Positions 1 to 64,000 of a DNA stretch of 64,000 bases are shown here, in pieces (positions within the stretch are counted from its first letter, which is position 1; the number at the start of each line of letters is the position of its first letter). The notes under the pieces are model-generated. The model made no database searches. It was not told where the DNA came from and saw nothing but the letters and a program-made list of their open reading frames with translations. The stretch covers positions 1,502,394 through 1,566,393 of the forward strand of contig OY282377.1 in NCBI GenBank assembly GCA_958295785.1, written 5' to 3'. Origin of the DNA: an uncultured Latescibacterota bacterium (GTDB lineage: Bacteria; Latescibacterota; UBA2968). Both the position numbers and the translations under genes were made by a program.

Positions 1-2
1 AT

Positions 3-170
3 GGCAGCGGGTTGGGGGTGTACCGGTGGGTCGTTGAGCGGACGCTGGCCTGGCTCCGGCAGTTTGGCAGCCTGCGGGTGCGCGACGAACGCAGAGCGGA
101 CATCCATGAGGCGTTCCTCTCCATCGGCTGTTCACGCATCTGTTTCAGACGCTTGATTTCTTTATGTTAG
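3..170 (+). pseudogene. IS5-family transposase, C-terminal end (partial at window edge)
   Basis: The open frame enters from the left edge and encodes the last 55 residues of a DDE transposase of the IS5 family. The visible motif YRWVVERTLAWLRQFGSLRV followed by RDERRADIHEAF is the family's conserved C-terminal region around the catalytic Glu (VVERT). The stop TAG overlaps the right terminal repeat of the element (165-180, TGTTAGGGCTTCTAAG). Whether the rest is intact lies outside the window. The tail and terminal repeat match the right halves of the four 111-bp miniature elements described below, so this is the likely parent or a close relative. Confidence 0.8.
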
Positions 171-180
171 GGCTTCTAAG

Positions 181-530
181 TCTTTTCGCTGGCTTATTGG
201 CCTCATGTTTATCGCATGGGTTTCAACGATTACCACGATCTTGCTGAATGTCGATTGACCACCCGCCAAAAAGCCATCCACAGATGGGAACCGGGGCCGA
301 ATTTGACCCCGGTCTTCTTTGTGTTAAAAAGGCGGATCGCGGATGAAACAGATTGCGCGGATTGCACGGATGAAAGGCGAAAGGCAAAAGCAACCCCAGA
401 AGAACGCAGATGAACGCGGATTGGAGTTTGCAGGTAGAGCGGAGGATGTAGCAGGTGGGAAGGCCGTAGCGAGGTAATCCGCGTCATCCTTTAATCCGTT
501 TAATCCGCGATTCAGACAAAGGAGACAGCC
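181..530. other. Intergenic stretch with short dispersed repeats
   Basis: No convincing gene is seen. The stretch holds a G+C hairpin (ACCGGGG at 290-296 pairing with CCCCGGT at 307-313) and repeated phrases built on GCGGATGAAAC, GATTGCGCGGATTG and ATCCGCG (about 330-385 and 480-515). The same phrases recur near 6690, 32660 and 39790. A clear Shine-Dalgarno sequence (AAAGGAGA) for the next gene lies at about 519-526. Confidence 0.6.
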
Positions 531-3500
531 ATGAACCGTTGCACCATCCCAACCAAACTGACCCCCTGCATTTTCGCGTTGCTCTGCCTCGCGTCTATCG
601 CACAGGCTTCTTCGCCACCCGCAGAGGACAATGTGCATTTTTGCCAAGTTCTCGATTACGAAGACATGCGCGCACGCGATAGCCTCTACGCCGCACGCAA
701 GCAGGCGTTTAATCTGAACGTTGGCGAACCTCGCACGGTGCGGATGATCTACTTCTTGCCCAATGACCGGCCGTTTCGCCAAGAAGTGGTCGATTCGATG
801 AAAACGAAGATCCGTCAGGTTCAGACTTTTTTCCGCGATCAGATGCGCGCAAATGGATACGGGGACATGACCTTCCGCTTTGAAACCGACGCAGGGGGCA
901 ACCCGATGGTTCATCGCGTAGATGGTCAATACTCCGATAGCCACTATCTTGACGACACAGTTGGCACTGTACGTGACGAGGTTGAACAGGCGTTTGATCT
1001 CTCGGCGAACGTCTATCTCATCGTCTTTGACAATAGTATAGATGCAATTGGTTTTAGTGATGGAACTCAGGCGGGTGGATTTGCTTATTCGGGGGGAAGA
1101 AATAGCGGTCATGCGTATGTTCCAGGCGGATTTAGCTTTTTTATAGCCGCGCATGAACTTGGACATACCTTTGACTTGGGTCACGATTGGAGGGATCGGA
1201 GGTATATCATGTCGTATGGCGGGGCAGATAAAGAACGAGCACGGTTATCAGCGTGTGCTGCCGAGTTTTTGGCCGTGCATCCCTACTTCAATCCGGATAT
1301 TCCAGATGAAGAGACACCGCCACCAACCCTCGAGCGCATTTCATCGCTTTCATATCCGCCAGGATCAACAAGTGTCCCTGTCCAACTCAAAGTCCATGAT
1401 CCTGATGGGCTTCATCAAGTGTGGTTATGGGTTGGAGGGGGATTAAAGATGTGCCAGGGATTAAACGGCGAACAAGATGCCATCGTTCAATTCGATTATG
1501 ATGGCGTTATTCCATCTGTTGAAGACCCTTATGGCTCGGGCACAAGCCTTTCTAATCCTCCTGTGCATAATCTTTATATCCGTGTAGTTGATACTGGCGG
1601 AAATGTTAGTTCATGGGTGGATGGAGATTTTCCCCTGTGGAACACTGAAAATGAACGCAATATTATCGCCACGCTTGAGGGGCATACGAGTGATGTCGGT
1701 TCAGTTTCGTTTTCGCCCGATGGTTCAACGCTTGCATCTGGGTCAAGAGATAACACGGTCAAGTTGTGGGATGTGGCAACGAGACAAAACATCGCCACGC
1801 TTGAGGGGCATACGAGTGAGGTCTGGTCAGTTTCGTTTTCGCCCGATGGTTCAACGCTTGCATCTGGGTCTCATGATAACACGGTCAAGCTGTGGGATGT
1901 GGCAACGAGACAGAACATCGCCACGCTCACGGGGCATAGGAATAATGTCATTTCAGTTTCGTTTTCGCCCGATGGTTCAACGCTTGCATCTGGGGGGGGA
2001 TGGGGGGATAACACGGTCAAGTTGTGGGATGTGGCAACGAGACAAAACATCGCCACGCTTGAGGCGACGAGTCCGTTCGGTTCAGTATCGTTTTCGCCCG
2101 ATGGTTCAACGCTTGCATCTGGGTCTCATGATAACACGGTCAAGCTGTGGGATGTGGCAACGAGACAAAACATCGCCACGCTTGAAGGGCATAGGAATTA
2201 TGTCAATTCAGTTTCGTTTTCGCCCGATGGTTCAACGCTCGCTTCAGGGTCAAGTGATCGCACGGTCAAGCTGTGGGATGTGGCAACGAGACAGAACATC
2301 GCCACGCTTGAAGGGCATACGTATTGGGTCACTTCAGTTTCGTTTTCGCCCGATGGCAGCACCCTCGCATCAGGGTCATGGGATAAAACGATCAAGCTGT
2401 GGGATATGGCGACAAGGCGCAATATTGAGACCCTTTACGGTAAGGGTGAGATCACTTCCCTGGCATTTTCACCCGACGGGAATATTCTCGCATCCGGATC
2501 ATGGAAAACCTCCAATGACAATGCCCAGGTGGTACTGTGGGATATGCAGGCAATCCTGCAATCGCAACCTCAAGCCTTGGTGAAAATCTCAGGCGATAAC
2601 CAGCAAGGCGTGTCAGGTGAAGCACTGACGAATCCGTTTGTCGTTGAAGTGCGAAATAAAAACGGGGTTGGGCTCGCTGGTTTTCCGGTTAGATTTACCG
2701 TCACCGCAGGCGATGGAAAACTCAGCGGGCGGTTCAGTGGTGAGAACGCAACAACCGATGCCAATGGCAGGGCGCAAAGCACATTGACGCTTGGAGACTA
2801 TTCGGGCACAAACACTGTTGAGGCGGCATCTGTCGCTGGCCTTAAGGTGGCCTTCAGTGCCGTGGGGGTTGGAACGCCTACGCCGCCGATTGGGAGCGAT
2901 TATCAGACATGGCATTTACCCGAAGGGGCAATCGCTCGCTTGGGAAAAGGAACAATGCGGGAAGTCGCGTTTTCGCCTGATGGTTCACTTCTCGCTGTGG
3001 CAAGTAGCTTTGGCATTTGGCTTTATGACGCGGCGACCTCTCGTGAACTCGCGCTACTCCTTGGGCATACGAGTGATGTCAATTCAGTTTCGTTTTCGCC
3101 CGATGGCAGAATCCTCGCATCAGGGTCTTATGATCACACGGTCAAGTTGTGGGATGTGGCAACGAGACGGAACATCGCCACGCTCGAGGCGCATAGGGGT
3201 AGTGTCGGTTCAGTTTCGTTTTCGCCCGATGGTTCAACGCTTGCATCTGGGGGGGGATGGGGGGATAACACGGTCAAGTTGTGGGATGTGGCAACGAGAC
3301 AAAACATCGCCACGCTTACAGGGCATACGAGTGAGGTCAATTCAGTTTCGTTTTCGCCCGATGGTTCAACGCTTGCATCTGGGTCTTATGATCACACGGT
3401 CAAGTTGTGGGATGTGGCAACGAGACGGAACATCGCTACGCTTGAGGGGCATACGAGTGAGGTCAATTCAGTTTCGTTTTCGCCCGATGGTTCAACGCTT

Positions 3501-5315
3501 GCATCTGGGTCATCGGATAACACGGTCAAGTTGTGGGATGTGGCAACGAGACGGAACATCGCCACGCTTGAGGGGCATAGGAATAATGTCACTTCAGTTT
3601 CGTTTTCGCCCGATGGTAGCACCCTCGCATCTGGGTCATGGGATTACGCGGTCAAGTTGTGGGATGTGGCAACGAGACGGAACATCGCCACGCTTGAGGG
3701 GCGTTCGCTTGGGGTCATTTCAGTTTCGTTTTCGCCCGATGGTTCAACGCTTGCATCAGGGTCATGGGATAACACGGTCAAACTGTGGGATGTGGCAACG
3801 AAGAGCTGGAACTTCTTTACACATACAGGGGTCGTCGAAAAAGTTTCGTTTTCGCCCGATGGTAGCACCCTCGCATCAGGGTCTTATGATGGCATCAAGT
3901 TGTGGGATGTGGCAACGAGACGGAACATCGCCACGCTCGAGGGGCGTTCGAGTGATGTCAATTCAGTTTCGTTTTCGCCCGATGGCAGCACCCTCGCATC
4001 AGGGTCTTATGATGGCAGGGTCAAGTTGTGGGATGTGGCAACGAGACAAAACATCGCCACGCTTGAGGGGCATTCGCTTTGGGTCATTTCAGTTTCGTTT
4101 TCGCCCGATGGCAGCACCCTCGCATCAGGGTCAAGAGATAACACGGTCAAGTTGTGGGATGTGGCAACGAGACAAAACATCGCCACGCTTGAGGGGCATA
4201 GGAATTATGTCTATTCAGTTTCGTTTTCGCCCGATGGTTCAACGCTCGCATCAGGGTCAAGTGATCGCACGGTCAAGTTGTGGGATGTGGCAACGAGACG
4301 GAACATCGCCACGCTTGAAGGGCATACGAGTGCTGTCAGTTCAGTTTCGTTTTCGCCCGATGGCAGCACCCTCGCATCAGGGTCATGGGATCACACGGTC
4401 AAGTTGTGGAATGTGGCAACGAGACAAAACATCGCCACGCTCAGGGGGCATAGGGGTTGGGTCGAATCAGTTTCGTTTTCGCCCGATGGTAGCACCCTCG
4501 CATCAGGGTCATGGGATTACGCGGTCAAGTTGTGGGATGTGGCAACGAGACGGAACATCGCCACGCTCAGGGGGCATAGGGGTATTGTCATTTCAGTTTC
4601 GTTTTCGCCCGATGGCAGCACCCTCGCATCAGGGGCAAGAGATAACACGGTTCTGCTGTGGGATATGTCGCCGTATATCACGCCGCTCACCTCCTTTTCA
4701 CTTTCTCTGGATGGAGATGGCGCAGCGGGCGATCAAGCGGTGACAACGCTCGATGTTTCGCCCGGGCCGGTTGCGACCATTCAGGTCTTTGGCAAAGGGA
4801 TTCGGCAGGCCACCGGCATTTCTGCGCGTTTTGAATACGATTCAGCGCAGGTGGCTTACGAGGGCTTTGACGCGGGCGGTCTTTTGCCCAATGTACAGGT
4901 GCTTGCCGTGTCTTCAACAAATCCAACGGCTGTCGAGATCGATCTCGTCTCTTTTGGCGGACAAGCCACAGCCGATAGGGGCCTGGTGGGCAATGTTCGC
5001 TTTCGCAGAATGAGCGCGTTTTCCGGCACAACGCTTCGGTTGGTGCGCGCCGAACTCGGCCGAGGAACGCAACGCGAGCGCGTGATGTTTGCCAATACCC
5101 ACATCACCTTACAACCCGCGGCCGCGGCACTGACGCCCGACTTCAATGGCGATGGCAGAGTTGATTCTGCCGACTTTGTGTTGTTCACCGCGCAATACGG
5201 ATTGCGTCAAGGCGACCCGGGATACGATGCGTGGTACGATCTGGATGGCGATGGCACCATTGGCTTCGGCGATTTCCTGATGTTCGGCAGTGCCTTTGGT
5301 CGGGAAGGGTCATAG
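531..5315 (+). CDS. Secreted metzincin-like / WD40-repeat mosaic protein with Big-1, cohesin-like and dockerin-like domains
   Basis: The product has 1594 residues. Residues 1-27 form a signal peptide. Residues about 60-260 resemble a zinc metalloprotease of the metzincin type: AHELGHTFDLGH (about 207-218) fits HExxHxxxxxH, although the usual Gly is Asp, and YIMSYG follows as a candidate Met-turn. Seven WD40 repeats follow (about 378-671), then a Big-1 (bacterial Ig-like) domain (about 681-780, SGEALTNPFVVEVRNKNGVG), 14 more WD40 repeats (about 792-1380), a cohesin-like domain (about 1386-1527), and two dockerin/EF-hand-type calcium loops (DFNGDGRVDSADF and DLDGDGTIGFGDF). The start is supported by AAAGGAGA eight bases upstream. 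It probably works outside the cell, as a scaffold or protease; its substrate is unknown. No terminator follows directly; a hairpin lies 480 bp downstream. Confidence 0.85.
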   Translation: MNRCTIPTKLTPCIFALLCLASIAQASSPPAEDNVHFCQVLDYEDMRARDSLYAARKQAFNLNVGEPRTVRMIYFLPNDRPFRQEVVDSMKTKIRQVQTFFRDQMRANGYGDMTFRFETDAGGNPMVHRVDGQYSDSHYLDDTVGTVRDEVEQAFDLSANVYLIVFDNSIDAIGFSDGTQAGGFAYSGGRNSGHAYVPGGFSFFIAAHELGHTFDLGHDWRDRRYIMSYGGADKERARLSACAAEFLAVHPYFNPDIPDEETPPPTLERISSLSYPPGSTSVPVQLKVHDPDGLHQVWLWVGGGLKMCQGLNGEQDAIVQFDYDGVIPSVEDPYGSGTSLSNPPVHNLYIRVVDTGGNVSSWVDGDFPLWNTENERNIIATLEGHTSDVGSVSFSPDGSTLASGSRDNTVKLWDVATRQNIATLEGHTSEVWSVSFSPDGSTLASGSHDNTVKLWDVATRQNIATLTGHRNNVISVSFSPDGSTLASGGGWGDNTVKLWDVATRQNIATLEATSPFGSVSFSPDGSTLASGSHDNTVKLWDVATRQNIATLEGHRNYVNSVSFSPDGSTLASGSSDRTVKLWDVATRQNIATLEGHTYWVTSVSFSPDGSTLASGSWDKTIKLWDMATRRNIETLYGKGEITSLAFSPDGNILASGSWKTSNDNAQVVLWDMQAILQSQPQALVKISGDNQQGVSGEALTNPFVVEVRNKNGVGLAGFPVRFTVTAGDGKLSGRFSGENATTDANGRAQSTLTLGDYSGTNTVEAASVAGLKVAFSAVGVGTPTPPIGSDYQTWHLPEGAIARLGKGTMREVAFSPDGSLLAVASSFGIWLYDAATSRELALLLGHTSDVNSVSFSPDGRILASGSYDHTVKLWDVATRRNIATLEAHRGSVGSVSFSPDGSTLASGGGWGDNTVKLWDVATRQNIATLTGHTSEVNSVSFSPDGSTLASGSYDHTVKLWDVATRRNIATLEGHTSEVNSVSFSPDGSTLASGSSDNTVKLWDVATRRNIATLEGHRNNVTSVSFSPDGSTLASGSWDYAVKLWDVATRRNIATLEGRSLGVISVSFSPDGSTLASGSWDNTVKLWDVATKSWNFFTHTGVVEKVSFSPDGSTLASGSYDGIKLWDVATRRNIATLEGRSSDVNSVSFSPDGSTLASGSYDGRVKLWDVATRQNIATLEGHSLWVISVSFSPDGSTLASGSRDNTVKLWDVATRQNIATLEGHRNYVYSVSFSPDGSTLASGSSDRTVKLWDVATRRNIATLEGHTSAVSSVSFSPDGSTLASGSWDHTVKLWNVATRQNIATLRGHRGWVESVSFSPDGSTLASGSWDYAVKLWDVATRRNIATLRGHRGIVISVSFSPDGSTLASGARDNTVLLWDMSPYITPLTSFSLSLDGDGAAGDQAVTTLDVSPGPVATIQVFGKGIRQATGISARFEYDSAQVAYEGFDAGGLLPNVQVLAVSSTNPTAVEIDLVSFGGQATADRGLVGNVRFRRMSAFSGTTLRLVRAELGRGTQRERVMFANTHITLQPAAAALTPDFNGDGRVDSADFVLFTAQYGLRQGDPGYDAWYDLDGDGTIGFGDFLMFGSAFGREGS
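1660..4665 (+). repeat. Near-identical 126-bp tandem coding repeats (WD40), blocks of 7 and 14
   Basis: The WD40 modules of the preceding gene are 42 residues (126 bp) each, and large parts are identical at nucleotide level, for example the core SVSFSPDGSTLASGS and the linker KLWDVATRQN. Block 1 (about 1660-2545) has 7 units, the last one diverged. Block 2 (about 2908-4670) has 14, the first diverged. Two units carry the same GGGWGDNTV insertion (about 1990 and 3250), which points to unit copying between blocks. Low divergence implies recent expansion or gene conversion. Confidence 0.9.
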
Positions 5316-5394
5316 CCGCGCCACCGGACACGCGATAGCCTCTACGCCGCACGCCATAAAAAGCGGTTTGTTGACGCTCTTTTGGCGTTGAATA

Positions 5395-5662
5395 TATTGT
5401 TTTGAAGCACTCTGCGCTGGTGGTCAAAAAAGCTGGCACAGCGCAAATCGCTTTTGTAGTAGTACGCCATGCGTTGGCCTGCAAGGTGGGTTGCAAGAGG
5501 GAGGTGGGTTGCGAGACGGCCTTGCGCGCTGTGCGTGATGGCTTTATCGGAGGGTCTTTTGGGATGGCATTTTTGCAATGGCTTCTCTGAATGATTGGGT
5601 AACGTCAAGGGAGATCGCTTGCTGGCAACATATCGCATCACATGAGGCCAAGTGAAAATTAA
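5395..5662 (+). repeat. Copy 1 (5'-truncated) of a ~460-bp dispersed element
   Basis: From GCTGGCACAGCGCAAATCGC to the ATATCGCATCACAT motif this segment closely matches two longer copies at 53788-54242 and 57214-57684. It lacks about the first 150-200 bp. There is no coding potential of its own; open frames across it are not conserved between copies. Confidence 0.8.
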
Positions 5663-5679
5663 GATGCGAGTATAGAACC

Positions 5680-5707
5680 GTAGGGCGATGCCCCTGTGCT
5701 CGCCCGA
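5680..5707 (+). repeat. GTAGGGGCG-type short palindromic repeat
   Basis: A member of a short dispersed family whose core is GGGGCGATGCCCC (here GGGCGATGCCCC) followed by TGTGCTCGCCCG. The core can fold on itself. Confidence 0.7.
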
Positions 5708-5794
5708 AGGTGAGAGGCTGACGAGATGAATCGGGCGTTGGTGCCGGATGGGTGCGAACACTTTGCCGTGTATTTGGAAGCAAAAAACAAAGCA

Positions 5795-5829
5795 AAAACG
5801 GGCTGCGAGATTTTTTCACAGCCCGTTTT
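5795..5829 (+). terminator. Rho-independent-type hairpin
   Basis: AAAACGGGCTG (5795-5805) pairs perfectly with CAGCCCGTTTT (5819-5829), loop of 13. It is followed by ATTTTG on the plus strand and flanked by a T run on the minus strand, so it could act in both directions. It sits 480 bp past the WD40 gene with no obvious partner gene. Confidence 0.55.
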
Positions 5830-6179
5830 ATTTTGCCCACTGGCGCCAGGTGTTTGAAGACAATAGAAAATACAATTACGACCTCTAAAGCCCGTCTTAT
5901 ATGGCTTGACGCTTATCCCCCCTTTGGTTATTCTATCTGTAACGCTATCAAAGCATGAGCGGCCGTTGTGGCAGTTGGGTGAAGAAGAAGTGAAAAATTG
6001 GAAAAAATCGGGTGATGAACCCCCCTTTGGTGTGTGGATCGGTTTGTGAGTGGGTTGTGGGCGTGAGTTGGGAGTAGGAGGGGTCGCTTTGTTGTGGAAG
6101 AAGAGAAACAAGCGCGTGCATGGGCATGGCCTGCGCGCATTGCAGATACGCCTGAGAATAGAGCGCGGGCTGTTCTTAG
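5830..6179. other. Gene-free stretch
   Basis: I see no gene here. Short open frames have no recognisable product or ribosome site. CCCCCCTTTGGT occurs twice (about 5920 and 6021). Confidence 0.5.
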
Positions 6180-6290
6180 AGTCCCTAACAGAAAGCGTTG
6201 CCATGGATTTGTGAGAGGCCGCCTTTGAGGCGTACCTGCGGGTGTTCACTCCTCTGTTTCAGACGCTTGATTTTTTTATGTTAGGGCTTC
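6180..6290 (+). mobile_element. 111-bp IS5-derived miniature element, copy A
   Basis: Left end AGTCCCTAACA and right end TGTTAGGGCTTC form an imperfect inverted repeat (CCCTAACA shared). The right half, GTTTCAGACGCTTGATT onward, matches the tail of the IS5-family element at the window's left edge. It is flanked by TTAG (6176-6179) and TAAG (6291-6294). There is no coding capacity, so it must move in trans. Confidence 0.8.
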
Positions 6291-6548
6291 TAAGAGGAGG
6301 ACGCCATGCCCCATTGCTCGTATTCCATGCGCTAGGACAAAAGACGATAGACTATCGCTTTCAACAAAATTTTTGGAGCAGACAGAGCGATTGTCGGGAT
6401 GGCTTCCTTCTATATACTAGTGAAAAAACGACCGAAAAATCGAAAATATACAGACTTTACTGCTTTTTTTTTTCTGACAGGCCCCTCCCGATCCTGCCCG
6501 TCAGAAAATCCAAAACGCAATGAATCTGACATCTACCATGCTATTTAG
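6291..6548. other. Spacer between two miniature elements
   Basis: A/T-richer spacer with no gene recognised. GAAAAAACGACCGAAAAATC and a poly-T tract (6463-6471) are present. Confidence 0.5.
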
Positions 6549-6659
6549 AGTCCCTAACAAAAAGCGTTGCCATGGCTTTGTGAGAGGCCGCCTTTGAGGC
6601 GTACCTGCGGGTGTTCACTCCTCTGTTTCAGACGCTTGATTTCTTTTTGTCAGGGCTTC
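6549..6659 (+). mobile_element. 111-bp IS5-derived miniature element, copy B
   Basis: Exactly the same length as copies A, C and D, with the same ends. It is flanked on both sides by TTAG (6545-6548 and 6660-6663), which is the best example of a 4-bp target duplication in the family. The right end has drifted (TGTCAGGGCTTC). Confidence 0.82.
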
Positions 6660-7008
6660 TTAGTATTACGCATAAGAACGCAGATGAAAGTCTGATCGCG
6701 GATGAAACGGATTGCGTGGATGAAAGGCAGGTTGGGGCGATGCCCCGTGCCCGGTCAAAGAGACGAGATGAAAGTTTAGCCACAAAAGGCACGAGCGGGG
6801 TACAACTGGCGACAGCCCGTTCAAAGGCACAAAAGGCGAATGTGTGTAGGGGCGATGCCCCCGTGCTCGCCCAAAGATACAAAAAGCAGTGGTCAGTCCC
6901 CCGTCCATCCACCACAAAAATCGAGACGTGAAAATGTAGGAGCGCGTTCCCCTTGATGGCGTCAGGCAAGGGCAGTTGTGTGTCCGTCAAAAAAGGCGAG
7001 GAGAAATC
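6660..7008. other. Intergenic stretch with two repeat-family members
   Basis: No gene is seen. It carries a GCGGATGAAACGGATTG phrase (about 6700), a degenerate palindrome (GGGGCGATGCCCC, 6734-6746), a GAGCGGGGTACAACTG phrase shared with about 53948 and (inverted) about 39860, and a good palindrome at 6846-6872. Confidence 0.6.
6846..6872 (+). repeat. GTAGGGGCG-type short palindromic repeat
   Basis: A consensus member: GTAGGGGCGATGCCCC followed by CGTGCTCGCCC. It lies between the miniature elements and the kinase gene. Confidence 0.8.
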
Positions 7009-8001
7009 ATGCGTCAATACGATGTGTATGGGTTGGGCAACGCGCTGGTGGACATTCAGTATCGGGTCGCGCCATCGTTTTTTGAGGCGATGGGGATCGA
7101 CAAGGGGGTGATGACGCTGATTGGCGAAGCCCGCCAGCGCGCGTTGATCCAGGCGTTGGGCGGCCGGGAAATGGCGCGGTCGTCGGGCGGTTCAGCGGCC
7201 AATGCGATGATCGCGTTGGTCAATTGCGGGGGAAAGGGGTATTGCGGATGCAAGGTAGCAAAAGATGCGGATGGCGATTTTTATCTGCGCGATCTGCGCG
7301 CTGCGGGCGTGGCGTCCAATCCGTCCAATCGCGGGGAGGGGATTACGGGCAAGTGTTTGGTGATGATTACAGCGGATGCGGATCGCACGATGAATACATT
7401 TTTGGGAATTACGAGCACGTTTGGCCCCGATCAGGTTGAGGAATCGGTGATCGCCGCCAGCCAATTCATTTACATCGAAGGCTATTTGGTCGCAACCGAA
7501 GATGGTTTTGAAGCGGCGCGGGTGGCGCAACAGGTCGCACAAGAGCGCGGCACAAAGGTCGCGCTGACCCTGAGCGATCCGTCTGTTGTGGCGGCGTTTA
7601 AGGATCGAATGGTCGCGTTGGTCGATGCGGGGGTGGATATGTTGTTTTGCAATGAAGACGAGGCCGCGATGTTCGCCGATGCCGAGACCACAGAAGCGGC
7701 TTTTGAGGTGCTGAGTGGTCGGGTCGCGCGTTTGGCCCTCACGCGCGGCGCGACTGGCGCGTGGGTCTGCGATGGCAGAGATGTGTTGCACGCGCCGGGA
7801 TTTGAGGTGGAAGCCGTGGATACCAATGGCGCGGGCGATGCGTTTGCCGGCGCGTATTTGTTCGCCATCACCCACGGCTATGACGCGGCGCGGGCGGCGC
7901 GGCTTGCGACTTGTGTTTCCTCGCAGGTGGTCGCCAAATACGGCCCGCGCTTTGAACGAAAATTGAATGCGGCAGACATCGCCCACCTATTGGATTTATG
8001 A
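7009..8001 (+). CDS. PfkB-family carbohydrate/nucleoside kinase (adenosine kinase-like)
   Basis: The 330-residue product has the ribokinase/PfkB fold. The N-terminal substrate-binding signature SGGSAANAMIAL lies near residues 55-66 and the C-terminal catalytic signature DTNGAGDAFAGAYLF near 265-280; its second Asp is the expected catalytic base. These kinases transfer phosphate from ATP to sugars or nucleosides in the cytoplasm. The pattern is closest to adenosine kinase-type members, but substrate cannot be fixed from sequence alone. I chose ATG 7009 over the in-frame start 33 bases upstream because GGCGAGGAG sits just before it. It is a single-gene unit, with the tandem promoter-like array starting 15 bp after its stop. 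Confidence 0.88.
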   Translation: MRQYDVYGLGNALVDIQYRVAPSFFEAMGIDKGVMTLIGEARQRALIQALGGREMARSSGGSAANAMIALVNCGGKGYCGCKVAKDADGDFYLRDLRAAGVASNPSNRGEGITGKCLVMITADADRTMNTFLGITSTFGPDQVEESVIAASQFIYIEGYLVATEDGFEAARVAQQVAQERGTKVALTLSDPSVVAAFKDRMVALVDAGVDMLFCNEDEAAMFADAETTEAAFEVLSGRVARLALTRGATGAWVCDGRDVLHAPGFEVEAVDTNGAGDAFAGAYLFAITHGYDAARAARLATCVSSQVVAKYGPRFERKLNAADIAHLLDL

Positions 8002-8016
8002 GCGTGTTGGGGCTGG

Positions 8017-8246
8017 CGCGGACGCGATAAATATTCCTTGACAAGATCGTTTGTGCGTTATTTTTTTTCGCGGACGCGATAAATATTCCTTGACAAGATC
8101 GTTTGTGTGTTATTTTTTTTCGCGGACGCGATAAATATTCCTTAAATTTTCCTTGACAAGATCGTTTGTGCGTTATTCTTTTTCGCGGACGCGATAAATA
8201 TTCCTTAAATTTTCCTTGACAAGATCGTTTGTGCGTTATTCTTTTT
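8017..8246 (+). promoter_or_regulatory. Four tandem promoter-like direct repeats (two of 52 bp, two of 63 bp)
   Basis: Units start at 8017, 8069, 8121 and 8184. Each begins CGCGGACGCGATAAATATTCC and each carries a consensus -35 hexamer TTGACA followed 15 bp later by TATTCT or TATTTT. Units 3 and 4 have an extra 11 bp (TTAAATTTTCC) before the TTGACA. The array lies upstream of the envelope operon beginning at 8421. A further promoter-like pair (TTGCAT, 16 bp, TATTCT) lies just downstream, about 8354-8381. Confidence 0.75.
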
Positions 8247-8420
8247 CATTAGCTTAATAAACCAATTCAGATGTTTTTATTTTAGCGTTGCGATTCACAA
8301 AATTTTGAATTTCTTTTTCGCGCTCCAAAAGCATTTTGAGGAAGAAAAAAATGCTTGCATTGTACACATTCGGCATTATTCTACTCGTCCTTTTTTAATC
8401 CCAAATCCAAGGAGGTACCT
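8247..8420 (+). promoter_or_regulatory. Leader region of the envelope operon
   Basis: A 174-bp A/T-rich leader between the tandem array and the TTG start at 8421. It contains a promoter-like TTGCAT-16-TATTCT (about 8354-8381) and the strong Shine-Dalgarno GGAGG at 8411-8415, which decides the start of the next gene. Confidence 0.5.
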
Positions 8421-9245
8421 TTGAAAAAATTGTCGTTGATTTTGTTCGCCGGGATTTTCTCAGTCGCATCTTGTGTCGATGCCCGGGATACGGGCATGTG
8501 GGCCGTTGGCGGTCTGGTGAGTTACCACCAGCCAACCGGCTCTTTGAACGGTTGGTACGCGGGCGATTTGAAGTTCGGCGTGAATGTGAGTTATGTGATT
8601 TCGCCACGCCTGACCACAGAGATTGAATACCACTACTCGAAGTTGGGCAGATCAAATCTTCCCGGTCGCACGTTCACATATCGCGAGGGGCGTCAGGTTC
8701 CAAGCCCGGATGCCGATTCGGAGATGACGTGGAACAGCGTGTCCTCGAATTGGCTGTGGTTTTTTCGGGAAAATGCCGAGACGATGTCCGACCGGAAATG
8801 GTCGCCGTATTTGGGCTTGGGGCTTGGGTTTTACAACTATAGCCATAAAGTCAGAGGTTTGATCTATCCATCCCAAGGCCGTATCCCCAATGAATTGAGC
8901 GGTTCGTCAACGGGCAATGTGCGCGTGGTTCTCGTGTATAATGGCAGCCCGGATCTGGATGCACAAACGATGACCGAAGAGCAAAGGAGCAACATTGGGC
9001 AGGTGGTCAACGGGGAGGTGTTGTTGTGGGGATTACCGCCTACGGAGGATACGCGCACCGCGTGGACCATTCCCATCAGTGCTGGTGTTGAAGGATCGAT
9101 GGGAGCGTCTTACGGGATTGATTTTCGCGTGCGTTACAATTTGATCTTCGGCGAGATCAATCCCTTGACAGCATGGGGATTGAATAAGGCGTTTCCGATG
9201 GGGACATTGGATGCCGGCGTGAGTTTCAAATACTATTTCGATTAA
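8421..9245 (+). CDS. Outer-membrane beta-barrel protein
   Basis: The 274-residue product starts at a TTG codon five bases after GGAGG. Residues 1-24 (LKKLSLILFAGIFSVASC) form a signal peptide; the VASC end could be a lipobox, but this is uncertain. The rest is alternating polar/hydrophobic sequence with aromatic girdles (VSYVISPRLTTEIEYHYSKLG, with YLGLGLGFYNYS and a C-terminal GVSFKYYFD ending in an aromatic plus Asp), typical of small OmpW/OmpA-like barrels. The function is probably structural or porin-like in the outer membrane. It is the first gene of a run with the TonB receptor 54 bp downstream. The exact family is not recognised. Confidence 0.75.
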   Translation: MKKLSLILFAGIFSVASCVDARDTGMWAVGGLVSYHQPTGSLNGWYAGDLKFGVNVSYVISPRLTTEIEYHYSKLGRSNLPGRTFTYREGRQVPSPDADSEMTWNSVSSNWLWFFRENAETMSDRKWSPYLGLGLGFYNYSHKVRGLIYPSQGRIPNELSGSSTGNVRVVLVYNGSPDLDAQTMTEEQRSNIGQVVNGEVLLWGLPPTEDTRTAWTIPISAGVEGSMGASYGIDFRVRYNLIFGEINPLTAWGLNKAFPMGTLDAGVSFKYYFD

Positions 9246-9299
9246 ATGAACCGCAGTGGTTGAATTTTCACTCACAACCTTTTTCATGGAGGGTCGTAT

Positions 9300-12200
9300 A
9301 TGGGCAAACGATTCTTGTTTTGTTGGATCTTGTTGGGCGCGTTGCTGATCTATACGGGATTGGCGCGGGCGGGCACGACGGGTAAAATCAGCGGGAAGGT
9401 CGCGGAGGTTACGGGTGACCCGCTTCCCGGCGCCAATGTGGTGATCGATATCGACGGCGTGAAACGCGCCGGGATCACCGACGAGAAGGGGGAATACTTC
9501 ATCATCAATATCCCGCCTGGGACTTACGATATCGAAACCGTGATGATGGGATATTCAAAGTCTGTTCGCACGGGCGTGGTGATCAATGTCGATCATACCA
9601 CGACGGTGAACTTTGAGATGCAGGAAGAAGCACTTCAACTCGGCGAGATGATCGTCGTTGCCGAGCGGCCGCCAGTGGAGCACGACAAGACCGAGAGCAA
9701 GTCGGTCATCACGGCAGAAGAGATCGAGGCGTTGCCCATTGTGCGCGAAATGTCGGATTTTGTGGAGTTGCAGGCGGGTGTGACGCCGGATGAAGAAGAG
9801 AGCGTTCGCGGCGGCAACTTCTGGGAAACGGCGTATATGGTGGATGGCGTGCGCGTGGTGAACAATGACGCGCGCGCCGGGTTTACGCGCTTTCAAGGCG
9901 TGAACACCAGCGCGGTGCAAGAACTGACCGTGTTGAGCGGCGGGATGAACGCGGAGTACGGCAATGCCGGGTCCGTGGTTTCGGTGGTGACCAAAGAAGG
10001 CGGTCAGAAATACACGGGCAGGGGCGAATACCGCATCACGCCGCCGGGGCAGAAGCACTGGGGCGCAAACGTGTACGAGGCGCCCGTGCATCGCGGCAGA
10101 ATGCAGTGGGGCAACAGCGAGTGGGAAAACTTGCAAGCGTGGTTCCCCGGCCCCGATGGGACTTTGGGGCACAGCAACGAGACGGGGGAAATTACCGATG
10201 CCCAATTTGCCGCTGACGACATGCAGCGCAAGGTTCACGTCCGCCAAGACTACACGGGCGTGTGGGGCGGGCGCGGCGAGGCCATGCTCGGCGGGCCGAT
10301 CAGGAGGCGGATGGGCTTCACGTTGACGTCTTCGATGAATCGCAATCCGTCATCATTGCCCGCGCCGACGGCGACCTCGCTGTTCAACAACCGCACGAAC
10401 TTGAAGTTGACCTATCGCCCGGGCAGCAATATCAAATTCAATTACGGCTCGCTGTTCAATCAGCGGGCGCGCTACAACGCGGGCGTTATTCGGCGCATCG
10501 AGCAGGGGTCGCGCAAGAATATGAACTCTTCGGGCCGCAACCTCTTTGTCCCCTCAGAATACTCGGGGGCGGGCAAGTTGCGGACGCGCGATTTTATGAA
10601 TTATGCGTCATTGACGCACACCTTGTCTGCGCGCACGTTTTACGAAATTCGCGTGTCGTATTCGCGCACATCCGAGGTGAATACGGAATTGCCGGTCAAC
10701 ACGGATCAGCCCTATGTGGAGCCGGGCATTGGCAGTGAATCGGGTTGGTACTACATCGGTCGCCCGGTGGTGAACTGGACGGATTCCAGGCGGGATCGCC
10801 TCCAGATCAAGTTCGACTATTCGAGCCAAGTGACCAAGGGGCACTTCATCAAAACCGGGTTGGACTTGTTGTTTTTCGACAACTGGGGCTTTTCCCGCAA
10901 CAAGAACGACTTTCGGGGCCTGATCGACAGGTATTACAGCCAGTTCAACAACCCCGGCGTGGGGGTGATGCCGCGCCAGTACTCGATCTACTTTCAAGAC
11001 AAGATGGAGTTCGAGGGCATTGTGGTGAACGTGGGGTTGCGCGGGTTGCGCTGGAGCCCGAACACCGAGATGCCGCAGGCGGAACATTTTATGCCGCTGT
11101 ACAAGTATCACGATCCCACAAAGGTCGAGAATATCCCGACCTATCGCCCGCAGGCCGTTCAGGTCTTGTCGCCGCGCGTGGGGGTGTCGCATCCGATTAC
11201 AGAGAGCAGCGCGATGCACTTCACGTTTGGCAAGTTCGAGCAGATCGAGCAGTTCTGGTGGATTTTCTCACACAGCTATCGCACGGAAGACGATTTTATT
11301 GATATGAACCAGAATGGGCGGATCGACGAGTCTGAGTTGTACAATTCGCAGGATGTCGTGGATGCCGGGCAGTGGGGATGGCCGAAGATCAGGCCATTGG
11401 TGACCACGAGCTTTGAGGTGGGTGCAGACTGGAACTTCATCACGGATTACACGGCGGGCCTGACCGCGTATTACAAGCAGCAGGTCAACCGGCGCAGCGG
11501 TGGCAATTACCAAGTTCAGTCTCAGGGGTTGCAGCACAACCGCTCGGTGGCGGCATCGGGGCAGACGAACAACCGGGACACGCGCGGCTTTGAGTTGTCG
11601 CTCAAGAAGAAATTCAACCACATGACCGCGTTCACGATTGCGTACAATGTGCAGTGGGTCGAAAATGGCAACTCGGGCGTGCGCGGCGCGCACTATATCA
11701 ATCCGGACAGGCTGGCGACCAAGAACCCGTCCAATTTTGGCAACTACGCGGGTTACATCGACAACGATGGCAATTTCCTGTCGCACTATTGGTATGAGTG
11801 GACCGCGGATTCCAATGGCGATGGCGATTTTGCCGGCGAAGAAGGCGTCGCTGGGCCGGGGATCGTCAATGGCAATGACACGGGCGAAGAGTTCCCCAGG
11901 CCAATGGACGGGATTACGCGCTTTCAACGGGCGCAAGCATTTGGCAGCCAAGCGCGCAATCAACTCGAACTGGTCGAAGATGGCGTCGGGCGCAACAACT
12001 GGTCGTTGGATCAAGAACACAGCTTGCTCAACTGGGATGGCAAAGGCGCCTCGACCTGGTTGCAGCGCAACAACCAGTCTCAAGAGTTTCGCCCGGCCAA
12101 TTTGAACCGCACCAACTTCGGCACGGTGACGTTTATGTTTTCGTCTCCCAAGGCGTTTGGCCCGCGCTTTGTGGGCTTTCGCCCCTTTGAGAATTTGCGT

Positions 12201-12578
12201 CTCAATGTGGTGTATCGCCTGTTCACCGGGCGCAGGTTTTTCTATTCGCCGCCGGAAAAGGGCGGTGAAGGGTTTTACAACGGGCCGATTCACACGCGCA
12301 CGGATCTCAATTTTGAGAAGACGTTTAATTTCAACAGGCGCGCGAGCATGACGATCTTTTTTGAATCGTTCAACCTGTTCAACCAGAAAGACCCGCACAT
12401 CAGCTATCGCGTGGATAATCAGTTGGTGGAAGTGGGCGCCGAGTACGTGGAATGGGGCGTGATTTACACGCCGTTGCCGGACAACCCCGAATACATCTCT
12501 TACGGCGATGTGGGGGATTATTTGCGATTCCAGGATTCGCCTCGCGAGTTCCACTTTGGTTTGCGGATGAAATTTTAG
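9300..12578 (+). CDS. TonB-dependent receptor with N-terminal carboxypeptidase-regulatory-like domain
   Basis: The 1092-residue product has a signal peptide (about 1-25), a carboxypeptidase-regulatory-like Ig domain (about 30-110, GKISGKVAEVTGDPLPGANV to TTTVNFEM), a plug domain (about 115-240, ITAEEIEALPIVREMSDFVE and YMVDGVRVVN) and a long barrel ending FHFGLRMKF with the terminal aromatic expected for assembly. Receptors of this type import or sense bulky substrates using TonB energy. No substrate is evident. GGAGGGTCGTAT precedes the ATG. The neighbours are the FlgD-tailed secreted protein and PorV-like gene, an arrangement seen in envelope operons of Bacteroidetes-like phyla. Note the DSNGDGDF-like segment near residue 840, possibly a calcium loop. 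Confidence 0.93.
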   Translation: MGKRFLFCWILLGALLIYTGLARAGTTGKISGKVAEVTGDPLPGANVVIDIDGVKRAGITDEKGEYFIINIPPGTYDIETVMMGYSKSVRTGVVINVDHTTTVNFEMQEEALQLGEMIVVAERPPVEHDKTESKSVITAEEIEALPIVREMSDFVELQAGVTPDEEESVRGGNFWETAYMVDGVRVVNNDARAGFTRFQGVNTSAVQELTVLSGGMNAEYGNAGSVVSVVTKEGGQKYTGRGEYRITPPGQKHWGANVYEAPVHRGRMQWGNSEWENLQAWFPGPDGTLGHSNETGEITDAQFAADDMQRKVHVRQDYTGVWGGRGEAMLGGPIRRRMGFTLTSSMNRNPSSLPAPTATSLFNNRTNLKLTYRPGSNIKFNYGSLFNQRARYNAGVIRRIEQGSRKNMNSSGRNLFVPSEYSGAGKLRTRDFMNYASLTHTLSARTFYEIRVSYSRTSEVNTELPVNTDQPYVEPGIGSESGWYYIGRPVVNWTDSRRDRLQIKFDYSSQVTKGHFIKTGLDLLFFDNWGFSRNKNDFRGLIDRYYSQFNNPGVGVMPRQYSIYFQDKMEFEGIVVNVGLRGLRWSPNTEMPQAEHFMPLYKYHDPTKVENIPTYRPQAVQVLSPRVGVSHPITESSAMHFTFGKFEQIEQFWWIFSHSYRTEDDFIDMNQNGRIDESELYNSQDVVDAGQWGWPKIRPLVTTSFEVGADWNFITDYTAGLTAYYKQQVNRRSGGNYQVQSQGLQHNRSVAASGQTNNRDTRGFELSLKKKFNHMTAFTIAYNVQWVENGNSGVRGAHYINPDRLATKNPSNFGNYAGYIDNDGNFLSHYWYEWTADSNGDGDFAGEEGVAGPGIVNGNDTGEEFPRPMDGITRFQRAQAFGSQARNQLELVEDGVGRNNWSLDQEHSLLNWDGKGASTWLQRNNQSQEFRPANLNRTNFGTVTFMFSSPKAFGPRFVGFRPFENLRLNVVYRLFTGRRFFYSPPEKGGEGFYNGPIHTRTDLNFEKTFNFNRRASMTIFFESFNLFNQKDPHISYRVDNQLVEVGAEYVEWGVIYTPLPDNPEYISYGDVGDYLRFQDSPREFHFGLRMKF

Positions 12579-12611
12579 GCATCAGGCCCTATTTAATGGA
12601 GGAGCGAACTT

Positions 12612-15356
12612 ATGCAACGGATTTGGAAGCGATTTGTACGGGTGTTGCTCGCGTTTGTGGTGCTGTGGGGGGCGTCTGAATTGTGGATGGTGATCGATGC
12701 CGATGCACAGCAGCGCACGCGCCGCCGCACGACCAATCGCGCGAAACTCTGGTTGTCGATGCGGAACAATGGCACGCTGGGGCACTCGCTGGATGGCGGC
12801 GATATTTTCGGCCCTGAAGTGGGCATGTCCTATCCCGGGCGGTGGACCTCCACGTATCGGGCGGGCATTGTGAACCGGGTGAATCGGCAGGACAATTCGC
12901 GGGGCAATGGCATGTGGGTGATGGCGCGCACAGACGACGGGCGCAAGTTCGTCTCGCTGGGCGGGCCGCGCAAGCCATCGGCAGATATTTTCCCAATTCA
13001 GCACCATCCGCGCAACAATGTCGAGAGCATCGCGCCGATTTGGCGGTCCGTGTGGCGGTCTGGCGGTCGTCCGTTTAATCTGTTCAATTACGGGCAAAAT
13101 GCCGCGCTTTACTGGCCGCGCATGCGGAATATGAAGATCAAGAGCCACTTTGTGAATGGCGAGGCCGTGGAATATCAGTTCGATGTCAGCACTTATGGGG
13201 GCTTGGGGCAACGGGGTTTTCCACCGGGTCCCGACAAAGTGGAACCGATGGATTATTACAACTGGGGCTTTGGGTACTATCCCCTGAACAAAGAGGCGTT
13301 TAGAGAGATGTTGGTGTCGTCGTATAACACGCCGCGTGCGGGGTTGAACCAGATGCGGTCGAATGGGGTCAGTCCCAATAATCTGCGGTTGTCGCCCGAG
13401 TTGTTCAGCGAGAATTTGCTGGTGACGGGTTGGGCACAGGCGTCGGGCATTACAGTAAAGCGATTGGTGCATGCCTATTCCACGCCGGGCACGGATAACG
13501 ATGTGATGATTTCTGTGCCGACGCCCAATGGCGGCCAGTCGTCGATTGTGACGCGGGGCGACTACGATGACTTTTTGATTACGGAGATCGAGTTTTGGAA
13601 CAATGGCGATACCGATGGCGACGGCCAAGCCAATGCCGGATATCCCAAGCAACTCGACGAAGTTTATATCGTGGTCAAAAACGGCTTCATCGCCAGCAAG
13701 GCCGGCGCAGAGTGGGTGCCTGCTGGCGGGTCGAACTCGAATGCGTGGGATTTTGTTCAGCCCTCCACGCAAGACGATTACTGGCGTTATACGCAGGCGG
13801 AAAATTACGACCATCCGGAATACGCCCGCAATTATCGAGGCGCGCCGATGCACCTGACGTATGTGTATGACGGCGATGCGGTTGCGCGCCTGTGGAATGA
13901 CTTGGGCGAACCCTATACCCGTTCTCGCGCACAGCACCAATACGTTTCGACCTCCAATATCTTGGATGGCACGCTGTTGTCGCCGCAGTATATCGGGATG
14001 TTGCCCATAGCCACGGGCAAGGCGGATCATCCGTTTAACGCGCTGGACAAAGGTCAGGGGTACGCGTTGCCGCAAGGCCCGCAACCCCATGCGGTGTTCC
14101 GGTGGCGCATGTATTCTTCGGCACTGGGCGATGACCCGCACGGGGGCACGCACGGCGATAGCCAGTTGTTCGATTATTACAGCGATGCCACCGGCGTGCT
14201 CAGCGACGACGAGACCGACCGCTTGGTGCAACGCCACGACAATGACGAATTGGGCGCGTGGGTCGATGCACAGGTTTATGGCCCTTACACGCTGGGGCCT
14301 GGGGCCAAGGCCAAAGTGGTGGTTGCGTACGTGGCGGGAATGGCGTCCAACTCGGCCAAGTATCGCGCAGACACCGAGAACTATGCGCGTCCCTACGAGT
14401 GGAACTGGCAACAACAGAGCTTGGTCGATGAATTGGAATTGGGGCTCGAAGCGATTTACGCGCACGCCAATGAAGCGCAAAAACTGTACGACCTGGGATT
14501 TGACGGGGTCAATCAACCGCCCGATGTGAAGGTCAATGGGGTCACGAATTTGAACTCCAATATCGAACTGAATTGGTCGGGCATTGCCGATACGGCGATT
14601 GATCCGGACTTGGGGCGGCCCGATGTGGTGGGGTATCGCATCTATCGGTCCGATTTTATGCGGGGTGGGCCATGGAGGTTGCTGGCGACTGTTCCCAAGG
14701 CCGTGGGCCCCGAGGGCGAACGGCAGTTGCCCGCGGGCGCGCCTGCTGGCGTTACTTTTCTCAATGAGCCGTGGGCCGAAGGTCAGGAGCAACCCGCAGA
14801 GGCCGAAGTCGATGGCCCCTTCCGCTGGGGTACGTACACGTTTATCGATCCGGAGCCGGACCCGGGTTTTATTCACCACTATTCGATCCGCGCTTACGAC
14901 GAACAGGGTTTGGAAACCGGGCACTCGGACGAGCGCAATCAGTACTTGTTCCCGGCCGATGGCATTGTGCCGCGGTTGACATCTGCCTTGCTCAACGATC
15001 AAAACGAAGACATGGCGTTGCCCATTCGCGTGGTGCCCAATCCGTGGGTGCAGGGCCGGGACGAGCACAGCTATGGCGCGCCGCGCATTCGTTGGATCAA
15101 TGTGCCGAGCCGGTGTACGCTGTATATTTACACCCTCAGCGGGGACTTGGCATGGCGTCAGACCTTTGATACGCTCGACCCGCAGCGGGGCAACCCGGTG
15201 GCGCGCGCAGAGATCGAATGGGATACGCATACAGTGGGCTTGAATGCCAATACGCGCGGTCGTCTCAATGCCGGTACTTATATTTGGGCGATAGAGTCGC
15301 ACCATCCCGCGAGTATGGGGCAGATCCAAAAGGGTCTGTTTGTCATTATCAATTAA
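12612..15356 (+). CDS. Large secreted protein with fibronectin-like module and FlgD-like C-terminal domain
   Basis: The 914-residue product has an N-terminal hydrophobic signal (about 10-35). The central part is not recognised. Near 640-700 a fibronectin-type segment appears (NLNSNIELNWSGIADTA, then YRIYRSDFMRGGPW). The last 110 residues look like a FlgD-like/type IX-sorting-style domain: LPIRVVPNPWVQG, CTLYIYTLSGDLAWR and AGTYIWAIE. In Bacteroidetes such ends direct export and surface attachment, and the next gene is PorV-like, so surface delivery by a related route is a reasonable inference. GGAGGAGCG precedes the start. It probably shares a transcript with the receptor, 33 bp upstream. Confidence 0.72.
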   Translation: MQRIWKRFVRVLLAFVVLWGASELWMVIDADAQQRTRRRTTNRAKLWLSMRNNGTLGHSLDGGDIFGPEVGMSYPGRWTSTYRAGIVNRVNRQDNSRGNGMWVMARTDDGRKFVSLGGPRKPSADIFPIQHHPRNNVESIAPIWRSVWRSGGRPFNLFNYGQNAALYWPRMRNMKIKSHFVNGEAVEYQFDVSTYGGLGQRGFPPGPDKVEPMDYYNWGFGYYPLNKEAFREMLVSSYNTPRAGLNQMRSNGVSPNNLRLSPELFSENLLVTGWAQASGITVKRLVHAYSTPGTDNDVMISVPTPNGGQSSIVTRGDYDDFLITEIEFWNNGDTDGDGQANAGYPKQLDEVYIVVKNGFIASKAGAEWVPAGGSNSNAWDFVQPSTQDDYWRYTQAENYDHPEYARNYRGAPMHLTYVYDGDAVARLWNDLGEPYTRSRAQHQYVSTSNILDGTLLSPQYIGMLPIATGKADHPFNALDKGQGYALPQGPQPHAVFRWRMYSSALGDDPHGGTHGDSQLFDYYSDATGVLSDDETDRLVQRHDNDELGAWVDAQVYGPYTLGPGAKAKVVVAYVAGMASNSAKYRADTENYARPYEWNWQQQSLVDELELGLEAIYAHANEAQKLYDLGFDGVNQPPDVKVNGVTNLNSNIELNWSGIADTAIDPDLGRPDVVGYRIYRSDFMRGGPWRLLATVPKAVGPEGERQLPAGAPAGVTFLNEPWAEGQEQPAEAEVDGPFRWGTYTFIDPEPDPGFIHHYSIRAYDEQGLETGHSDERNQYLFPADGIVPRLTSALLNDQNEDMALPIRVVPNPWVQGRDEHSYGAPRIRWINVPSRCTLYIYTLSGDLAWRQTFDTLDPQRGNPVARAEIEWDTHTVGLNANTRGRLNAGTYIWAIESHHPASMGQIQKGLFVIIN

Positions 15357-15377
15357 TCAATAAGCGAGGAGCATAGA

Positions 15378-16403
15378 ATGAAACGATTGATTTGGATGGC
15401 GGCTATCGCGCTGTTTCTCGGCCCTTACAACAGCACTGTGGCACAGGAAACCCAGCCCCTCACGAGTGAGACCGAGGACCTCGAGCCCGTGTTTGGGGAC
15501 GGGCATTATCGCTCGGAAGGCGATAGGGGCAACCGCATTGCGCGCAGTGGGTTCACGCTTTTGAAATTGTCTGCATCGGCGCGCTTGGCGGGCATGGCCG
15601 ATGCCAATGTGGGCACGTCGCGCGATATTCACGCGATTTTCCAAAATGCCGCCGGGTTGGTGCATATTGACCGCATCGGGTATGTGGCGTCTTACAACCA
15701 GTGGTTGGTGGGCACGCGGATGGGGGCCGCGGGTTTGGCCTATCGCATTCCCGTGGGGGTTGTGGGCCTCTCTATTCGCTCGTTCACCTATCCGGATGTG
15801 GAAGAGACCACGCCCTTGCAACCCGATGGCACGGGGAATAATATCGAGCTCGGGGATTTTGCTGTCGGGTTGTCATTTGCCAAGCAGTTGACCGACAAGT
15901 TTTCCCTGGGGTTTCGCTTGCAATACGCGCGGTCGCAACTTCACGATGTCACCAGTGTGAGTTCCACGACATTTGACATTGGCACCATTTTTTACACGGG
16001 CTTTAGGAGTTTGCGCGTGGGCATGACCATCAGCAACTTGGGCGGCAATGTGGAAGTGTTGACCGAAGACTATCGCCTGCCGTTTTTCTACAACTTGGCC
16101 CTTGCGATGGAATTGGTCGGGAAGGAAGGCGATCCGATGTACCTGACCGCTGCGTATGAGCATGTGTTCTACCGCGATTACGGGGAGCGCGATCACATCG
16201 GCGGCGAGTTGTGGTTGCAGAATATTTTGGCCCTTCGCGCCGGTTACAAGTTCCGCTACGATGTGGAGAGTTGGAGCGTGGGCGCGGGCGTGAATTTGAA
16301 TGTGAGCGAAGACCGCGAGTTGAGCGTGGATGTTTCGTATAGCGACATCGGCGGAAAGATCCAAGAGCGACCGTTGCGTTTGACCCTTTCGGGGACGTTC
16401 TAA
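15378..16403 (+). CDS. PorV/PorQ-family outer-membrane protein
   Basis: The 341-residue product has a signal peptide (1-22) and a FadL-like barrel. The N-terminal SGFTLLKLSASARLAGMADA followed by DIHAIFQNAAGL is the hallmark of the PorV/PorQ (UPF0164) family. In the type IX secretion system PorV shuttles exported cargo to the attachment complex. No other type IX core genes are in the window, so a full system is not shown. It follows the FlgD-tailed protein by 21 bp with its own GCGAGGAG site. A G+C-rich inverted sequence (GGCCCAAGGGCC) lies just after the stop. Confidence 0.82.
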   Translation: MKRLIWMAAIALFLGPYNSTVAQETQPLTSETEDLEPVFGDGHYRSEGDRGNRIARSGFTLLKLSASARLAGMADANVGTSRDIHAIFQNAAGLVHIDRIGYVASYNQWLVGTRMGAAGLAYRIPVGVVGLSIRSFTYPDVEETTPLQPDGTGNNIELGDFAVGLSFAKQLTDKFSLGFRLQYARSQLHDVTSVSSTTFDIGTIFYTGFRSLRVGMTISNLGGNVEVLTEDYRLPFFYNLALAMELVGKEGDPMYLTAAYEHVFYRDYGERDHIGGELWLQNILALRAGYKFRYDVESWSVGAGVNLNVSEDRELSVDVSYSDIGGKIQERPLRLTLSGTF

Positions 16404-16490
16404 ATCAGGGGTCCGTCCTCGCCCACCCCCACGGCCCAAGGGCCGGGGGAGGGGACATAAACCACTGAAAGCCAAACAGGAGGAATTACA

Positions 16491-17813
16491 ATGCGGAAGG
16501 TTTTATTTTTGGGTCTCATGGGTCTGTTGGGCGCGATGGGGTGTAGCCGCGACATTCCGGTTCAGCCTGCCGAAGAGTGGCGCGGGAGCTATCGGTTGAT
16601 CTCTGGCACGCGGGATGGCAGCGCGATTGACGTTGCCAGTCCGCCTCATGGCACGCCTCGGCATGTGATTTTCACGGCGGCGGCCTCGGATTACGGCACG
16701 CTTGTGTTTGTGTACAATCCACCGTTGACCGCGCCGCCCATGGCGTCGGTGACATATCAGAAGACCGTGCGGCACTATTCGCGCACGGCACAGGGCACGC
16801 GCGACCAACTTCGCATTGAATATGCCCAAAACAATGTGGAGCGCATCCGCTTGGCCTTGGGCGCGTTTTATCTTTGGGAGGCAGGGCCTAGGTTGCCGCT
16901 GGTCGGTGAAAATGGCAATAATTTGGGCCCTCTGACGCGGATTAGGCCGCCAAATGCGTCCGAGGCACTGAACGAGCCGAATACGTTGGTGCGCCTGCTG
17001 ACCGACGCCGATACCAATGGCAATGTGACGGTGTTGGGCAATGGGAATGTTCGCATTACCATAACCAACGCTCAAAGGCCGGACAATCAGTCGTTTGAAA
17101 ATCGCCACAACCGAACCGCGCTTTATTTTCAAAGCCCGTGGCCGTGGGAAGATTCTCGTCCGTATCGCATGACGATGTGGGTGCAAGATGGGCAAGGCGT
17201 GCGCTATGCCGTGTACGCGCCGCCGGCTGAGGTCGTTGCGGAATTGGAGCCTCCGGCATCGCCGCCTTCTGGCACCTGGCCGTTGATAGACGCCCACCTC
17301 AATGGCACCTGGATGGATCCCGAGGCGCCCTTTCCGAGCATTCCATCCGCGCTCGACTTGCAGTGGACGCCCGTTTTGGAGCGGCGCAGCCCTCGCCACC
17401 GCAAGCCCCCTGGCCATGTGTCTGCCGCTGGCGCGCTCGATCCCATGATCGAGAATGGCGTGATCATCGAAGATGGGTTGGTGGAGATCGCGTTTAGCAC
17501 GCCGCTCGAGTTTGCCACGCATGCAGATGAAGCCCGGTTTTTCAACCGGCGTGCGGGGTACGTGATTCAAAATGGGTTGCCCGTGCTGACGGGTACGCTG
17601 CGCGGCGGGTCGCCGGATGGGATGAGCCTGACTTATGTGGAAGCGGACGATGTCTCGTTTAGCAAAGCGGGCGATATTTTGACGGTCAATCTGACGCAGG
17701 GTGGCGGGTCTTATACTTTGGAGTATCAGCAAGCCCCGCTGAATCCCCAAGAACTGGCGGGCTTTGGGGTTGACTCGATTGTCGTGAAGCCCATTCCGGC
17801 GGATTTGTTTTAA
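16491..17813 (+). CDS. Putative lipoprotein of unknown function
   Basis: The 440-residue product begins with a lipoprotein-type signal peptide: LGLMGLLGAMGCS gives a lipobox with Cys18. The rest shows no family I can name. It is rich in short beta-type segments and proline-containing loops (ASPPHGTPRHVIFTA, PPASPPSGTWPLID). AGGAGGAA lies six bases before the ATG. It sits last in the receptor/PorV run (87 bp gap holding a G+C hairpin), so it is plausibly an envelope-anchored partner of that system. It could also be independent. Confidence 0.7.
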   Translation: MRKVLFLGLMGLLGAMGCSRDIPVQPAEEWRGSYRLISGTRDGSAIDVASPPHGTPRHVIFTAAASDYGTLVFVYNPPLTAPPMASVTYQKTVRHYSRTAQGTRDQLRIEYAQNNVERIRLALGAFYLWEAGPRLPLVGENGNNLGPLTRIRPPNASEALNEPNTLVRLLTDADTNGNVTVLGNGNVRITITNAQRPDNQSFENRHNRTALYFQSPWPWEDSRPYRMTMWVQDGQGVRYAVYAPPAEVVAELEPPASPPSGTWPLIDAHLNGTWMDPEAPFPSIPSALDLQWTPVLERRSPRHRKPPGHVSAAGALDPMIENGVIIEDGLVEIAFSTPLEFATHADEARFFNRRAGYVIQNGLPVLTGTLRGGSPDGMSLTYVEADDVSFSKAGDILTVNLTQGGGSYTLEYQQAPLNPQELAGFGVDSIVVKPIPADLF

Positions 17814-17905
17814 AGGGTATTGCACGATAAGGTGTTATTGTGTATATTAAAAATGGTAATCACTTAAGGCCGTTTCCTTCGGGAAACTTTTCGAGGAGGT
17901 TCGCT

Positions 17906-19708
17906 ATGGTGTTTCGCGTTGCACTGGCTGTGTTGTGCTGTGGTGCTTTGCTTGCAGGGGCGGCTGATGCCGGCAAATTGAAGTTGCCCTATGCGGAGGC
18001 GGGATTGAGCAAAGAGCAAGCCGCGGCGTATTTGTTGGAACGCTTTGCCTTTGGCCCTCGGCCGGGCGAAGTGGAGAAAGTGGCCAAGATGGGGCCCGAG
18101 AAGTGGTTGGCGCAGCAGTTGGCGGGCAATTTGCCGGACGAAGAGCTCGACAAACGCCTGAAAGCATTTCCCGCGCTGGAAATGACGCTGACGAAAATGA
18201 ACGCGGTCTATGTGCAAAATGGGCAGCTCCGCAATAGGATGAAAAGAGAAGGGGTGCTGGATCCCGCGAACACGCCGCGCAAAGAGATGAATGAAAAGAT
18301 GCAGGCGTATCGCGAGAAACACGGGTTGCGCCCTTATGGCATGATTTCCAATCAGGAACTCCGCGGGCAAAAAGTGATGCGGGCGGTTTACAGCGAAAAT
18401 CAACTCGCCGAAGTGCTCACGGGTTTCTGGTTTAACCACTTCAATGTGACGACGCGCGATGGCGGCGCGCGGCCTCGCGTGCTTTCCTATGAACGCGATG
18501 CGATTCGCCCAAATGTGCTGGGCGAGTTTCGCACCATTTTGGGCACCACGGCAAAACATCCCGCGATGTTGTACTATCTGGACAACGCGCAGTCGCGCAT
18601 GGCGCCCCCTCCGCCAAAGAATCAGCCCAAAGTGGCAAAATCCGAAGGCGATGGCGAGATGGGCATGGATGGCGGGATGGGCATGGATGGCGGGATGGAC
18701 GGTGGGATGATGGCTGGCGAGAGCATGGCAAAGGCCCCCGCGCCTGCACAGGCGAAAGCCCCTGCGAGACCCAAACGCAAATACGGGTTGAACGAGAACT
18801 ACGCCCGCGAATTGATGGAGTTGCACACGCTGGGCGTGGATGGCGGCTATACGCAGAAAGATGTCACCGAAGTTGCGCGCGTGTTGACCGGCTGGGGCAC
18901 AATGCCCTACAGGAATCAGCGCAAAAATGTCGAGAAGCAAATTGCAAACGGGAATAAAAACCTCATTCGAGACGGGGAATTTCTGTTTCGCAAGGCGTGG
19001 CACGATTCAAAATCCAAAGTGGTCTTGGGTGAAGAATTTCCGGCAGGGGGTGGCATAGAAGAAGGCGAGCGCGTCTTGGATATGCTGGTCGCACACCCGT
19101 CAACAGCGCGTTTTATTTCCACCAAGTTGGCGCGGCGATTTGTCAACGATGAACCGCCAGCGGGTTTGGTCGATGCGATGGCCGAAACATTTTCCCAAAC
19201 CAATGGGGATTTGGCCGCGGTGATGGCCACTTTGGCGCAATCGCGGGCATTTTGGGCCGAGGCCAAAACGCGCAGCAAGATGAAATCGCCGTTTGAATTG
19301 GCGGTATCTTCTCTCCGCGCATTGGAAGCCGATGTGAAAAATCCACAGCCGCTGATGCGCTGGTTTGATCGCATGGGCGAACCGCTTTACGGCTATGTGC
19401 CGCCCACGGGTTATCCCGACTATGCCGAGTCGTGGACAAATTCGGGCACGCTGGTCGCGCGCATGAACTTTGGCATTCACCTGGCCACGGGGCGCATTAA
19501 CGGGATCGTGCTGAAGCGATTGCCCAAAGATAGAGATTGGGATTCCACGGAACGGGCCTTGGCGGTTTACGGCAAGTTGTTGTTGCCGGCGCAAGATACG
19601 AGTGCCATTGCCGCCGAGATCAAAGGCGTGATCCCCAAAGACGCGGCACGCAAAGATATTCAGGTGGTCAGTATGTTGATCGGGTCGCCGGAATTTCAAT
19701 ACCGATAG
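17906..19708 (+). CDS. DUF1800 family protein
   Basis: The 600-residue product has a signal peptide (MVFRVALAVLCCGALLAGAADA). LLERFAFGPRPGEVEKVAKMG, LTGFWFNHFNV, YYLDNAQSR, NENYARELMELHTLGVDGGY and VARVLTGW are the DUF1800 signature blocks. The role of the family is unknown; it nearly always sits beside a DUF1501 gene, as here. A low-complexity Met/Gly/Asp insert followed by Ala/Pro/Lys (residues about 248-292) interrupts the domain. I chose ATG 17906 because GAGGAGG lies seven bases upstream, against an in-frame ATG 66 bp earlier without such a site. Confidence 0.92.
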   Translation: MVFRVALAVLCCGALLAGAADAGKLKLPYAEAGLSKEQAAAYLLERFAFGPRPGEVEKVAKMGPEKWLAQQLAGNLPDEELDKRLKAFPALEMTLTKMNAVYVQNGQLRNRMKREGVLDPANTPRKEMNEKMQAYREKHGLRPYGMISNQELRGQKVMRAVYSENQLAEVLTGFWFNHFNVTTRDGGARPRVLSYERDAIRPNVLGEFRTILGTTAKHPAMLYYLDNAQSRMAPPPPKNQPKVAKSEGDGEMGMDGGMGMDGGMDGGMMAGESMAKAPAPAQAKAPARPKRKYGLNENYARELMELHTLGVDGGYTQKDVTEVARVLTGWGTMPYRNQRKNVEKQIANGNKNLIRDGEFLFRKAWHDSKSKVVLGEEFPAGGGIEEGERVLDMLVAHPSTARFISTKLARRFVNDEPPAGLVDAMAETFSQTNGDLAAVMATLAQSRAFWAEAKTRSKMKSPFELAVSSLRALEADVKNPQPLMRWFDRMGEPLYGYVPPTGYPDYAESWTNSGTLVARMNFGIHLATGRINGIVLKRLPKDRDWDSTERALAVYGKLLLPAQDTSAIAAEIKGVIPKDAARKDIQVVSMLIGSPEFQYR

Positions 19709-19735
19709 AAGTCGATTCTCACAAAGGAGGTTGTT

Positions 19736-21022
19736 ATGGAATGGACGCGAAGGGCATTTATGAAGGGCAGTGGGCTGGCGTTGTTTTCCATGTCGTTTGG
19801 CGGTACGCCGCTGTTTTTGAGCCGCGCTGCCGATGCTGCAAATAATCCGCTGGCGCACAGCCGCCGCAAAGTGCTGGTGACGATTTTTCAGCGCGGCGCG
19901 ATGGATGGTTTGATGGCGGTGACGCCGTTTAACGATCCCGCGCTCGCCGAGGCGCGCCCCAATTTGTTTATGCGCTTGAACGATGCGAAAAATGAGCTGA
20001 CGGATTTGGATGGTCGCTTTGCACTTCATCCCGCGTTTGCAGATTTGGCCCCTCTGTACAAGGAGGGGCGCATGGCCGTTGTTCACGGCGTTGGCTCTCC
20101 CAATAAGACGCGGTCGCATTTTGATGCCCAAGATTATATGGAGACGGGCACGCCGGGGATGAAAGGCACGCGGTCGGGGTGGCTCAACCGCGCAGTGGGC
20201 CTGCTCGGGCACGAGGGCACGCCGTTTCGATCTGTGGCGTTGACCAAAGCATTGCCGCGCGCATTTTACGGCGATATGCCCGCACTCGCGGTGGATGATT
20301 TGCGATCCTTTGGCATTCAGATGCCGGGCAATCACCAGGTTGCCGAACAGCTCGAGGAAGGGTTTGAGCACATGTACGCCCGAAGTGCCAAACGGCTGGT
20401 TCAGCGGGTGAGCAATGAAAGTTTTGAAGCCATCGAGATGTTGGAAAAAACGAATTTGAGAAATTACAAACCCGCCAATGGCGCGAAGTATCCCACGACG
20501 GCAACGGGCAATCTTACGGCATTGGGCCGCAGGATGCAGCAAATTGCCATGCTCATTAAGTCCGATGTGGGCCTCGAGGTTGCCTTCACCGAGACGGGCG
20601 GCTGGGATACGCATGTGCAACAGGGCACGACAACGGGTTCTTTCTCGAATAAGGCCACGGAACTGTCGCAGGCCATTGCGGCTTTCTGGACGGATCTGGG
20701 CACGCATCAAGACGATGTGGTGCTGATGACCATGACCGAATTTGGCCGCACAGTACACCAGAACGGTTCGCTCGGAACGGATCACGGTCGCGGGTCGTGT
20801 TTGTTTGTGCTGGGCAATGAAGTGGACGGTGGCAAAGTCCACGGCACAGTGCCAGAAAAACTGGTGAAAGACGCGCTCGAAGATCGGCGCGATTTGCCCG
20901 TGACGACAGATTTCCGATCTGTGTTTGCCGATGTGGCTGGAAAGCATCTGCATATTGATCGGGCAAAGGATAGCGCGATGTTCCCCGGTTGGAAGGGCGA
21001 GCGGTTTAAGGTGATGGCGTAA
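19736..21022 (+). CDS. DUF1501 family protein (Tat-exported, alkaline-phosphatase-like fold)
   Basis: The 428-residue product starts with a Tat signal: TRRAFMKGSGLALFSMSFGG. LVTIFQRGAMDGLMAVTP, GGWDTHVQQ and MTEFGRTVHQNGSLGTDHGR are typical DUF1501 blocks (sulfatase/phosphatase-like superfamily). Tat export implies folding, perhaps with a metal, before crossing the inner membrane. AAAGGAGG precedes the ATG, 27 bp after the DUF1800 stop. The two are predicted to be co-transcribed and to work as a pair; the reaction is unknown. A hairpin terminator follows. Confidence 0.92.
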   Translation: MEWTRRAFMKGSGLALFSMSFGGTPLFLSRAADAANNPLAHSRRKVLVTIFQRGAMDGLMAVTPFNDPALAEARPNLFMRLNDAKNELTDLDGRFALHPAFADLAPLYKEGRMAVVHGVGSPNKTRSHFDAQDYMETGTPGMKGTRSGWLNRAVGLLGHEGTPFRSVALTKALPRAFYGDMPALAVDDLRSFGIQMPGNHQVAEQLEEGFEHMYARSAKRLVQRVSNESFEAIEMLEKTNLRNYKPANGAKYPTTATGNLTALGRRMQQIAMLIKSDVGLEVAFTETGGWDTHVQQGTTTGSFSNKATELSQAIAAFWTDLGTHQDDVVLMTMTEFGRTVHQNGSLGTDHGRGSCLFVLGNEVDGGKVHGTVPEKLVKDALEDRRDLPVTTDFRSVFADVAGKHLHIDRAKDSAMFPGWKGERFKVMA

Positions 21023-21049
21023 AGGCGCGATCCTTTCTCCCAGATGTCA

Positions 21050-21086
21050 AAAAAACTCGGGTGCTTTTTGGGCACTCGAGTTTTTT
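21050..21086. terminator. Bidirectional terminator between convergent genes
   Basis: AAAAAACTCGGGTGC (21050-21064) pairs with GGCACTCGAGTTTTTT (21071-21086), with one mismatch and T tracts on both strands. It separates the DUF1501 gene (plus) from the sulfatase (minus). Confidence 0.85.
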
Positions 21087-21116
21087 GCGTTTGCGGGCCG
21101 GTTGATTGTGCAAGCC

Positions 21117-22616
21117 CTATCCCATCGCGTCGACGCGTTGGCATTTCTCGTTGAGCCGCTGTTCGGCATCAACACCGCGCATTTGGTGGGTGTGTCGGGC
21201 GATGCGAGGGGCCACGATGAGATAGCCCCGGGCATTTGGCCCTCTGCTTTTGGTGGTCCCATCGAGGGCTGTTTTGAGGTCGGCGATGTCGCCGCGCCAA
21301 GCTAGGAGGGCATGGCGGAGTTCATTGCGGATTTCGAGATGGTCTGCGTGGTCGTAGAGGTCGTTTTGTTCTTTGGGATCGTTTATGCGGTCAAACAGAC
21401 GCCCTTCGTCTTCTTCAAAAAAGTAGGAGAGTTTCCAGCGTTTGGTGGCAAGGGCGCATGATTTATACAGGGTGGCAACGGCGCATTGCCGGGGGGATTG
21501 TTCCCCTTGGCTCAACGGTGTGAACAGGTCAAATCCCTGCATGGAAGGGCATTCTGTGCCAGCGGCTGCGAGGAATGTGGTGGGGATGTCGTTCCACAAG
21601 GCGAAGTCGCGTGTTTCTCCTTGCGGAAGGGTGCCGGGCATGCTCATCATAAAGGGCACGCGCCAAGATTCATCGTAAACATTGTGTTTGTCATTAAAGC
21701 CGTGATCAAAAAACTGTTGCCCGTGATCCGATGTGAAAATGATCAGGGTATTTTCTCGTAGATTATTCCGATCGAGGCAGTTCAAAATGCGACCGAGCAG
21801 GGCATCGCAGTACGCGGCAAACGCATAGTAGAGGCGTCTCAATTCCATGATGGTGTCGCGATATTGCGGATCGTAGATGCGGCCAATGGCTTCGCGCCAA
21901 TAGCCCACATCGGTTGGGTCTTCTCCCGAATGGCATTCGTTTGTAGATTTGATGCCGAGCAGGCGTTTGGTGTGCAGGGGTTGGTTTTGCTCTTCGCCTG
22001 CGGTGTAATTCAGTTCGGGCAGGTTGTCGCAGTCCTCGTAGAAGGTGAGCCAATCGCCCGGTGGACATTCGGGAGGATGAGGGGCGGGAAATGAGCAGAA
22101 GGCAAAAAAGGGGCCGGAATTGCTTTTGACGACTTTGTCGATTTGTTCAATGGTTTGTTTCGCAAAAAAAGTATCGAGAAAATGTTCTTCCGGCACGGGC
22201 GTGGGTTGTGTGTGGCAGTCTTGCGGGGTGAACCCGTGTTGTGCGATATATTGTTTGTATTCGTCGTTGCCTATCGCGATGTCAAAGGTATCGGGCGTTT
22301 GCCCAAAGTGCTGTTTGCCCACCATGATGTTGGTATAACCCCGTTCTTTGAGCAGGTCGGGCAACGTGGGAAAATGCGTGAGGCGGGTCATGCCATTTTC
22401 CCACACGCCGTGAATGGGCGTGTGCAGGCCGGTGATGAGGCTGCTGCGGGCAGGGCTACATACCGGCGAAGAGGTGTGTCCCTGCGTGAACATCACGCCT
22501 TCGGCTGCGAGGCGGTCTGCATGCGGGGAATGCGCGAACGGACTGCCCATGCAGTTGAGCGTGTCCCAGCGCTGGGTGTCTGTGGTGATGAGCAAGAGGT
22601 TGGGTCTATGGGGCAT
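21117..22616 (-). CDS. Sulfatase (formylglycine-type)
   Basis: The 499-residue product is a type I sulfatase. RPNLLLITTDTQRWDTLNCM supplies the first metal-binding Asp pair, and C53-S-P-A-R57 is the Cys-type formylglycine site. VGKQHFGQ and FTSDHGQQFFDHG are the later metal/active-site blocks. It hydrolyses sulfate esters, but the substrate (polysaccharide or small molecule) cannot be told. No signal peptide is visible from the start chosen (CGGAG 8 bases upstream), so it may act in the cytoplasm. Its start lies only 23 bp from the divergent start of the PhyH pseudogene. Confidence 0.92.
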   Translation of the reverse strand: MPHRPNLLLITTDTQRWDTLNCMGSPFAHSPHADRLAAEGVMFTQGHTSSPVCSPARSSLITGLHTPIHGVWENGMTRLTHFPTLPDLLKERGYTNIMVGKQHFGQTPDTFDIAIGNDEYKQYIAQHGFTPQDCHTQPTPVPEEHFLDTFFAKQTIEQIDKVVKSNSGPFFAFCSFPAPHPPECPPGDWLTFYEDCDNLPELNYTAGEEQNQPLHTKRLLGIKSTNECHSGEDPTDVGYWREAIGRIYDPQYRDTIMELRRLYYAFAAYCDALLGRILNCLDRNNLRENTLIIFTSDHGQQFFDHGFNDKHNVYDESWRVPFMMSMPGTLPQGETRDFALWNDIPTTFLAAAGTECPSMQGFDLFTPLSQGEQSPRQCAVATLYKSCALATKRWKLSYFFEEDEGRLFDRINDPKEQNDLYDHADHLEIRNELRHALLAWRGDIADLKTALDGTTKSRGPNARGYLIVAPRIARHTHQMRGVDAEQRLNEKCQRVDAMG

Positions 22617-22639
22617 GGTGACGCTCCGAAAGGGTTGAT

Positions 22640-23105
22640 ATGTCACTTTTAACAGTTGAAGATAAAGCCTTTTTGCGGAAAATGGGTATCTCATTCGGCG
22701 CGATGTGTTGCGCCCGGATCAGATTCAGCAGGCAGTGGATGCGCTTTGGCATTATATTGACGCGGATCGCGGGGATCCATCGACATGGATCCATGCCGGG
22801 CCGCGAAGCCCGGATTGTGGTGCTCATCCAGCGATTCGCGCCACGCTTTACGAAACAGCTTTGTTTGCGATGTGCCGCGAACTCGCCGGCGATTTGTGTA
22901 TCCGAGTGGCAGTGATGAGTGGGCGATCAAGTTGCCACATTTGAGCCACCGCACGTTCAAGGTGGTGATTTACGGGTACAGTTACAACTGGATTCGGAAT
23001 GGGTTTTATCTAAAAAATTTAGATGATGACGCGATTGCGGATTTGACCGATATTGAAATGCAACTTATAGCCGTTCATCACCAAAAAAGATGGGATCAGG
23101 TCTCC
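22640..23105 (+). pseudogene. Phytanoyl-CoA dioxygenase-like gene, frameshifted and internally deleted
   Basis: Pieces of a PhyH protein appear in different frames: an N-terminal piece (EDKAFFAENGYLIRRDVL, after allowing one missing base at about 22672, then DQIQQAVDALWHYIDADRGD) and a C-terminal piece (FKVVIYGYSYNWIRNGF, about 22962-23005), which resembles the end of the intact PhyH at 25033. The central part with the HxD iron ligands is absent. The length is about half that of the neighbours. It is a decayed paralogue in a cluster that keeps two intact copies. Confidence 0.75.
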
Positions 23106-23164
23106 CCGTCGCGGGGAGGGGGCATCATTCGTTTTCAAACAGATTTTAAGAATAGGAGGTCGCT

Positions 23165-24088
23165 ATGGTCATGCGCGTTGGAAGATGGATGTTGGGCGTT
23201 GTGTTGATCCCGCTTGTGGGCAGTGTGTGTGCTCAAGAAGCAGATCAGACGCCGCCTACCCTCGAGAATGTGGCGTATGGCCCGTATGAACGCAATGTGT
23301 TGGATTTTTGGCGGGCAGAGTCAGACGCGCCATCGCCCGTTCTGATTTATATTCACGGGGGCGGGTTCCGCAGTGGCGATAAAACGGGTATTCGCGGCAA
23401 TGCGATTGTTGACGCTTGTTTGGAAAAGGGCGTTTCGTTTGCGGCGATTAATTACCGGTTCCGATCCGTTGCGCCCATACAAGATATTTTGCGCGATGCC
23501 GCGCGGGCCGTTCAGTTTATCCGATACCATGCCATCGCGTGGCATGTCGATCCCAAACGCCTGGCTTCTTATGGCGGTTCTGCCGGCGCGGGGACTTCGC
23601 TGTGGCTGGCATTTCACGACGATTTGGCCGATCCCAACAGTGAAGATCCCGTGCTTCGCCAATCTTCGCGCCTCGTGGCTGCGGGTTCGCGCAATGGACA
23701 GTTTTCCTACGATACTACGCAATGGGAGTCTGTGCTCGGGGTGCCTATTGAAAAATTTTATTCCCGCGATGCCGCGTTTTACGGCTTGGAGAAATACAGT
23801 GATGTCGAGACCGAAAAGGGCCGACAAATTCGGGCCGATGTGGATATGCGCGGGTTGATTACAAAAGACGATCCCCCGGTGTTTTTGTTTTGCAGTCAAA
23901 AGGGCGGCGCGCCTCAAAATCGCAATCATTTCGTTCACCATCCCAAACACGCCATTGCGATCAAGGCGCGGTGCGATGAAATGGGCGTTGAGGCGGCGTT
24001 GTATTTGTCGAAGATGGGATCGCCACCGCCGGGCGGGGTCAGGCGGGCGATGTTGGCTTTCTTTTTTCGGCATTTGAACGTAAAATAA
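23165..24088 (+). CDS. Alpha/beta hydrolase (esterase/lipase-like), exported
   Basis: The 307-residue product has a signal peptide (1-20, LGVVLIPLVGSVCAQ). LIYIHGGGFRSGD (about 60-72) gives the oxyanion-hole HGGG, and ASYGGSAGAGTS (about 134-145) the nucleophile elbow with Ser at about 138. This is the hormone-sensitive-lipase/BD-FAE-like group that hydrolyses carboxyl esters in the periplasm or outside. ATAGGAGG lies six bases before the ATG. It is followed by a PhyH gene after 12 bp, so co-transcription is likely. It sits in a sulfatase/oxygenase cluster, which suggests stepwise breakdown of decorated substrates. Confidence 0.85.
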   Translation: MVMRVGRWMLGVVLIPLVGSVCAQEADQTPPTLENVAYGPYERNVLDFWRAESDAPSPVLIYIHGGGFRSGDKTGIRGNAIVDACLEKGVSFAAINYRFRSVAPIQDILRDAARAVQFIRYHAIAWHVDPKRLASYGGSAGAGTSLWLAFHDDLADPNSEDPVLRQSSRLVAAGSRNGQFSYDTTQWESVLGVPIEKFYSRDAAFYGLEKYSDVETEKGRQIRADVDMRGLITKDDPPVFLFCSQKGGAPQNRNHFVHHPKHAIAIKARCDEMGVEAALYLSKMGSPPPGGVRRAMLAFFFRHLNVK

Positions 24089-24100
24089 AAGGAGGTCGCT

Positions 24101-24985
24101 GTGGCTTATGAGGTCTTGACAGACGCGCAGGCCGCGCATTTTGTCGCGCAGGGGTATGTGAAGTTGGAGGGGTGTTTTGAGAAGGCGGAGATTCAGGACT
24201 GGCTGGATTTGGCTTATGCGCGCTTGGGATATGATCGAGATGATCCGAGTACATGGGAAGCAGATCGCATTCACATGCCGTCGATGAATCGGCGGGCCGT
24301 TGCCGAGTTCGCGCCCAAAGCGTGGGGCGGGATTTGCGATGTGATGGGCGGCATAGAGCGCGTTCAGGGCGAACCCTCGTGGGGAGATGGGTTTATCATT
24401 AACTTTCACAAAGATGCCGATGATCCCTGGCTTCCGTCTGCAAAACGCGGGGGGTGGCACAAGGATGGGAATTTCTTTCGGCACTTCTTGGACAGCCCCG
24501 AACAAGGGCTGTTGACAGTGGTCGTTTGGGACGATGTGTTGCCAAATAGCGGCGGTACATATCTCGCGCCAGAGTCAATACCCAAGGTTGCGAGATATTT
24601 GTACGACCATCCCGAAGGCTTAGAACCCGGCGCATTTGGAAAACAGATCGAAGGGTGTGAGGGCTTTGTCGAGGCGACGGGCAAGGCGGGCGATGTATAT
24701 CTCATTCATCCGTATATGTTGCACGCTGCCGCGCCCAATCCGTCGGGCCGCCCGCGATTTATCACCAATCCGCCGGTGGCGTTCAAAGAGCCGATGAATT
24801 TCAACCGCGAGGATCCCGAGGATTTTTCGCTGGTCGAAAAGGTCGTGCTGAACGCGCTGGGCGTGGAGCGGTTGGATTACCAAATCACGGGCGAGCGCGA
24901 GCAGTATTACACCGAGTTTCGCCGCGAGCGAGAGCGGATGCTGGAGGAACAAAAAGCGCGTTTGGCTGCATTGGCTGGTGTGTAA
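24101..24985 (+). CDS. Phytanoyl-CoA dioxygenase family protein (Fe(II)/2-oxoglutarate oxygenase)
   Basis: The 294-residue product starts at GTG, five bases after AAAAGGAGG. GGWHKDGNFF (about 117-126) holds the HxD iron ligands (His about 119, Asp about 121). LIHPYMLHAAAPN provides the distal His, and GRPRF the Arg that would bind 2-oxoglutarate. PhyH enzymes hydroxylate small molecules using Fe(II), O2 and 2-oxoglutarate. The family is expanded in Poribacteria/Latescibacterota-like genomes, and substrates are mostly unknown. The C-terminal 30 residues are Arg/Glu-rich and probably helical (FRRERERMLEEQKARLAA). Confidence 0.93.
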   Translation: MAYEVLTDAQAAHFVAQGYVKLEGCFEKAEIQDWLDLAYARLGYDRDDPSTWEADRIHMPSMNRRAVAEFAPKAWGGICDVMGGIERVQGEPSWGDGFIINFHKDADDPWLPSAKRGGWHKDGNFFRHFLDSPEQGLLTVVVWDDVLPNSGGTYLAPESIPKVARYLYDHPEGLEPGAFGKQIEGCEGFVEATGKAGDVYLIHPYMLHAAAPNPSGRPRFITNPPVAFKEPMNFNREDPEDFSLVEKVVLNALGVERLDYQITGEREQYYTEFRRERERMLEEQKARLAALAGV

Positions 24986-25032
24986 TCCGATTCGCTAATT
25001 CGTTGATTCGCTGATTCGTCAAGGAGGTTGCA

Positions 25033-25887
25033 ATGGATGCGAGATGTTTGGATTATTGTGTCACCGAAGAAGAGCGGTTGAAGTTTGAGCGCGATGGGTT
25101 TTTTGTGCTCGAAGATGTGCTGCCCGAGGATTTGGTGGATGAATTGATTCCGGTGGTGGATCGGGTGGATGGCGCGTATCGCAAGCGCGAGGGGATGGGA
25201 TCAGATGTGCGGGCCAATATGCTGGATTTTATCGGTCGAGACGATCTGTTTTTGGAATTGCTCGATTGGTACAAGACATTTCCCAAAGTGTGGGGCCTGC
25301 TGAATTGGAATATCCAGCTCTACCACACTCACATGATTGTGACGCCGCCGGCCGGCCCTGACAAATCGCTTGAGAAAGACGGGCCGGGGCTTGGATTTCA
25401 TCAGGATAGCGGTCGCCTCAATCTCGATATCGAGACGAATCCGCGTCCGAGGATTTCGTTGAAGGTGGCGTTCTTTTTGACCGATGCCTCGCAACCTGGT
25501 CGCGGGAATTTTGTCGCAGTGCCCGGTTCGCATTTGATCAATGCGTTTCCCGGCGAGAGTCGCCAGGATATGCCCGAACGCGGGATGCAAGTCTGTGTGC
25601 CCAAAGGCGGCGCGGTTGTTTTTGATCGGCGCATCTGGCATTCGAGCAGCGCCAATTATTGGCACGAGCCGAGGCGCACCTTGTTTTACGGTTATAGCTA
25701 TCGCTGGCTGCGCCCGCGCGACAATATGACGGTGGATCACTTTATGGCGCGTTGCGATCCCATTCGCAGGCAGTTGCTCGGCGCGAGCCCCTCGGGCGGG
25801 TTTGGCTATACGTCGCCCAAGCCCGAAGACGTGCCCCTGAAAGCGTGGATCGAAACGCATTTGGGCGCAGAAGCCATAGCGGCTTAG
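25033..25887 (+). CDS. Phytanoyl-CoA dioxygenase family protein, second paralogue
   Basis: The 284-residue product has the HxD in LGFHQDSGRLN (about 120-130), a distal His in RRIWHSSSANY (about 198-208) and the terminal block RRTLFYGYSYRWLRPRDNM. It is clearly diverged from the upstream paralogue, so the two probably have different substrates. AAGGAGG sits six bases before ATG. The 47 bp between the genes contain a short run of variants of GATTCGCTAATTCG, a micro-repeat with no known role. A PhyH pseudogene sharing the YGYSY-W motif lies upstream at 22640. Confidence 0.93.
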   Translation: MDARCLDYCVTEEERLKFERDGFFVLEDVLPEDLVDELIPVVDRVDGAYRKREGMGSDVRANMLDFIGRDDLFLELLDWYKTFPKVWGLLNWNIQLYHTHMIVTPPAGPDKSLEKDGPGLGFHQDSGRLNLDIETNPRPRISLKVAFFLTDASQPGRGNFVAVPGSHLINAFPGESRQDMPERGMQVCVPKGGAVVFDRRIWHSSSANYWHEPRRTLFYGYSYRWLRPRDNMTVDHFMARCDPIRRQLLGASPSGGFGYTSPKPEDVPLKAWIETHLGAEAIAA

Positions 25888-26057
25888 GCTTTGATCGGTT
25901 CCCGACCCTCTGGCGAGATGTGAGGCAGGCTGACTGCTTATGGCGTCGTTTGTAGGCCATCGGCGAGGGTAGCGGAAGGCGCAACATCAGATTTTCAGAA
26001 TGGGCTTTTGTGGAGTTCGAGATAGTCTGCCGCCGCTTCTTCAATTGGAGCCGTCGT

Positions 26058-27518
26058 ATGACAGACAGACCCAATATCATTTTTATTTTGACCGATCAGC
26101 ATCGGTTGTCGGGCGTGGGGGCGTATGGTGAGACCCCGTGCCGGACGCCGAATATTGATCGCATGGCAGCAGAAGGCGTGTTGTTTGAAAATGCCTATAC
26201 CGTGTATCCGGTGTGTAGTCCGGCGCGGGGCACGTTGCAAACCGGGGTGTATCCGCATACGCACGGCATCACGTCCAATATCCACGAGGTGGGGTGCAGC
26301 ATCCACGAGTTGGAGGATCGCGCCGAACTTTTGCCGCGGCGCCTGCAAGCGGCGGGCTATGGCACGGGATATACGGGAAAGTGGCATCTCGGCTCGGAAA
26401 AAACCCATGCGTTTCAGGGGGCAAACAGGCCGTCCTTGCCTTCGCGCATCGGGTATGAGGGGCAGGATTTTGCCGGGCACGGCGGCGCGGGTTCGAGCTA
26501 TGCGGGCTACCGGGAATGGGCGCGGGCAAAGGGCTACGCGCCGGGGGTGAAACCCTGGGCAGAATCCACGCGGATGATCCGCAAGGGGGTTGGCGAGTTG
26601 ACCGTGCCCACAGAGGCGACTGTGCCGGCGTATTTGGTCGATCAGGTGATCGAGATGATCGGGTCGTTTCAACAGCGCGATGTGCCGTATTTCATCAGTT
26701 TGAATTTCTGGGGGCCGCACGGGCCGTATCACGCCACAGGCGAATTTCTCGACTGGTATCGGGAGGTGGAGATCCCGCCGTGGGCAAATTGCGATTGGCC
26801 TTCGCGGGCCATTCCCGGCCCGCATCACCTGAAAATTCACTGGGACAGGGAAAATTTGACGTGGGATGATTGGGCGATGGGCATTCGCTATTACTATGCG
26901 CGGGTGTCGATGATCGACAGTCAGATTGGGCGACTGTGCGATGGGTTGAGGGCGAGCGGGGAGTTGGAGAATACAGTGCTGATTTTTACCGCGGATCACG
27001 GCGAGACCCTGGGCAGCCATGGGGGCTTGCTGGATAAGGGATGGCATCATTTTGAAGAGACGCACCGCATCCCGATGGTTATCCGGCTGCCGGATTATGC
27101 GGGCACACGCATACCCGAGTTCGCGTCTCTGGTCGATATGTATCCCACGATTTTGGATTTGGCCGGCGGGCAGTACCGGCAAGACGCGATTCACGGGCGG
27201 TCTTTGTTGCCGCTCATTCGCGGGGAGGCAACCGATTGGCGCGACGCGGTCGTCACCGAGTTTTTGGGCTTGGGCAATGTCGCCACGTCGATGAAAACGC
27301 TGCGGATGGGGCATCTGAAATACGGGTGCAATTTGACAGGACAGGACGAGTTGTACGATCTGCAACGCGATCCCCACGAGATGCACAATGTGATCGCCGA
27401 CCCCGAATACGCCGATGACTTGGCGCGGTTGAAGGCGCGGTTGAAGCAGTGGATGGCGGAGACAAATGACCCTGCGTTGCGGATGTATCGCTGGCGCGAG
27501 CGCGAGGCGATAGGATAG
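26058..27518 (+). CDS. Sulfatase (formylglycine-type)
   Basis: The 486-residue product has DRPNIIFILTDQHRLSGVGA (metal-binding Asp at 13), the site C53-S-P-A-R57, TGKWHLG (about 111-117) and FTADHGETLGSHG. It resembles heparan/choline-type sulfatases, but specificity is not determinable. No signal peptide is seen. ATG 26058 has GGAG eight bases upstream; an in-frame start 48 bp earlier has none. It lies 170 bp after the PhyH gene on the same strand. Confidence 0.93.
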   Translation: MTDRPNIIFILTDQHRLSGVGAYGETPCRTPNIDRMAAEGVLFENAYTVYPVCSPARGTLQTGVYPHTHGITSNIHEVGCSIHELEDRAELLPRRLQAAGYGTGYTGKWHLGSEKTHAFQGANRPSLPSRIGYEGQDFAGHGGAGSSYAGYREWARAKGYAPGVKPWAESTRMIRKGVGELTVPTEATVPAYLVDQVIEMIGSFQQRDVPYFISLNFWGPHGPYHATGEFLDWYREVEIPPWANCDWPSRAIPGPHHLKIHWDRENLTWDDWAMGIRYYYARVSMIDSQIGRLCDGLRASGELENTVLIFTADHGETLGSHGGLLDKGWHHFEETHRIPMVIRLPDYAGTRIPEFASLVDMYPTILDLAGGQYRQDAIHGRSLLPLIRGEATDWRDAVVTEFLGLGNVATSMKTLRMGHLKYGCNLTGQDELYDLQRDPHEMHNVIADPEYADDLARLKARLKQWMAETNDPALRMYRWREREAIG

Positions 27519-27536
27519 GGATGCGATAGATGGATC

Positions 27537-27565
27537 TTGACACATCTACGCTTATCCGTTATGTT
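27537..27565 (+). promoter_or_regulatory. Sigma-70-type promoter
   Basis: TTGACA (27537-27542), a 17-bp spacer and TATGTT (27560-27565). It lies 105 bp before the start of the broken NYN-domain gene. Confidence 0.55.
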
Positions 27566-27669
27566 TTTTCTTACATTTGCTCCTTGGCAGTACGTCTTGC
27601 TCCCCTCATATAGCGAGGGCAATCACGAGTGAGACCGATCCCTTGGAGCTTTTTTTTTGGAGAGTCATA

Positions 27670-28369
27670 ATGATAAAGGCGGCGATTTTAATTGACGGTG
27701 GATCTTGCCATCTGTAAGGCACGAATAGATACTTTGAACCCGGAGGCTGTTGTAAGAGCAATCTCACAATGAGTCCGCGGTCACTTGGAACAGTAAAATA
27801 GAGACTATCAAGTTCTAAATTTCTTCCAACTTCTGTATCGTTGCTTTTACTGCGATGCTTTGCCATACACTGATAAAGGACATAAGCCGATAAAGCATCC
27901 CATCAATTACGCCGAGTCTAATGTGGCGACCTTCCGCGCTCTGCTCTACGATGCAATCCGAAAGCAACCTAATTTTGCCCTGAGACTTGGAAAAGTCATG
28001 AAACCCAAGGATAGCTCTTGGATTATGAAGCCAAAGCCACAACAACATCTCCTGAATGGCGATATTGGGGTATCCGATCTTAAAGATTCAGACTTTGCAC
28101 CTAACTTGCGCCAGAAGGGCGTCGATATGCGTATCGGTCTGGACATCGCTGCGATCACACTGAAGAAACAGGCCAACGCTATTATCCTCGTCTCTGGTGA
28201 CAGCGACTTTGTGCCGGCGGCCAAACTTGCCCGACGTGAAGGGGTCAGGTTTATTCTCGATCCTCTCTGGCAAAACGTATCTTCTGATCTTCTCGAACAT
28301 ATTGACAGGCTGAGAAGCGGATTTTACAATCCACAGCGCGATATACCGGCCTTGGATACTGAAAATTGA
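27670..28369 (+). pseudogene. NYN-domain (LabA/DUF88-like) ribonuclease gene, broken
   Basis: The start MIKAAILIDGG is the classic NYN opening with its first acidic residue. A frameshift follows after about 12-14 codons. The sequence continues in another frame (RIDTLNPEAVVRAISQ) but meets TGA and TAA before LPYTDKGHKPIKHPINYAES. From TTG 27860 the frame is open for 169 codons and includes the conserved core KGVDMRIGLDIAAITLKKQA and LVSGDSDFVPAAKLARREG with the remaining acidic residues. NYN domains are PIN-like RNases. The C-terminal piece might still be translated, but the first catalytic Asp would be missing. Confidence 0.75.
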
Positions 28370-28383
28370 ACACTGGAGGAGGT

Positions 28384-28875
28384 ATGGACGAGAAAAAGGA
28401 CTGGCGCGATTGCGGGGTGCGCGTGGTGACGGGGGATCGGTTGGATTTTAATACGCCACAAACGCCGGGGATGACGCGCGCAGCGGCGGTCAATCGCGCA
28501 AGCGCAGGGGCCTTGAAGCTCTGGGCAGGGACGGTTGAGATTCATCCCAACGCAAAGACCGGGGCGCACCATCACGGGGCATTGGAGAGCGTGATTTACG
28601 TGGTGCGCGGCAAGGCGCGCATGCGCTGGGGCGAGCAATTGGAGTATGTGGCAGAAGCAGGGCCGGGTGATTTTATTTACGTGCCGCCCTACGTGCCGCA
28701 TCAAGAGATCAATGCCAGCGCAGATGAACCTTTGGAATGCGTGTTGGTACGCAGCGATCAAGAGCCTGTGGTGGTCAATCTGGATATTCCGGTTGTCGAG
28801 GAACCCGAAGAAGTGTATTGGGTCGATCCGATCCACCCCAATCCGAAAGGCGGATCGGGACGCCGACCATCGTAG
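28384..28875 (+). CDS. Cupin-domain protein
   Basis: The 163-residue product is a single-domain cupin. GAHHHGALESVIYVVRGKAR (about 60-79) gives the first metal-binding motif with its His cluster and Glu, and PGDFIYVPPYVPHQEINAS (about 95-113) the second, with His. The family binds a metal and includes isomerases, dioxygenases and sugar-binding proteins. The specific role is unknown. GGAGGAGG lies directly before the ATG. It is 14 bp after the NYN pseudogene and 109 bp before a sulfatase. Confidence 0.88.
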   Translation: MDEKKDWRDCGVRVVTGDRLDFNTPQTPGMTRAAAVNRASAGALKLWAGTVEIHPNAKTGAHHHGALESVIYVVRGKARMRWGEQLEYVAEAGPGDFIYVPPYVPHQEINASADEPLECVLVRSDQEPVVVNLDIPVVEEPEEVYWVDPIHPNPKGGSGRRPS

Positions 28876-28900
28876 GGGCGGCGCCCCCGTGCCCGCCCGA
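28872..28900 (+). repeat. GTAGGGGCG-type short palindromic repeat
   Basis: GTAGGGGCGGCGCCCCCGTG followed by CCCGCCCGA. It starts inside the stop codon of the cupin gene, so the cupin's last residues (RRPS) run up to the repeat. Confidence 0.8.
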
Positions 28901-28984
28901 AGCGAACAACAACGGATACGGATTTTTACATTTATCGCCTCATTGACGGGCTGTATTGGAAATTGTGCGATAGGAGTGTTTTCG

Positions 28985-30391
28985 ATGAATAAGCCGAATA
29001 TTATCTTGATGATGTGCGATGATTTGGGATATGGCGATGTGGGGTTTAATGGGAATGCGGTGATCCAGACGCCGAATTTGGATCGTCTGGCGAGCAATGG
29101 CATTCGGTTCACGCGGTTTTACGCGGGCGGGCCGGTGTGTTCGCCAACGCGGGGGACGTGTCTGACCGGGCGGCATTATTTTCGATACGGCATCACGCAT
29201 GCCAACCGCGGGCACTTGCCTACGCAGGAGATCACACTGGCGCGGATGTTGAAATCCCTCGGCTATGCCACCGGGCATTTTGGCAAATGGCATCTGGGCA
29301 CGCTGGATGCGAATTATTCGGGCAAGGCCAACCGCGATCCCGCGCGCAATTACGCGCCGCCGTGGGCACGCGATTACGATGAATCTTTTGCGACGGAATA
29401 CGCGGTGCCAACGTGGGATCCGACGCGAGACATCGACCAAAAGACCGGGGAGCGATTGGATCGGGCGTGGGCGTCGCCGTATTACGAAAATGGCGAATTG
29501 GCAACGGAGAATTTGGCGGGGTGCGATTCGCGGGTGTTGATGGATCGGGCACTCCCGTTTGTCGAAAAGGCCGTGGAAAATGGCGCGCCGTTTTTTGCGA
29601 CGGTGTGGTTTCACGCGCCGCACGCCCCGGTGGTCGCCGGGCCGGCATATCGGGCGAGGTACGCGGGATACAGCGAGGACGAGCAGCATTATTACGGCTG
29701 TGTCACGGCGGTGGATGATCAGGTGGGGCGGTTGTATCGGACGCTGGAGGCATTGGGCGTGGCGCAGAATACGATGATTTGGTTTTGTTCGGACAATGGG
29801 CCCGAAGGCAGGACGGGTGCAGATGGTCGGCATCGGGGTTCCACGGGCGGCTTGCGCGGGCGAAAGCGATCTTTGTTTGACGGCGGCGTGGGCGTGCCCG
29901 CGCTGTTGCACTGGCCGGGGTTTGCCGCGCCCGGGCGCGTGGTGGATATGCCGTGCAGCACGCTGGATTATTTTCCCACGATAGCCGAGGTGATGGGCTA
30001 CGAGATGCTGGATGATCGCCCGATTGATGGGGCGAGTTTGCTACCGGCAATAGCGGGCGAGATGACCGAGCGTCCGATGCCCATTCCGTATCGGTTTATC
30101 AGCCAAAAGGCATCGATGTTTGACGCGCCGACCATTGCGATGATCGACAATCGGTACAAGTGTTTGACCAATCTGTCGCGCGATGGCCGCGAGGATTTGT
30201 GCTTTGATATGCTTGCAGATCGCGCCGAGACCACCAATTTGGCGGCGCAACAGCGCGAGCGGCTCGGGCAGACGCGAGAAACCCTGCGCGAATGGCTGCG
30301 TTCCTGCGAACACAGCCACAACGGCGGGGACTACGCCGAACCGTTTGAACCCGTGGCGCCGTTTGAAGTCGTAACCGGCGATTGGCCTTAA
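28985..30391 (+). CDS. Sulfatase (formylglycine-type)
   Basis: The 468-residue product has NKPNIILMMCDDLGYGDVG (tandem Asp metal ligands), C52-S-P-T-R56 and FGKWHLGTL. FCSDNGPEGRTG replaces the DHG block with DNG, common in arylsulfatase A-like members. No signal peptide is seen. The best start is ATG 28985 with TAGGAG 12 bases upstream; a longer frame upstream runs into the cupin gene and is not credible. It is the third sulfatase of the cluster, on the same strand as the second. Confidence 0.92.
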   Translation: MNKPNIILMMCDDLGYGDVGFNGNAVIQTPNLDRLASNGIRFTRFYAGGPVCSPTRGTCLTGRHYFRYGITHANRGHLPTQEITLARMLKSLGYATGHFGKWHLGTLDANYSGKANRDPARNYAPPWARDYDESFATEYAVPTWDPTRDIDQKTGERLDRAWASPYYENGELATENLAGCDSRVLMDRALPFVEKAVENGAPFFATVWFHAPHAPVVAGPAYRARYAGYSEDEQHYYGCVTAVDDQVGRLYRTLEALGVAQNTMIWFCSDNGPEGRTGADGRHRGSTGGLRGRKRSLFDGGVGVPALLHWPGFAAPGRVVDMPCSTLDYFPTIAEVMGYEMLDDRPIDGASLLPAIAGEMTERPMPIPYRFISQKASMFDAPTIAMIDNRYKCLTNLSRDGREDLCFDMLADRAETTNLAAQQRERLGQTRETLREWLRSCEHSHNGGDYAEPFEPVAPFEVVTGDWP

Positions 30392-30642
30392 AGGGGAGAA
30401 TCCATCAGCAATTAGCCCCACCATTCCTCCACTGACCGCTAACCGCTTGGGGGCTTGGGAATGGGCGGATGGACCACTGCTCACTTGGAAGACTGAGGTT
30501 AGGCCAACTGAAAAAAATAACGAGATAAATTGCTTGCATCTCAATCAAAATGTGCTAAATTTTGTACTGGCGGGTGGTCTTAAGACCTGTGTCATGCGGC
30601 GCAGTCAGCGAGTACGCTGAACCCGTCATCATTTTTGTACCC
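30392..30642. other. Intergenic stretch
   Basis: No gene is seen. A promoter-like TTGCAT-16-TAAATT (about 30532-30559) reads rightward but leads only into the mobile island. GGTCTTAAGACC is a 12-bp palindrome at about 30576. Confidence 0.45.
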
Positions 30643-30908
30643 TCATGGGAATTTTTTGATGCCAACCCCCGCATAGTGTCCCTGGTCTGATCGATGAAGA
30701 TAGGGCTCTATCCGCTTGAAATATTCATAGCGATGTTCAAAGTGATTCGTCGCGTGCCATTCTTCGCCAAACTCTCTGAATTGACGATAGACATTATAGG
30801 CGCACAGGTCTGGTACCTGCAACAGATTGTTTTCGTGTGACGAAATAAATAACAGCCCTTCGACAATCTGATTGACTTGTACAAAATCAGTCCCTTTTTC
30901 TAAATACC
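30643..30908 (-). pseudogene. DUF3800 protein, C-terminal half (separated from its N-terminal half)
   Basis: The minus-strand frame gives RYLEKGTDFVQVNQIVEG, LLFISSHENNLLQVPDLCAY (the LQ-x-x-D-x-x-AY motif of DUF3800) and a terminal FKRIEPYLHRSDQGHYAGVG. It is joined directly at about 30909 to a truncated IS1595 transposase. The missing front half is at 35913-36314 in the same orientation, 5 kb away. DUF3800 proteins are RNase H-like and often lie in mobile or defence regions; their function is unproven. Confidence 0.75.
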
Positions 30909-31714
30909 GCACGCTTTTGGCAACAAAGACGATGATGATGATGGTTTTCTGTCTGGTATCGTTGAAATTGATGAAACCTACATCGGTGGGAAAGAAAAGA
31001 ACAAACATAAATCCAAAAAGTTGAATGCGGGTCGCGGAACAGGAGGTAAATCGGTTGCTTTTGGAATGCGGGAAAAAGGGGAAGATGGTGAGGCAATGGC
31101 GGTTCATGTACAGGATGCAAAAGGGGCCACATGACACGATCAGATGTTGAACCGGGTATTGACGGGCGCAACTATTCATGCAGACGAGAACCGCGCATAC
31201 GGCGCGTTGAGGGATGATTACGAAGGGGAACAAATCAATCATTCTGCCGACGAATATGAACGCGATGGTGTCCATACGAACGCCATTGAGAGTTTGTGGG
31301 CATTGGTTAAGCGTGTCTATATGGGTATTCATCACCATTGGTCAGACAAACACATGCAAAAGTACCTGAATGCTTGCGTGTTTCGCATCAATCGAAAAAA
31401 GGGTGATACCTTAAGTCGTGTTGATGAGATGTTGAATAGGGCGATGGGCGCCCGGTTGACTTACAAGCAACTTATAGCCAGTGAGGGGGTTGCATGAACA
31501 ACCTTTATGGCACAGGCGGGCGATATGGAAGTCAACGGGAAATGTTATCCACGCATGCAAATGTTATCCGTTCCTGAAAGACGCGAAGGAAAACGTTTTG
31601 AAACGTTAGATGTTAGGGGCAGGCATGCCGAAAATCAGAGGACGCTTGCATTCAACACCAAAAACCCGTGATTACTTTAACAAGAAGATTTAGGTTGTCA
31701 AGTATATAATTCCC
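30909..31714 (+). mobile_element. IS1595-type element, copy 1, 5'-truncated, with interrupted transposase
   Basis: From about 30910 this matches the minus strand of the full copy at 34121-35354. It lacks the zinc-ribbon N-terminal half of the transposase. The frame SGIVEIDETYIGGKEKNKHK carries the first catalytic Asp. It stops at TGA (31132-31134, after KGAT) and resumes in frame as MLNRVLTGATIHADENRAYG (second Asp) and NAIESLWALVKRVYMGIHHH (Glu), ending at 31497. The right end AGTATATAATTCCC is at 31701-31714. The left junction with the DUF3800 remnant shows a deletion fused the two. Confidence 0.8.
31689..31714 (+). repeat. 26-bp IS1595-type end, first of a direct pair
   Basis: TTTAGGTTGTCAAGTATATA followed by ATTCCC, repeated exactly at 32366-32391. 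The two copies bracket the IS630 fragment. Confidence 0.85.
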
Positions 31715-31715
31715 C

Positions 31716-32354
31716 TTGCTTTGGCTGTATGACCAACCTCATGATCCCAATGTTCCTGTGGTCTGCTTTGATGAACGTCCCTGTTTTCTCATCGGACAAG
31801 TCCTGGATCCCTTGCCCCTGACAACAGGCCAAGTGACCAAAGAACATGATGCCTATACCAAACACGGCTCGTGTGCGCTGTTGGCCGCCATTGAGCCTTT
31901 AACCGGCAAACGGCTTGCCGAAATCTATCCTCGGCGCACGATGAAGGAAGACACCCACTTTTGTCAGGCGCTGACACAGCATTGGCCACAAGCGGAGAAA
32001 ATCCGCTTGGTGCAAGACAATCTCAACACGCATACCCGCCATGCCTTCTATCGTTACTTGCCGGCCGATGAGGCGTTTGCCCGCGCGCAGAAGTTTGAGT
32101 TCTTCTTTACTCCCAAGTCGGCGAGTTGGTTGAACATGATCGAGATCGAATTTTCGGCTCTGGCGCGAGGATGTTTGAATAGGCGCATTGCGACGCAGGC
32201 GGAACTGCGCCGGGAAGTTTTGGCCTTCTTTCAGGAGCGGGAGGCCAAGGGCATCCCCTTGAATTGGCAGTTCACTTTGCCCAAGGGGAGAGACAAGATG
32301 AATACCCATTATCAACGCGTTTATCCAGACAATTCAAAACTTAGAATAACTTAA
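31716..32354 (+). pseudogene. IS630-family transposase, 5'-truncated
   Basis: The 212-residue frame covers the DDE domain: VVCFDERPCF (first Asp), KIRLVQDNLNTHTRHAFYRY (second Asp) and SASWLNMIEIEFSALARG (Glu, with the family's WLN-x-IE motif). The N-terminal helix-turn-helix part is missing, cut exactly at the IS1595-type end at 31714. An identical IS1595-type end follows 12 bp after the stop. It cannot be active as it stands. Confidence 0.85.
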
Positions 32355-32365
32355 TTTACAGAGTA

Positions 32366-32391
32366 TTTAGGTTGTCAAGTATATAATTCCC
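32366..32391 (+). repeat. 26-bp IS1595-type end, second of the direct pair
   Basis: Identical to 31689-31714 and in the same orientation. It marks the right edge of the captured IS630 fragment. Confidence 0.85.
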
Positions 32392-32497
32392 TAAATTTTT
32401 TTGTACGATGGCTACCCAACTGCTTATTTGTCTTGTTCTGTCGAAATAGAAGCAGTATAATTTACAAAAATTCCATAGTCTTATTGGGCCATCTAAG
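32392..32497. other. Gene-free A/T-rich stretch
   Basis: No gene or clear signal. It ends in the left TAAG flank of the next miniature element. Confidence 0.4.
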
Positions 32498-32608
32498 AGT
32501 CCCTAACAAAAAGCGTTGACATGGATTTGTGAGAGGCCGCCTTTGAGGCGTACCTGCGGGTGTTCACTCCTCTGTTTCAGATGCTTGATTTCTTTATGGT
32601 AGGGCTTC
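32498..32608 (+). mobile_element. 111-bp IS5-derived miniature element, copy C
   Basis: Same length and ends as copies A, B and D. It is flanked by TAAG (32494-32497) and TTAG (32609-32612). GACATGGATTTGTG replaces GCCATGGATTTGTG of copy A, showing slow drift. Confidence 0.82.
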
Positions 32609-32612
32609 TTAG

Positions 32613-32927
32613 CACTGGCTTACGGCGTTTTGGCACAGGCTCTGCAACGCCACTGTCTGGATCGCGGATTGTCGCGGATTAGGGGATTGCGCGGATTACC
32701 CCCCCCTCCTGCCTCCGCTCTGTCCTCTCTGTCTGCTCCATTCTCCGTCCTCTATCTGCACGCCCCAATGTTTGTCCCTCTGTGGTTGCCTTTTCGGGCG
32801 GGCACGGGGGCACCGCCCCTACGTTTTTATTTTCGCATCTTTGTCCAACAAAGTCTTGTCAAAAATGGCGTGATTGTGTAATTTTTGTTCCCCATTTTTT
32901 TTCATCAATTTTTTCAAGGTGGCGTTT
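32613..32927. other. Intergenic stretch with an inverted palindrome-family member
   Basis: No gene is recognised. It contains ATCGCGGATTGTCGCGGATT-type phrases (about 32660-32695), a palindromic repeat in reverse orientation (CGGGCGGGCACGGGGGCACC then GCCCCTAC, 32795-32822), and an A/T-rich leader before the next gene. Confidence 0.6.
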
Positions 32928-33941
32928 ATGGCCGAATACGATACGATATCCAAACACCTGATTCAAACCTACCCGGACGATTTCATCCGCTTCACACTCG
33001 GACGCGCTGACATCGAGGTGCTCGAGGTGCTCGAAACCGAGCAACCCACTGTGGAAGCCCGGCGCGCCGATAGCCTGATTCTCGTGCGTATTGAGGGTGA
33101 GGATGCGTTGATTCATTGCGAATTTCAAACCGCGGACAGCACGGACACTCCGATGTCGCATCGCATGGCCGGCTATATCGGTCGCGCCATAGAACGCTAT
33201 GGCCTGCCGATCTTTTCCTTTGTGATCTACCTGCGTCCCGGTGCTGGACGACGCGATAAGGGATACTACATCCAAGAACTGCCCGGCCACCGCGTTGTCG
33301 TGGAATATCAGGTGATTCGTCTGAGTGAGATCGATGGTCAAGCGATTATCGAGGGTGGTCATCCGGGCTTGCTTCCGTTTGCGCCATTGATGAAGCCTCC
33401 GTCTGGCGTGTCTGCGGATGCGTGGTTGCGTCAATGTCTTCAAGCGACGGAAGCCTTGCCCTTGGACGCTTCAACCAAGGTTGACATGATGGCGGGTATG
33501 GCTATTTTAGGTGGGATATCGTATGAATTGTCCACCGTTAGGCGTATTATTTCTCAGGAGGGTTTTATGGATGCGATTATGCGTGAATCATCGTTTGCCC
33601 AATACCTTACGCAACAAGGTATTGACCGCGGCATTGAACAGGGGATTGAACAGGGGATTGAACAGGGGATTGAACAGGGGATTGAACAGGGGATTGAACA
33701 GGGGATGCGTCGCGGCAGGGAGCAAGGGATTGAACAGGGTCTGGAGCGCGGGATTAGAGAAAGCACCATTGAAGCTATTTTCGATGTGTTGGAGGTTCGC
33801 TTTGATGCGGACGCGCCCGGTCAGTTCGCCGGTCGCATTCGGGCCATTGACGATTTGCAACAACTCAAGCAGTTGCATCGTGCGGCGGTGCAAGTGGACA
33901 ATCTCGATGCTTTTCAGCATGCGTTGGACGCAGAGGCTTAG
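32928..33941 (+). CDS. PD-(D/E)XK nuclease family protein (Rpn/transposase-associated type)
   Basis: The 337-residue product begins MAEYDTISKHLIQTYPDDF. RRADSLILVRIEGEDALIHC followed by EFQ gives the Asp and Glu-x-Gln of the Rpn-type PD-(D/E)XK core, and IFSFVIYLRPG a later strand. These proteins are linked to recombination and are often found near mobile DNA. Residues about 225-275 hold a run of (G)IEQ repeats encoded by a 12-bp tandem unit. ATG 32928 has AAGGTGG 10 bases upstream. The stop TAG (33939-33941) lies in the 4-bp flank of miniature element D, so the natural C-terminus may have been cut. Confidence 0.82.
   Translation: MAEYDTISKHLIQTYPDDFIRFTLGRADIEVLEVLETEQPTVEARRADSLILVRIEGEDALIHCEFQTADSTDTPMSHRMAGYIGRAIERYGLPIFSFVIYLRPGAGRRDKGYYIQELPGHRVVVEYQVIRLSEIDGQAIIEGGHPGLLPFAPLMKPPSGVSADAWLRQCLQATEALPLDASTKVDMMAGMAILGGISYELSTVRRIISQEGFMDAIMRESSFAQYLTQQGIDRGIEQGIEQGIEQGIEQGIEQGIEQGMRRGREQGIEQGLERGIRESTIEAIFDVLEVRFDADAPGQFAGRIRAIDDLQQLKQLHRAAVQVDNLDAFQHALDAEA
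33630..33715 (+). repeat. 12-bp coding microsatellite (GIEQ repeats)
   Basis: About seven tandem copies of ATTGAACAGGGG inside the nuclease gene, encoding IEQG units, probably an extended or coiled helix. The unit is a multiple of three, so slippage would change length without shifting frame. Confidence 0.85.
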
Positions 33942-34052
33942 AGTCCCTAACAAAAAGCGTTGACCTGGATTTGTGAGAGGCCGCCTTTGAGGCGTTCCTG
34001 CGGGTGTTCACTCCTCTGTTTCAGACGCTTGATTTCTTTATGTTAGGGCTTC
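33942..34052 (+). mobile_element. 111-bp IS5-derived miniature element, copy D
   Basis: Same length and ends as copies A-C. It is flanked by TTAG (33938-33941) and TAAG (34053-34056). Its left flank supplies the stop codon of the upstream nuclease gene. Confidence 0.82.
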
Positions 34053-34120
34053 TAAGAAGCTATCTTAAAACGAAAGATGACTCCTCCCCAGTGCGGATCA
34101 TGGGGCGCACCATTTCATTA

Positions 34121-35354
34121 GGGAGTTATATACTTTCCAACCCTCAATCATCTTGTTAAAGTAATCACGGGTTTTTGGTGTTGAATGCAAGCGTCCTCTG
34201 ATTTTGGGCATGCCTGCCCCTAACATCTAACGTTTCAAAACGTTTTCCTTCGCGTCTTTCAGGAACGGATAACATTTGCATGCGTGGATAACATTTCCCG
34301 TTGACTTCCATATCGCCCGCCTGTGCCATAAAGGTTGTTCATGCACCCCCCTCACTGGCTATAAGTTGCTTGTAAGTCAACCGGGCGCCCATCGCCCTAT
34401 TCAACATCTCATCAACACGACTTAAGGTATCACCCTTTTTTCGATTGATGCGAAACACGCAAGCATTCAGGTACTTTTGCATGTGTTTGTCTGACCAATG
34501 GTGATGAATACCCATATAGACACGCTTAACCCGTGCCCACAAACTCTCAATGGCGTTCGTATGGACACCATCGCGTTCATATTCGTCGGCACAATGATTG
34601 ATTTGTTCCCCTTCGTAATCATCCCTCAACGCGCCGTATGCGCGGTTCTCGTCTGCATGAATAGTTGCGCCCGTCAAGACCTGGTTCAACATCTTCTCGT
34701 GTCATGTTGCCCCTTTTGCGTCCTGTACATGAACCGCCATTGCCTCACCATCTTCCCCTTTTTCCCGCATTCCGAAAGCAACCGATTTACCTCCTGTTCC
34801 GCGACCCGCATTCAACTTTTTGGATTTATGTTTGTTCTTTTTTTTGCCACCGATGTAGGTTTCATCAATTTCAACGATACCAGACAGAAAATCATCATCA
34901 TCACCGTCTTTGTTGCCAAAAGCGTTTCGTATTCTTTGAAGCATAAACCAAGCGGTCTTTTGCGTTGTACCGATCATTTTAGCCAACTGAACGCTTGAAA
35001 TACCTTTTGAGGGGTTCGTTTCAATCCATATTGCCGCGAACCATTTAGGCAACATCTTGATTTTAGACTTGCCAAACATCGTTCCGTAAATCATATGAAA
35101 ATTACGCCCACAATCCGAGCACCTATACGCCAAATCAGAACGACGATAGATTTTTCCCATACTACCACAATGCGGACAAGACGCGCCATCCTTAAAGCGT
35201 ATCTTTTCAAGGTGCAAAATACACGCTTCAGGCGTGGCAAACTTCTGTGTGAACGCGACGAAACTAAGCTGCTTTGCCATCATAACCCCCTTGTTAATTC
35301 GTAACTTGGATAAATATAACAAGAAAGGTTAGGGTTGGCAAGTATATAATTCCC
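34121..35354 (-). mobile_element. IS1595-type insertion sequence, full-length copy 2 (1234 bp)
   Basis: The ends are GGGAGTTATATACTTTCCAA (34121-34140) and, on the other strand, GGGAATTATATACTTGCCAA (35335-35354), inverted repeats with two mismatches over 20 bp. The transposase runs leftward, and about 200 bp of non-coding DNA separates its end from the left terminus. The flanking 8-mers (TTTCATTA and TTTGTTTT) are not duplicates, so the element has either lost its target duplication or recombined. Confidence 0.85.
34339..35283 (-). pseudogene. IS1595/ISXO2-type transposase with one in-frame TGA
   Basis: An N-terminal zinc ribbon (CPHCG ... CSDCG), then a helix-turn-helix-like region (SSVQLAKMIGTTQKTAWFML) and the DDE domain (IVEIDETYIGG, HADENRAYG, NAIESLWARVKRVYMGIHHH). 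The frame is open except for a TGA at 34702-34704 (codon 194, after KGAT) between the first and second catalytic Asp. The same TGA is present in copy 1. GGGGG precedes the ATG. Without readthrough the product lacks half its active site. Confidence 0.85.
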
Positions 35355-35355
35355 T

Positions 35356-35787
35356 TTGTTTTATATCAGTGCATATTTGGAAAAGAATAGGGAAGAGTAT
35401 TATGATCGTTTGCTTGCTGTTTCACGGGATGGAGATTGGACGGGTTGGTGTGAATTTTTTTTGACGGCGGTGAGGATTGATGGAGAGGAAAATTTGAAGA
35501 AGGTCGTGGATATTGTAGCCCTTTATGAGAATATGAAAGATAAGATTGTCTCGTTGACAAAATCTGTGTATGCAATTAAGGTATTGGATTGGATTTTTAA
35601 GTACCCAGTTTTTAGTGTTGCTGATTTTATTAAGAGGTCAGGGGTTCCTAGTTTCGGGACGGGGATGAGGTTGCTAAAAGGATTTAGAGAGAAGGGTATT
35701 TTAGATGTTTTAGTGGAAGGTGGACGTGGAAAAACGTCTATATTGAAGTTTTCTGAATTGCTTAGGGTTGTTGAGAAAGCCGGGTAA
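35356..35787 (+). pseudogene. Fic-family protein, C-terminal fragment
   Basis: The 143-residue frame starts LFYISAYLEKNREEYYDRLL and continues GDWTGWCEFFLTAV, the conserved C-terminal helices of Fic proteins. It ends in a winged-helix-like region (VADFIKRSGVPSFGTGMRLL). The Fic catalytic motif (HPFxxGNGR type) is missing because the gene is cut one base after the IS1595 end at 35354. Fic enzymes transfer AMP or similar groups to proteins. A/T-rich codon use differs from the neighbouring chromosomal genes and suggests a foreign origin. Confidence 0.78.
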
Positions 35788-35851
35788 AGGTATTCACTTT
35801 TGTTCAAAAGTGAATACCTTTGTGATAAGTTATTCAAAAGTGAATACCTTT
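35786..35851. promoter_or_regulatory. Perfect 17-bp-arm palindrome plus a third half-copy
   Basis: AAAGGTATTCACTTTTG (35786-35802) pairs with CAAAAGTGAATACCTTT (35805-35821), loop TT. The right arm is repeated in full at 35835-35851. The palindrome begins within the Fic stop codon. It could be a terminator-like hairpin or an operator for a dimeric regulator, such as the Fic winged-helix end. Confidence 0.7.
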
Positions 35852-35898
35852 AAGCAATTTTGATGTTTTACAGGGTTGTTTTATAGTACCGTCACTTT

Positions 35899-36314
35899 GG
35901 TATATAATTCCCAAATAATTCAATGCGCTCAAAAACGAGCCGATACGCCAGAGAACTGGGGGGTTGAGGCTGGTTATACTTTTGAGACATTGCTTTCTTA
36001 TCGACAACAGCAGCAATAATGACGATATCATAGTCTTGCAAAATGTCATAGAACTTATCCGTAAACTCCCGTAATTCTGTGTCGGAAATTCTAAAAGGCA
36101 TGCGATATCGTCTTTCGCGCTCTTTGGGGATTCGCAGCCAGTTGGATTTGATTTCAACATCAACAGTTCCGAAGTAGGTCTTCTTCAAAGCCAATATATC
36201 CGTGTTGATGGCTTTCCAATCTTTTGTGTGAATCCCAACAGCACACAGGACAAAATACTGCGACGAACTTTCGTATTCCCGTTCCCCACTTTCATCCAGA
36301 TAAAAGAGATACAT
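35899..36314 (-). pseudogene. DUF3800 protein, N-terminal half, cut by an IS1595-type end
   Basis: MYLFYLDESGEREYESSSQY is the standard DUF3800 opening with its first acidic residues; YDILQDYDIVIIAAVVDKKA and SSLAYRLVFERIELF follow. At 35912 the frame runs straight into an IS end (GGGAATTATATACC on this strand), giving the artefactual tail GNYIPK. The rest of the gene lies at 30643-30908 in the same orientation. The upstream region (36315-36450) is A/T-rich and could hold its promoter. Confidence 0.78.
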
Positions 36315-36450
36315 GTTTCAACAACCTTTCCCAGGTGAAGATGGTTATTTGTTCCGGTGAAAAAATACAAAAAATTTTGAAAATAGAAACTGTGAAATGC
36401 GTAGAGTCAAATTGGGAGTTGGGACTAGGACTGACAACTGACAAGTAAAA

Positions 36451-37185
36451 ATGGAGCACCTTATGTTTGGAGAAATCAAAAATCAAAGCGGCGAAAAATT
36501 GGATTATGCGTTTCATCAGGGGAATGCCGCGAGCAACCGCATCGCGGTTTTGGGGCACGGGGTAACGGGCAACAAGGACAGGCCGCTCGTGACGGCATTG
36601 GCACACGCGCTGGCGGCTGAGGGGATCCATGCCCTGCGGTTCTCGTACGCTGGCAACGGGGATTCGGAAGGGCGGTTTGAGGACGCGACCATTTCCAAAG
36701 AGGTGGCTGATCTGGGCGCCGTGCTGGACGCGCTGGATGGCTATGCGGTTTGCTATGCCGGGCACAGCATGGGAGCCGCCGTGGGGGTGTTGCGGGCGAG
36801 TGCAGATCCGCGCATTCGATCTCTAATTTCGCTGGCGGGCATGGTGGATACAAAGGGCTTTGCACAGCGCGAGTTCGGCGCGGTGACGCCCGATGCGGGA
36901 TATATGTGGGATGATCCCGCGTGTCCATTGTCCCAAGCGTATATGGATGATTTGACGGCGATAGGCACGGTGGCGGATCGCGCGGCGCGGATTTCGGTGC
37001 CGTGGTTGCTCGTGCATGGCACAAAGGACGATGTGGTGCCGATTGAAGATTCCCAAGCCATTTTTGAAAAGGCCAACGCGCCAAAAGAACTGGTGGTGCT
37101 GCAAGGGGCAGATCACGTATTCGGCAATGACGCAACCCCTGCTGTGATCCAGGCCGTTCTCGCGTGGGTAAAGGATATACCGTAG
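36451..37185 (+). CDS. Alpha/beta hydrolase
   Basis: The 244-residue cytoplasmic protein has LGHGVTGNKDRP (oxyanion region, about 31-42), the elbow CYAGHSMGAAVGV (Ser about 106), and VPWLLVHGTKDDVVPIEDS (Asp about 193-195) with HVFG supplying the His. This matches small serine hydrolases of the DUF1749/YqiA-like type; the substrate is unknown. It is 31 bp before purT on the same strand, perhaps co-transcribed. AAAATGGAGC just before the start gives only a weak ribosome site. Confidence 0.87.
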   Translation: MEHLMFGEIKNQSGEKLDYAFHQGNAASNRIAVLGHGVTGNKDRPLVTALAHALAAEGIHALRFSYAGNGDSEGRFEDATISKEVADLGAVLDALDGYAVCYAGHSMGAAVGVLRASADPRIRSLISLAGMVDTKGFAQREFGAVTPDAGYMWDDPACPLSQAYMDDLTAIGTVADRAARISVPWLLVHGTKDDVVPIEDSQAIFEKANAPKELVVLQGADHVFGNDATPAVIQAVLAWVKDIP

Positions 37186-37216
37186 ATGAATTGGAAATTG
37201 ATAAGAGAGGGCGTAT

Positions 37217-38398
37217 ATGCCGACCATTGGAACGCCGCTTTCGCCAATGGCGATCAAAGTGCTGATGTGTGGCGCGGGCGAATTGGGCAAGGAGGTGGTG
37301 ATCGAACTTCAGCGGTATGGCGTTGAGGTGATTGCCGTGGACCGCTATGCCCATGCGCCGGCCATGCAGGTGGCGCATCGGTCGCATGTGATCGACATGC
37401 TAGATGGCGACGCGCTGCGCGAGGTGATCGAAAAAGAACAGCCCGATTTGATCGTGCCCGAAATTGAGGCCATTGCCACAGAGACACTCGTCGCATTGGA
37501 GGACGAGGGATTTACCGTGATTCCAACAGCGCGGGCCGCGCAATTGACGATGAACCGAGCGGGCATCCGCCGGTTGGCCGCCGAGGAATTGGGGCTGAAA
37601 ACATCGCCGTATCGGTTTGCGTCCCATTTGGATGAATACCGCGCAGCAGTTGAGGCCATTGGGGCGCCGTGCGTGGTCAAGCCGATTATGAGTTCGTCCG
37701 GCAAAGGGCAAAGCACGGTGCGGGATGTGGCCGATGCAGAGCGGGCGTGGGCAGAGGCGCGGGAAGGCGCGCGCGGCGGATCAGATGCGGTGATTGTGGA
37801 GGGCTTTGTGGATTTTGACTATGAAATGACCCTGCTGACCTTGCGCCACGCAGGGGGCACGAGTTTTTGCGCGCCTATCGGACATCGGCAGGTGGATGGC
37901 GACTATCGCGCGTCATGGCAGCCGCAACCCATGCGCGCATCCGTGCTCGCAGAGGCCCATCGGATGGGCAAGGCGATTGCCGACGCGCTGGGCGGGCGCG
38001 GCATTTTTGGGGTGGAGTTGTTTGTCAGGGGCGATGATGTTTATTTTAGCGAGGTGTCGCCGCGGCCGCACGATACGGGTTTGGTGACGATGATTTCGCA
38101 AGACCTGTCGGAATTTGCCCTGCACGCACGCGCCATTTTGGGCTTGCCCATTCCCAATATCAAACACCGCGGCCCGTCGGCTTCGCATGTGATTTTGGCA
38201 AAGGGGCACTCGCAACAGGTGCAATACGGCAATTTGGGCGCGGCACTTTCAGCCCCCGATACGCAGATTCGGTTGTTCGGCAAACCCGAGGTGCAAGGCG
38301 AGCGGCGCATGGGGGTTGTGGTCGCAGGCGGAAAATCGCTCGCAGAGGCGCGGCAAAAAGCGCGGGCAGGTGCGAACGCGGTGACGGTTTCGCTGTGA
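37217..38398 (+). CDS. purT: Formate-dependent phosphoribosylglycinamide formyltransferase
   Basis: The 393-residue ATP-grasp enzyme makes formyl-GAR from GAR, formate and ATP in purine synthesis. MGTPLSP-like opening ([20 protein letters not shown]), [56 protein letters not shown] and [20 protein letters not shown] are all diagnostic. The length matches E. coli PurT (392). GAGAGGG lies eight bases upstream. It is followed by a terminator. The purine gene guaA is at 48330, not linked. Confidence 0.97.
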
Positions 38399-38419
38399 GA
38401 GGCTGTTGATCTGTGAATG

Positions 38420-38452
38420 GAAACTGCCGGGCTAATTGCTCGGCAGTTTTTG
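38420..38452. terminator. Terminator between convergent genes
   Basis: AAACTGCCG (38421-38429) and CGGCAGTTTTT (38441-38451) form a strong stem followed by T residues. It separates purT (plus) from the enolase-superfamily gene (minus). Confidence 0.85.
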
Positions 38453-38453
38453 T

Positions 38454-39659
38454 TTACGTTATGATCAGGTCGGCGATGGCGGCTTCGTTGAGCGCGATGC
38501 CTAGCCCGGGGGTTTCAGTGAGGGTGATATGGCCGTTTTCGAGTGGCAGGGGGTCGGCGAGGAGGCCATTGCCAAAAGGCCCATGCGCGAACCCGCTGGG
38601 GCATTCCGAGATGAAAAAATTGGGCGTGGCCGCGCCGATGTGCAGGCCCGCCAAGAGGTGGATGGGGGTGCTGGTGCTGACGTGGGACGCCCACGAGACG
38701 CCAAAGACATCGCATAGTTGTGCGATCCGCAGGGTTTCGGAAATGCCACCTGCACGGCACACATCGGGCAAGAGGAGGTCGCATTCTCGGTTGAGCAATC
38801 GGTCGCGCACCACATAGCGGTTGCAATCTGTTTCGCCAACGGCAATGCGAATGCCGGTCGATTGCGCGAGTGTGCGATACCCCCGATGGTCTTCGGGCAG
38901 GAGGGCGTCTTCAAACCATTCGACATTGCCCAAGCCTTCGAGGAACCGGGCAAAGCGCAGGGCGTCTTTGAGGTCGAACCCGCCGTGCGCGTCAACGAGG
39001 AGTTTGCCGCGATCCCCCACGGCGTCAGATAGTTGGCGGACGAGGTGCATTTGTTCGGAGACTGCGCCTCGACCACAGGATGTTTTGACGACCGAGAAGC
39101 CTTCGTTTAAGACGTTTTCAATGCCCCGGCGACGCGATTCAAGGGTTTGCCCGGGCGTGCCCGAGGAATAGACCGGGATTTGCAACCGGTACGCGCCGCC
39201 GAGCAGGCGCCATATCGGTTCGCCGCAGTGTTTGCCGAGCGCGTCCCAAAGGGCGATGTCGATGCCCGCGATGGCTTCGAGGGTGAAGCCCTGCGTGTGC
39301 GAGCGCAGGCGCATGGCGGAAAACATGCGATCCCACAAGACGGCGATAGCCCGCGCGTCCTCGCCGATGAGGAGCGGTGTCAAGAGGTCTTCCACGATGG
39401 TTTTGACGACCCGAGGCGCGACCGGGGCGTGCGCTTCGCCAATGCCTTCGATGCCGCTGTCTGTTTGCACGCGAATCAGGGCGGTTGAGCGGGCTGCGGG
39501 ATAGACGCAGAGGTGGCGCGTATCTGCGCGGCCGGGAAAGGATTGCGCGCTTTGGGACGCAACTTGCGGAAATTTTAATCCGGCGGTATCTTCATACCGC
39601 GTCGCACCTCGTTGCCGGGCCGTGGAGAGAATGTCGCAGGTGATGGCGGCGATTTTCAT
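38454..39659 (-). CDS. Mandelate racemase/muconate lactonizing enzyme family protein (enolase superfamily)
   Basis: The 401-residue product has the N-terminal capping domain and a barrel: LLVDAHGGFD (metal Asp), VEWFEDALLPED (Glu), RIAVGETDCN (Glu), LPDVCRAGGISETL, and SWASHVSTST with a His. The usual Lys-x-Lys on strand 2 reads VVKTSCGRG, so only the first Lys is kept. That argues against classic racemase chemistry and for a dehydratase-like or altered mechanism. These enzymes act on sugar acids or similar carboxylates via an enolate. GGAGG precedes the start. It is a single gene, facing purT. Confidence 0.9.
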   Translation of the reverse strand: MKIAAITCDILSTARQRGATRYEDTAGLKFPQVASQSAQSFPGRADTRHLCVYPAARSTALIRVQTDSGIEGIGEAHAPVAPRVVKTIVEDLLTPLLIGEDARAIAVLWDRMFSAMRLRSHTQGFTLEAIAGIDIALWDALGKHCGEPIWRLLGGAYRLQIPVYSSGTPGQTLESRRRGIENVLNEGFSVVKTSCGRGAVSEQMHLVRQLSDAVGDRGKLLVDAHGGFDLKDALRFARFLEGLGNVEWFEDALLPEDHRGYRTLAQSTGIRIAVGETDCNRYVVRDRLLNRECDLLLPDVCRAGGISETLRIAQLCDVFGVSWASHVSTSTPIHLLAGLHIGAATPNFFISECPSGFAHGPFGNGLLADPLPLENGHITLTETPGLGIALNEAAIADLIIT

Positions 39660-39904
39660 TTTTCCCTCCTGTGGATTAAAGCTATTTTTTTAGCCCTCGC
39701 CGATCCGCCTTGTATCTCGCCTTTTCGGGCGAGCACGGGGGCATCGCCCCTACGTTTCTATTCTGGCCTCTTGCCTTTGCCTTTCATCCGCGCAATCCGC
39801 GCAATCCGTTTCATCCGCGATCCGTCTTTCTTCGTGTCTGTGAACTGCTATCGCAGTTGTACCCCGCCCGTGTCCTTCGTGGTTCTCTCGTCTTTCACCT
39901 GCGG
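39660..39904. other. Intergenic stretch with dispersed repeat phrases
   Basis: It carries an inverted palindrome-family member (CGGGCGAGCACGGGGGCATC then GCCCCTAC, 39726-39753), ATCCGCGCAATCCGCGCAAT-type phrases (about 39787-39830) and a reverse copy of the GTACAACTGC phrase (about 39848-39862). No gene is seen. Confidence 0.65.
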
Positions 39905-40801
39905 TCACGTCTCCCGCCTCAAAGCCGACTCGAGGTCCGTGTGGGCAAAGGAAAAGGATGTCTTTTCGAGGCGTGTGGAAATCACGCGGGTGCTGGCGAG
40001 CAAGAGGGCATCGGCCATTTCGCCCAGTGCGAGTCTAGCGGCAAAAGCGGGCAGTGGGAAAATCGCGGGGCGAGACAGGACGCGGGCCAGGGTTTTGGTA
40101 AATTCGCGGTTGGTCACAGGCGTTGGCGACACGGCATTGATCGCGCCGCTGATGGACTCGTTGTCCAGTGCGAACAGGAACACAGAAACCAAGTCGTCAA
40201 GGGTGATCCAACTCATATACTGATTGCCCGACCCGATGGTGCCGCCCAATCCCAATTTGAAGGGCAAGCGCATTTTGGCAAGTGCCCCTCCGTTGCGCGA
40301 CAGGACAATGCCAATGCGCGGGTGAACCGTTCGGATGCCCGCTTCTGCGGCGGGCAGGGCCGCCCGTTCCCACGCCACAGAGACCTCGGCGAGAAAGCCA
40401 TCTCCGGGCGCGCTGTCTTCGGTGAGGAGTTCGTCCTCGCGGTTGCCGTAATAGCCAATGGCCGAAGCGGAGATGAACACTTTTGGCGGAGAAGACACAG
40501 ACGCGAGTGTTTGCGCGAGCAATGCGGTGCCTTGGATGCGGCTGTCGCGGATGCGCGCCTTTTGCGCTGCGGTCCAACGCCGAGCGGCGATGTTTTCACC
40601 GGCCAGATGTATGACCGCATCAATGTCCGTGAGCCGCGAGGAATCGAGGGCGTTTGCAGCCGGATCCCAAGTGATTTCACTGTCGCTTTGGGCATTGCGC
40701 CGCGTCAGGGACAAAACGCGATCCCCGCGCGCGCTCAATGCGGTTTTGAGTGCCGCGCCAATAAGGCCAGATGCACCGGATATCAGGGTGTTCATTTTCA
40801 T
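39905..40801 (-). CDS. TIGR01777-family epimerase/oxidoreductase (YfcH-like)
   Basis: The 298-residue extended short-chain dehydrogenase-like protein has the dinucleotide motif NTLISGASGLIGAALKTALS at the N-terminus. VIHLAGENIAARRWTAAQK, FISASAIGYYGN (Tyr of the active site), TVHPRIGIVLSRNGGALAKM and QYMSWITLDDLV are the family's blocks. The substrate is unknown; the family is widespread and is linked in E. coli to YfcH. An ATG two codons later (40795) is an equally possible start. It is 25 bp downstream of res on the same strand. Confidence 0.92.
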   Translation of the reverse strand: MKMNTLISGASGLIGAALKTALSARGDRVLSLTRRNAQSDSEITWDPAANALDSSRLTDIDAVIHLAGENIAARRWTAAQKARIRDSRIQGTALLAQTLASVSSPPKVFISASAIGYYGNREDELLTEDSAPGDGFLAEVSVAWERAALPAAEAGIRTVHPRIGIVLSRNGGALAKMRLPFKLGLGGTIGSGNQYMSWITLDDLVSVFLFALDNESISGAINAVSPTPVTNREFTKTLARVLSRPAIFPLPAFAARLALGEMADALLLASTRVISTRLEKTSFSFAHTDLESALRRET

Positions 40802-40826
40802 CTCCCGATCTAAAACTCCATCTTTG

Positions 40827-43796
40827 CTAATACTGAGCCATCAATTCGTCCAGCGTGTGTACAACTCGGTATTCTACCGGCGACTCCCCTACTTTCAGCG
40901 CTGAAAAGTGTGTCCGCCCACACTCGATTTTGGCTCGTTCGACATTGCGGAGATCGTTGAGGAACGCTGTGCTTTTCGTTTCTGCGACAAAGTAAAGCCG
41001 CTCGCCATTGCTGTCTTCTATGAGCACGGCCCAATCCGGGGTGTAGCTTCCCAATGGGGTAGGCACTTGGAACCCCCTCGGCAACTTGGCGTACACTTTG
41101 ACAGCGATATTTTGTTCCAATTGCTTGGCAAAAGCCGCTTCGTTGGCAGAGTCATAGATGACCTGTTTATAGGCCGATTTTTGAGAGTCAAGCATATTTT
41201 TTAAGTATCCGGTCAGTTCCTCGCTCATGAACAATTCCTGTGCGTAGTAGGCGTCGGCCCCCAACCGCTGATATTTGATACCATCTACCAACGCCAGACG
41301 CTTGCGGCGATTGATGACCTCGGACGCGAGTTCAATAAACTTTTGGGGATTGATGCCAAAATCGTCCAGCCGTCCACTGTCCGACAAAATGCGTTGGATG
41401 CTCCGTCGGGTTAATTGCGTCCGATTTTGAAGTTCGGTAAGCACATCGGGAAGATCTCTCTTGTCGTCAACCAAATTTACCGCCGCACCCTGCTCTCGCA
41501 GTTCGGCTTGTACCCCGGCTTCCTCAATCCGTATATCCGCCGTGTTCCACTGGAGCCTAGCACGCGGTATTGGAGGCGCGTCTCCGAGTGTCTCGGAACA
41601 CTTTTTGAGCAAGTCCTCATTGTCGAATTTGATGCGGTAAGTCGTCTTGTACTTGACGCGATCCCAAAGGGCTTTGAATTCTTCGCTGTTCAGCACCGCT
41701 TCTCGTGGATACGCTCGGCGGCGTTCATTGCGGTCTTTGATCACAAGCCGGGCATTGGCTTTACGCAGCACCTCGATTATCGCCTCGCGCATGGGTTCAA
41801 ATTGGTCGGGCAAGTCAAAACTGCCATCGTCCAAAGTCAAAGCATCCACAATTTTTTGATCTGCGTCGATATAACCCCGCGCCTTGAAATAGTCCCACAG
41901 CGCCTGCGACTGTTCCATGCCCAAATACCCGGTTTGGTCGTCTTCCCCACGAACTTGGATCGACGCAAATTGATGCGGTTCCACAGTACCAAAGCGGATG
42001 CCGGTCTCCTCTTCAATTTCGCGCTGGAGGTTATCGGCAAAATCTTCATAGCTCTCCCTTGCGATGACGGTCAGGGTGTTGACCTCAAAACCGCGCTGTC
42101 GTTGACCTTCTTGGTTGACGCACAAGCGCAGACCACGCCCGATGGTCTGACGCCGTTCCCTTTCGGTTTGAATATCTCGGAGTACGCAGATTTGGAACAC
42201 ATTGGGATTATCCCAACCCTCGCGCAAAGCGGAGTGCGAGAAAATGAATTTGAGCGGCTCTGCGAAACTGAGCAATTTCTCTTTGTCCCGCATAATCAGG
42301 CTGTAAGCGCGTTCGGCATTGTCCTGGTTGGTTTGGTTGTTCTCTGCTGTGTCGGTCCATCTGCCTCGCCTGTCGATAGAGAAATAGCCATTATGGACTC
42401 GTTCAGTTGTCTCGGTTAAGTCGGCGACTCCCTCAAAGAGCGCGCGATAGTCCGGGTTGTTGGCTGCGCGTCGGTATTCCTCTTCAAAAATGCGTGCGTA
42501 CGCCCCCTTGATGGCGTTGCCGTCTTCGTCATAATCCCGATAATACGCCACTTTATCTATGAAAAAGAGGGTCAGCACCTTGATCCCTTCTTTGTGGAGC
42601 CACTTCTCTTTTTGTAGATGTTCGTGGATGGTTCTGCGAATCATTTCCCGCTGTACAATCGTATTTTCGACATCGCCGTAGGCTTCTCCTTCGCGTAGCC
42701 CATGCTCAGTGCCAGGCACGCGCAACTCCAAATATTCGTTGCCTCGCCCAACCCGAATTTCCCCGATGTGATAGTTGCGGTAAATTGCGTGTCGCGTTTT
42801 GCGTTCTAGAGAATCGCCATCTTGAACAGTTGTAATTCGACGCCTCACCGAACCGCCCTGCGTTTTGATATTGAGTTCGACTTGGGCACTGATGACACCG
42901 CGCTGCCGTCTCGTTGCAACCAAGCGCATGTATGGCCTATTGTAATCGTCCATAATCGTGCCGGTTGCCACTTCGATCTGCTTGACCAACTTGCGTTCGT
43001 AAGCATCGACTGCGTTGAGGCGATAGACCATGTGGTGCAGGTCGATGTGTGTCGCTGAATAGCGCAATGTGCAAAGCGGATTCATCGCCTCAAGTGCTTC
43101 TTTGCCGCGCCCTGCCAACCCGCCATCCACGCTTTGTGGTTCATCGACAATCAGGATCGGATGGGTGGCGCGAACCAAGTCAATGGGTTTCTCCCCCCCT
43201 GTTTTTTCGTTTTCTTGATAAATGCTGTTGATATTCCGCTTGTTGATGGCCCCGACCGTTATCACCATGATCTGAATTTGCGGACTCGTGGCAAAGTTGC
43301 GAACCTGGCCCAACTTGGTTGAGTCGTAAATAAAATGATCGAAAGGCATGCCCGAATAGAGGGCGTGGAAGTGGTCACTCATCATATCGAGCGATTTGTT
43401 GACGCCTTCCTTAATGGCGATTGACGGCACGACAATGGCGAACTTTGTGAAGCCATACCGCTTGTTCAATTCAAATATCGTCCGCAGATAGACGTAGGTC
43501 TTGCCGGTGCCGGTCTCCATCTCTACGCTAAAATCGCGGGAATTTAGCACCGCCGAAGGGAGCAAACCGTTCCGAAGTTGGATGTCTTGCAAGTTCGCCA
43601 GAAGTGCGTCTTTTGGCAAAGTCAGCCGGTTGCCAACACCCAAGTCGTTTTCTGCAAAGCCGAGTTGGACCTGGTCGGTCAAGGCGTGCGAGACTGTAAA
43701 TTCATTGCGGCATGCCTCTTGCCCGTGGAACAGGTCGCAAACTGCTTCAATGGCTTCTATTTGATAATCCAGATCGGGTTCAAATTGGAATTTCAT
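40827..43796 (-). CDS. res: Type III restriction enzyme, Res subunit (helicase-nuclease)
   Basis: The 989-residue product has superfamily 2 helicase motifs: EMETGTGKTYVYL (Walker A, about 92-104), LIVDEPQSVDGG (motif II as DEPQ, about 215), LRYSATH (motif III) and RERRQTIGRGLRLCVN (motif VI). Near the end YTPDWAVL plus FVAETKST is a PD-x(n)-E-x-K nuclease core. Res translocates and cleaves DNA only in complex with Mod. It starts 9 bp after the mod stop, so the two are co-transcribed. Length is normal for the family and no disruption is visible. Confidence 0.95.
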   Translation of the reverse strand: MKFQFEPDLDYQIEAIEAVCDLFHGQEACRNEFTVSHALTDQVQLGFAENDLGVGNRLTLPKDALLANLQDIQLRNGLLPSAVLNSRDFSVEMETGTGKTYVYLRTIFELNKRYGFTKFAIVVPSIAIKEGVNKSLDMMSDHFHALYSGMPFDHFIYDSTKLGQVRNFATSPQIQIMVITVGAINKRNINSIYQENEKTGGEKPIDLVRATHPILIVDEPQSVDGGLAGRGKEALEAMNPLCTLRYSATHIDLHHMVYRLNAVDAYERKLVKQIEVATGTIMDDYNRPYMRLVATRRQRGVISAQVELNIKTQGGSVRRRITTVQDGDSLERKTRHAIYRNYHIGEIRVGRGNEYLELRVPGTEHGLREGEAYGDVENTIVQREMIRRTIHEHLQKEKWLHKEGIKVLTLFFIDKVAYYRDYDEDGNAIKGAYARIFEEEYRRAANNPDYRALFEGVADLTETTERVHNGYFSIDRRGRWTDTAENNQTNQDNAERAYSLIMRDKEKLLSFAEPLKFIFSHSALREGWDNPNVFQICVLRDIQTERERRQTIGRGLRLCVNQEGQRQRGFEVNTLTVIARESYEDFADNLQREIEEETGIRFGTVEPHQFASIQVRGEDDQTGYLGMEQSQALWDYFKARGYIDADQKIVDALTLDDGSFDLPDQFEPMREAIIEVLRKANARLVIKDRNERRRAYPREAVLNSEEFKALWDRVKYKTTYRIKFDNEDLLKKCSETLGDAPPIPRARLQWNTADIRIEEAGVQAELREQGAAVNLVDDKRDLPDVLTELQNRTQLTRRSIQRILSDSGRLDDFGINPQKFIELASEVINRRKRLALVDGIKYQRLGADAYYAQELFMSEELTGYLKNMLDSQKSAYKQVIYDSANEAAFAKQLEQNIAVKVYAKLPRGFQVPTPLGSYTPDWAVLIEDSNGERLYFVAETKSTAFLNDLRNVERAKIECGRTHFSALKVGESPVEYRVVHTLDELMAQY

Positions 43797-43805
43797 CGAT
43801 GCTCC

Positions 43806-45713
43806 CTATAAACTGCGTACGTCTTTGATGCCGCACTGCCGCAAAATTTCGGTCAGGTTGATTTTGGCAACGTCATCTGCAAAAGCATCATCTCGGAAAA
43901 TGACCCCTGTATCGTCTGTATTCTCCAGTTGCCCGTACAACGCCGCAATGCCAAGAGCGAGTTCCTCGACGTCGGATTGGTCAATTTGTTCGGCAAGGCA
44001 GACGATGAGCACGCCTCCGTCAACGACATTGACCTGCTTTCCGGCAATGTCGCGTTTTTCAATCGGAATACACAGGTCAAGCCCAAACTTGAGCAACAAC
44101 TCGTACAGGAGATCCTCCTCGCTTCGGTCTTCTTTGATATGCGCGACGTTGTCGAGTAGCCGTTGCTTAAAATTCTCGCGGTTTAGCTCCCAGGGTCGAA
44201 TATTAGAACTGTCGAGCTTAAAAACGCGGAAGCCGAGGTCGCCGGCGAGTAGCGGATTCTCGGCCTTGATCTTGGCCGCTGTGCGGCGAAGACGCTCTTT
44301 TGTCAACTCGGCAAGGTTGCGCGGCTTGCCTATTTTATCGCAATAGGCGGCGGCAATTTTCTGGTCTTTATCTGCCGGATCAAGCGTAAGAGGCAGCTCT
44401 ACCAATATATGTCTTCTATCCCCACTGTCGGCCAAATTCTGTTCAAGGACTGCCTGAGCGGTCGTTCCAGAGCCGGCAAAGAAGTCCAGTACGATAGCGT
44501 CAGACGGTTCGTGAGTACCAAGTTGAATGAACCTTTGGATGAGGGACACTGGCTTTGGATTGTCAAACGCGGATTCTCCCATCAGTTTTTTGGTTGCTCT
44601 TGTTGCGTTTGTGGTCGTGTCGACATCATCCCACCATGTTTTGGCTACCCGACCTCGTTGTTCAGCCTGGCTCAGAAAACGCTTGCGCTGCGGCCCGGCA
44701 TCGCCATTTACACCAAAAACGATGCGGTTATCGGCCATTAGTTGCTCAAAAACCTTTTGCTCATTCTTCCAACTATTTCCAGGATTGGGACGATAGACCT
44801 CGCCAGTGTTAGGATTGGCAATACGATACATTTGATTGGGACGTTCACCGCCGACTTGAAATGGATCGGCTTTCCATGGGCCACGCGGATCATTATCGGG
44901 GTTAGAAAATCCCTCTCCGTCCTCTCGTAGGCGAAAGTGCATGCGATTCTCTACAAAATAATCGCGGTTGCGTGCGTAGATGAGGTTATAGGTATGTGAG
45001 ACCGAAATCAGAGCCGTGTTCGTTACGGATTTGGTTGAGTTCCACATCACACACCCCAACAAATTGTCTGCGCCGAAGATCTCGTCAATGCACGACCGGA
45101 GATTGTGGACTTCTTTGTCAGATATAGAAACAACCAGGATGCCATCATTCCGCAGCATATTGCGGGCAATTTTCAAACGCGGGTACATCATATTCAGCCA
45201 TTTGGTATGGAATCGACCTGACGCATCGGTGTTGGACGAGAGTTTTTGACCGTTGCCGTCGAGTTGACCGGTAATTTTGAGATAATTCTTGATGTTGTCC
45301 TCGTAGTTGTCGGGATAGATGAAATCCTTGCCGGTGTTGTAGGGCGGGTCAATGTAAATCAACTTCACTTTGCCGTAGTAGCTCTTTTGCAGCAACTTCA
45401 GCACTTCGAGGTTGTCGCCTTCAATCATCAGATTTTGCGTCGTGTCCCAATCGAGGCTCTCTTCTCGGCAGGGATGCAACGTCCCCGTACTGGGCATGAG
45501 CGCGAGCCTGCGGGCCCGCCCCTTGCCATGCCAGTTCAGGCCGTATTTTTCATCGCCTTCGTCAACCGCGTCGCCGAGCAGTTGTCGCAACCTCGCAAAG
45601 TCAATTTTCCCCTCGGCGAATGCCTCTGGAAATAGCGTTTTCAGTTGCGCGATGTTCTCGGCAATGAGGTCTGCCGAGCGGGTTTCGGGATCGGCGGTCG
45701 TGAACTTATTCAT
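43806..45713 (-). CDS. mod: Type III DNA methyltransferase, Mod subunit
   Basis: The 635-residue adenine methyltransferase has DPPYNTG (about 122-128) before FAGSGTTAQAVL (about 430-440), the beta-class order of motifs, with a presumed target-recognition region between. Mod reads a short asymmetric site and methylates one strand. ATG 45713 is chosen for its GGAGG 9 bases upstream; an in-frame start 72 bp earlier has none. No simple-repeat tract that would suggest phase variation is seen in the gene. Confidence 0.95.
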   Translation of the reverse strand: MNKFTTADPETRSADLIAENIAQLKTLFPEAFAEGKIDFARLRQLLGDAVDEGDEKYGLNWHGKGRARRLALMPSTGTLHPCREESLDWDTTQNLMIEGDNLEVLKLLQKSYYGKVKLIYIDPPYNTGKDFIYPDNYEDNIKNYLKITGQLDGNGQKLSSNTDASGRFHTKWLNMMYPRLKIARNMLRNDGILVVSISDKEVHNLRSCIDEIFGADNLLGCVMWNSTKSVTNTALISVSHTYNLIYARNRDYFVENRMHFRLREDGEGFSNPDNDPRGPWKADPFQVGGERPNQMYRIANPNTGEVYRPNPGNSWKNEQKVFEQLMADNRIVFGVNGDAGPQRKRFLSQAEQRGRVAKTWWDDVDTTTNATRATKKLMGESAFDNPKPVSLIQRFIQLGTHEPSDAIVLDFFAGSGTTAQAVLEQNLADSGDRRHILVELPLTLDPADKDQKIAAAYCDKIGKPRNLAELTKERLRRTAAKIKAENPLLAGDLGFRVFKLDSSNIRPWELNRENFKQRLLDNVAHIKEDRSEEDLLYELLLKFGLDLCIPIEKRDIAGKQVNVVDGGVLIVCLAEQIDQSDVEELALGIAALYGQLENTDDTGVIFRDDAFADDVAKINLTEILRQCGIKDVRSL

Positions 45714-45777
45714 CGGTGGCCTCCAATGACGATTATTGCGGTTAATCCTACGGGATGATAAAGGCAGGTGCTGACCC

Positions 45778-46188
45778 CTATCCATAAAGCATCAAATAGA
45801 TGATCGCGCCGGTGAGGGAAACAAAGACCCAACTCGGCCAAACCCATCGGGCCAGGCGGCGGTGGCGATCAAATTCGCCCTTCAATGCGCGATAGACGAG
45901 CGCGGCGATAAAGGGCACATTGACAGCGGCCAAGATGATATGCGGGATGAGGATGGCAAAGTAGATCGGGCGCGTCCAATCGCGGTGCGGATAGGGCACA
46001 GAGCCGACCTGAAAGTGGTAAATCAGGTATGAGGTCAAAAAGAGAGCCGATAAGATCAACGCGGCGATCATACATTTTTGGTGCGTCTTGACGGCGCCGC
46101 GTTTGATAGCGATAAATCCCAACATGAGAAAAATGGTGCAACACCCATTGAGACAGGCGTTTATCGCGGGCAAGTCTGTGACGGACAT
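45778..46188 (-). CDS. DUF420 family membrane protein
   Basis: The 136-residue product has four or five hydrophobic helices: CTIFLMLGFIAIKRG, MIAALILSALFLTSYLIYHF, IYFAILIPHIILAAVNVPFI and WVFVSLTGAIIYLMLYG. SVTDLPAINACLNGC and the paired His residues (VKTHQKCM, IYHFQVG, IPHIIL) are DUF420 features. Members accompany haem-copper oxidase genes, but none is nearby. I chose ATG 46188 because the family starts here; a frame extends upstream to 46272 without a ribosome site. Confidence 0.85.
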   Translation of the reverse strand: MSVTDLPAINACLNGCCTIFLMLGFIAIKRGAVKTHQKCMIAALILSALFLTSYLIYHFQVGSVPYPHRDWTRPIYFAILIPHIILAAVNVPFIAALVYRALKGEFDRHRRLARWVWPSWVFVSLTGAIIYLMLYG

Positions 46189-46305
46189 GGCGTTGGAATC
46201 CCTGGATCTGAGGTGGTCAAAAAACAATAAAAGGCAGGACGCAGCGAATCCACTCATGACGAACTTACTCAATTATCTCAAAATTTTCAAGTGTAGATAT
46301 TTTTA

Positions 46306-46346
46306 ATCGCATCACATCAGGCCAATATCAATCAATTTGGTATTAC
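46306..46346 (+). repeat. Right-end remnant of the ~460-bp dispersed element
   Basis: CGCATCACATCAGGCCAATA followed by CAATTTGGTATTA matches the last 40 bp of the copy at 53788-54242. Nothing further left is shared. Confidence 0.65.
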
Positions 46347-46358
46347 ATCTACCCTCTA

Positions 46359-46387
46359 TTGACATTATCTTTTTTTTGATTTATTTT
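46359..46387 (+). promoter_or_regulatory. Sigma-70-type promoter
   Basis: TTGACA (46359-46364), a 17-bp T-rich spacer and TATTTT (46382-46387), 38 bp before the small gene at 46426 and probably also serving nadB. Confidence 0.6.
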
Positions 46388-46425
46388 CCCACACATTTTT
46401 TAACCCATCAACGCGGGGGATAACA

Positions 46426-46620
46426 ATGGCAGAGGCGGGAAATGCGTGGTTGACGCCCAAAGAGATCGGGGATCGGTTGGGCGCGCGAAAAGCCAAAGAA
46501 GTGCAAGAAGATTTGCTCTATGGACGCCGAACGCGGCGCGAAATATTGGATCTGGTGATGGCAGCGGTGGGGTGCAACGAATTTTCGGCGGAAGATTTTT
46601 TGCGCGAAATTGTGAAGTGA
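46426..46620 (+). CDS. Small protein of unknown function (64 aa)
   Basis: MAEAGNAWLTPKEIGDRLGA and the following RKAKEVQEDLLYGRRTRREI suggest a small helical, charged protein with a helix-turn-helix-like front (LTPKEIGDRLGARKAKEVQE). GCGGGGGAT lies eight bases before the ATG, and a good promoter is upstream. I do not recognise a family. It is 56 bp before nadB, with a degenerate palindromic repeat between. A DNA-binding role is possible but unproven. Confidence 0.55.
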   Translation: MAEAGNAWLTPKEIGDRLGARKAKEVQEDLLYGRRTRREILDLVMAAVGCNEFSAEDFLREIVK

Positions 46621-46627
46621 TTGAAAG

Positions 46628-46647
46628 GTAGGGGCGCGGCCCCTATG
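46628..46647 (+). repeat. Degenerate GTAGGGGCG-type repeat
   Basis: GTAGGGGCGCGGCCCCTATG; the core is kept and the right side lost. It lies between the small gene and nadB. Confidence 0.6.
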
Positions 46648-46676
46648 TTACGGGATACTCGATAAGGCAGCGCGCC

Positions 46677-48263
46677 ATGTCTGAAATTTATCAATCCGAT
46701 TATCTGGTCATTGGCAGTGGGATTGCCGGCCTTTCATTTGCCCTTCAAGCGGCAGAGACAGGGTCTGTCACCCTGATCACAAAAAAAGAATTTCGGGAAT
46801 CCAATACCAATTACGCGCAGGGCGGGATTGCGTCTGTCTTGCATCCGACCGATTCGTTTGATCTTCACCGGCGAGACACCATTCGGGCCGGCGCGGGGTT
46901 GTGCCGCGAAGACGTGGTGGATATGGTGGTGCGCGCAGGCCCCAAAATGGTCGAGGCCCTCATCGCATGGGGGGCCGCGTTCACGCGGTCGGGAACCGAT
47001 CTCGCGCTCGGGCGCGAGGGCGGGCACTCAAAAAATCGCATCGTGTACGCTGCGGACCTGACTGGACGAGAGATAGAACGCGCATTGACCGCAGCCGCAG
47101 AAGCGCGTCCCAATATCGCGGTGTATGAACACCACATGGCGATTGATCTCATCGCGGCAGAAAAAAAAAGTCACTGCTGGGGCGTTTACGCCTTGGACAC
47201 CTCAACCGCACAGGTAAAGCCCTTTTTGGCAAAATACACGTTGTTGTGCAGCGGCGGGTGTGGTCGCATTTATCTGCACTCGACCAACCCGGCCATTGCA
47301 ACCGGCGATGGGATCGCCATGGCCTATCGCGCAGGCGCGAGCGTGGGCAATTTGGAATTTATGCAGTTTCACCCCACCACGCTTTGCCACAGCGAGGCCA
47401 ATTCCTTTTTGATTTCCGAAGCCGTGCGCGGGCATGGCGGCATTTTGGTAGATCGCACCGGGCGGGCTTTCATGGCCGATTATCACGCGATGGGCGAACT
47501 CGCGCCTCGAGATGTGGTCGCGCGGGCAATGGATAGCGAGTTAAAAAAAACCGGCGATTCCTGTGTGTTTCTCGACATTACCCATTGCCCGAGCGCGGAA
47601 TTGCAGGCGCGTTTTCCCACCATTTACGCGCGGTGCCTGCAATTTGGCATTGATATGGCGTGCGATCCCATCCCGGTTGTGCCGGCCGCGCACTACATGT
47701 GTGGCGGGGTTTTCACGGATACGTGGGGGCGCACCGCCATCGAACGGCTCTACGCCTCGGGCGAGGTGGCCTGCACCGGATTGCACGGCGCGAATCGCTT
47801 GGCGAGCAACTCGCTTTTGGAAGCCTTGGTGTTTTCCCAGCGCGCGTTTTCCCACATCCAACATGATGCCGATGCGAGGCGCGATTTTCCCGACATTCCC
47901 GCGTGGCGAGACGCCGATGGGTTCAACAAAGAAAAATGGGCTTTGCTGTCACGCGCCCGGCGCGAAGTGCAGGCGCTGATGTGGGATGACGTGGGCATTG
48001 TGAGATCGGATTTTCGGTTGAAGCGCGCGGCCTGTCGCATTGACGCGATTGTGCGGGAAGTCGAAGCCTTTTACAACCGCTCGCAAGTGACCGAGGCCCT
48101 GCTGGAACTCCGCAACCTGACGACCGTCGCCGCGCTGACCGTGCGCTGCGCCCTGTCCCGCCGCGAAAGCCGCGGCCTGCACCACACGCTCGACTGCCCC
48201 CAAATGGTCGAATCCGCAAGAGACACGGTGATCCACGAAGGCGTTGGGCGTTGGGCGGACTGA
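46677..48263 (+). CDS. nadB: L-aspartate oxidase
   Basis: The 528-residue flavoenzyme oxidises aspartate to iminoaspartate, the first step of NAD synthesis. DYLVIGSGIAGLSFALQAAE is the FAD-binding fold; NTNYAQGGIASVL, EGGHSKNRIVYAADLTG, HPTTLCHSEANSFLISEAVR and GEVACTGLHGANRLASNSLL are diagnostic. Length agrees with the family (about 530-540). No nadA or nadC is in the window. AAGGCAGC lies nine bases before the ATG. Confidence 0.97.
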   Translation: MSEIYQSDYLVIGSGIAGLSFALQAAETGSVTLITKKEFRESNTNYAQGGIASVLHPTDSFDLHRRDTIRAGAGLCREDVVDMVVRAGPKMVEALIAWGAAFTRSGTDLALGREGGHSKNRIVYAADLTGREIERALTAAAEARPNIAVYEHHMAIDLIAAEKKSHCWGVYALDTSTAQVKPFLAKYTLLCSGGCGRIYLHSTNPAIATGDGIAMAYRAGASVGNLEFMQFHPTTLCHSEANSFLISEAVRGHGGILVDRTGRAFMADYHAMGELAPRDVVARAMDSELKKTGDSCVFLDITHCPSAELQARFPTIYARCLQFGIDMACDPIPVVPAAHYMCGGVFTDTWGRTAIERLYASGEVACTGLHGANRLASNSLLEALVFSQRAFSHIQHDADARRDFPDIPAWRDADGFNKEKWALLSRARREVQALMWDDVGIVRSDFRLKRAACRIDAIVREVEAFYNRSQVTEALLELRNLTTVAALTVRCALSRRESRGLHHTLDCPQMVESARDTVIHEGVGRWAD

Positions 48264-48291
48264 CCGGCGAGCACGGGGGCATCGCCCCTAC
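48264..48291 (-). repeat. GTAGGGGCG-type short palindromic repeat (reverse)
   Basis: CCGGCGAGCACGGGGGCATC then GCCCCTAC, starting at the base after the nadB stop codon. Placement right behind a stop codon also occurs at the cupin gene. Confidence 0.8.
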
Positions 48292-48329
48292 ACAGTGGAT
48301 AAACTTCCATTTCACCTTACGGAGTCCCC

Positions 48330-50129
48330 ATGCCCACCGGCATCGCCATCCTCGATTTTGGCGGGCAGTACGCCCACTTGATTGCCAATCGGATTCGCCG
48401 ATTGCGGGTTTATGCCGAAATTTTCCCGCCGCATGTCGATCCGTCGGCATTGCGCGGGGTTTCGGGCGTGATCTTGTCGGGTGGCCCTGCGAGTGTGTAC
48501 GATCCGGACCAGCCCGCGTTCAACGCCGAATTGTTGGCGATGCCCGTGCCCATTCTCGGCCTCTGTTATGGGCATCAGTTGTTGTGCATGCACTTGGGCG
48601 GCGAGGTCGTTGCGGGCGATGTGCGAGAATACGGGGCCGCCACATTGAAAATTGTGGGCGGGTCGGACTTATTCGCCGGGCTTGGCGACGCGCAGGAAGT
48701 TTGGATGAGCCACGGCGATGTGGTCGCAACATTGCCCGATGGGTTTGAAATTTTGGGGGCAACCGAAGATTGTCCTTTGGCGGCGATTGGCAGTGCCCAG
48801 CGTCAAATCTACGGCTTGCAATTTCACCCGGAAGTGGCGCACACGCCGTGCGGGCTGGGTATTTTCGACAATTTTTTGACACTCTGCAACGCGCCCCGAA
48901 CTTGGACGATGGGCAATTACGCAGACGTGCTGATGGAGGACATGCGCGCACAAGTGGGCGAGCGCAATGTGTTTTTGCTCGTGTCCGGCGGCGTGGATTC
49001 GTCGGTGGCTTTTGTGTTGTTCAACAAAGCACTCGGCGCAGACCGCGTGCTGGGATTGCACATCGACAACGGGTTTATGCGCGAGGGCGAGACCACGGCG
49101 GTCAAAACTTTTCTCGAAAAAGAAGGGTTTGACAATCTGATGGTCAAAGATGCCAGCGATGATTTTTTGATGAACACAGAGGGGTTGACCGACCCAGAAG
49201 CCAAGCGCGAGGCCATTGGGCGAACCTTTTTGGCGGTCAAGGACAAAGTGATGGCGACATTGCACCTCAATGCAGGGGACTGGGTGTTGGCGCAGGGCAC
49301 GCTCTATCCGGATACCATCGAATCCGGAGGCACGGAACACGCCGCGTTGATCAAGACGCACCACAATCGCATCGGCCTCATCGACGAATTGATCGCACAG
49401 GGCAAGGTGGTCGAGCCTTTGGCGCAATTGTACAAAGACGAGGTGCGCGAACTCGGGCGCGAGTTGGGGTTGCCCGATCCCCTCGTGTGGCGGCATCCAT
49501 TCCCCGGCCCTGGCCTGGCCGTGCGCTGTTTGTGTTCGGACGGTCGAGATCCGGGAGACGAGATCGCAAGCGCAGAGCAGGCCGCGTCGGCTATCGCGTC
49601 TGAGGCGGGTTTGCAACTGCGAATTTTGCCCGTCAAAAGCGTGGGCGTTCAAGGCGATTTCCGCACGTACTCACATCCCGCGCTCGTTTGGGGCCGTGCC
49701 GATTGGCGCGTTCTCGAAGATGTCTCCACGCGGATCACCAACGGCGTACCGGGCATCAACCGCGTGGTGTATTTGATCGCGCCAGACGCGCCGCCCAAAA
49801 CGCGCCTCAAACGCGCCTTCTTGACCCGGCAAAGGCTCGATCTGTTGCGTCAGGCCGATGCCATCGCCATGCGCGCACTCGACCGTGCGGGTCTCATGGC
49901 CGCCGTATCTCAGATGCCTACTGTCTTGGCGCCGTTGACCGCAGATGGGCAGAACGAGATCGCGATTTTGCGCCCGATTTCGACCCCCGATTTTATGACC
50001 GCGCGTTTCGCCCCTTTGCCCCGCGCTTTGGTGCGCGAGATCGCCGCCGAGATATGGAAGTTGCCGGGCATTGCAGCCGCGTGTTACGACATCACGCACA
50101 AACCCCCGGGCACAGTGGAATGGGAGTAG
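48330..50129 (+). CDS. guaA: GMP synthase (glutamine-hydrolysing)
   Basis: The 599-residue bifunctional enzyme aminates XMP to GMP. The N-terminal glutamine amidotransferase has GLCYGHQLL (catalytic Cys about 81) and LQFHPEVAHT (His, Glu). The ATP pyrophosphatase domain has LVSGGVDSSVAFVL, and TLYPDTIESGG is characteristic. The C-terminal dimerisation part is split by an extra region compared with the 525-residue E. coli enzyme, seen in several phyla with long GuaA. ACGGAG lies seven bases upstream. moaC follows after 3 bp. Confidence 0.97.
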   Translation: MPTGIAILDFGGQYAHLIANRIRRLRVYAEIFPPHVDPSALRGVSGVILSGGPASVYDPDQPAFNAELLAMPVPILGLCYGHQLLCMHLGGEVVAGDVREYGAATLKIVGGSDLFAGLGDAQEVWMSHGDVVATLPDGFEILGATEDCPLAAIGSAQRQIYGLQFHPEVAHTPCGLGIFDNFLTLCNAPRTWTMGNYADVLMEDMRAQVGERNVFLLVSGGVDSSVAFVLFNKALGADRVLGLHIDNGFMREGETTAVKTFLEKEGFDNLMVKDASDDFLMNTEGLTDPEAKREAIGRTFLAVKDKVMATLHLNAGDWVLAQGTLYPDTIESGGTEHAALIKTHHNRIGLIDELIAQGKVVEPLAQLYKDEVRELGRELGLPDPLVWRHPFPGPGLAVRCLCSDGRDPGDEIASAEQAASAIASEAGLQLRILPVKSVGVQGDFRTYSHPALVWGRADWRVLEDVSTRITNGVPGINRVVYLIAPDAPPKTRLKRAFLTRQRLDLLRQADAIAMRALDRAGLMAAVSQMPTVLAPLTADGQNEIAILRPISTPDFMTARFAPLPRALVREIAAEIWKLPGIAAACYDITHKPPGTVEWE

Positions 50130-50132
50130 AAC

Positions 50133-50612
50133 ATGTTGACGCACATCGACCAACAGGGCAATGTGAAGATGGTGGATGTCACGGATAAAGCCGTGACAGA
50201 CCGCGCGGCCACGGCGTCGGGAAAAATCTCAATGCAGCCCGAAACCCTGCGTCTCATCACCGGCGGACAAGTGCCCAAAGGCAATGTCTTGGAAACAGCG
50301 CGCATTGCCGGGGCGATGGCCGCCAAACGCGCGTCTGACCTCATTCCAATGTGCCACCCCTTGGGCATTACGGGCATTGACCTGCGCTTTGAGATCGAAA
50401 ATGCGAGCATTGTGGCGACGGCGATGGTGCGCGTGCCCGGGCGCACGGGTGTCGAGATGGAAGCCCTGACCGCGGTCAGCGTGGCCCTATTGACGATTTA
50501 CGACATGTGCAAAGCCGTTGACCGCAGCATGGTCATCGGCGAGATATGTCTGTTGCACAAAAGCGGCGGGCAAAGTGGAACTTATGTCCGCGGCGGCTCC
50601 AATTCGCAGTGA
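50133..50612 (+). CDS. moaC: Cyclic pyranopterin monophosphate synthase
   Basis: The 159-residue protein catalyses the second step of molybdenum cofactor synthesis with Moa[52 protein letters not shown] (catalytic His region) and [20 protein letters not shown] are diagnostic. Length is normal. It begins three bases after guaA stops, so the two are translationally close. No other mo genes are in the window. Confidence 0.97.
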
Positions 50613-50632
50613 GCCTTGCCAATAGAGAATTT

Positions 50633-50875
50633 ATGGTTCTGGACACGCACAAAGCAGTGAAGATGCTGACAGAAGTCGGGTTTGATGAACCCCAAGCCGA
50701 GGCCGCAGTGACAACGGTCGGCAATGCGTTTGACGACAGCGTTGCAACAAAAACCGATATAGCGGAAGTGCGCGCCGAGATGCGGGAACTCGAACAGCGC
50801 ATGATGATCGAGATGGGCGGATTTATCGCCGCGGCCGTCGGCCTGATCACCGGCCTCAACACACTGATTGGCTAA
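50633..50875 (+). CDS. Small coiled-coil/membrane protein (DUF1640-like)
   Basis: The 80-residue product begins MVLDTHKAVKMLTEVGFDEP and has KTDIAEVRAEMRELEQRMMI (heptad coiled coil) and one C-terminal hydrophobic helix (MGGFIAAAVGLITGLNTLIG). This is the layout of the DUF1640/CCDC90-like proteins common in bacteria. Function is unknown. Its stop overlaps the start of the next gene (TAATG). It is the first gene of the three-gene module ending in the PIN-domain pseudogene. Confidence 0.7.
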   Translation: MVLDTHKAVKMLTEVGFDEPQAEAAVTTVGNAFDDSVATKTDIAEVRAEMRELEQRMMIEMGGFIAAAVGLITGLNTLIG

Positions 50876-51624
50876 TGGAGCAGAAGTCTATGGGTAATCG
50901 CGCTCAAAATCGAATCACTTTGACGCTTGAAGGCCAAAAAATCCCGGGCGAACAATTTGTCGCGGGGATTAACGCCCTGTTCAAACTCATCAATGCGGTT
51001 TCCGGTGAGGTGATGGATGGAGCTATTGACTGGGTGGTATCGGTTGAACCCGGCAGTGTTGTCGTCCATTTTGACCCCGAATCTATGTCCGCAGATCATG
51101 TCCCAAAGGCGATAGAGGCCATTTCGGATGGCTTGGCGCGTCTCGAGAATGGACGGGAAAATCGGCCTCGTTATTTCAATGACGATGCCTTGCGATCTGC
51201 CAAATCTTTGGCAGACTTGGCAAAAGTTGGGGGTGACAATCGCAATTGCGTGCGTATTGATTTCCCCAAGCGAAGACAAACGCTCTCAAAATGCACGGTC
51301 GCAACAGTAGATGCAATGTTTCGCGTCTATCGCACGACGCTGGGTTCTGTAGAAGGCTATTTGCAGACCGTCACGAGCCGAAGGAAGGATCAATTCAATA
51401 TTTACGACCGATTGACAGACCACCCTGTAAAGTGTTTTTTTTCTCGGGAATTAAAACGGGAAGTCCTGAAGGCATTTGACAAGCGCGTGCAGGCTTATGG
51501 AATGGTGAATTACAGGAAAGATGGAAAGCCTTATAGCATCATTGTAGAAAATTTTAAGGTTTTTCCTCCGTCAGATGAACGTCCCTCTTTTTCTGACATT
51601 ATCGGCCTCTACAAAAAACTATGA
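50875..51624 (+). CDS. Protein of unknown function upstream of a PIN toxin gene
   Basis: The 249-residue product is not recognised. LTLEGQKIPGEQFVAGINAL near the start, VSVEPGSVVVHFDP and the basic stretch QTVTSRRKDQFNIYDRLTDH can be seen. There is no signal peptide or membrane helix. Start 50875 overlaps the previous stop; ATG 50890 after GGAGCAG is an alternative. Its stop overlaps the start of the PIN gene (ATGA), so translation is coupled. By position it may be the antitoxin or a partner of the PIN protein, though it is much larger than ordinary antitoxins. Confidence 0.65.
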   Translation: MEQKSMGNRAQNRITLTLEGQKIPGEQFVAGINALFKLINAVSGEVMDGAIDWVVSVEPGSVVVHFDPESMSADHVPKAIEAISDGLARLENGRENRPRYFNDDALRSAKSLADLAKVGGDNRNCVRIDFPKRRQTLSKCTVATVDAMFRVYRTTLGSVEGYLQTVTSRRKDQFNIYDRLTDHPVKCFFSRELKREVLKAFDKRVQAYGMVNYRKDGKPYSIIVENFKVFPPSDERPSFSDIIGLYKKL

Positions 51625-52091
51625 ATGAAACGATTCAATTGCGGTACTGGGATTCGGCAGTTTTTCTCGGTCTGCTCAACGCCGAGACAAACAGAGTGCG
51701 CGCTTGCCAGGGTGTCATTGAGGCAGCACAGCGCAATGAAGTCCATATTGTCACTTCAGCTATCACACTAATTGAAGTGATAAAATTGAGAGGGGAACAG
51801 CCGGTCGGTGGTGAACACGAAGATACGATTCGGAAATTTTTTGAACAGGAATTTATCATCATTCGTCCAGTTGATACGTCAATAGGGTTGGCAGCCAGGA
51901 AATTGATATAGATATATACTCACCTCAAACCAAAAGATTCCATCCATGTCGCTACGGCGGTTGAGTATCAAGTGGCGTCTTTGGACACATTTGATGAAGA
52001 TCTAATACGGCTAAACGGAAAAATTGGCGACCCCGGTCTGCGAATCGGTCCTCCGGATTTACCTTATCAACCCAAGTTGCCCGGCGTGTGA
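51621..52091 (+). pseudogene. PIN-domain ribonuclease (toxin-like) gene with a premature TAG
   Basis: LRYWDSAVFLGLLNAETNRV carries the first catalytic Asp and VTSAITLIEVIKL the first conserved Glu. After GLAARKLI there is a TAG (51909-51911), and the same frame continues IYTHLKPKDSIHVATAVEYQ and LDTFDEDLIRLNGK with the remaining acidic residues, ending at TGA 52089-52091 (157 codons in all). One nonsense change, perhaps from a Trp codon, is the only defect seen. The truncated product would lack half of the active site. Confidence 0.82.
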
Positions 52092-52283
52092 CACTTCAAA
52101 CGCCCCCAAAATTGCCGCCTTCTCTCAAGCCTTTCCCTTTCTCGCCGTGAATGGGTCTGGACAGCGACACGTTTTGAACTGCTCCGAGCCTTTCGCAGTT
52201 CCGCCTGCCTTTTTAATTCCGCTATCCCCTCAAGAGGCTTGACATTGCCCTTGGGCTTTTTTACATTTTCGCCGCCATTGTAT
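52092..52283. other. Intergenic stretch before tRNA-Lys
   Basis: No supported gene. A minus-strand frame rich in Lys/Arg overlaps the tRNA and is doubtful. Confidence 0.4.
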
Positions 52284-52356
52284 GCGCCCATAGCTCAACT
52301 GGTAGAGCAACTGACTCTTAATCAGTAGGTTCGGGGTTCGATTCCCTGTGGGCGCA
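52284..52356 (+). tRNA. tRNA-Lys (anticodon CTT)
   Basis: The acceptor stem GCGCCCA pairs with TGGGCGC, with discriminator A at 52356. The D-arm is GCTC/GAGC with loop AACTGGTA. The anticodon stem ACTGA/TCAGT encloses loop CTCTTAA, giving CTT. The T-arm is CGGGG-TTCGATT-CCCTG. CCA is not encoded. It reads AAG codons. Confidence 0.97.
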
Positions 52357-52404
52357 TTTTTTTATTGCCCAAAATATTATGCACGACACGGGAGATTTGT
52401 CCGA

Positions 52405-53673
52405 ATGTCCGATACACACAAGGGGCTCATCGCGCCCCACGGCGGTTTGGCTGAGCCGGTCAATCGCACGGTTGCAGATGTGGAGCCCTTTTTGACCGAG
52501 GCGTGCGAATTGCCGCGCGTTTTGGTCAGCGATGCAGATTTGTCCTCGGTCTATCGCTTTGGCGATGGCGGGTTGAGCCCGCTTACCGGGCCGATGGACG
52601 CACAGACCTATTACCGGGTGTTGGATGAAGCGGCCATTGAAGTCGATGGCACGCGCTATGCGTGGACCATTCCCATCTCATTGCCCGTGCGCGCCGATGT
52701 CGCCAAAACCCTCTCTGTGGGGCAACGCGTCGCGTTGGAAAACACGGCTGGCGACATTGTGGGCGCGCTGGATATCAGCGACGTTTTTCAATGGGATAAA
52801 ACCACGTACCTCGAGCGCGTTTATTTGACCGAGCGCACGGATCATCCGGGCGCGGATATGGTTTTGAATGGCGATGCCGACAAGACCCATCTTTTGGGCG
52901 GCGAGATTCAGGTGTTGCCCCAACCGCGCAATCCGCATTTTGGACAATACGTGCTCAGTCCGCGAGAGGTCAGGCCCTTGTTGGCGCGAAAAGGCTGGGC
53001 GCGCGTTGTGGCTTTTCAAACGCGCAATGCCCTGCACCGGGCGCACGAATACGCGCTGGTCTATGGCTTGGAAACCCTGTTGCGCCGGGGATACAACGCC
53101 GGGGCGTGCCTAAACCCGCTGGTGGGCGAAACCAAATCGGACGATGTGCCCGCCGAGATTCGCATGCAAACCTACGAAGCCCTGATCGCAGAACGGGGAT
53201 TGGGCAAAGGCGATAGCGATGTGGCATTGTGGCAAAATCGCGGGGAATCCGTCTCGGATCGGGTGATCTTATTGGGCTTGGATATCAAGATGTTTTACGC
53301 CGGCCCCAAAGAAGCCGTGATGCACGCGATCTACCGGCAGAACTTTGGATTTACAGACATCATCATCGGCCGCAAACACGCAGACGCGCCCTATCGCGAT
53401 GGCAGCGCGATTTGGGGCGATTTCGACGCCCAAGACATTTTTGATCACCTCAATGGCGACCTGCAAATCCAGCCTGTGAACGTGGGGTTTGCAGCCTATT
53501 ACGAATCCATTGGCCGCGTGGATCTGATGGAACACCACGCCGATGAAACGCCGGTGTTTATCTCCGGCTCGCAAGTGCGCGAGACCCTCGGCAATGGCGC
53601 GCAAGTCGATCCCCGAATCATGCGCCCGAGCACATCCAAAATTTTGAGCAGAGCGATGATGGGAAAAGTATAA
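52405..53673 (+). CDS. sat: Sulfate adenylyltransferase (ATP sulfurylase)
   Basis: The 422-residue enzyme makes adenylyl sulfate from ATP and sulfate. [17 protein letters not shown] holds the QTRN and HRAHE motifs, [17 protein letters not shown] the central block, and [13 protein letters not shown] the GR-x-HA motif. No APS kinase or reductase lies nearby. ATG 52405 follows CGGGAGA; an in-frame start upstream reaches into the tRNA and is rejected. Given three sulfatases in the window, it may assimilate released sulfate, which is inference. Confidence 0.96.
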
Positions 53674-53738
53674 AGTGCAAAGTGCGGTTGGGCGGGCTGA
53701 CCGCTGACCACCCATGGTCTCCCCGCCCCCTATCAGTC

Positions 53739-53765
53739 GTAGGGATAGGCCCCTGTGCCTGTCCT
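53739..53765 (+). repeat. Degenerate GTAGGGGCG-type repeat
   Basis: GTAGGGATAGGCCCCTGTGC then CTGTCC. It has drifted from the consensus and sits just left of the next element. Confidence 0.55.
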
Positions 53766-53787
53766 CGTACCCGGCGGGAGAGACGGG

Positions 53788-54242
53788 TTATACCAAAATG
53801 AGGAATGGGGAACAGACGTTCCGTAGGGATCATGCTTGTCTCAAGCGTTTGGTCCTACAGCATCGTTTGTTGCCTTTGATGCGTTGGCTACGCCTGTGCC
53901 TACGGCGTGCGGCGACCGACTTTTTTTTAACAGCAAAAAAAGTAGGCGAGCGGGGTACAACTGCCTTAGCAGTTCAAAAATGCCGCTCTCATGCGCCGAG
54001 GGGCTGGCACAGCGCAAATCGCTTTACAGGTCGCACAACATGCGTTGGCCTGCAAGGTGGGTTGCAAAATGGATGTGGGTTGCGAGACGGCCTTGCGCGC
54101 TGTGCGCGATGGCATGATCTGATGGTTTTTTGGGATGGCCTTGTTGCAATGGCTTCTCTGAATGACTGGGTAAGGTCAAGGGGATCGCTTGCGGGCAACA
54201 TATCGCATCATATCAGGGCAACAGAAAATCAATTTGGTATTA
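53788..54242 (+). repeat. Copy 2 (full length) of the ~460-bp dispersed element with terminal inverted repeats
   Basis: The left end TTATACCAAAATGAGG and right end AAAATCAATTTGGTATTA are imperfect inverted repeats with ATACCAAA shared. Internally it carries GTTGGCTACGCCTGTGCCTA, a GACCGAC plus poly-T tract, and GCTGGCACAGCGCAAATCGC. It is closely related to 57214-57684 and 5395-5662. Frames differ between copies, so it is non-coding, either a miniature element or an RNA-encoding repeat. Confidence 0.8.
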
Positions 54243-54275
54243 GAACAGACCACCGGTCACTGACAACTGACCGAT

Positions 54276-54313
54276 AAAAACGTCTGAGATACTGCGTCTC
54301 AGGCGTTTTTTTT
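54276..54313 (+). terminator. Hairpin with T tract
   Basis: ACGTCTGAGA (54280-54289) pairs with TCTCAGGCGT (54297-54306, one mismatch) and is followed by T residues to 54313. It lies between the dispersed element and rsmB and could serve either strand. Confidence 0.65.
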
Positions 54314-54387
54314 GCCTGTGCGTCAAATGCCCTAATCCCCGATCTCATGTGGTTGCTTTCGCTTTGGGCGGGCGCCGGCCCTCACCT

Positions 54388-55674
54388 CTACATTCTCTTC
54401 ATGCACGCGGCAAAAACGCCATCACCGCCGGTTTGGGGGGGGAGCAGTTGGAGATGGGGACGGGTGATGCGAAAGTGCGGGTGATCGGTCAAAAAGGCTT
54501 CGACGAGGTGCTCGTTTTCTTCCGGTTCAAGGGTGCAGGTGCTGTACACGAGGACGCCGCCGGGGGATACGAAATGGGCAGCGCGGTTGAGGAGGGCGCG
54601 TTGCAAGCGTGCAAGGCCGGGAATATCCGATTCTCGACGATGCCAGCGCAGGTCGGGATGGTGGCTGAGGATGCCCAGCGCGGAACAGGGCGCATCTACG
54701 AGGACGCGGTCAAATAAGCGGTTGAGGGCCAAACAGCGCGCATCGGTTGCGAGGGGGTGAACGCAGGTGATCCCGAGCCGCTGTACATTTTGTTCGAGGG
54801 TTTTGAGGCGGGATGGATAGCGGTCTGCGGCGAGGATAAAACCCCGATTTTCCATGCGTTCGGCCATGCCCGTGGATTTGCCGCCGGGCGCGCTGCACAA
54901 ATCGAGAATGGTCTCGCCGGGTTGTGGATCGAGCAGGGGAACGACCTTTGCCGCGCCCGCGCCTTGCACGCTGAACAGGCCATTGCAATACGCGCGGGTC
55001 TGAAAGAGATGGCCCGCATGGGATACGGCGAGGAGATGGGGGCCGGCAAATTGCGCGTCAATCCCTTCGGCGGCGAGTTGTTCGCGCAACGCATTGGGCG
55101 ATGTTCGCAACGCATTGGGGCGGAGGGTGATGGCGGGTTGGGCGTTGTCGCATTTACACAAGGCGCGCGTTTCAGCCAGACCATACCGTTTGACCCAGCG
55201 CGCGATGAGCCACTGCGGATGGGATGTGGTGATGGCGAGGTGTTGGATGGGGGCGATTGCGGGATCGGGAAAGGCAATGGGTTTGCGGTTTTCAGCCACG
55301 CCGCGCAAGACCGCATTGACCAGTTTGGCAACGCGCACGCCGAGGCGTTGACGGGCGAGGGTGACGGATTCCGAGACGACCGCATAAGACGGCACGCGGT
55401 CGAGGTGCTGGAGTTGGTACACGCCCAGGCGCAGGAGATTGCGTAATTTGGCGTGTTGTTTGGACAGGGGTTTTGCGAGATAGGGCGCGAGGATGTGATC
55501 CAGGCGTGCCCGATAGGTCAGCGTGCCCATTACGAGGTGTTGCAGCAAATTGCCATCGCGATTGCTCAGAGATGCACGCTGTGCGGCGAGCAGGCGGGCC
55601 GCATAAGCCCCTCGCTCAACGCGGCAGAGGATGTCCAGCGCGATATGTCGCGGGTTTTTGGACGCGGCAGCCAA
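54388..55674 (-). CDS. rsmB: 16S rRNA (cytosine-967-C5)-methyltransferase
   Basis: The 428-residue protein has a NusB-like RNA-binding front (SKNPRHIALDILCRVERGAY; RVAKLVNAVLRGVAENRKP) and a methyltransferase domain with LDLCSAPGGKSTGMAERM (SAM binding), VLVDAPCSALGIL (motif IV Cys) and LVYSTCTLEPEENE (motif VI Cys nucleophile). Length matches E. coli RsmB (429). It starts at TTG 55674 with AGGGA nine bases upstream. The upstream 170 bp hold an ATPase gene remnant. Confidence 0.96.
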   Translation of the reverse strand: MAAASKNPRHIALDILCRVERGAYAARLLAAQRASLSNRDGNLLQHLVMGTLTYRARLDHILAPYLAKPLSKQHAKLRNLLRLGVYQLQHLDRVPSYAVVSESVTLARQRLGVRVAKLVNAVLRGVAENRKPIAFPDPAIAPIQHLAITTSHPQWLIARWVKRYGLAETRALCKCDNAQPAITLRPNALRTSPNALREQLAAEGIDAQFAGPHLLAVSHAGHLFQTRAYCNGLFSVQGAGAAKVVPLLDPQPGETILDLCSAPGGKSTGMAERMENRGFILAADRYPSRLKTLEQNVQRLGITCVHPLATDARCLALNRLFDRVLVDAPCSALGILSHHPDLRWHRRESDIPGLARLQRALLNRAAHFVSPGGVLVYSTCTLEPEENEHLVEAFLTDHPHFRITRPHLQLLPPQTGGDGVFAACMKRM

Positions 55675-55711
55675 TTTGTTCTATCCCTCGCGTCTTCGGT
55701 ACGGCGCAATA

Positions 55712-55840
55712 TCAGCGGAAGGCGTCTCGGATGTTGTGCTTACCGCTGGCGTTGATACCCAAGATGACGCTGAATGGGCTAACGCGGCGCGTTTTGGCGG
55801 CTAAGTTTTTGCAATCGACGAATTGGAGCGAAACGATCAT
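55712..55840 (-). pseudogene. AAA/RecF-type ATPase, 5' remnant (42 codons)
   Basis: MIVSLQFVDCKNLAAKTRRV then SPFSVILGINASGKHNIRDA resembles the N-terminus of AAA ATPases of the RecF/SMC-like group. The P-loop reads GINASGKHN, where GxNxSGKSN is normal, and a stop follows after AFR. No further part of the gene is found, so only the first 42 codons remain between pmbA and rsmB. The original gene might have been a defence-type ATPase, which cannot be shown. Confidence 0.65.
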
Positions 55841-55846
55841 GGGGTT

Positions 55847-57163
55847 CTACTTTCCGCTAAACGCCACCTTGTCAAAAACCAATGTGGGGGTCTGCATGCT
55901 GGAATAGGCATTGGGATCATTGCCCACGGCAACGAGATTTTGCAGCAGGTCGAGGAAATTGCCGGCGATGTTCATTTCGGATACGGCCCCTGTTTTTTTG
56001 CCGTTGGCAATGCGAAAGCCGCGGAAGCCGTAGGAAAAATCGCCGGTCGTGGCATCGGCATTGCCGCCGAGCCATGACGTGACGTGAAAGCCGTCTGCAA
56101 CGTCTGCGATCAGGGCGTTGAGGTCTTTGTCGCCGGGGGCAAAGACGAGGTTGGACGATGTGCCCATCGTGGGTTGCCAGCCGAGTTTGCGCCCGTAATA
56201 CGTGTCGATGTAATACGTTTGCAAAACGCCCTGATCGATGATGGGCACGCGCTTTGCCGAAATGCCTTCGCCGTCGTAATGCCGAGACGCAGGGCCGCGC
56301 ACCTGTAGGGGATCGTCTGTCACTGTGAGGAGCGAACTGGCGATTTGCGCGTCTTTTTTCGCCGCGAGAAAAGAGCGGTTCTGTTGGATGCTGCGCGCTT
56401 GCAACGCGCCCCACACTGTGCCGATCAACCGCCCACCGGCTTCGGGATCGACCACCAGCGTCGCCCGCGTGCTCGGCACTTTTTCACTGCCCAACCGGGA
56501 AAGGGCGCGGTCGAGGCCCTCGCGTGCAACGGCTTCGGGATCGGGCAAATCCGACAGGTGCCGCGCCCACACATACCGGTGATCTTCCGGCCGCCCATGC
56601 GCGCCCTCTTTGAGCGTCACACTCGCGCCATACCCAACTGAAGTGCCGCGCTGTATCCCCCGAAATCCATTTGAACTCGCCCGAGCCGAAGTGCGCCAGC
56701 CATAGTACACATCGGCGGTCGCGCTGACCACGCGGCTGTCTGTGTGGGTGATGGCGTCCATTGTTTTGAGCCAGTCCATGCACGCTTCTCGGGGCAAATC
56801 GCGGATGGTGGGGTCGTCCGATTGGAGGTCGATATCCGGGCGGTTTTCATACAGCGCGGGGTCTGGAATCGTGCGATAGGGATCCTCGGCCAAGTGCCGC
56901 GTGAGTGCCACCGCGTCTTCGACAAATCGAGCAATAGAATCTGGACGCAGATCTGTGGTCTGATGGGTCGAATAGCGTCCATCCACATAAAGCTGAATGC
57001 TCAGGCCGCGACTGGCACTTTGTTGCACTTGCTCAATATTGCCATCGCGGTACGAGTATTCGGTGCTGTTTTCATCGCGCACTCGGGCCACCGCATCATT
57101 TGCCCCGGCTTTTCGCGCCTGATCAACAGCCTGTTCAGCGCGTCTGAGAAGTTCATTTTTCAT
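55847..57163 (-). CDS. TldD/PmbA family protein (PmbA-like)
   Basis: The 438-residue product has RDENSTEYSYRDGNIEQVQQ at the N-terminus, then SRGLSIQLYVDGRYSTHQTT, VVDPEAGGRLIGTVWGALQA and ASRHYDGEGISAKRVPIIDQ. The C-terminal WLGGNADATTGDFSYGFRGF and ISNLGMNIAGNF-like ending (SEMNIAGNFLDLLQN) belong to PmbA. In E. coli, TldD (metalloprotease) and PmbA (TldE) work together on microcin B17 and CcdA. No HExxH metal site is present, as expected for the PmbA partner. No tldD is in the window. GGAGG precedes the start. Confidence 0.92.
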   Translation of the reverse strand: MKNELLRRAEQAVDQARKAGANDAVARVRDENSTEYSYRDGNIEQVQQSASRGLSIQLYVDGRYSTHQTTDLRPDSIARFVEDAVALTRHLAEDPYRTIPDPALYENRPDIDLQSDDPTIRDLPREACMDWLKTMDAITHTDSRVVSATADVYYGWRTSARASSNGFRGIQRGTSVGYGASVTLKEGAHGRPEDHRYVWARHLSDLPDPEAVAREGLDRALSRLGSEKVPSTRATLVVDPEAGGRLIGTVWGALQARSIQQNRSFLAAKKDAQIASSLLTVTDDPLQVRGPASRHYDGEGISAKRVPIIDQGVLQTYYIDTYYGRKLGWQPTMGTSSNLVFAPGDKDLNALIADVADGFHVTSWLGGNADATTGDFSYGFRGFRIANGKKTGAVSEMNIAGNFLDLLQNLVAVGNDPNAYSSMQTPTLVFDKVAFSGK

Positions 57164-57213
57164 ATTGTCCTCCTAAAATTCAAAAGCATCCGCAGATGAC
57201 GCAGATGAGAAGC

Positions 57214-57684
57214 TAGTACCAAATTGATTTCAAGTTGTCCGTATCCTGCCTCCCATCAGGGAGGAATGAGGAATGGGGAACAGAAGTTACGTAGGGATCA
57301 TGCTTGTCTAAAGCGTTTGGCCCTACAGCATCGTTTGTTGCCTTCAATGCGTTGGCTACGCCTGTGCCTACGGCGTGCGGCGACCGACTTTTTTTCAACA
57401 GCAAAAAAAAGTAGGCAAAAAATGCCGCTCTCATGCGCCGAGGGGCTTGCACAGCGCAAATCGTTTTTGTAGCAGTACGATATGCGTTGGCCTGCAAGGT
57501 GGGTTGCAAGATGAATGTGGGTTGCGAGATGGACTTGCGCGCTGTGCGCGATGGTTTTGTCTGATGGTCTTTTGGGATGGCATTTTTGCAATGGCTTCTT
57601 TGAATGACTGCGTAACGTCAAGGGGATCAATGGCTGGTAGCATATCGCATCACATTAGGTCAATAGAAAATCAAATTGGTGTAA
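57214..57684 (+). repeat. Copy 3 (full length) of the ~460-bp dispersed element with terminal inverted repeats
   Basis: The left end TAGTACCAAATTGATTTCAA (57214-57233) and right end AAAATCAAATTGGTGTA (57667-57683) are inverted repeats with three or four differences. It is colinear with copy 2. The segment is about 470 bp and separates pmbA-like and the second TonB receptor, both on the minus strand. Confidence 0.8.
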
Positions 57685-57765
57685 GGGGCTGGGATTGACG
57701 GCAGTTAGCGGTCAACGGTCAGAACTTCAGCAGCGGTTGCGTCTCCTGTCTTACGGCTTACAATT

Positions 57766-60435
57766 TTAATAATCATAGGACAGCGAAATATTCCAGCGGC
57801 GGGGGAGGCCGAGGAATACGCGGGCCGTGCCTGCGTCGTGTGCGTTGCCGTCATCGGCATCGGATACGTAGCGCGCGTCAAACAAATTGAAAACGTGCAA
57901 CTGCAACTTCACTTTGCCTTTGCCAAACGCATTGCCGGGCAAGGTGTAACCCGCGTGCAAATCCACCAAATTGTAGTCCGGGAGTTTCCACGACTGTTTT
58001 CGGTCATCGGCATCGGTGCGATTGGCGGGATCGAATTTGGCGTAGTGATCCATAAATCGCCGCAGACCCAGCGTGGCGTAAAGGCCGCGCACCGGAAAAA
58101 CCGCGCCGCTCAGGGCGAGGGTTTTTTGCGCCGCGTCGCCCACCTTCAGCCCTTTGGCATAAACTTGAAATTCGTGGACATCGGCGGGATCCTCTTCGGG
58201 TGAAAACGCGACATTCGCATCGTTGAGCCATTCCCAGTTGCCCAGCGACACCATGCCGCGCACCTCAAACATGGGATGGACGCGCGCTTTCAGGTCAAAC
58301 TCCACGCCTTTGTGCAGGGCGTCAATGCCGTTGAGCAAAAAGCGAAAGCTCTGATCGAGTCTTTCGCTGTAAATGCTCTTGGGCCAGGAACGGTCTCTCC
58401 ATCGGGTGTAATAGAGGTTTGCGTTTCCACTCACCGCGCCGCGCTTGAGATACCCTGCGCCCAACTCAAAAGAAGCGACTTTTTCGTTGAACGTGGGGTC
58501 GTACAAGCTGTTGTCGTAGTGATACACGGCATCGAATTTGGGCGCGGTGGAAAGCCACCCCGCGTTGGCATACAGATTGACTGAACGCGTCGCGTTGTAA
58601 TTGCCGCCCACTTTGACGGTATAGCCCGCGAAGTTTTTCCAACTCGTCTGATCCCATTGCCCATTGACCTTGGCGCGGAAATAGTCGATGCGCTTGTAAC
58701 CCGTTACGGATCCCGATGTGCTCAAAAATGCCGTCACCGCGTTAAACCGCCCTTCGAGTTGGGCAAACCCGCCGCCCCAGCGCGTGAGCCCATCGTTGTG
58801 ATAAGACACTTTGTCGCCCAGGCGTTTGACGGATGTCGCGGCGTTGTTGTCCCACGCAAAGACGTAGTAATCCGCGCCGAGCAAATTGCGAACTTCGCGC
58901 CAGTGTCCGCCTTTGTAATGGCGCAAATCTATGCCAAAAGCGAGTGTGTAGGTGTTGTTCACCCGGTATTCACCCGTGCCCAAATACCCATACCAAGCGT
59001 GTTGGTTGACCGAGTTGCGGATGAGGGTTTTTGCCGCGATCTCATCGCCGCCCACTTCGCCTGCGCCCACGAGGTCCGGGTGGGCTTCCGACGCGGTTTG
59101 GGTGTTCAACGCATCGGCGACGCGACGCCAGTTGATGCTGCCGCCGGGCATCGCGCCCGGGTTGCTGCCCAAACGCCCTGTGCCGCCGCCTTTCCCGCGC
59201 GAAACGTAAAATACATTGGACAAAATGAACGCCTCGTGGGGCGTCCAGTACCAGTTCAAATTGACTTGGGGTTTGTGATAATAATTCTCGCGCTCCATGA
59301 TGATCCCGCTGTCGCGTGCATTGTGCATCCCGCCGTTGTAATACACGCGGTAGGACGAAAACGGCGAGTGGCCCCAGTTGGGATTGTACTGAACGCCGTA
59401 GTTTTTCGCGCCCGTCACATCTAGGCCCAAGGATCGGGCGTAATCGGCATCGAAAGTTGCGATAGATTGCTTGTACAGGCGGTGCCCGTGGCGTTGGGGC
59501 GCGCCGATGACGAACAGGTCGATTTTGTGCGTTTCGGAGGCCGTAAAGCTCAACGCGCCAAAATAAGACCACGCCGTCGTCCACGTCTGATCGATCGGGC
59601 CATCGCCGTTTTTGCGCGCAATGCCCAGCGTGAGCGCGGTTTTGTCGTTCATCAGGCCAGAGGAAAAATGGACTGTGGTTTTGTAAAAGGCGTCGTTCCC
59701 CACCTCCTGTTTGATCTTAAACCCGCGCTGTGAACGGGCGATGTCGGTGACGATATTCAACGTGCCGCCCACCGAGGCGATAGCCAAATTTGACGCCCCC
59801 AAGCCGCGTTGCACCTGAATGGACGACGCGGCATCGCTCAACCCGTCCCAGTTCGACCAATAGACCCACCCGTTTTCCATGTCGTTGACCGGCACGCCGT
59901 TGACCATTACGGCGACATTGCGCTGGTCAAACCCCCGCACATTGATGCGCGCATCCCCAGCGCCGCCGCCTTGCTCGGTGGCATAGACCCCAGGCGTGTC
60001 ATTGAGGATCAGCGGCAAATCGCGCGACCCGAGTTTGCGGTCCATATCGGCTTTGGGCACGTCCGAAAATGCGACGGGTGTCTCTCGCAGTTTCGCCCGC
60101 TCGGCAACCACGATGACTTCTTTGCCCCGAAACGCTTCGGGCACGAGTTTCACAACCACCTCGGCGGCACTGTCTTTTACGACAATGGGGTTGCGATGTG
60201 TTTTGTAGCCCACAAACCGGACGACCATCGTGTGGCTGCCCGCGCTGATATTGGCGATCTCAAATTTCCCATCGAGATCGGCAGTCGCTCCGCGCCCGGC
60301 CTCTTCCAAATAGACATTCGCAAACGGCAGCGATTCCCCGGTCTCGGCATCGCGCACACGGCCCGACAATGCGGCGGCAAATGCGGTTGAATAGCCAAAA
60401 AACAACAGCGACAACGCGATAACAACGCGCTTCAT
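57766..60435 (-). CDS. TonB-dependent receptor (second) with carboxypeptidase-regulatory-like domain
   Basis: The 889-residue product has a signal peptide (MKRVVIALSLLFFGYSTAFA), a carboxypeptidase-regulatory-like domain (about 22-100, AALSGRVRDAETGESLPFAN), and a plug (about 110-225, VAFSDVPKADMDRKLGSRDL; INVRGFDQRNVAVMVNGVPV). The long barrel ends RRWNISLSYDY, with a terminal aromatic. The plug signature resembles iron-dicitrate/siderophore-type receptors, but the substrate is unknown. GGGAGG seven bases before ATG 60435 fixes the start. The reading frame is open further upstream into an hsdR 5' remnant. Confidence 0.93.
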   Translation of the reverse strand: MKRVVIALSLLFFGYSTAFAAALSGRVRDAETGESLPFANVYLEEAGRGATADLDGKFEIANISAGSHTMVVRFVGYKTHRNPIVVKDSAAEVVVKLVPEAFRGKEVIVVAERAKLRETPVAFSDVPKADMDRKLGSRDLPLILNDTPGVYATEQGGGAGDARINVRGFDQRNVAVMVNGVPVNDMENGWVYWSNWDGLSDAASSIQVQRGLGASNLAIASVGGTLNIVTDIARSQRGFKIKQEVGNDAFYKTTVHFSSGLMNDKTALTLGIARKNGDGPIDQTWTTAWSYFGALSFTASETHKIDLFVIGAPQRHGHRLYKQSIATFDADYARSLGLDVTGAKNYGVQYNPNWGHSPFSSYRVYYNGGMHNARDSGIIMERENYYHKPQVNLNWYWTPHEAFILSNVFYVSRGKGGGTGRLGSNPGAMPGGSINWRRVADALNTQTASEAHPDLVGAGEVGGDEIAAKTLIRNSVNQHAWYGYLGTGEYRVNNTYTLAFGIDLRHYKGGHWREVRNLLGADYYVFAWDNNAATSVKRLGDKVSYHNDGLTRWGGGFAQLEGRFNAVTAFLSTSGSVTGYKRIDYFRAKVNGQWDQTSWKNFAGYTVKVGGNYNATRSVNLYANAGWLSTAPKFDAVYHYDNSLYDPTFNEKVASFELGAGYLKRGAVSGNANLYYTRWRDRSWPKSIYSERLDQSFRFLLNGIDALHKGVEFDLKARVHPMFEVRGMVSLGNWEWLNDANVAFSPEEDPADVHEFQVYAKGLKVGDAAQKTLALSGAVFPVRGLYATLGLRRFMDHYAKFDPANRTDADDRKQSWKLPDYNLVDLHAGYTLPGNAFGKGKVKLQLHVFNLFDARYVSDADDGNAHDAGTARVFLGLPRRWNISLSYDY

Positions 60436-60585
60436 AAACACCTCCCGATGGGATGAATCATGGACTGCTTGGACGAAAGGGGCCTGGCGTTCCCGTACAT
60501 CAGCGGCGTCCGGCGGGTCGGCCCTGTGGGTCAGCATCGCGCAGACGCGCTCCTCCATGCCGCGTTCAGTGGTGTCGGTGGTCAT
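60436..60585 (-). pseudogene. hsdR 5' remnant, copy 1
   Basis: MTTDTTERGMEERVCAMLTH then RADPPDAADVRERQAPF resembles the first 35-40 residues of type I restriction subunit HsdR. It has its own CTGGAG ribosome site but runs, in frame, into the signal peptide of the TonB receptor. The body of hsdR is absent. The first 27 codons are nearly identical to a second copy at 62400-62494. Confidence 0.65.
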
Positions 60586-60645
60586 GGGGTAGCTCCAGTC
60601 AACCAGCATAATTGATGCGGATTGATTAAATCCTTTACTAAATCC

Positions 60646-60682
60646 TTTAATAGATTTTCCGAAATGTCCAAAATCTATTAAA
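60646..60682. promoter_or_regulatory. Perfect A/T-rich palindrome (13-bp arms)
   Basis: TTTAATAGATTTT (60646-60658) pairs with AAAATCTATTAAA (60670-60682), loop of 11. It lies between the ATP-binding protein gene and the hsdR remnant. There is no T tract, so an operator is as likely as a terminator. Confidence 0.55.
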
Positions 60683-60763
60683 GAGTAAAAGTGTTGTAAA
60701 ACAGATACTTGCGGAGATTTGACAGATGTGATCCAACGCCTACCGTCCCCTTTTCCTTTAATT

Positions 60764-62494
60764 TTATTTATCAAATATCTCTTCCGGTTGCGCTTTCGCG
60801 AGTATCCATGCAGATTGGGCACGCGTACCTCGATTGACGATTTGGCCGGAGCGACGCAATGCCTGCATTAAATTCTGGACCTGCCACCGCTTCTGCGCGT
60901 CCGTCAGTCGGTCGGGCAACTTGGGTATCAGGGCCTGATCGATCTCTTTGCGGCTGACAGGCCCATGCTCGCGCACCAAAGCTATGATCAGATCCAAGTA
61001 GTACTGCTTGTCGAACCCGCGCTCGCGGATGTGGCGGCCAGCCTCGCCCGTCGCCTTGGCGACCAATCCGGCGACCATCAGGTTCGGGTAACGGCCTTCG
61101 ACAAGACCCTCGGCCTTCATAAGGCGATGCTCTTGTCGGCTGATAGGCAGTCCCTTTTGCACGCGGTCGAGGAGTATGGCGCGGTTGAGATCTAAGTCGG
61201 TCCGTTCCATCAAGAGGCGGGTGTAACGCTCGTCGAGGATGCAGCCGTGGAGGCTCACGGTCACGCGGCTCGTCTCCATCTCGGTCAAGTCGTAGTCCGG
61301 CAGTGGGAAGGAACGCTTCCTCTGCGTGTCGAACATGCGCTTGATGCCACCGCCTTGCGTGTCAATCAGGTTCAATTCGACCATCGCACGCGCCAAGAAC
61401 GGGTTGCGGTAGATAGCTTGGGGAGCGTCCTGCCGGATGACCGTTGCGACATCGCCGGGCAAAAAATCACCGACGTTGGTCAGCGAGATGCGGTCGGGGA
61501 ACTCAACGACGACGATCCGTCCTCGGAGGCGATAGTCTTGGTGAGCGATGCTGTTGTGCAGGGCCTCGCGGATCACCCACGGGTCGTACTGGGTGAACTC
61601 CTGATCAATATGCTCGCAATCCAATTCGCGGTTGTGGGCATCCTTGAGCACCCAAGAGATTTGTGCCACTGCTGGCACCAGCAGAGCCGACGCTTCAGGC
61701 TGTCCGAGCAACAGCAACGCGGCATTTGTCAGCGTGCCCTGCTGCAGCACCCGCGCCTTGTTGAGAAAGGTCGTGTCGTCCCATCCCTTGACTTCGGTTG
61801 CCCGCGCCGGATGTCTGACGACGAACTGCTCGCGTGCTTTAGCTATGGCTTCAGGGGCGAGGTCGTGGAGACTCGCTTGTTCACACACTTCCGCGGACCA
61901 GTCGCTCCCATGCGTCCAAATCGCCCGCGCTTTCTCGGGATGATTGCTGAGTTTGGTCTTGCTGGTACCGACCCGAATGTACGCTGTCCCGTAAAAGTTG
62001 ACCGGCTGATCCCGCGCCGGAGCGACCTCAAAGACGACGACCCGCCCGGCTGGGTGATCGACGATAAGTAGCTCGAATCCCGTATTGGGATGCAGGCCCG
62101 CCGCGAGCCACGGCAGCAGGTCTTGATTGCCCTTCGCTTTTGTGTCATAGGGATCGAAATTCGTGCCGACGACCTCGTGTGTCTCGTCGTCAATTCCGAA
62201 GATCAGATAGCCCGACCCTTGACCAGCGAGGCAGGCCGAGTTCGCAAGCGCGGACAGATATTCTCCGAGTTGCTTGGGTTCGCAACGATTGCGCTTGAAC
62301 TCCAACCATTCCATCTCTGTCGGCTGACCGCGCAACTGGTCAATGCGTGTGATGTTCATGTGAAAGTTATTTCGGTCATTACGGACAACGCCAGTCAAGT
62401 ACCCGTCAACAACGGCATCCGGCGGGTCGGCCCGGTGGGTCAGCATCGCGCAGACGCGCTCCTCCAAGCCGCGTTCAGTGGTGTCAATGGTCAT
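60764..62494 (-). CDS. AlbA_2 (Schlafen-like) domain ATP-binding protein fused in frame to an hsdR start
   Basis: The 576-residue product begins with an HsdR-like leader (MTIDTTERGLEERVCAMLTH, residues 1-31) and continues from about residue 46 as a typical AlbA_2 protein: TEMEWLEFKRNRCEPKQLGE, GSGYLIFGIDDETHEVVG, VNFYGTAYIRVGTSK, then a GHKL-like ATP-binding part (YDPWVIREALHNSIAHQDY, DRISLTNVGDFLPG) and a winged-helix end. Such genes occur inside type I restriction loci; their role is unclear. AGAGGAGA precedes ATG 62494. The native start may be ATG 62359, which lacks a ribosome site. Confidence 0.85.
   Translation of the reverse strand: MTIDTTERGLEERVCAMLTHRADPPDAVVDGYLTGVVRNDRNNFHMNITRIDQLRGQPTEMEWLEFKRNRCEPKQLGEYLSALANSACLAGQGSGYLIFGIDDETHEVVGTNFDPYDTKAKGNQDLLPWLAAGLHPNTGFELLIVDHPAGRVVVFEVAPARDQPVNFYGTAYIRVGTSKTKLSNHPEKARAIWTHGSDWSAEVCEQASLHDLAPEAIAKAREQFVVRHPARATEVKGWDDTTFLNKARVLQQGTLTNAALLLLGQPEASALLVPAVAQISWVLKDAHNRELDCEHIDQEFTQYDPWVIREALHNSIAHQDYRLRGRIVVVEFPDRISLTNVGDFLPGDVATVIRQDAPQAIYRNPFLARAMVELNLIDTQGGGIKRMFDTQRKRSFPLPDYDLTEMETSRVTVSLHGCILDERYTRLLMERTDLDLNRAILLDRVQKGLPISRQEHRLMKAEGLVEGRYPNLMVAGLVAKATGEAGRHIRERGFDKQYYLDLIIALVREHGPVSRKEIDQALIPKLPDRLTDAQKRWQVQNLMQALRRSGQIVNRGTRAQSAWILAKAQPEEIFDK
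62400..62494 (-). repeat. hsdR 5' end, copy 2 (duplicate of 60503-60585)
   Basis: Over about 85 bp from the ATG the two copies differ at only a few bases (ATTGACACC for ACCGACACC, TTGGAGG for ATGGAGG). Similarity ends after CCGCCGGATGCCG. They are direct repeats 1.9 kb apart, bracketing the AlbA_2 gene. Confidence 0.75.
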
Positions 62495-62580
62495 GGTTGT
62501 TCTCCTCTTGCTGTCAATCATACCAGTTACGCCTGACTTCAAGGGATGGTATATCTTTGGCTGAAGGGGCACCGGCATCG

Positions 62581-63345
62581 TCAAATCGCAGTCAACACCT
62601 CGGCGAACTCATCCGGCTTTGACCAGCGCGACACGGTGGACACCGATTCGACCAGACGGAAGTCCGCCGCTACCCAGACATCGGCAGTGTCGTCAAAAAG
62701 GGAAACGAAATGCAGTGCTTCAGCACCCGTTGCGAGATGATACAGATCGTGCCAAGCGGCCAGTACGTGCTCGGTAACTTTATGCGCCGAGGATCGATTC
62801 CCTGTGCTCAACACATAGACCAGAGCACTGCGCTCGCCGGTGCGAACGCAGAAATCTATGGTCCAATCGCGCCCTGAGCGACCGACCAACTTTTCGGAGC
62901 GGTCAAAGGACAATGCGCGTTCGGTCAGGTAGGCACCTACTTCATCGGTGATTGATTCGAAGGCGCGGGTTCGGAACGTGAACCACAGGTCAGAGACCCG
63001 CAGGGCCGCTTGCGCCACGCGCGTAACCGCCTCGGCCAATGAGTCGCCGGGCCGACACCGCGCTTGAAGCATACCGCGATAGAACGCGACCCCGTGCGTA
63101 ACACAGGTGTCTTCGATGAGGCGGTTCTGCTTGGGAGAACGGCGTAGCGACAGCGACTGCATCCAAAGCCAGCCCGTGGTCTCGGCGAAGTCGGTTACGG
63201 TTATCATATCGCCATCGACCGCACAGAACAGGTCGATATTGTCGCCATCGGGATACAAATACGGCGTGCGAATCCGGTAATAGTCGCCGTGCTCAGTGCA
63301 TGTGAACAACGCGCCGATTTCGTTCTGCATAGCTCTATGGTTCAT
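62581..63345 (-). CDS. DUF1828 domain protein
   Basis: The 254-residue product has YRIRTPYLYPDGDNIDLFCA and ITVTDFAETTGWLWM, the DUF1828 core, and a C-terminal part (DWTIDFCVRTGERSALVYVL) as found in DUF1828/DUF1829 proteins. The function is unknown; a nuclease-like or antitoxin role has been suggested for relatives. Its start overlaps the stop of the upstream gene (ATGA), so the two are translationally coupled. It sits within a type I restriction locus. Confidence 0.8.
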   Translation of the reverse strand: MNHRAMQNEIGALFTCTEHGDYYRIRTPYLYPDGDNIDLFCAVDGDMITVTDFAETTGWLWMQSLSLRRSPKQNRLIEDTCVTHGVAFYRGMLQARCRPGDSLAEAVTRVAQAALRVSDLWFTFRTRAFESITDEVGAYLTERALSFDRSEKLVGRSGRDWTIDFCVRTGERSALVYVLSTGNRSSAHKVTEHVLAAWHDLYHLATGAEALHFVSLFDDTADVWVAADFRLVESVSTVSRWSKPDEFAEVLTAI

Positions 63346-63794
63346 TGGAACATCTCCCCTGCCCGCAACGGCGGGTTCATTCTGCCATCGTGTTTAATAC
63401 CCGCTTCCCCACAAAACTGCTTCCATACGGCCGCGGGGTCCAAAACCGACGCGGTGATGTCATTCGGAAGATAGGCTTCCTTATCCCGATACCGTTCGGA
63501 CCACCGATGCTTATGCTTTTCGCCCACTTGGTCGCACTGTGGATTGTGATGGTCTTTACCCATACATAGCCCGTAGATACGCCCCTCTGTTCGCAAAATG
63601 AGAGCATAGGTGAGCGTGCCTGCCAACGGATTATATCGGCCTTGGACAAAGAGCGGTCAGCCCGCCGCCGATTCGACTTTGGCCCGGAAAACCCGCGCCG
63701 GAGAGTGGCCCTCGTCTTCGTTCCAGACGATGTTGCCCGATATTTGCTTTTTGTCGGCCATGATAGCGGCGAACTCGGCATCAGTCAGTGGCAT
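63342..63794 (-). pseudogene. DUF6978-like gene with a single in-frame TGA
   Basis: MPLTDAEFAAIMADKKQISG and EGHSPARVFRAKVESAAG are followed by TGA (63657-63659), then in the same frame PLFVQGRYNPLAGTLTYALI, LCMGKDHHNPQCDQVGEKHK and RWSERYRDKEAYLPNDITAS. That the interrupted position is normally Trp (TGG to TGA) is from memory of the family. The rest of the frame is intact (150 codons). The start overlaps hsdS by 14 bp and the stop overlaps DUF1828. Confidence 0.75.
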
Positions 63795-64000
63795 ATTCGG
63801 CCCTCGCGGTTTTGTGTCGCATCCGTCCGACAGGCAAACCGGCCACCTCGCGCACATCCACTTGGCCGGTGACCACGTCGGCGATCAGGCGAGTGCGGTA
63901 TTCGCTCAACAAGTCGATTTCCCGCTGGGCACGAGTAATGGCGGCGTCGATGGCGGCGGTCTGTTTGTCCAAATACGCGGCGATAGCGGCTTGTTCGGCG
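63781..64000 (-). CDS. hsdS: Type I restriction specificity subunit, C-terminal end (partial)
   Basis: The frame enters from the right edge. AEQAAIAAYLDKQTAAIDAA followed by ITRAQREIDLLSEYRTRLIA and DVVTGQVDVREVA is the conserved C-terminal helix and tail of HsdS, which with HsdM recognises the target site. The recognition domains lie outside the window. The gene order hsdS, DUF6978, DUF1828, AlbA_2, hsdR is that of an extended type I locus. Confidence 0.9.
   Translation of the reverse strand, partial: AEQAAIAAYLDKQTAAIDAAITRAQREIDLLSEYRTRLIADVVTGQVDVREVAGLPVGRMRHKTARAEYATD

Follow-up and report, generated by a model that had tools for sequence, protein, structure and literature searches.

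Four tandem promoter-like units upstream of an outer-membrane operon in an uncultured Latescibacterota bacterium

Why would an outer-membrane operon be preceded by four near-identical promoter-like units, and where could such an arrangement have come from? The array that raises this question occupies positions 8017-8246 of a 64,000-nucleotide stretch of DNA (the window; G000:C1:1502394-1566393), part of a complete 5.66-Mb genome. Its neighbours are a PfkB-family kinase gene, whose stop is at 8001, and, starting with TTG at 8421, a gene for a 274-aa protein (8421-9245, + strand) that has a signal peptide, appears from its sequence to be a beta-barrel and has no match in Pfam or NCBIfam. This gene heads a run that continues with a TonB-dependent receptor (9300-12578, + strand) containing an N-terminal carboxypeptidase-regulatory-like domain and a Plug domain, a 914-aa protein, a PorV/PorQ-family outer-membrane protein (15378-16403, + strand; NF033709, 157 bits against a cut-off of 90), a 440-aa protein and a DUF1800/DUF1501 pair. 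The nearest named records for the receptor gene are Candidatus Latescibacterota MAGs. Elsewhere in the window, positions 531-5315 encode a secreted protein of 1594 aa whose roughly 20 WD40 repeats are near-identical in DNA (126-bp tandem units), and L084 has a similar WD40 array.

Reading the sequence resolves 8017-8246 into four units arranged head to tail, the first two 52 bp and the last two 63 bp long, and Tandem Repeats Finder recovers the identical array. Together with a count of the 25-mer core TTGACAAGATCGTTTGTGCGTTATT, which has four matches in the window at up to 3 mismatches against 0.00 expected by chance, these results bear out the earlier note's description of two unit lengths, each unit with TTGACA and a -10-like hexamer 15 bp downstream. 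The layout is CGCGGACGCGATAAATATTCC, then TTAAATTTTCC in the 63-bp form, then TTGACAAGATCGTTTGTGYGTTATTYTTTTT. Unit 1 (8017-8068) comprises CGCGGACGCG, an AT tract of the TAAATATTCC type and TTGACA at 8038-8043, separated by 15 bp from TATTTT at 8059-8064; unit 2 (8069-8120; TTGACA 8090-8095, TATTTT 8111-8116) differs from it by one substitution. Unit 3 (8121-8183; TTGACA 8153-8158, TATTCT 8174-8179) has the additional TTAAATTTTCC and is exactly identical to unit 4 (8184-8246; TTGACA 8216-8221, TATTCT 8237-8242), from which transcription is predicted to start at about 8249. The spacer is 15 bp in all four. All units lie on the + strand, in the gene's direction, and on anatomical grounds alone at least two promoter-like units precede the same operon. 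Each of them also carries a short CGCG-GA-CGCG dyad. The two lengths correspond to 4.95 and 6.0 helical turns, with the 11-bp difference close to one turn, and being near whole turns they would align all units along one side of the helix. No intrinsic terminator was found within the array, and no ORF of at least 80 aa with a start codon crosses it.

The unit is confined to this locus. BLAST and pattern searches returned no copy elsewhere in the 5.66-Mb genome, so that the scattered occurrences which the earlier note had named as evidence against its reading did not turn up; nor was the unit found in 25 searched relatives (best other match, E = 0.02). A dispersed repeat (REP, MITE) or mobile element was dismissed on account of this confinement. 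In a broader search of 61 genomes for three TTGACA hexamers spaced 36-64 bp, the window's genome yielded the array and two others, near 3.94 Mb and 2.93 Mb. As candidates for a similar design, the former was dismissed because it lies inside a long reading frame and the latter as coiled-coil coding sequence, judged by inspection only; with that case so judged, the array is the sole set of at least three TTGACA outside long reading frames in this genome. The same search returned an unrepeated TTGACA cluster in G034 and, at a contig end in G016 (L114, G016:C17:12-273), a noncoding tandem repeat of about 64 bp with TTGACAAGATTATCAGGATCGGG that is unrelated to the array. Two sites at 1,492,329 and 2,592,585 (TTGACACTTGAGATATGTKTGTTATTCT, spacer 16) resemble the -10 region of the unit and were set aside as not homologous to it.

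Whether these units resemble promoters can be judged against the genome itself. The pattern TTGACA-N12..22-TATANT has 63 genome matches compared to 8 for the reversed control, and TTGACA-N12..22-TATTNT has 142 compared to 11. The latter enrichment marks a genuine signature of this genome and upholds the description of the units as promoter-like sites before an envelope operon. Some TTGACA...TATTNT matches repeat one multi-copy coding sequence; these were collapsed before spacers were counted. Among the distinct matches listed, the spacer peaks at 17 bp (27/57 and 34/66), and 15 bp is rare (2/57 and 2/66), in agreement with the earlier remark that the units' spacers are shorter than usual. The -35 hexamer is a perfect TTGACA in every unit and the -10 hexamers, TATTTT and TATTCT, are of the type enriched in this genome, while the 15-bp spacer places all units outside the 16-18 bp range used here as a sigma-70 criterion. 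In E. coli, sigma-70 promoter spacers range from 15 to 21 bp, and consensus promoters give high expression at every spacer from 15 to 19 bp, with the highest at 17 (PMC8695583). By sequence, then, the units are off-optimum sigma-70-type promoter-like sites, suboptimal rather than excluded. The short spacer had been taken to mean that an activator or alternative factor may be needed. Since some other sites in the genome also have 15 bp and E. coli tolerates this length, it argues for lower strength and creates no demand for either. No literature on promoters of the phylum Latescibacterota was found, and the locus offers a first view of promoter grammar (TTGACA-17-TATA/TATT) in this uncultured phylum.

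Two other repeated sequences occur in this genome. The sequence TTGACATGATGGCGGGTATGGCTATTTT, with about 20 copies listed genome-wide, occurs in the window at 33481-33508 within an ORF at 32874-33941. There it is coding (VDMMAGMAILGG) and belongs to a 355-aa gene that has a 12-bp ATTGAACAGGGG tandem repeat at 33633-33706 and is a member of a multi-copy gene family. A promoter-like 28-mer, TTGACAACCTAAACTTTCTTGTTATATT, has about seven exact genome copies (for instance, G000:C1 986041-986068, 2966237-2966264 and 3627695-3627722) and is probably part of a mobile element.

The array is not the only promoter-like element ahead of the operon. A proximal promoter-like site, TTGCAT-16-TATTCT (8355-8382, + strand), has a counterpart in 10/10 congeneric species, where it reads TTGTCT-17-TATACT/TATAAT or a close variant and stands directly 5' of the ribosome-binding site (in the window AAGGAGG, 8409-8415, + strand; invariant among relatives). 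It is a better promoter-like match than the units and much closer to the gene, and it is probably the main promoter of the operon. Because the array sits 110-340 bp upstream of it, the array is a distal addition. The earlier note overlooked this site, as well as the fact, described below, that sister species have the unit's counterpart in single copy. The putative leader running from unit 4 to the gene (8249-8420, + strand; about 172 nt) shows no unusual folding (z = 0.89) and no Rfam match at E <= 1, and a riboswitch or other structured leader was dismissed on these grounds. A small ORF at 8351 (ATGCTTGCA...) was likewise dismissed, as it is not conserved and overlaps the proximal site.

The homologous gap was read in 10 congeneric species, nine of which reach far enough upstream to be informative. 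It measures about 420 bp in the window and 590-930 bp in the five relatives with both flanking genes aligned. The array is absent from every congener read. Instead, each of the nine carries TTTTCGTTGACAAGGTTRTTTTAAC once per genome, always at the homologous gap. One of these genomes, G008 (OX638329), is a complete chromosome in a single contig, which makes collapse of repeats in short-read assembly unlikely there, although it could apply to some other relatives. The block TGTTACAAATTTTAACAAACTTTTCGTTGACAAGGTTRTTTTAACTCTTTTAT is the best conserved part of the gap, with 94-98% mean pairwise identity in 20-column windows across the nine congeners; its flanks reach about 70-80% and the proximal promoter 79-91% in the same alignment. 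This single element shares with the array its position in the gap and the TTGACAAG core, and it aligns without gaps to the 63-bp unit at 30/50 positions, a score reached by 14 of 2000 shuffles. With TTGACAAG removed, 22/42 positions still match (P ~0.004), so that the sequence evidence for homology beyond that core is moderate. Sequence 3' of unit 4 can be aligned to the leader of the relatives, and unit 4 is therefore probably in its original place.

The conserved element has an ambiguous -10. Candidates in the relatives are TTTTAT/TATTAT at 15 bp, TTATTT at 17 and TATTTM at 18, and most of them miss a key base. Upstream of TTGACAAGG lies an operator-like dyad, TGTTA-N7-TAACA, that is strictly conserved in the nine relatives (in L059, about 30 bases 5' of the TTGACA at 4638). 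In contrast to these single-copy loci, the window species has not preserved the dyad. The ambiguous -10 and the dyad together suggest that the conserved distal element could be a site for a regulator or another protein.

Nine congeners with a single homologous element and a shared proximal promoter make it most likely that the array arose in this lineage, by tandem amplification of a conserved distal element that lies 5' of the main promoter. Parsimony favours one copy as the ancestral state, and the fourfold copying of the element is an unusual yet understandable change. In a tree of the receptor gene, the branch of the window species measures 0.15, compared to about 0.04 in the others. The 63-bp form is probably the older unit, as it is the one that matches the relatives' element without gaps. 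The 52-bp form lacks 11 bp located between two TTCCTT copies, the pattern that slippage would give, and it may thus have arisen from the 63-bp form by loss between these repeats. Since units 3 and 4 do not differ at all and a single base separates unit 1 from unit 2, the amplification was either recent or has been kept uniform. The same gap has a history of repeats in sister species: just downstream of the PfkB gene, REP-like palindromes (CGTCATCGCGGC...GCCGCGATCCAG, about 65 bp) occur singly or in tandem runs of up to about 6 copies (L062:690-1040, L064:4330-4750, L059, L058 and L063). Such units are nearly absent from a 0.86-Mb sample of the window's genome. Their presence in the relatives identifies the gap as a place where tandem repeats grow.

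What the four copies do is a separate matter. On balance, we lean towards the view that the array is a fourfold amplified distal promoter element that adds weak starts to those of the proximal promoter. Each unit would bind the housekeeping (sigma-70-type) RNA polymerase, though only weakly, given a perfect -35 and an acceptable -10 but a spacer 2 bp short. Transcripts starting at the units would pass through 170-350 nt of leader before reaching the operon and add to the output of the conserved proximal promoter. One RNA polymerase has a footprint of about 75 bp. With units spaced at 52-63 bp, neighbours would exclude each other and the gain would remain less than fourfold. The predicted outcome is a raised basal transcription of the operon from up to four additional weak, mutually interfering starts.

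Other readings assign the copies a different role or none at all. The units may be binding sites for a putative regulator, with TTGACA as part of the site; the array would then provide the proximal promoter with several upstream operator or activator sites in place of one. This is an unlikely alternative. The relatives' block opens with the TGTTA-N7-TAACA dyad and is conserved better than the proximal promoter; yet the units of the window do not keep this dyad, while the CGCG-GA-CGCG dyad that they do contain is absent from the relatives. Helical phasing of all units on one face is a weak argument for such sites, as two in-phase lengths by chance are not very rare (a few per cent). Moreover, no regulator was identified, and an element present once per genome provides no regulon for comparison. 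A further elaboration, in which the conserved distal element was amplified into a helically phased, copy-number-tunable enhancer that acts on the proximal promoter through a putative regulator and not through extra starts, seems improbable.

Somewhat unlikely as well is the reading that the repeats are neutral, the product of slippage or recombination in a distal element that is no longer important where the proximal promoter suffices. The tolerance of the gap for tandem growth in sister species, the divergence of the window species from the conserved element (30/50) and the weak spacer of the units are all consistent with it. That none of the four near-identical units has lost TTGACA or the -10-like hexamer argues against neutrality, although recent duplication alone could also explain such uniformity. 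The earlier idea that unit number tunes expression leads to a last reading, a contingency array in which the number changes within a population and tunes or switches the operon; we consider this doubtful. Near-identical tandem units of 52-63 bp, whose two forms record at least one indel event, would suit it, as would the precedent of Neisseria and Haemophilus, where promoter repeats adjust the expression of surface proteins (review, PMC3899988). Against it, the copy number was read from one genome of the species, the contrast of one copy in sister species and four in the window is a difference between species and not between strains, and the known cases are short repeats (TAAA, TA, G runs) that alter spacing or regulator reach and do not duplicate whole promoters.

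Addition of weak distal starts remains our preferred account, and the array joins a known kind, that of tandem promoters and promoter repeats. It is an apparent natural amplification of a whole promoter-like unit, rather than of a short repeat, before an outer-membrane operon. As the single-copy state is visible in nine sister species, the locus provides a modest natural experiment on the way in which the number and spacing of promoters determine expression. In Neisseria nadA and porA and Haemophilus hifA/hifB, variable tandem repeats lie in the promoters of surface-protein genes (PMC3899988). The array is like them in having repeats upstream of envelope genes and a potential for copy-number change, whereas their repeats are 1-4 bp long and alter spacing or regulator geometry, and here the repeated units are whole, promoter-like and 52-63 bp long. 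Tandem sigma-70 promoters, natural and engineered, are another parallel: tandem tac core promoters (MCPtacs) in E. coli gave a stepwise gain, about 4.4-fold at five copies (PMC3293061). MCPtacs and the array are alike in placing several units, promoter-like by sequence in the array, head to tail before one operon, and in both each further copy would be expected to raise strength until a limit is reached. In contrast to the optimal units of MCPtacs, those of the array are natural, have 15-bp spacers and are followed by a separate proximal promoter downstream.

Follow-up and report, generated by a model that had tools for sequence, protein, structure and literature searches.

The window analysed here, a stretch of 64,000 nucleotides that forms part of one 5.66-Mb contig of an uncultured Latescibacterota bacterium, carries five consecutive open reading frames at 8421-17813, i.e. 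genes for a small outer-membrane β-barrel protein (OMP), a TonB receptor, a secreted cargo protein (SEC), a PorV-family outer-membrane protein and a lipoprotein (Table 1). All five are present as described in a first-pass annotation, which had taken them to be one envelope operon. The reading frames are real and tightly spaced, but the operon is longer than five genes, in that genes for DUF1800 and DUF1501 proteins follow the lipoprotein gene after gaps of 26 and 27 bases (the preceding gaps, from gene 1 on, being 54, 33, 21 and 87 bases), so that it extends to 21022. Scans for promoters and terminators gave no useful signal (11 found vs 8.1 expected; 24 found vs 17.5 expected). A 915-residue antisense open reading frame (window 12582-15329, minus strand) was considered as a gene and rejected; it is broken in all seven orthologues, where the longest open runs are 235-445 codons, and the third-position G+C of the SEC gene is higher in this genome (0.70) than in the orthologues (0.59-0.61), so that it is best regarded as an accident of composition.

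Table 1. Features of the window operon, with the corresponding genes of Rhodothermus marinus
Feature	Position	Strand	Description
Small outer-membrane β-barrel protein (OMP), cassette gene 1	8421-9245	+	274 aa; paralogues first in five other cassettes
TonB receptor, N-terminal CarboxypepD_reg and plug	9300-12578	+	1092 aa; Pfam domains
SEC, secreted cargo protein	12612-15356	+	914 aa; C-terminal T9SS-like tail
SEC C-terminal tail, putative T9SS type A/FlgD tail variant	15009-15353	+	profile-profile comparison
PorV-family outer-membrane protein, proposed dedicated shuttle	15378-16403	+	341 aa; NF033709 over cut-off
Lipoprotein, accessory to window cassette	16491-17813	+	440 aa; lipobox-like cysteine
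DUF1800 protein, same operon	17840-19708	+	PF08811 2.3e-129
DUF1501 protein, same operon	19736-21022	+	PF07394 5.7e-26; Tat-like N-terminus by eye
Rhodothermus marinus DSM 4252 pRMAR01	RMAR_RS14120 to RS14110		TonB receptor, 1132-aa hypothetical protein and PorV/PorQ protein, consecutive

Elsewhere in the window, 531-5315 encodes a 1594-residue protein with ~20 WD40 repeats, and 21117-30391, after the operon, encodes two sulfatases, an esterase-like hydrolase and two PhyH proteins, possibly a catabolic neighbourhood. At 31716-36000 a DDE_3 transposase-like reading frame, together with low G+C (0.43 at 34001-36000), suggests a mobile or acquired piece. At least two families of interspersed repeats, of ~120 and ~230 bases and 81-97% identical, are present in the 17 stretches (332,516 bases) examined; they occur in the window at 5432-5662, 6175-6295, 6545-6663, 32492-32612, 33937-34057, 54003-54232 and 57445-57674, and also in the loci designated L026, L028, L030, L034, L036, L105 and L106.

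The OMP gene starts with TTG, preceded by a good ribosome-binding site. Its product has no Pfam match, and its NCBIfam matches are weak, the best, to PorG, being far under cut-off (0.016); three of six barrel paralogues match OMP_b-brl (best 2.2e-9). Lipidation of this protein was considered and rejected, as its cysteine is missing from six orthologues. The TonB receptor has CarboxypepD_reg (4.8e-15) and Plug (5.6e-8, over cut-off) domains, and its profile matches to solved receptors span the plug and the N-terminal domain; its match to TIGR04056 is weak (5.6e-12; 44.8 bits, cut-off 368).

The view of the first-pass annotation that the secreted protein and the lipoprotein lie outside known families is borne out, neither having a Pfam or NCBIfam match up to E=1. 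Structure prediction from shallow, close alignments gave unusable models for both (mean pLDDT 26.6 for SEC and 31.6 for the lipoprotein). The lipobox-like cysteine of the lipoprotein is kept in five orthologues. The lipoprotein is found in 11 of 64 genomes of the phylum, i.e. ten of the genus and one relative, and is an add-on of these, outside the four-gene unit that recurs (see below). The DUF1800 gene is syntenic in relatives, and the DUF1501 protein is 85-87% identical in the four related loci that reach that far.

SEC appears, by eye, to have a signal-peptide-like N-terminus, followed by a body, a tentatively fibronectin-III-like region (residues ~636-785) and a T9SS-like tail (~801-914). 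The fibronectin-like reading comes from sequence and from a non-significant PDB match (E 0.19), which is the best obtained with the SEC profile, so that no relative of SEC was found among solved structures. Mean identity between cassettes is 0.27-0.34 along the body, rising to 0.38 for the fibronectin-like region and 0.40 for the tail; a division into variable head and conserved body was considered, and the identity profile along SEC speaks against it, the 121-314 stretch being mainly gappy.

The assignment of an FlgD-type tail to SEC stands at the level of profiles, but not for the window protein by itself, which matches none of the tail families and does not reach the curated type A sorting-domain model. 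Among nine SEC paralogues, four match TIGR04183 (best 0.0091), three CHU_C (6.8e-5) and five PorZ (6.5e-4). A profile of nine SEC tails aligned with canonical tails of the same genome in a single hhalign comparison (probability 97%, E 4.8e-11). Among solved structures, the canonical tails compared have matches to PorU and FlgD and a weak one (0.0073) to a T9SS sorting domain; with the SEC tails nothing below E 1.8 was found there. The SEC tail is homologous to type A/FlgD tails at profile level only, yet separable from them by two profiles, which were built from nine of the 30 SEC-type tails and seven of the ten canonical tails considered below.

The two tail classes differ in their gene neighbours. 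A PorV gene lies within 600 bases downstream, on the same strand, of 28 of the 30 genes with SEC-type tails (exceptions L045, L091), and a TonB gene within 600 bases upstream of 28 (exceptions L045, in which the TonB gene is downstream of SEC, and L093, which is cut by a contig end). Of canonical-tail genes, two of ten have an adjacent PorV gene, none a TonB gene upstream and one a TonB gene downstream. Two SEC loci, L034 and L035, were found via PorV; the others were found via SEC similarity, so that for these PorV adjacency was not a condition of selection. According to the available part of PMC10994853, a near-invariant lysine close to the C-terminus of type A tails contacts PorV. In the corresponding column, as placed by our own alignment, window SEC has leucine, and lysine is present in ten of 30 SEC-type tails; canonical tails have lysine in four of ten and arginine in another four, so that the column splits the classes only as basic or not, and the difference between them is a hint only. 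Loss of the lysine was also considered as tied to barrel-containing cassettes; this is true of the ten cassettes of this genome, but five barrel-containing cassettes elsewhere keep the lysine, and the idea was rejected.

The PorV-family protein of the window matches Pfam PorV (5.2e-7) and is over cut-off for the PorV/PorQ family model NF033709 (7e-46; 157.3 bits, cut-off 90); a profile of 12 PorV paralogues retrieves the solved PorV 6h3i_F (3.5e-36). With a PorV profile, matches are obtained in every one of the 64 phylum genomes, 15 of them in this genome and 12-31 in the ten genomes of the same genus; ten cassette PorV genes are among the matches listed of the 15. Of two further PorV-family genes, located outside cassettes, that of L033 is nearest the canonical PorV model and adjoins an M6-like T9SS protein, and that of L036 is nearest PorV2.

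As to the type IX core genes which the first-pass annotation expected elsewhere in the genome, SprA is present (TIGR04189 7.6e-187; 623.7 bits, cut-off 200). PF14349 is over cut-off in this genome and silent in 14 control genomes, and SprA_N occurs in 60 of the 64 phylum genomes. A PorU-like sortase is present, with a C25 peptidase match over cut-off (3.0e-71) and an NF033707 match below it (1.1e-93; 314.6 bits, cut-off 420), as are several PorV-family proteins. The PorM (GldM) and PorN (GldN) profiles have no match in the genome at E<=1, though no control genome exceeds either cut-off, so that these two profiles lack a working control. The type IX reading was to fall if core genes and conserved synteny were both lacking; SprA, a PorU-like gene, PorV genes and syntenic relatives are found, and it does not. 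At E<=0.001 the genome is without a SusD_RagB (PF07980) match, and neither SEC nor the lipoprotein has a SusD match in Pfam or NCBIfam; across the phylum, 13 of 64 genomes have a single SusD_RagB match, and nine of the 13 belong to the genus.

Cassettes were located by SEC and PorV searches of the genome, followed by inspection of the stretches around the matches. The order OMP-TonB-SEC-PorV occurs in six copies (window, L026, L027, L028, L030, L031), and TonB-SEC-PorV without a barrel gene in a further four (L029, L032, L034, L035), L029 having the most divergent cargo (103 bits vs the SEC profile). The recurring unit is thus of four genes (OMP, TonB receptor, SEC and PorV), not five: the proposal of a unit with its own receptor agrees with the fixed TonB-cargo-PorV order, but the lipoprotein, included in that proposal, is not part of what recurs.

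Conserved synteny in relatives was likewise anticipated, and is found both for all five genes, in named relatives, and for the four-gene order, in other genera. SEC relatives 85-88% identical occur at seven loci from six named metagenome-assembled genomes; in five of the seven the five-gene order is intact, at 71-89% identity (TonB 88-89%, SEC 85-88%, PorV 79-80%, OMP 75-77%, lipoprotein 71-75%), which is far beyond chance. Of the remaining two, the L041 contig ends inside PorV, and L045 (8998-15292) holds a SEC copy outside a cassette, 85% identical to window SEC, after which come genes for a different TonB receptor and for a DUF4249 lipoprotein, with no PorV near; a private shuttle is thus not obligatory. 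More widely, SEC relatives are present in 21 of 64 phylum genomes (E<=1e-10). Eighteen SEC loci were chosen by hand, two from G038, of the same genus, and the other 16 from ten genomes of other genera; these belong to the same family or to a second family of the order, except for one genome, which represents a different order of the class. All four genes are present in order on one strand in 14 of these; L101 has no recognisable OMP, L091 has neither OMP nor PorV, and contig ends truncate L090 and L093.

Over 24 cassettes (20 for OMP), several of them near-duplicates in sister genomes, the pairwise distances of the four proteins are correlated with one another (0.92-0.96; Mantel p=0.0005, 2000 permutations; L029 and L090 left out by hand, and L091 and L093 lacking a gene). 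For the nine cassettes of this genome used by themselves, the correlations are 0.81 for TonB-SEC, 0.89 for TonB-PorV and 0.85 for SEC-PorV (p 0.0015-0.0055). The correlated distances suggest that cassettes duplicate and diverge as units; linkage or joint inheritance alone, without contact between the proteins, could explain them.

DUF6785 is a family of polytopic membrane proteins, in which a simple count gives 8-12 hydrophobic segments. Its genes lie in the stretch examined around four of the ten own cassettes, four of the 18 others and none of seven non-cassette loci, a difference that is not significant (~0.13, by our own reckoning). DUF6785/DUF6784 proteins are encoded near L026, L031, L032, L034, L088, L090, L103 and L104, up to ~5 kb from PorV, whereas no DUF6785 gene was found beside the window cassette or at the seven loci of named relatives. 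One cassette is flanked by a sodium:solute symporter and one by a sulfate permease. Such neighbours would fit import; they are neither constant nor significant.

When one SEC paralogue was used as query in a translated search of 72,556 plasmid records, the only match, to the tail, was on plasmid pRMAR01 of Rhodothermus marinus, and two PorV queries of these records also matched pRMAR01 only. There, as in the cassettes, a receptor, a cargo with a SEC-type tail and a PorV/PorQ protein are encoded in the same order (Table 1), with profile scores of 476 bits for TonB, 128 bits in three pieces for SEC and 244 bits for PorV. The SEC-type tail is found in the middle (cargo) protein only. Unlike the cassettes, the pRMAR01 locus has no OMP match among six genes, and is flanked by two genes for proteins with canonical tails, an FG-GAP and a peptidoglycan-recognition protein; its cargo is annotated as hypothetical only. 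The R. marinus copy brings the question into a cultured, non-pathogenic and genetically tractable organism, where it is open to direct test.

We consider the chances to be about even that the window locus is one copy of a multi-copy, SusCD-like TonB uptake gate, with a T9SS-exported surface partner and a dedicated PorV shuttle, and that it is not itself a SusCD. Under this proposal SEC would be made with a Sec signal, cross the outer membrane through SprA by virtue of its C-terminal T9SS-like tail, and be picked up by the PorV-family protein, the product of the next gene downstream, acting as a dedicated shuttle. At the surface, SEC may dock on the TonB receptor, whose gene immediately precedes its own, and capture a ligand, which the receptor would then import with TonB energy, the small barrel protein being a probable accessory. 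Separate cassettes would serve separate ligands, as proposed by analogy with the SusCD pairs of Bacteroidota, the surface partner being T9SS-exported instead of a lipoprotein; in the window copy the lipoprotein, DUF1800 and DUF1501 proteins may be ligand-specific additions. No permease or enzyme consistently accompanies the cassettes, so that it is the kind of receptor that points to import as the direction.

Three other accounts are possible, of which the one that survives best, though we think it rather unlikely, is that SEC, exported by the T9SS with PorV, acts at the surface as an adhesin or coat protein, with the TonB receptor and barrel merely co-regulated for growth on the same material and not in a complex with it. 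Those type B substrates of Flavobacterium johnsoniae that have cognate shuttles are adhesins, known or predicted (PMC12618676, in the part available), and the fibronectin-like region of SEC, together with calcium-loop-like motifs in our own reading of several paralogues, would suit such a role, as would the presence of L045 SEC beside a different receptor. The constancy of the upstream TonB gene in SEC loci, its co-divergence with SEC and PorV, and the recurrence of the gene order in another phylum argue against this account.

There is only a small probability that the PorV-family protein is a small-molecule channel, SEC reaching the surface via the general PorV of the genome. Such a role might be read from the weak match of the PorV profile to FadL-type channels, e.g. 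TodX (1.8e-4), and from the score of the window protein under the PorV equivalog cut-off (NF033710, 68 of 250 bits); the L033 PorV, beside the M6-like protein, is nearer to that model (157 bits, also below cut-off). Against this, PorV is encoded beside nearly all SEC genes and is not beside eight of the ten canonical-tail genes. Least probable of all is that the TonB receptor works outward like Myxococcus Oar, secreting SEC with TonB energy for PorV to receive at the surface, for although PopC secretion requires Oar (PMC6434023, in the part available), Oar-type receptors have the same N-terminal domain architecture, and another energy source would be welcome with PorM and PorN undetected, SprA is present, SEC has a T9SS-like tail, and SEC apparently has a signal peptide (by eye), which PopC, in the same source, does not.

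With the dedicated-shuttle uptake gate as the preferred reading, a broader proposal is tentative, and in our estimate falls somewhat short of even odds: that T9SS export signals may include a third class, the SEC-type tails, every one with its own PorV-type shuttle, and that this class builds SusCD-like TonB gates with a T9SS-exported surface partner, replaces SusCD in part of the Latescibacterota and reaches at least the Rhodothermota. If true, the type IX system furnishes the surface half of nutrient uptake gates outside the Bacteroidota, and the rule of one PorV for all type A tails does not extend to their relatives.

A literature search, with scant reach into subscription papers and none into bioRxiv preprints, found no description of such a cassette; comparison can be made with three known systems. 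SusC/SusD of Bacteroidota likewise consists of a multi-copy TonB receptor with CarboxypepD_reg and a co-encoded partner; by contrast, here there is no SusD family match, and the partner is T9SS-tailed and accompanied by PorV and a small barrel. The Oar/PopC system is similar in receptor domain architecture, and differs, on the evidence of the available part of PMC6434023, in the cargo lacking a signal peptide and in M. xanthus lacking a T9SS. According to the part of PMC12618676 available, F. johnsoniae has nine cargo-shuttle gene pairs in one genome, comprising type B tails with cognate PorP/SprF, and type A tails are all recognised by one PorV shuttle. As in the type B pairs, the cargo gene in the cassettes adjoins its own outer-membrane shuttle gene; unlike them, the shuttle here is of the PorV family, the tail is of the type A/FlgD family and a TonB receptor belongs to the unit. 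The parts are of known kinds, and what is new is their combination: the cargo bears a tail related to type A and has a PorV of its own, and the pair is linked to a TonB receptor.
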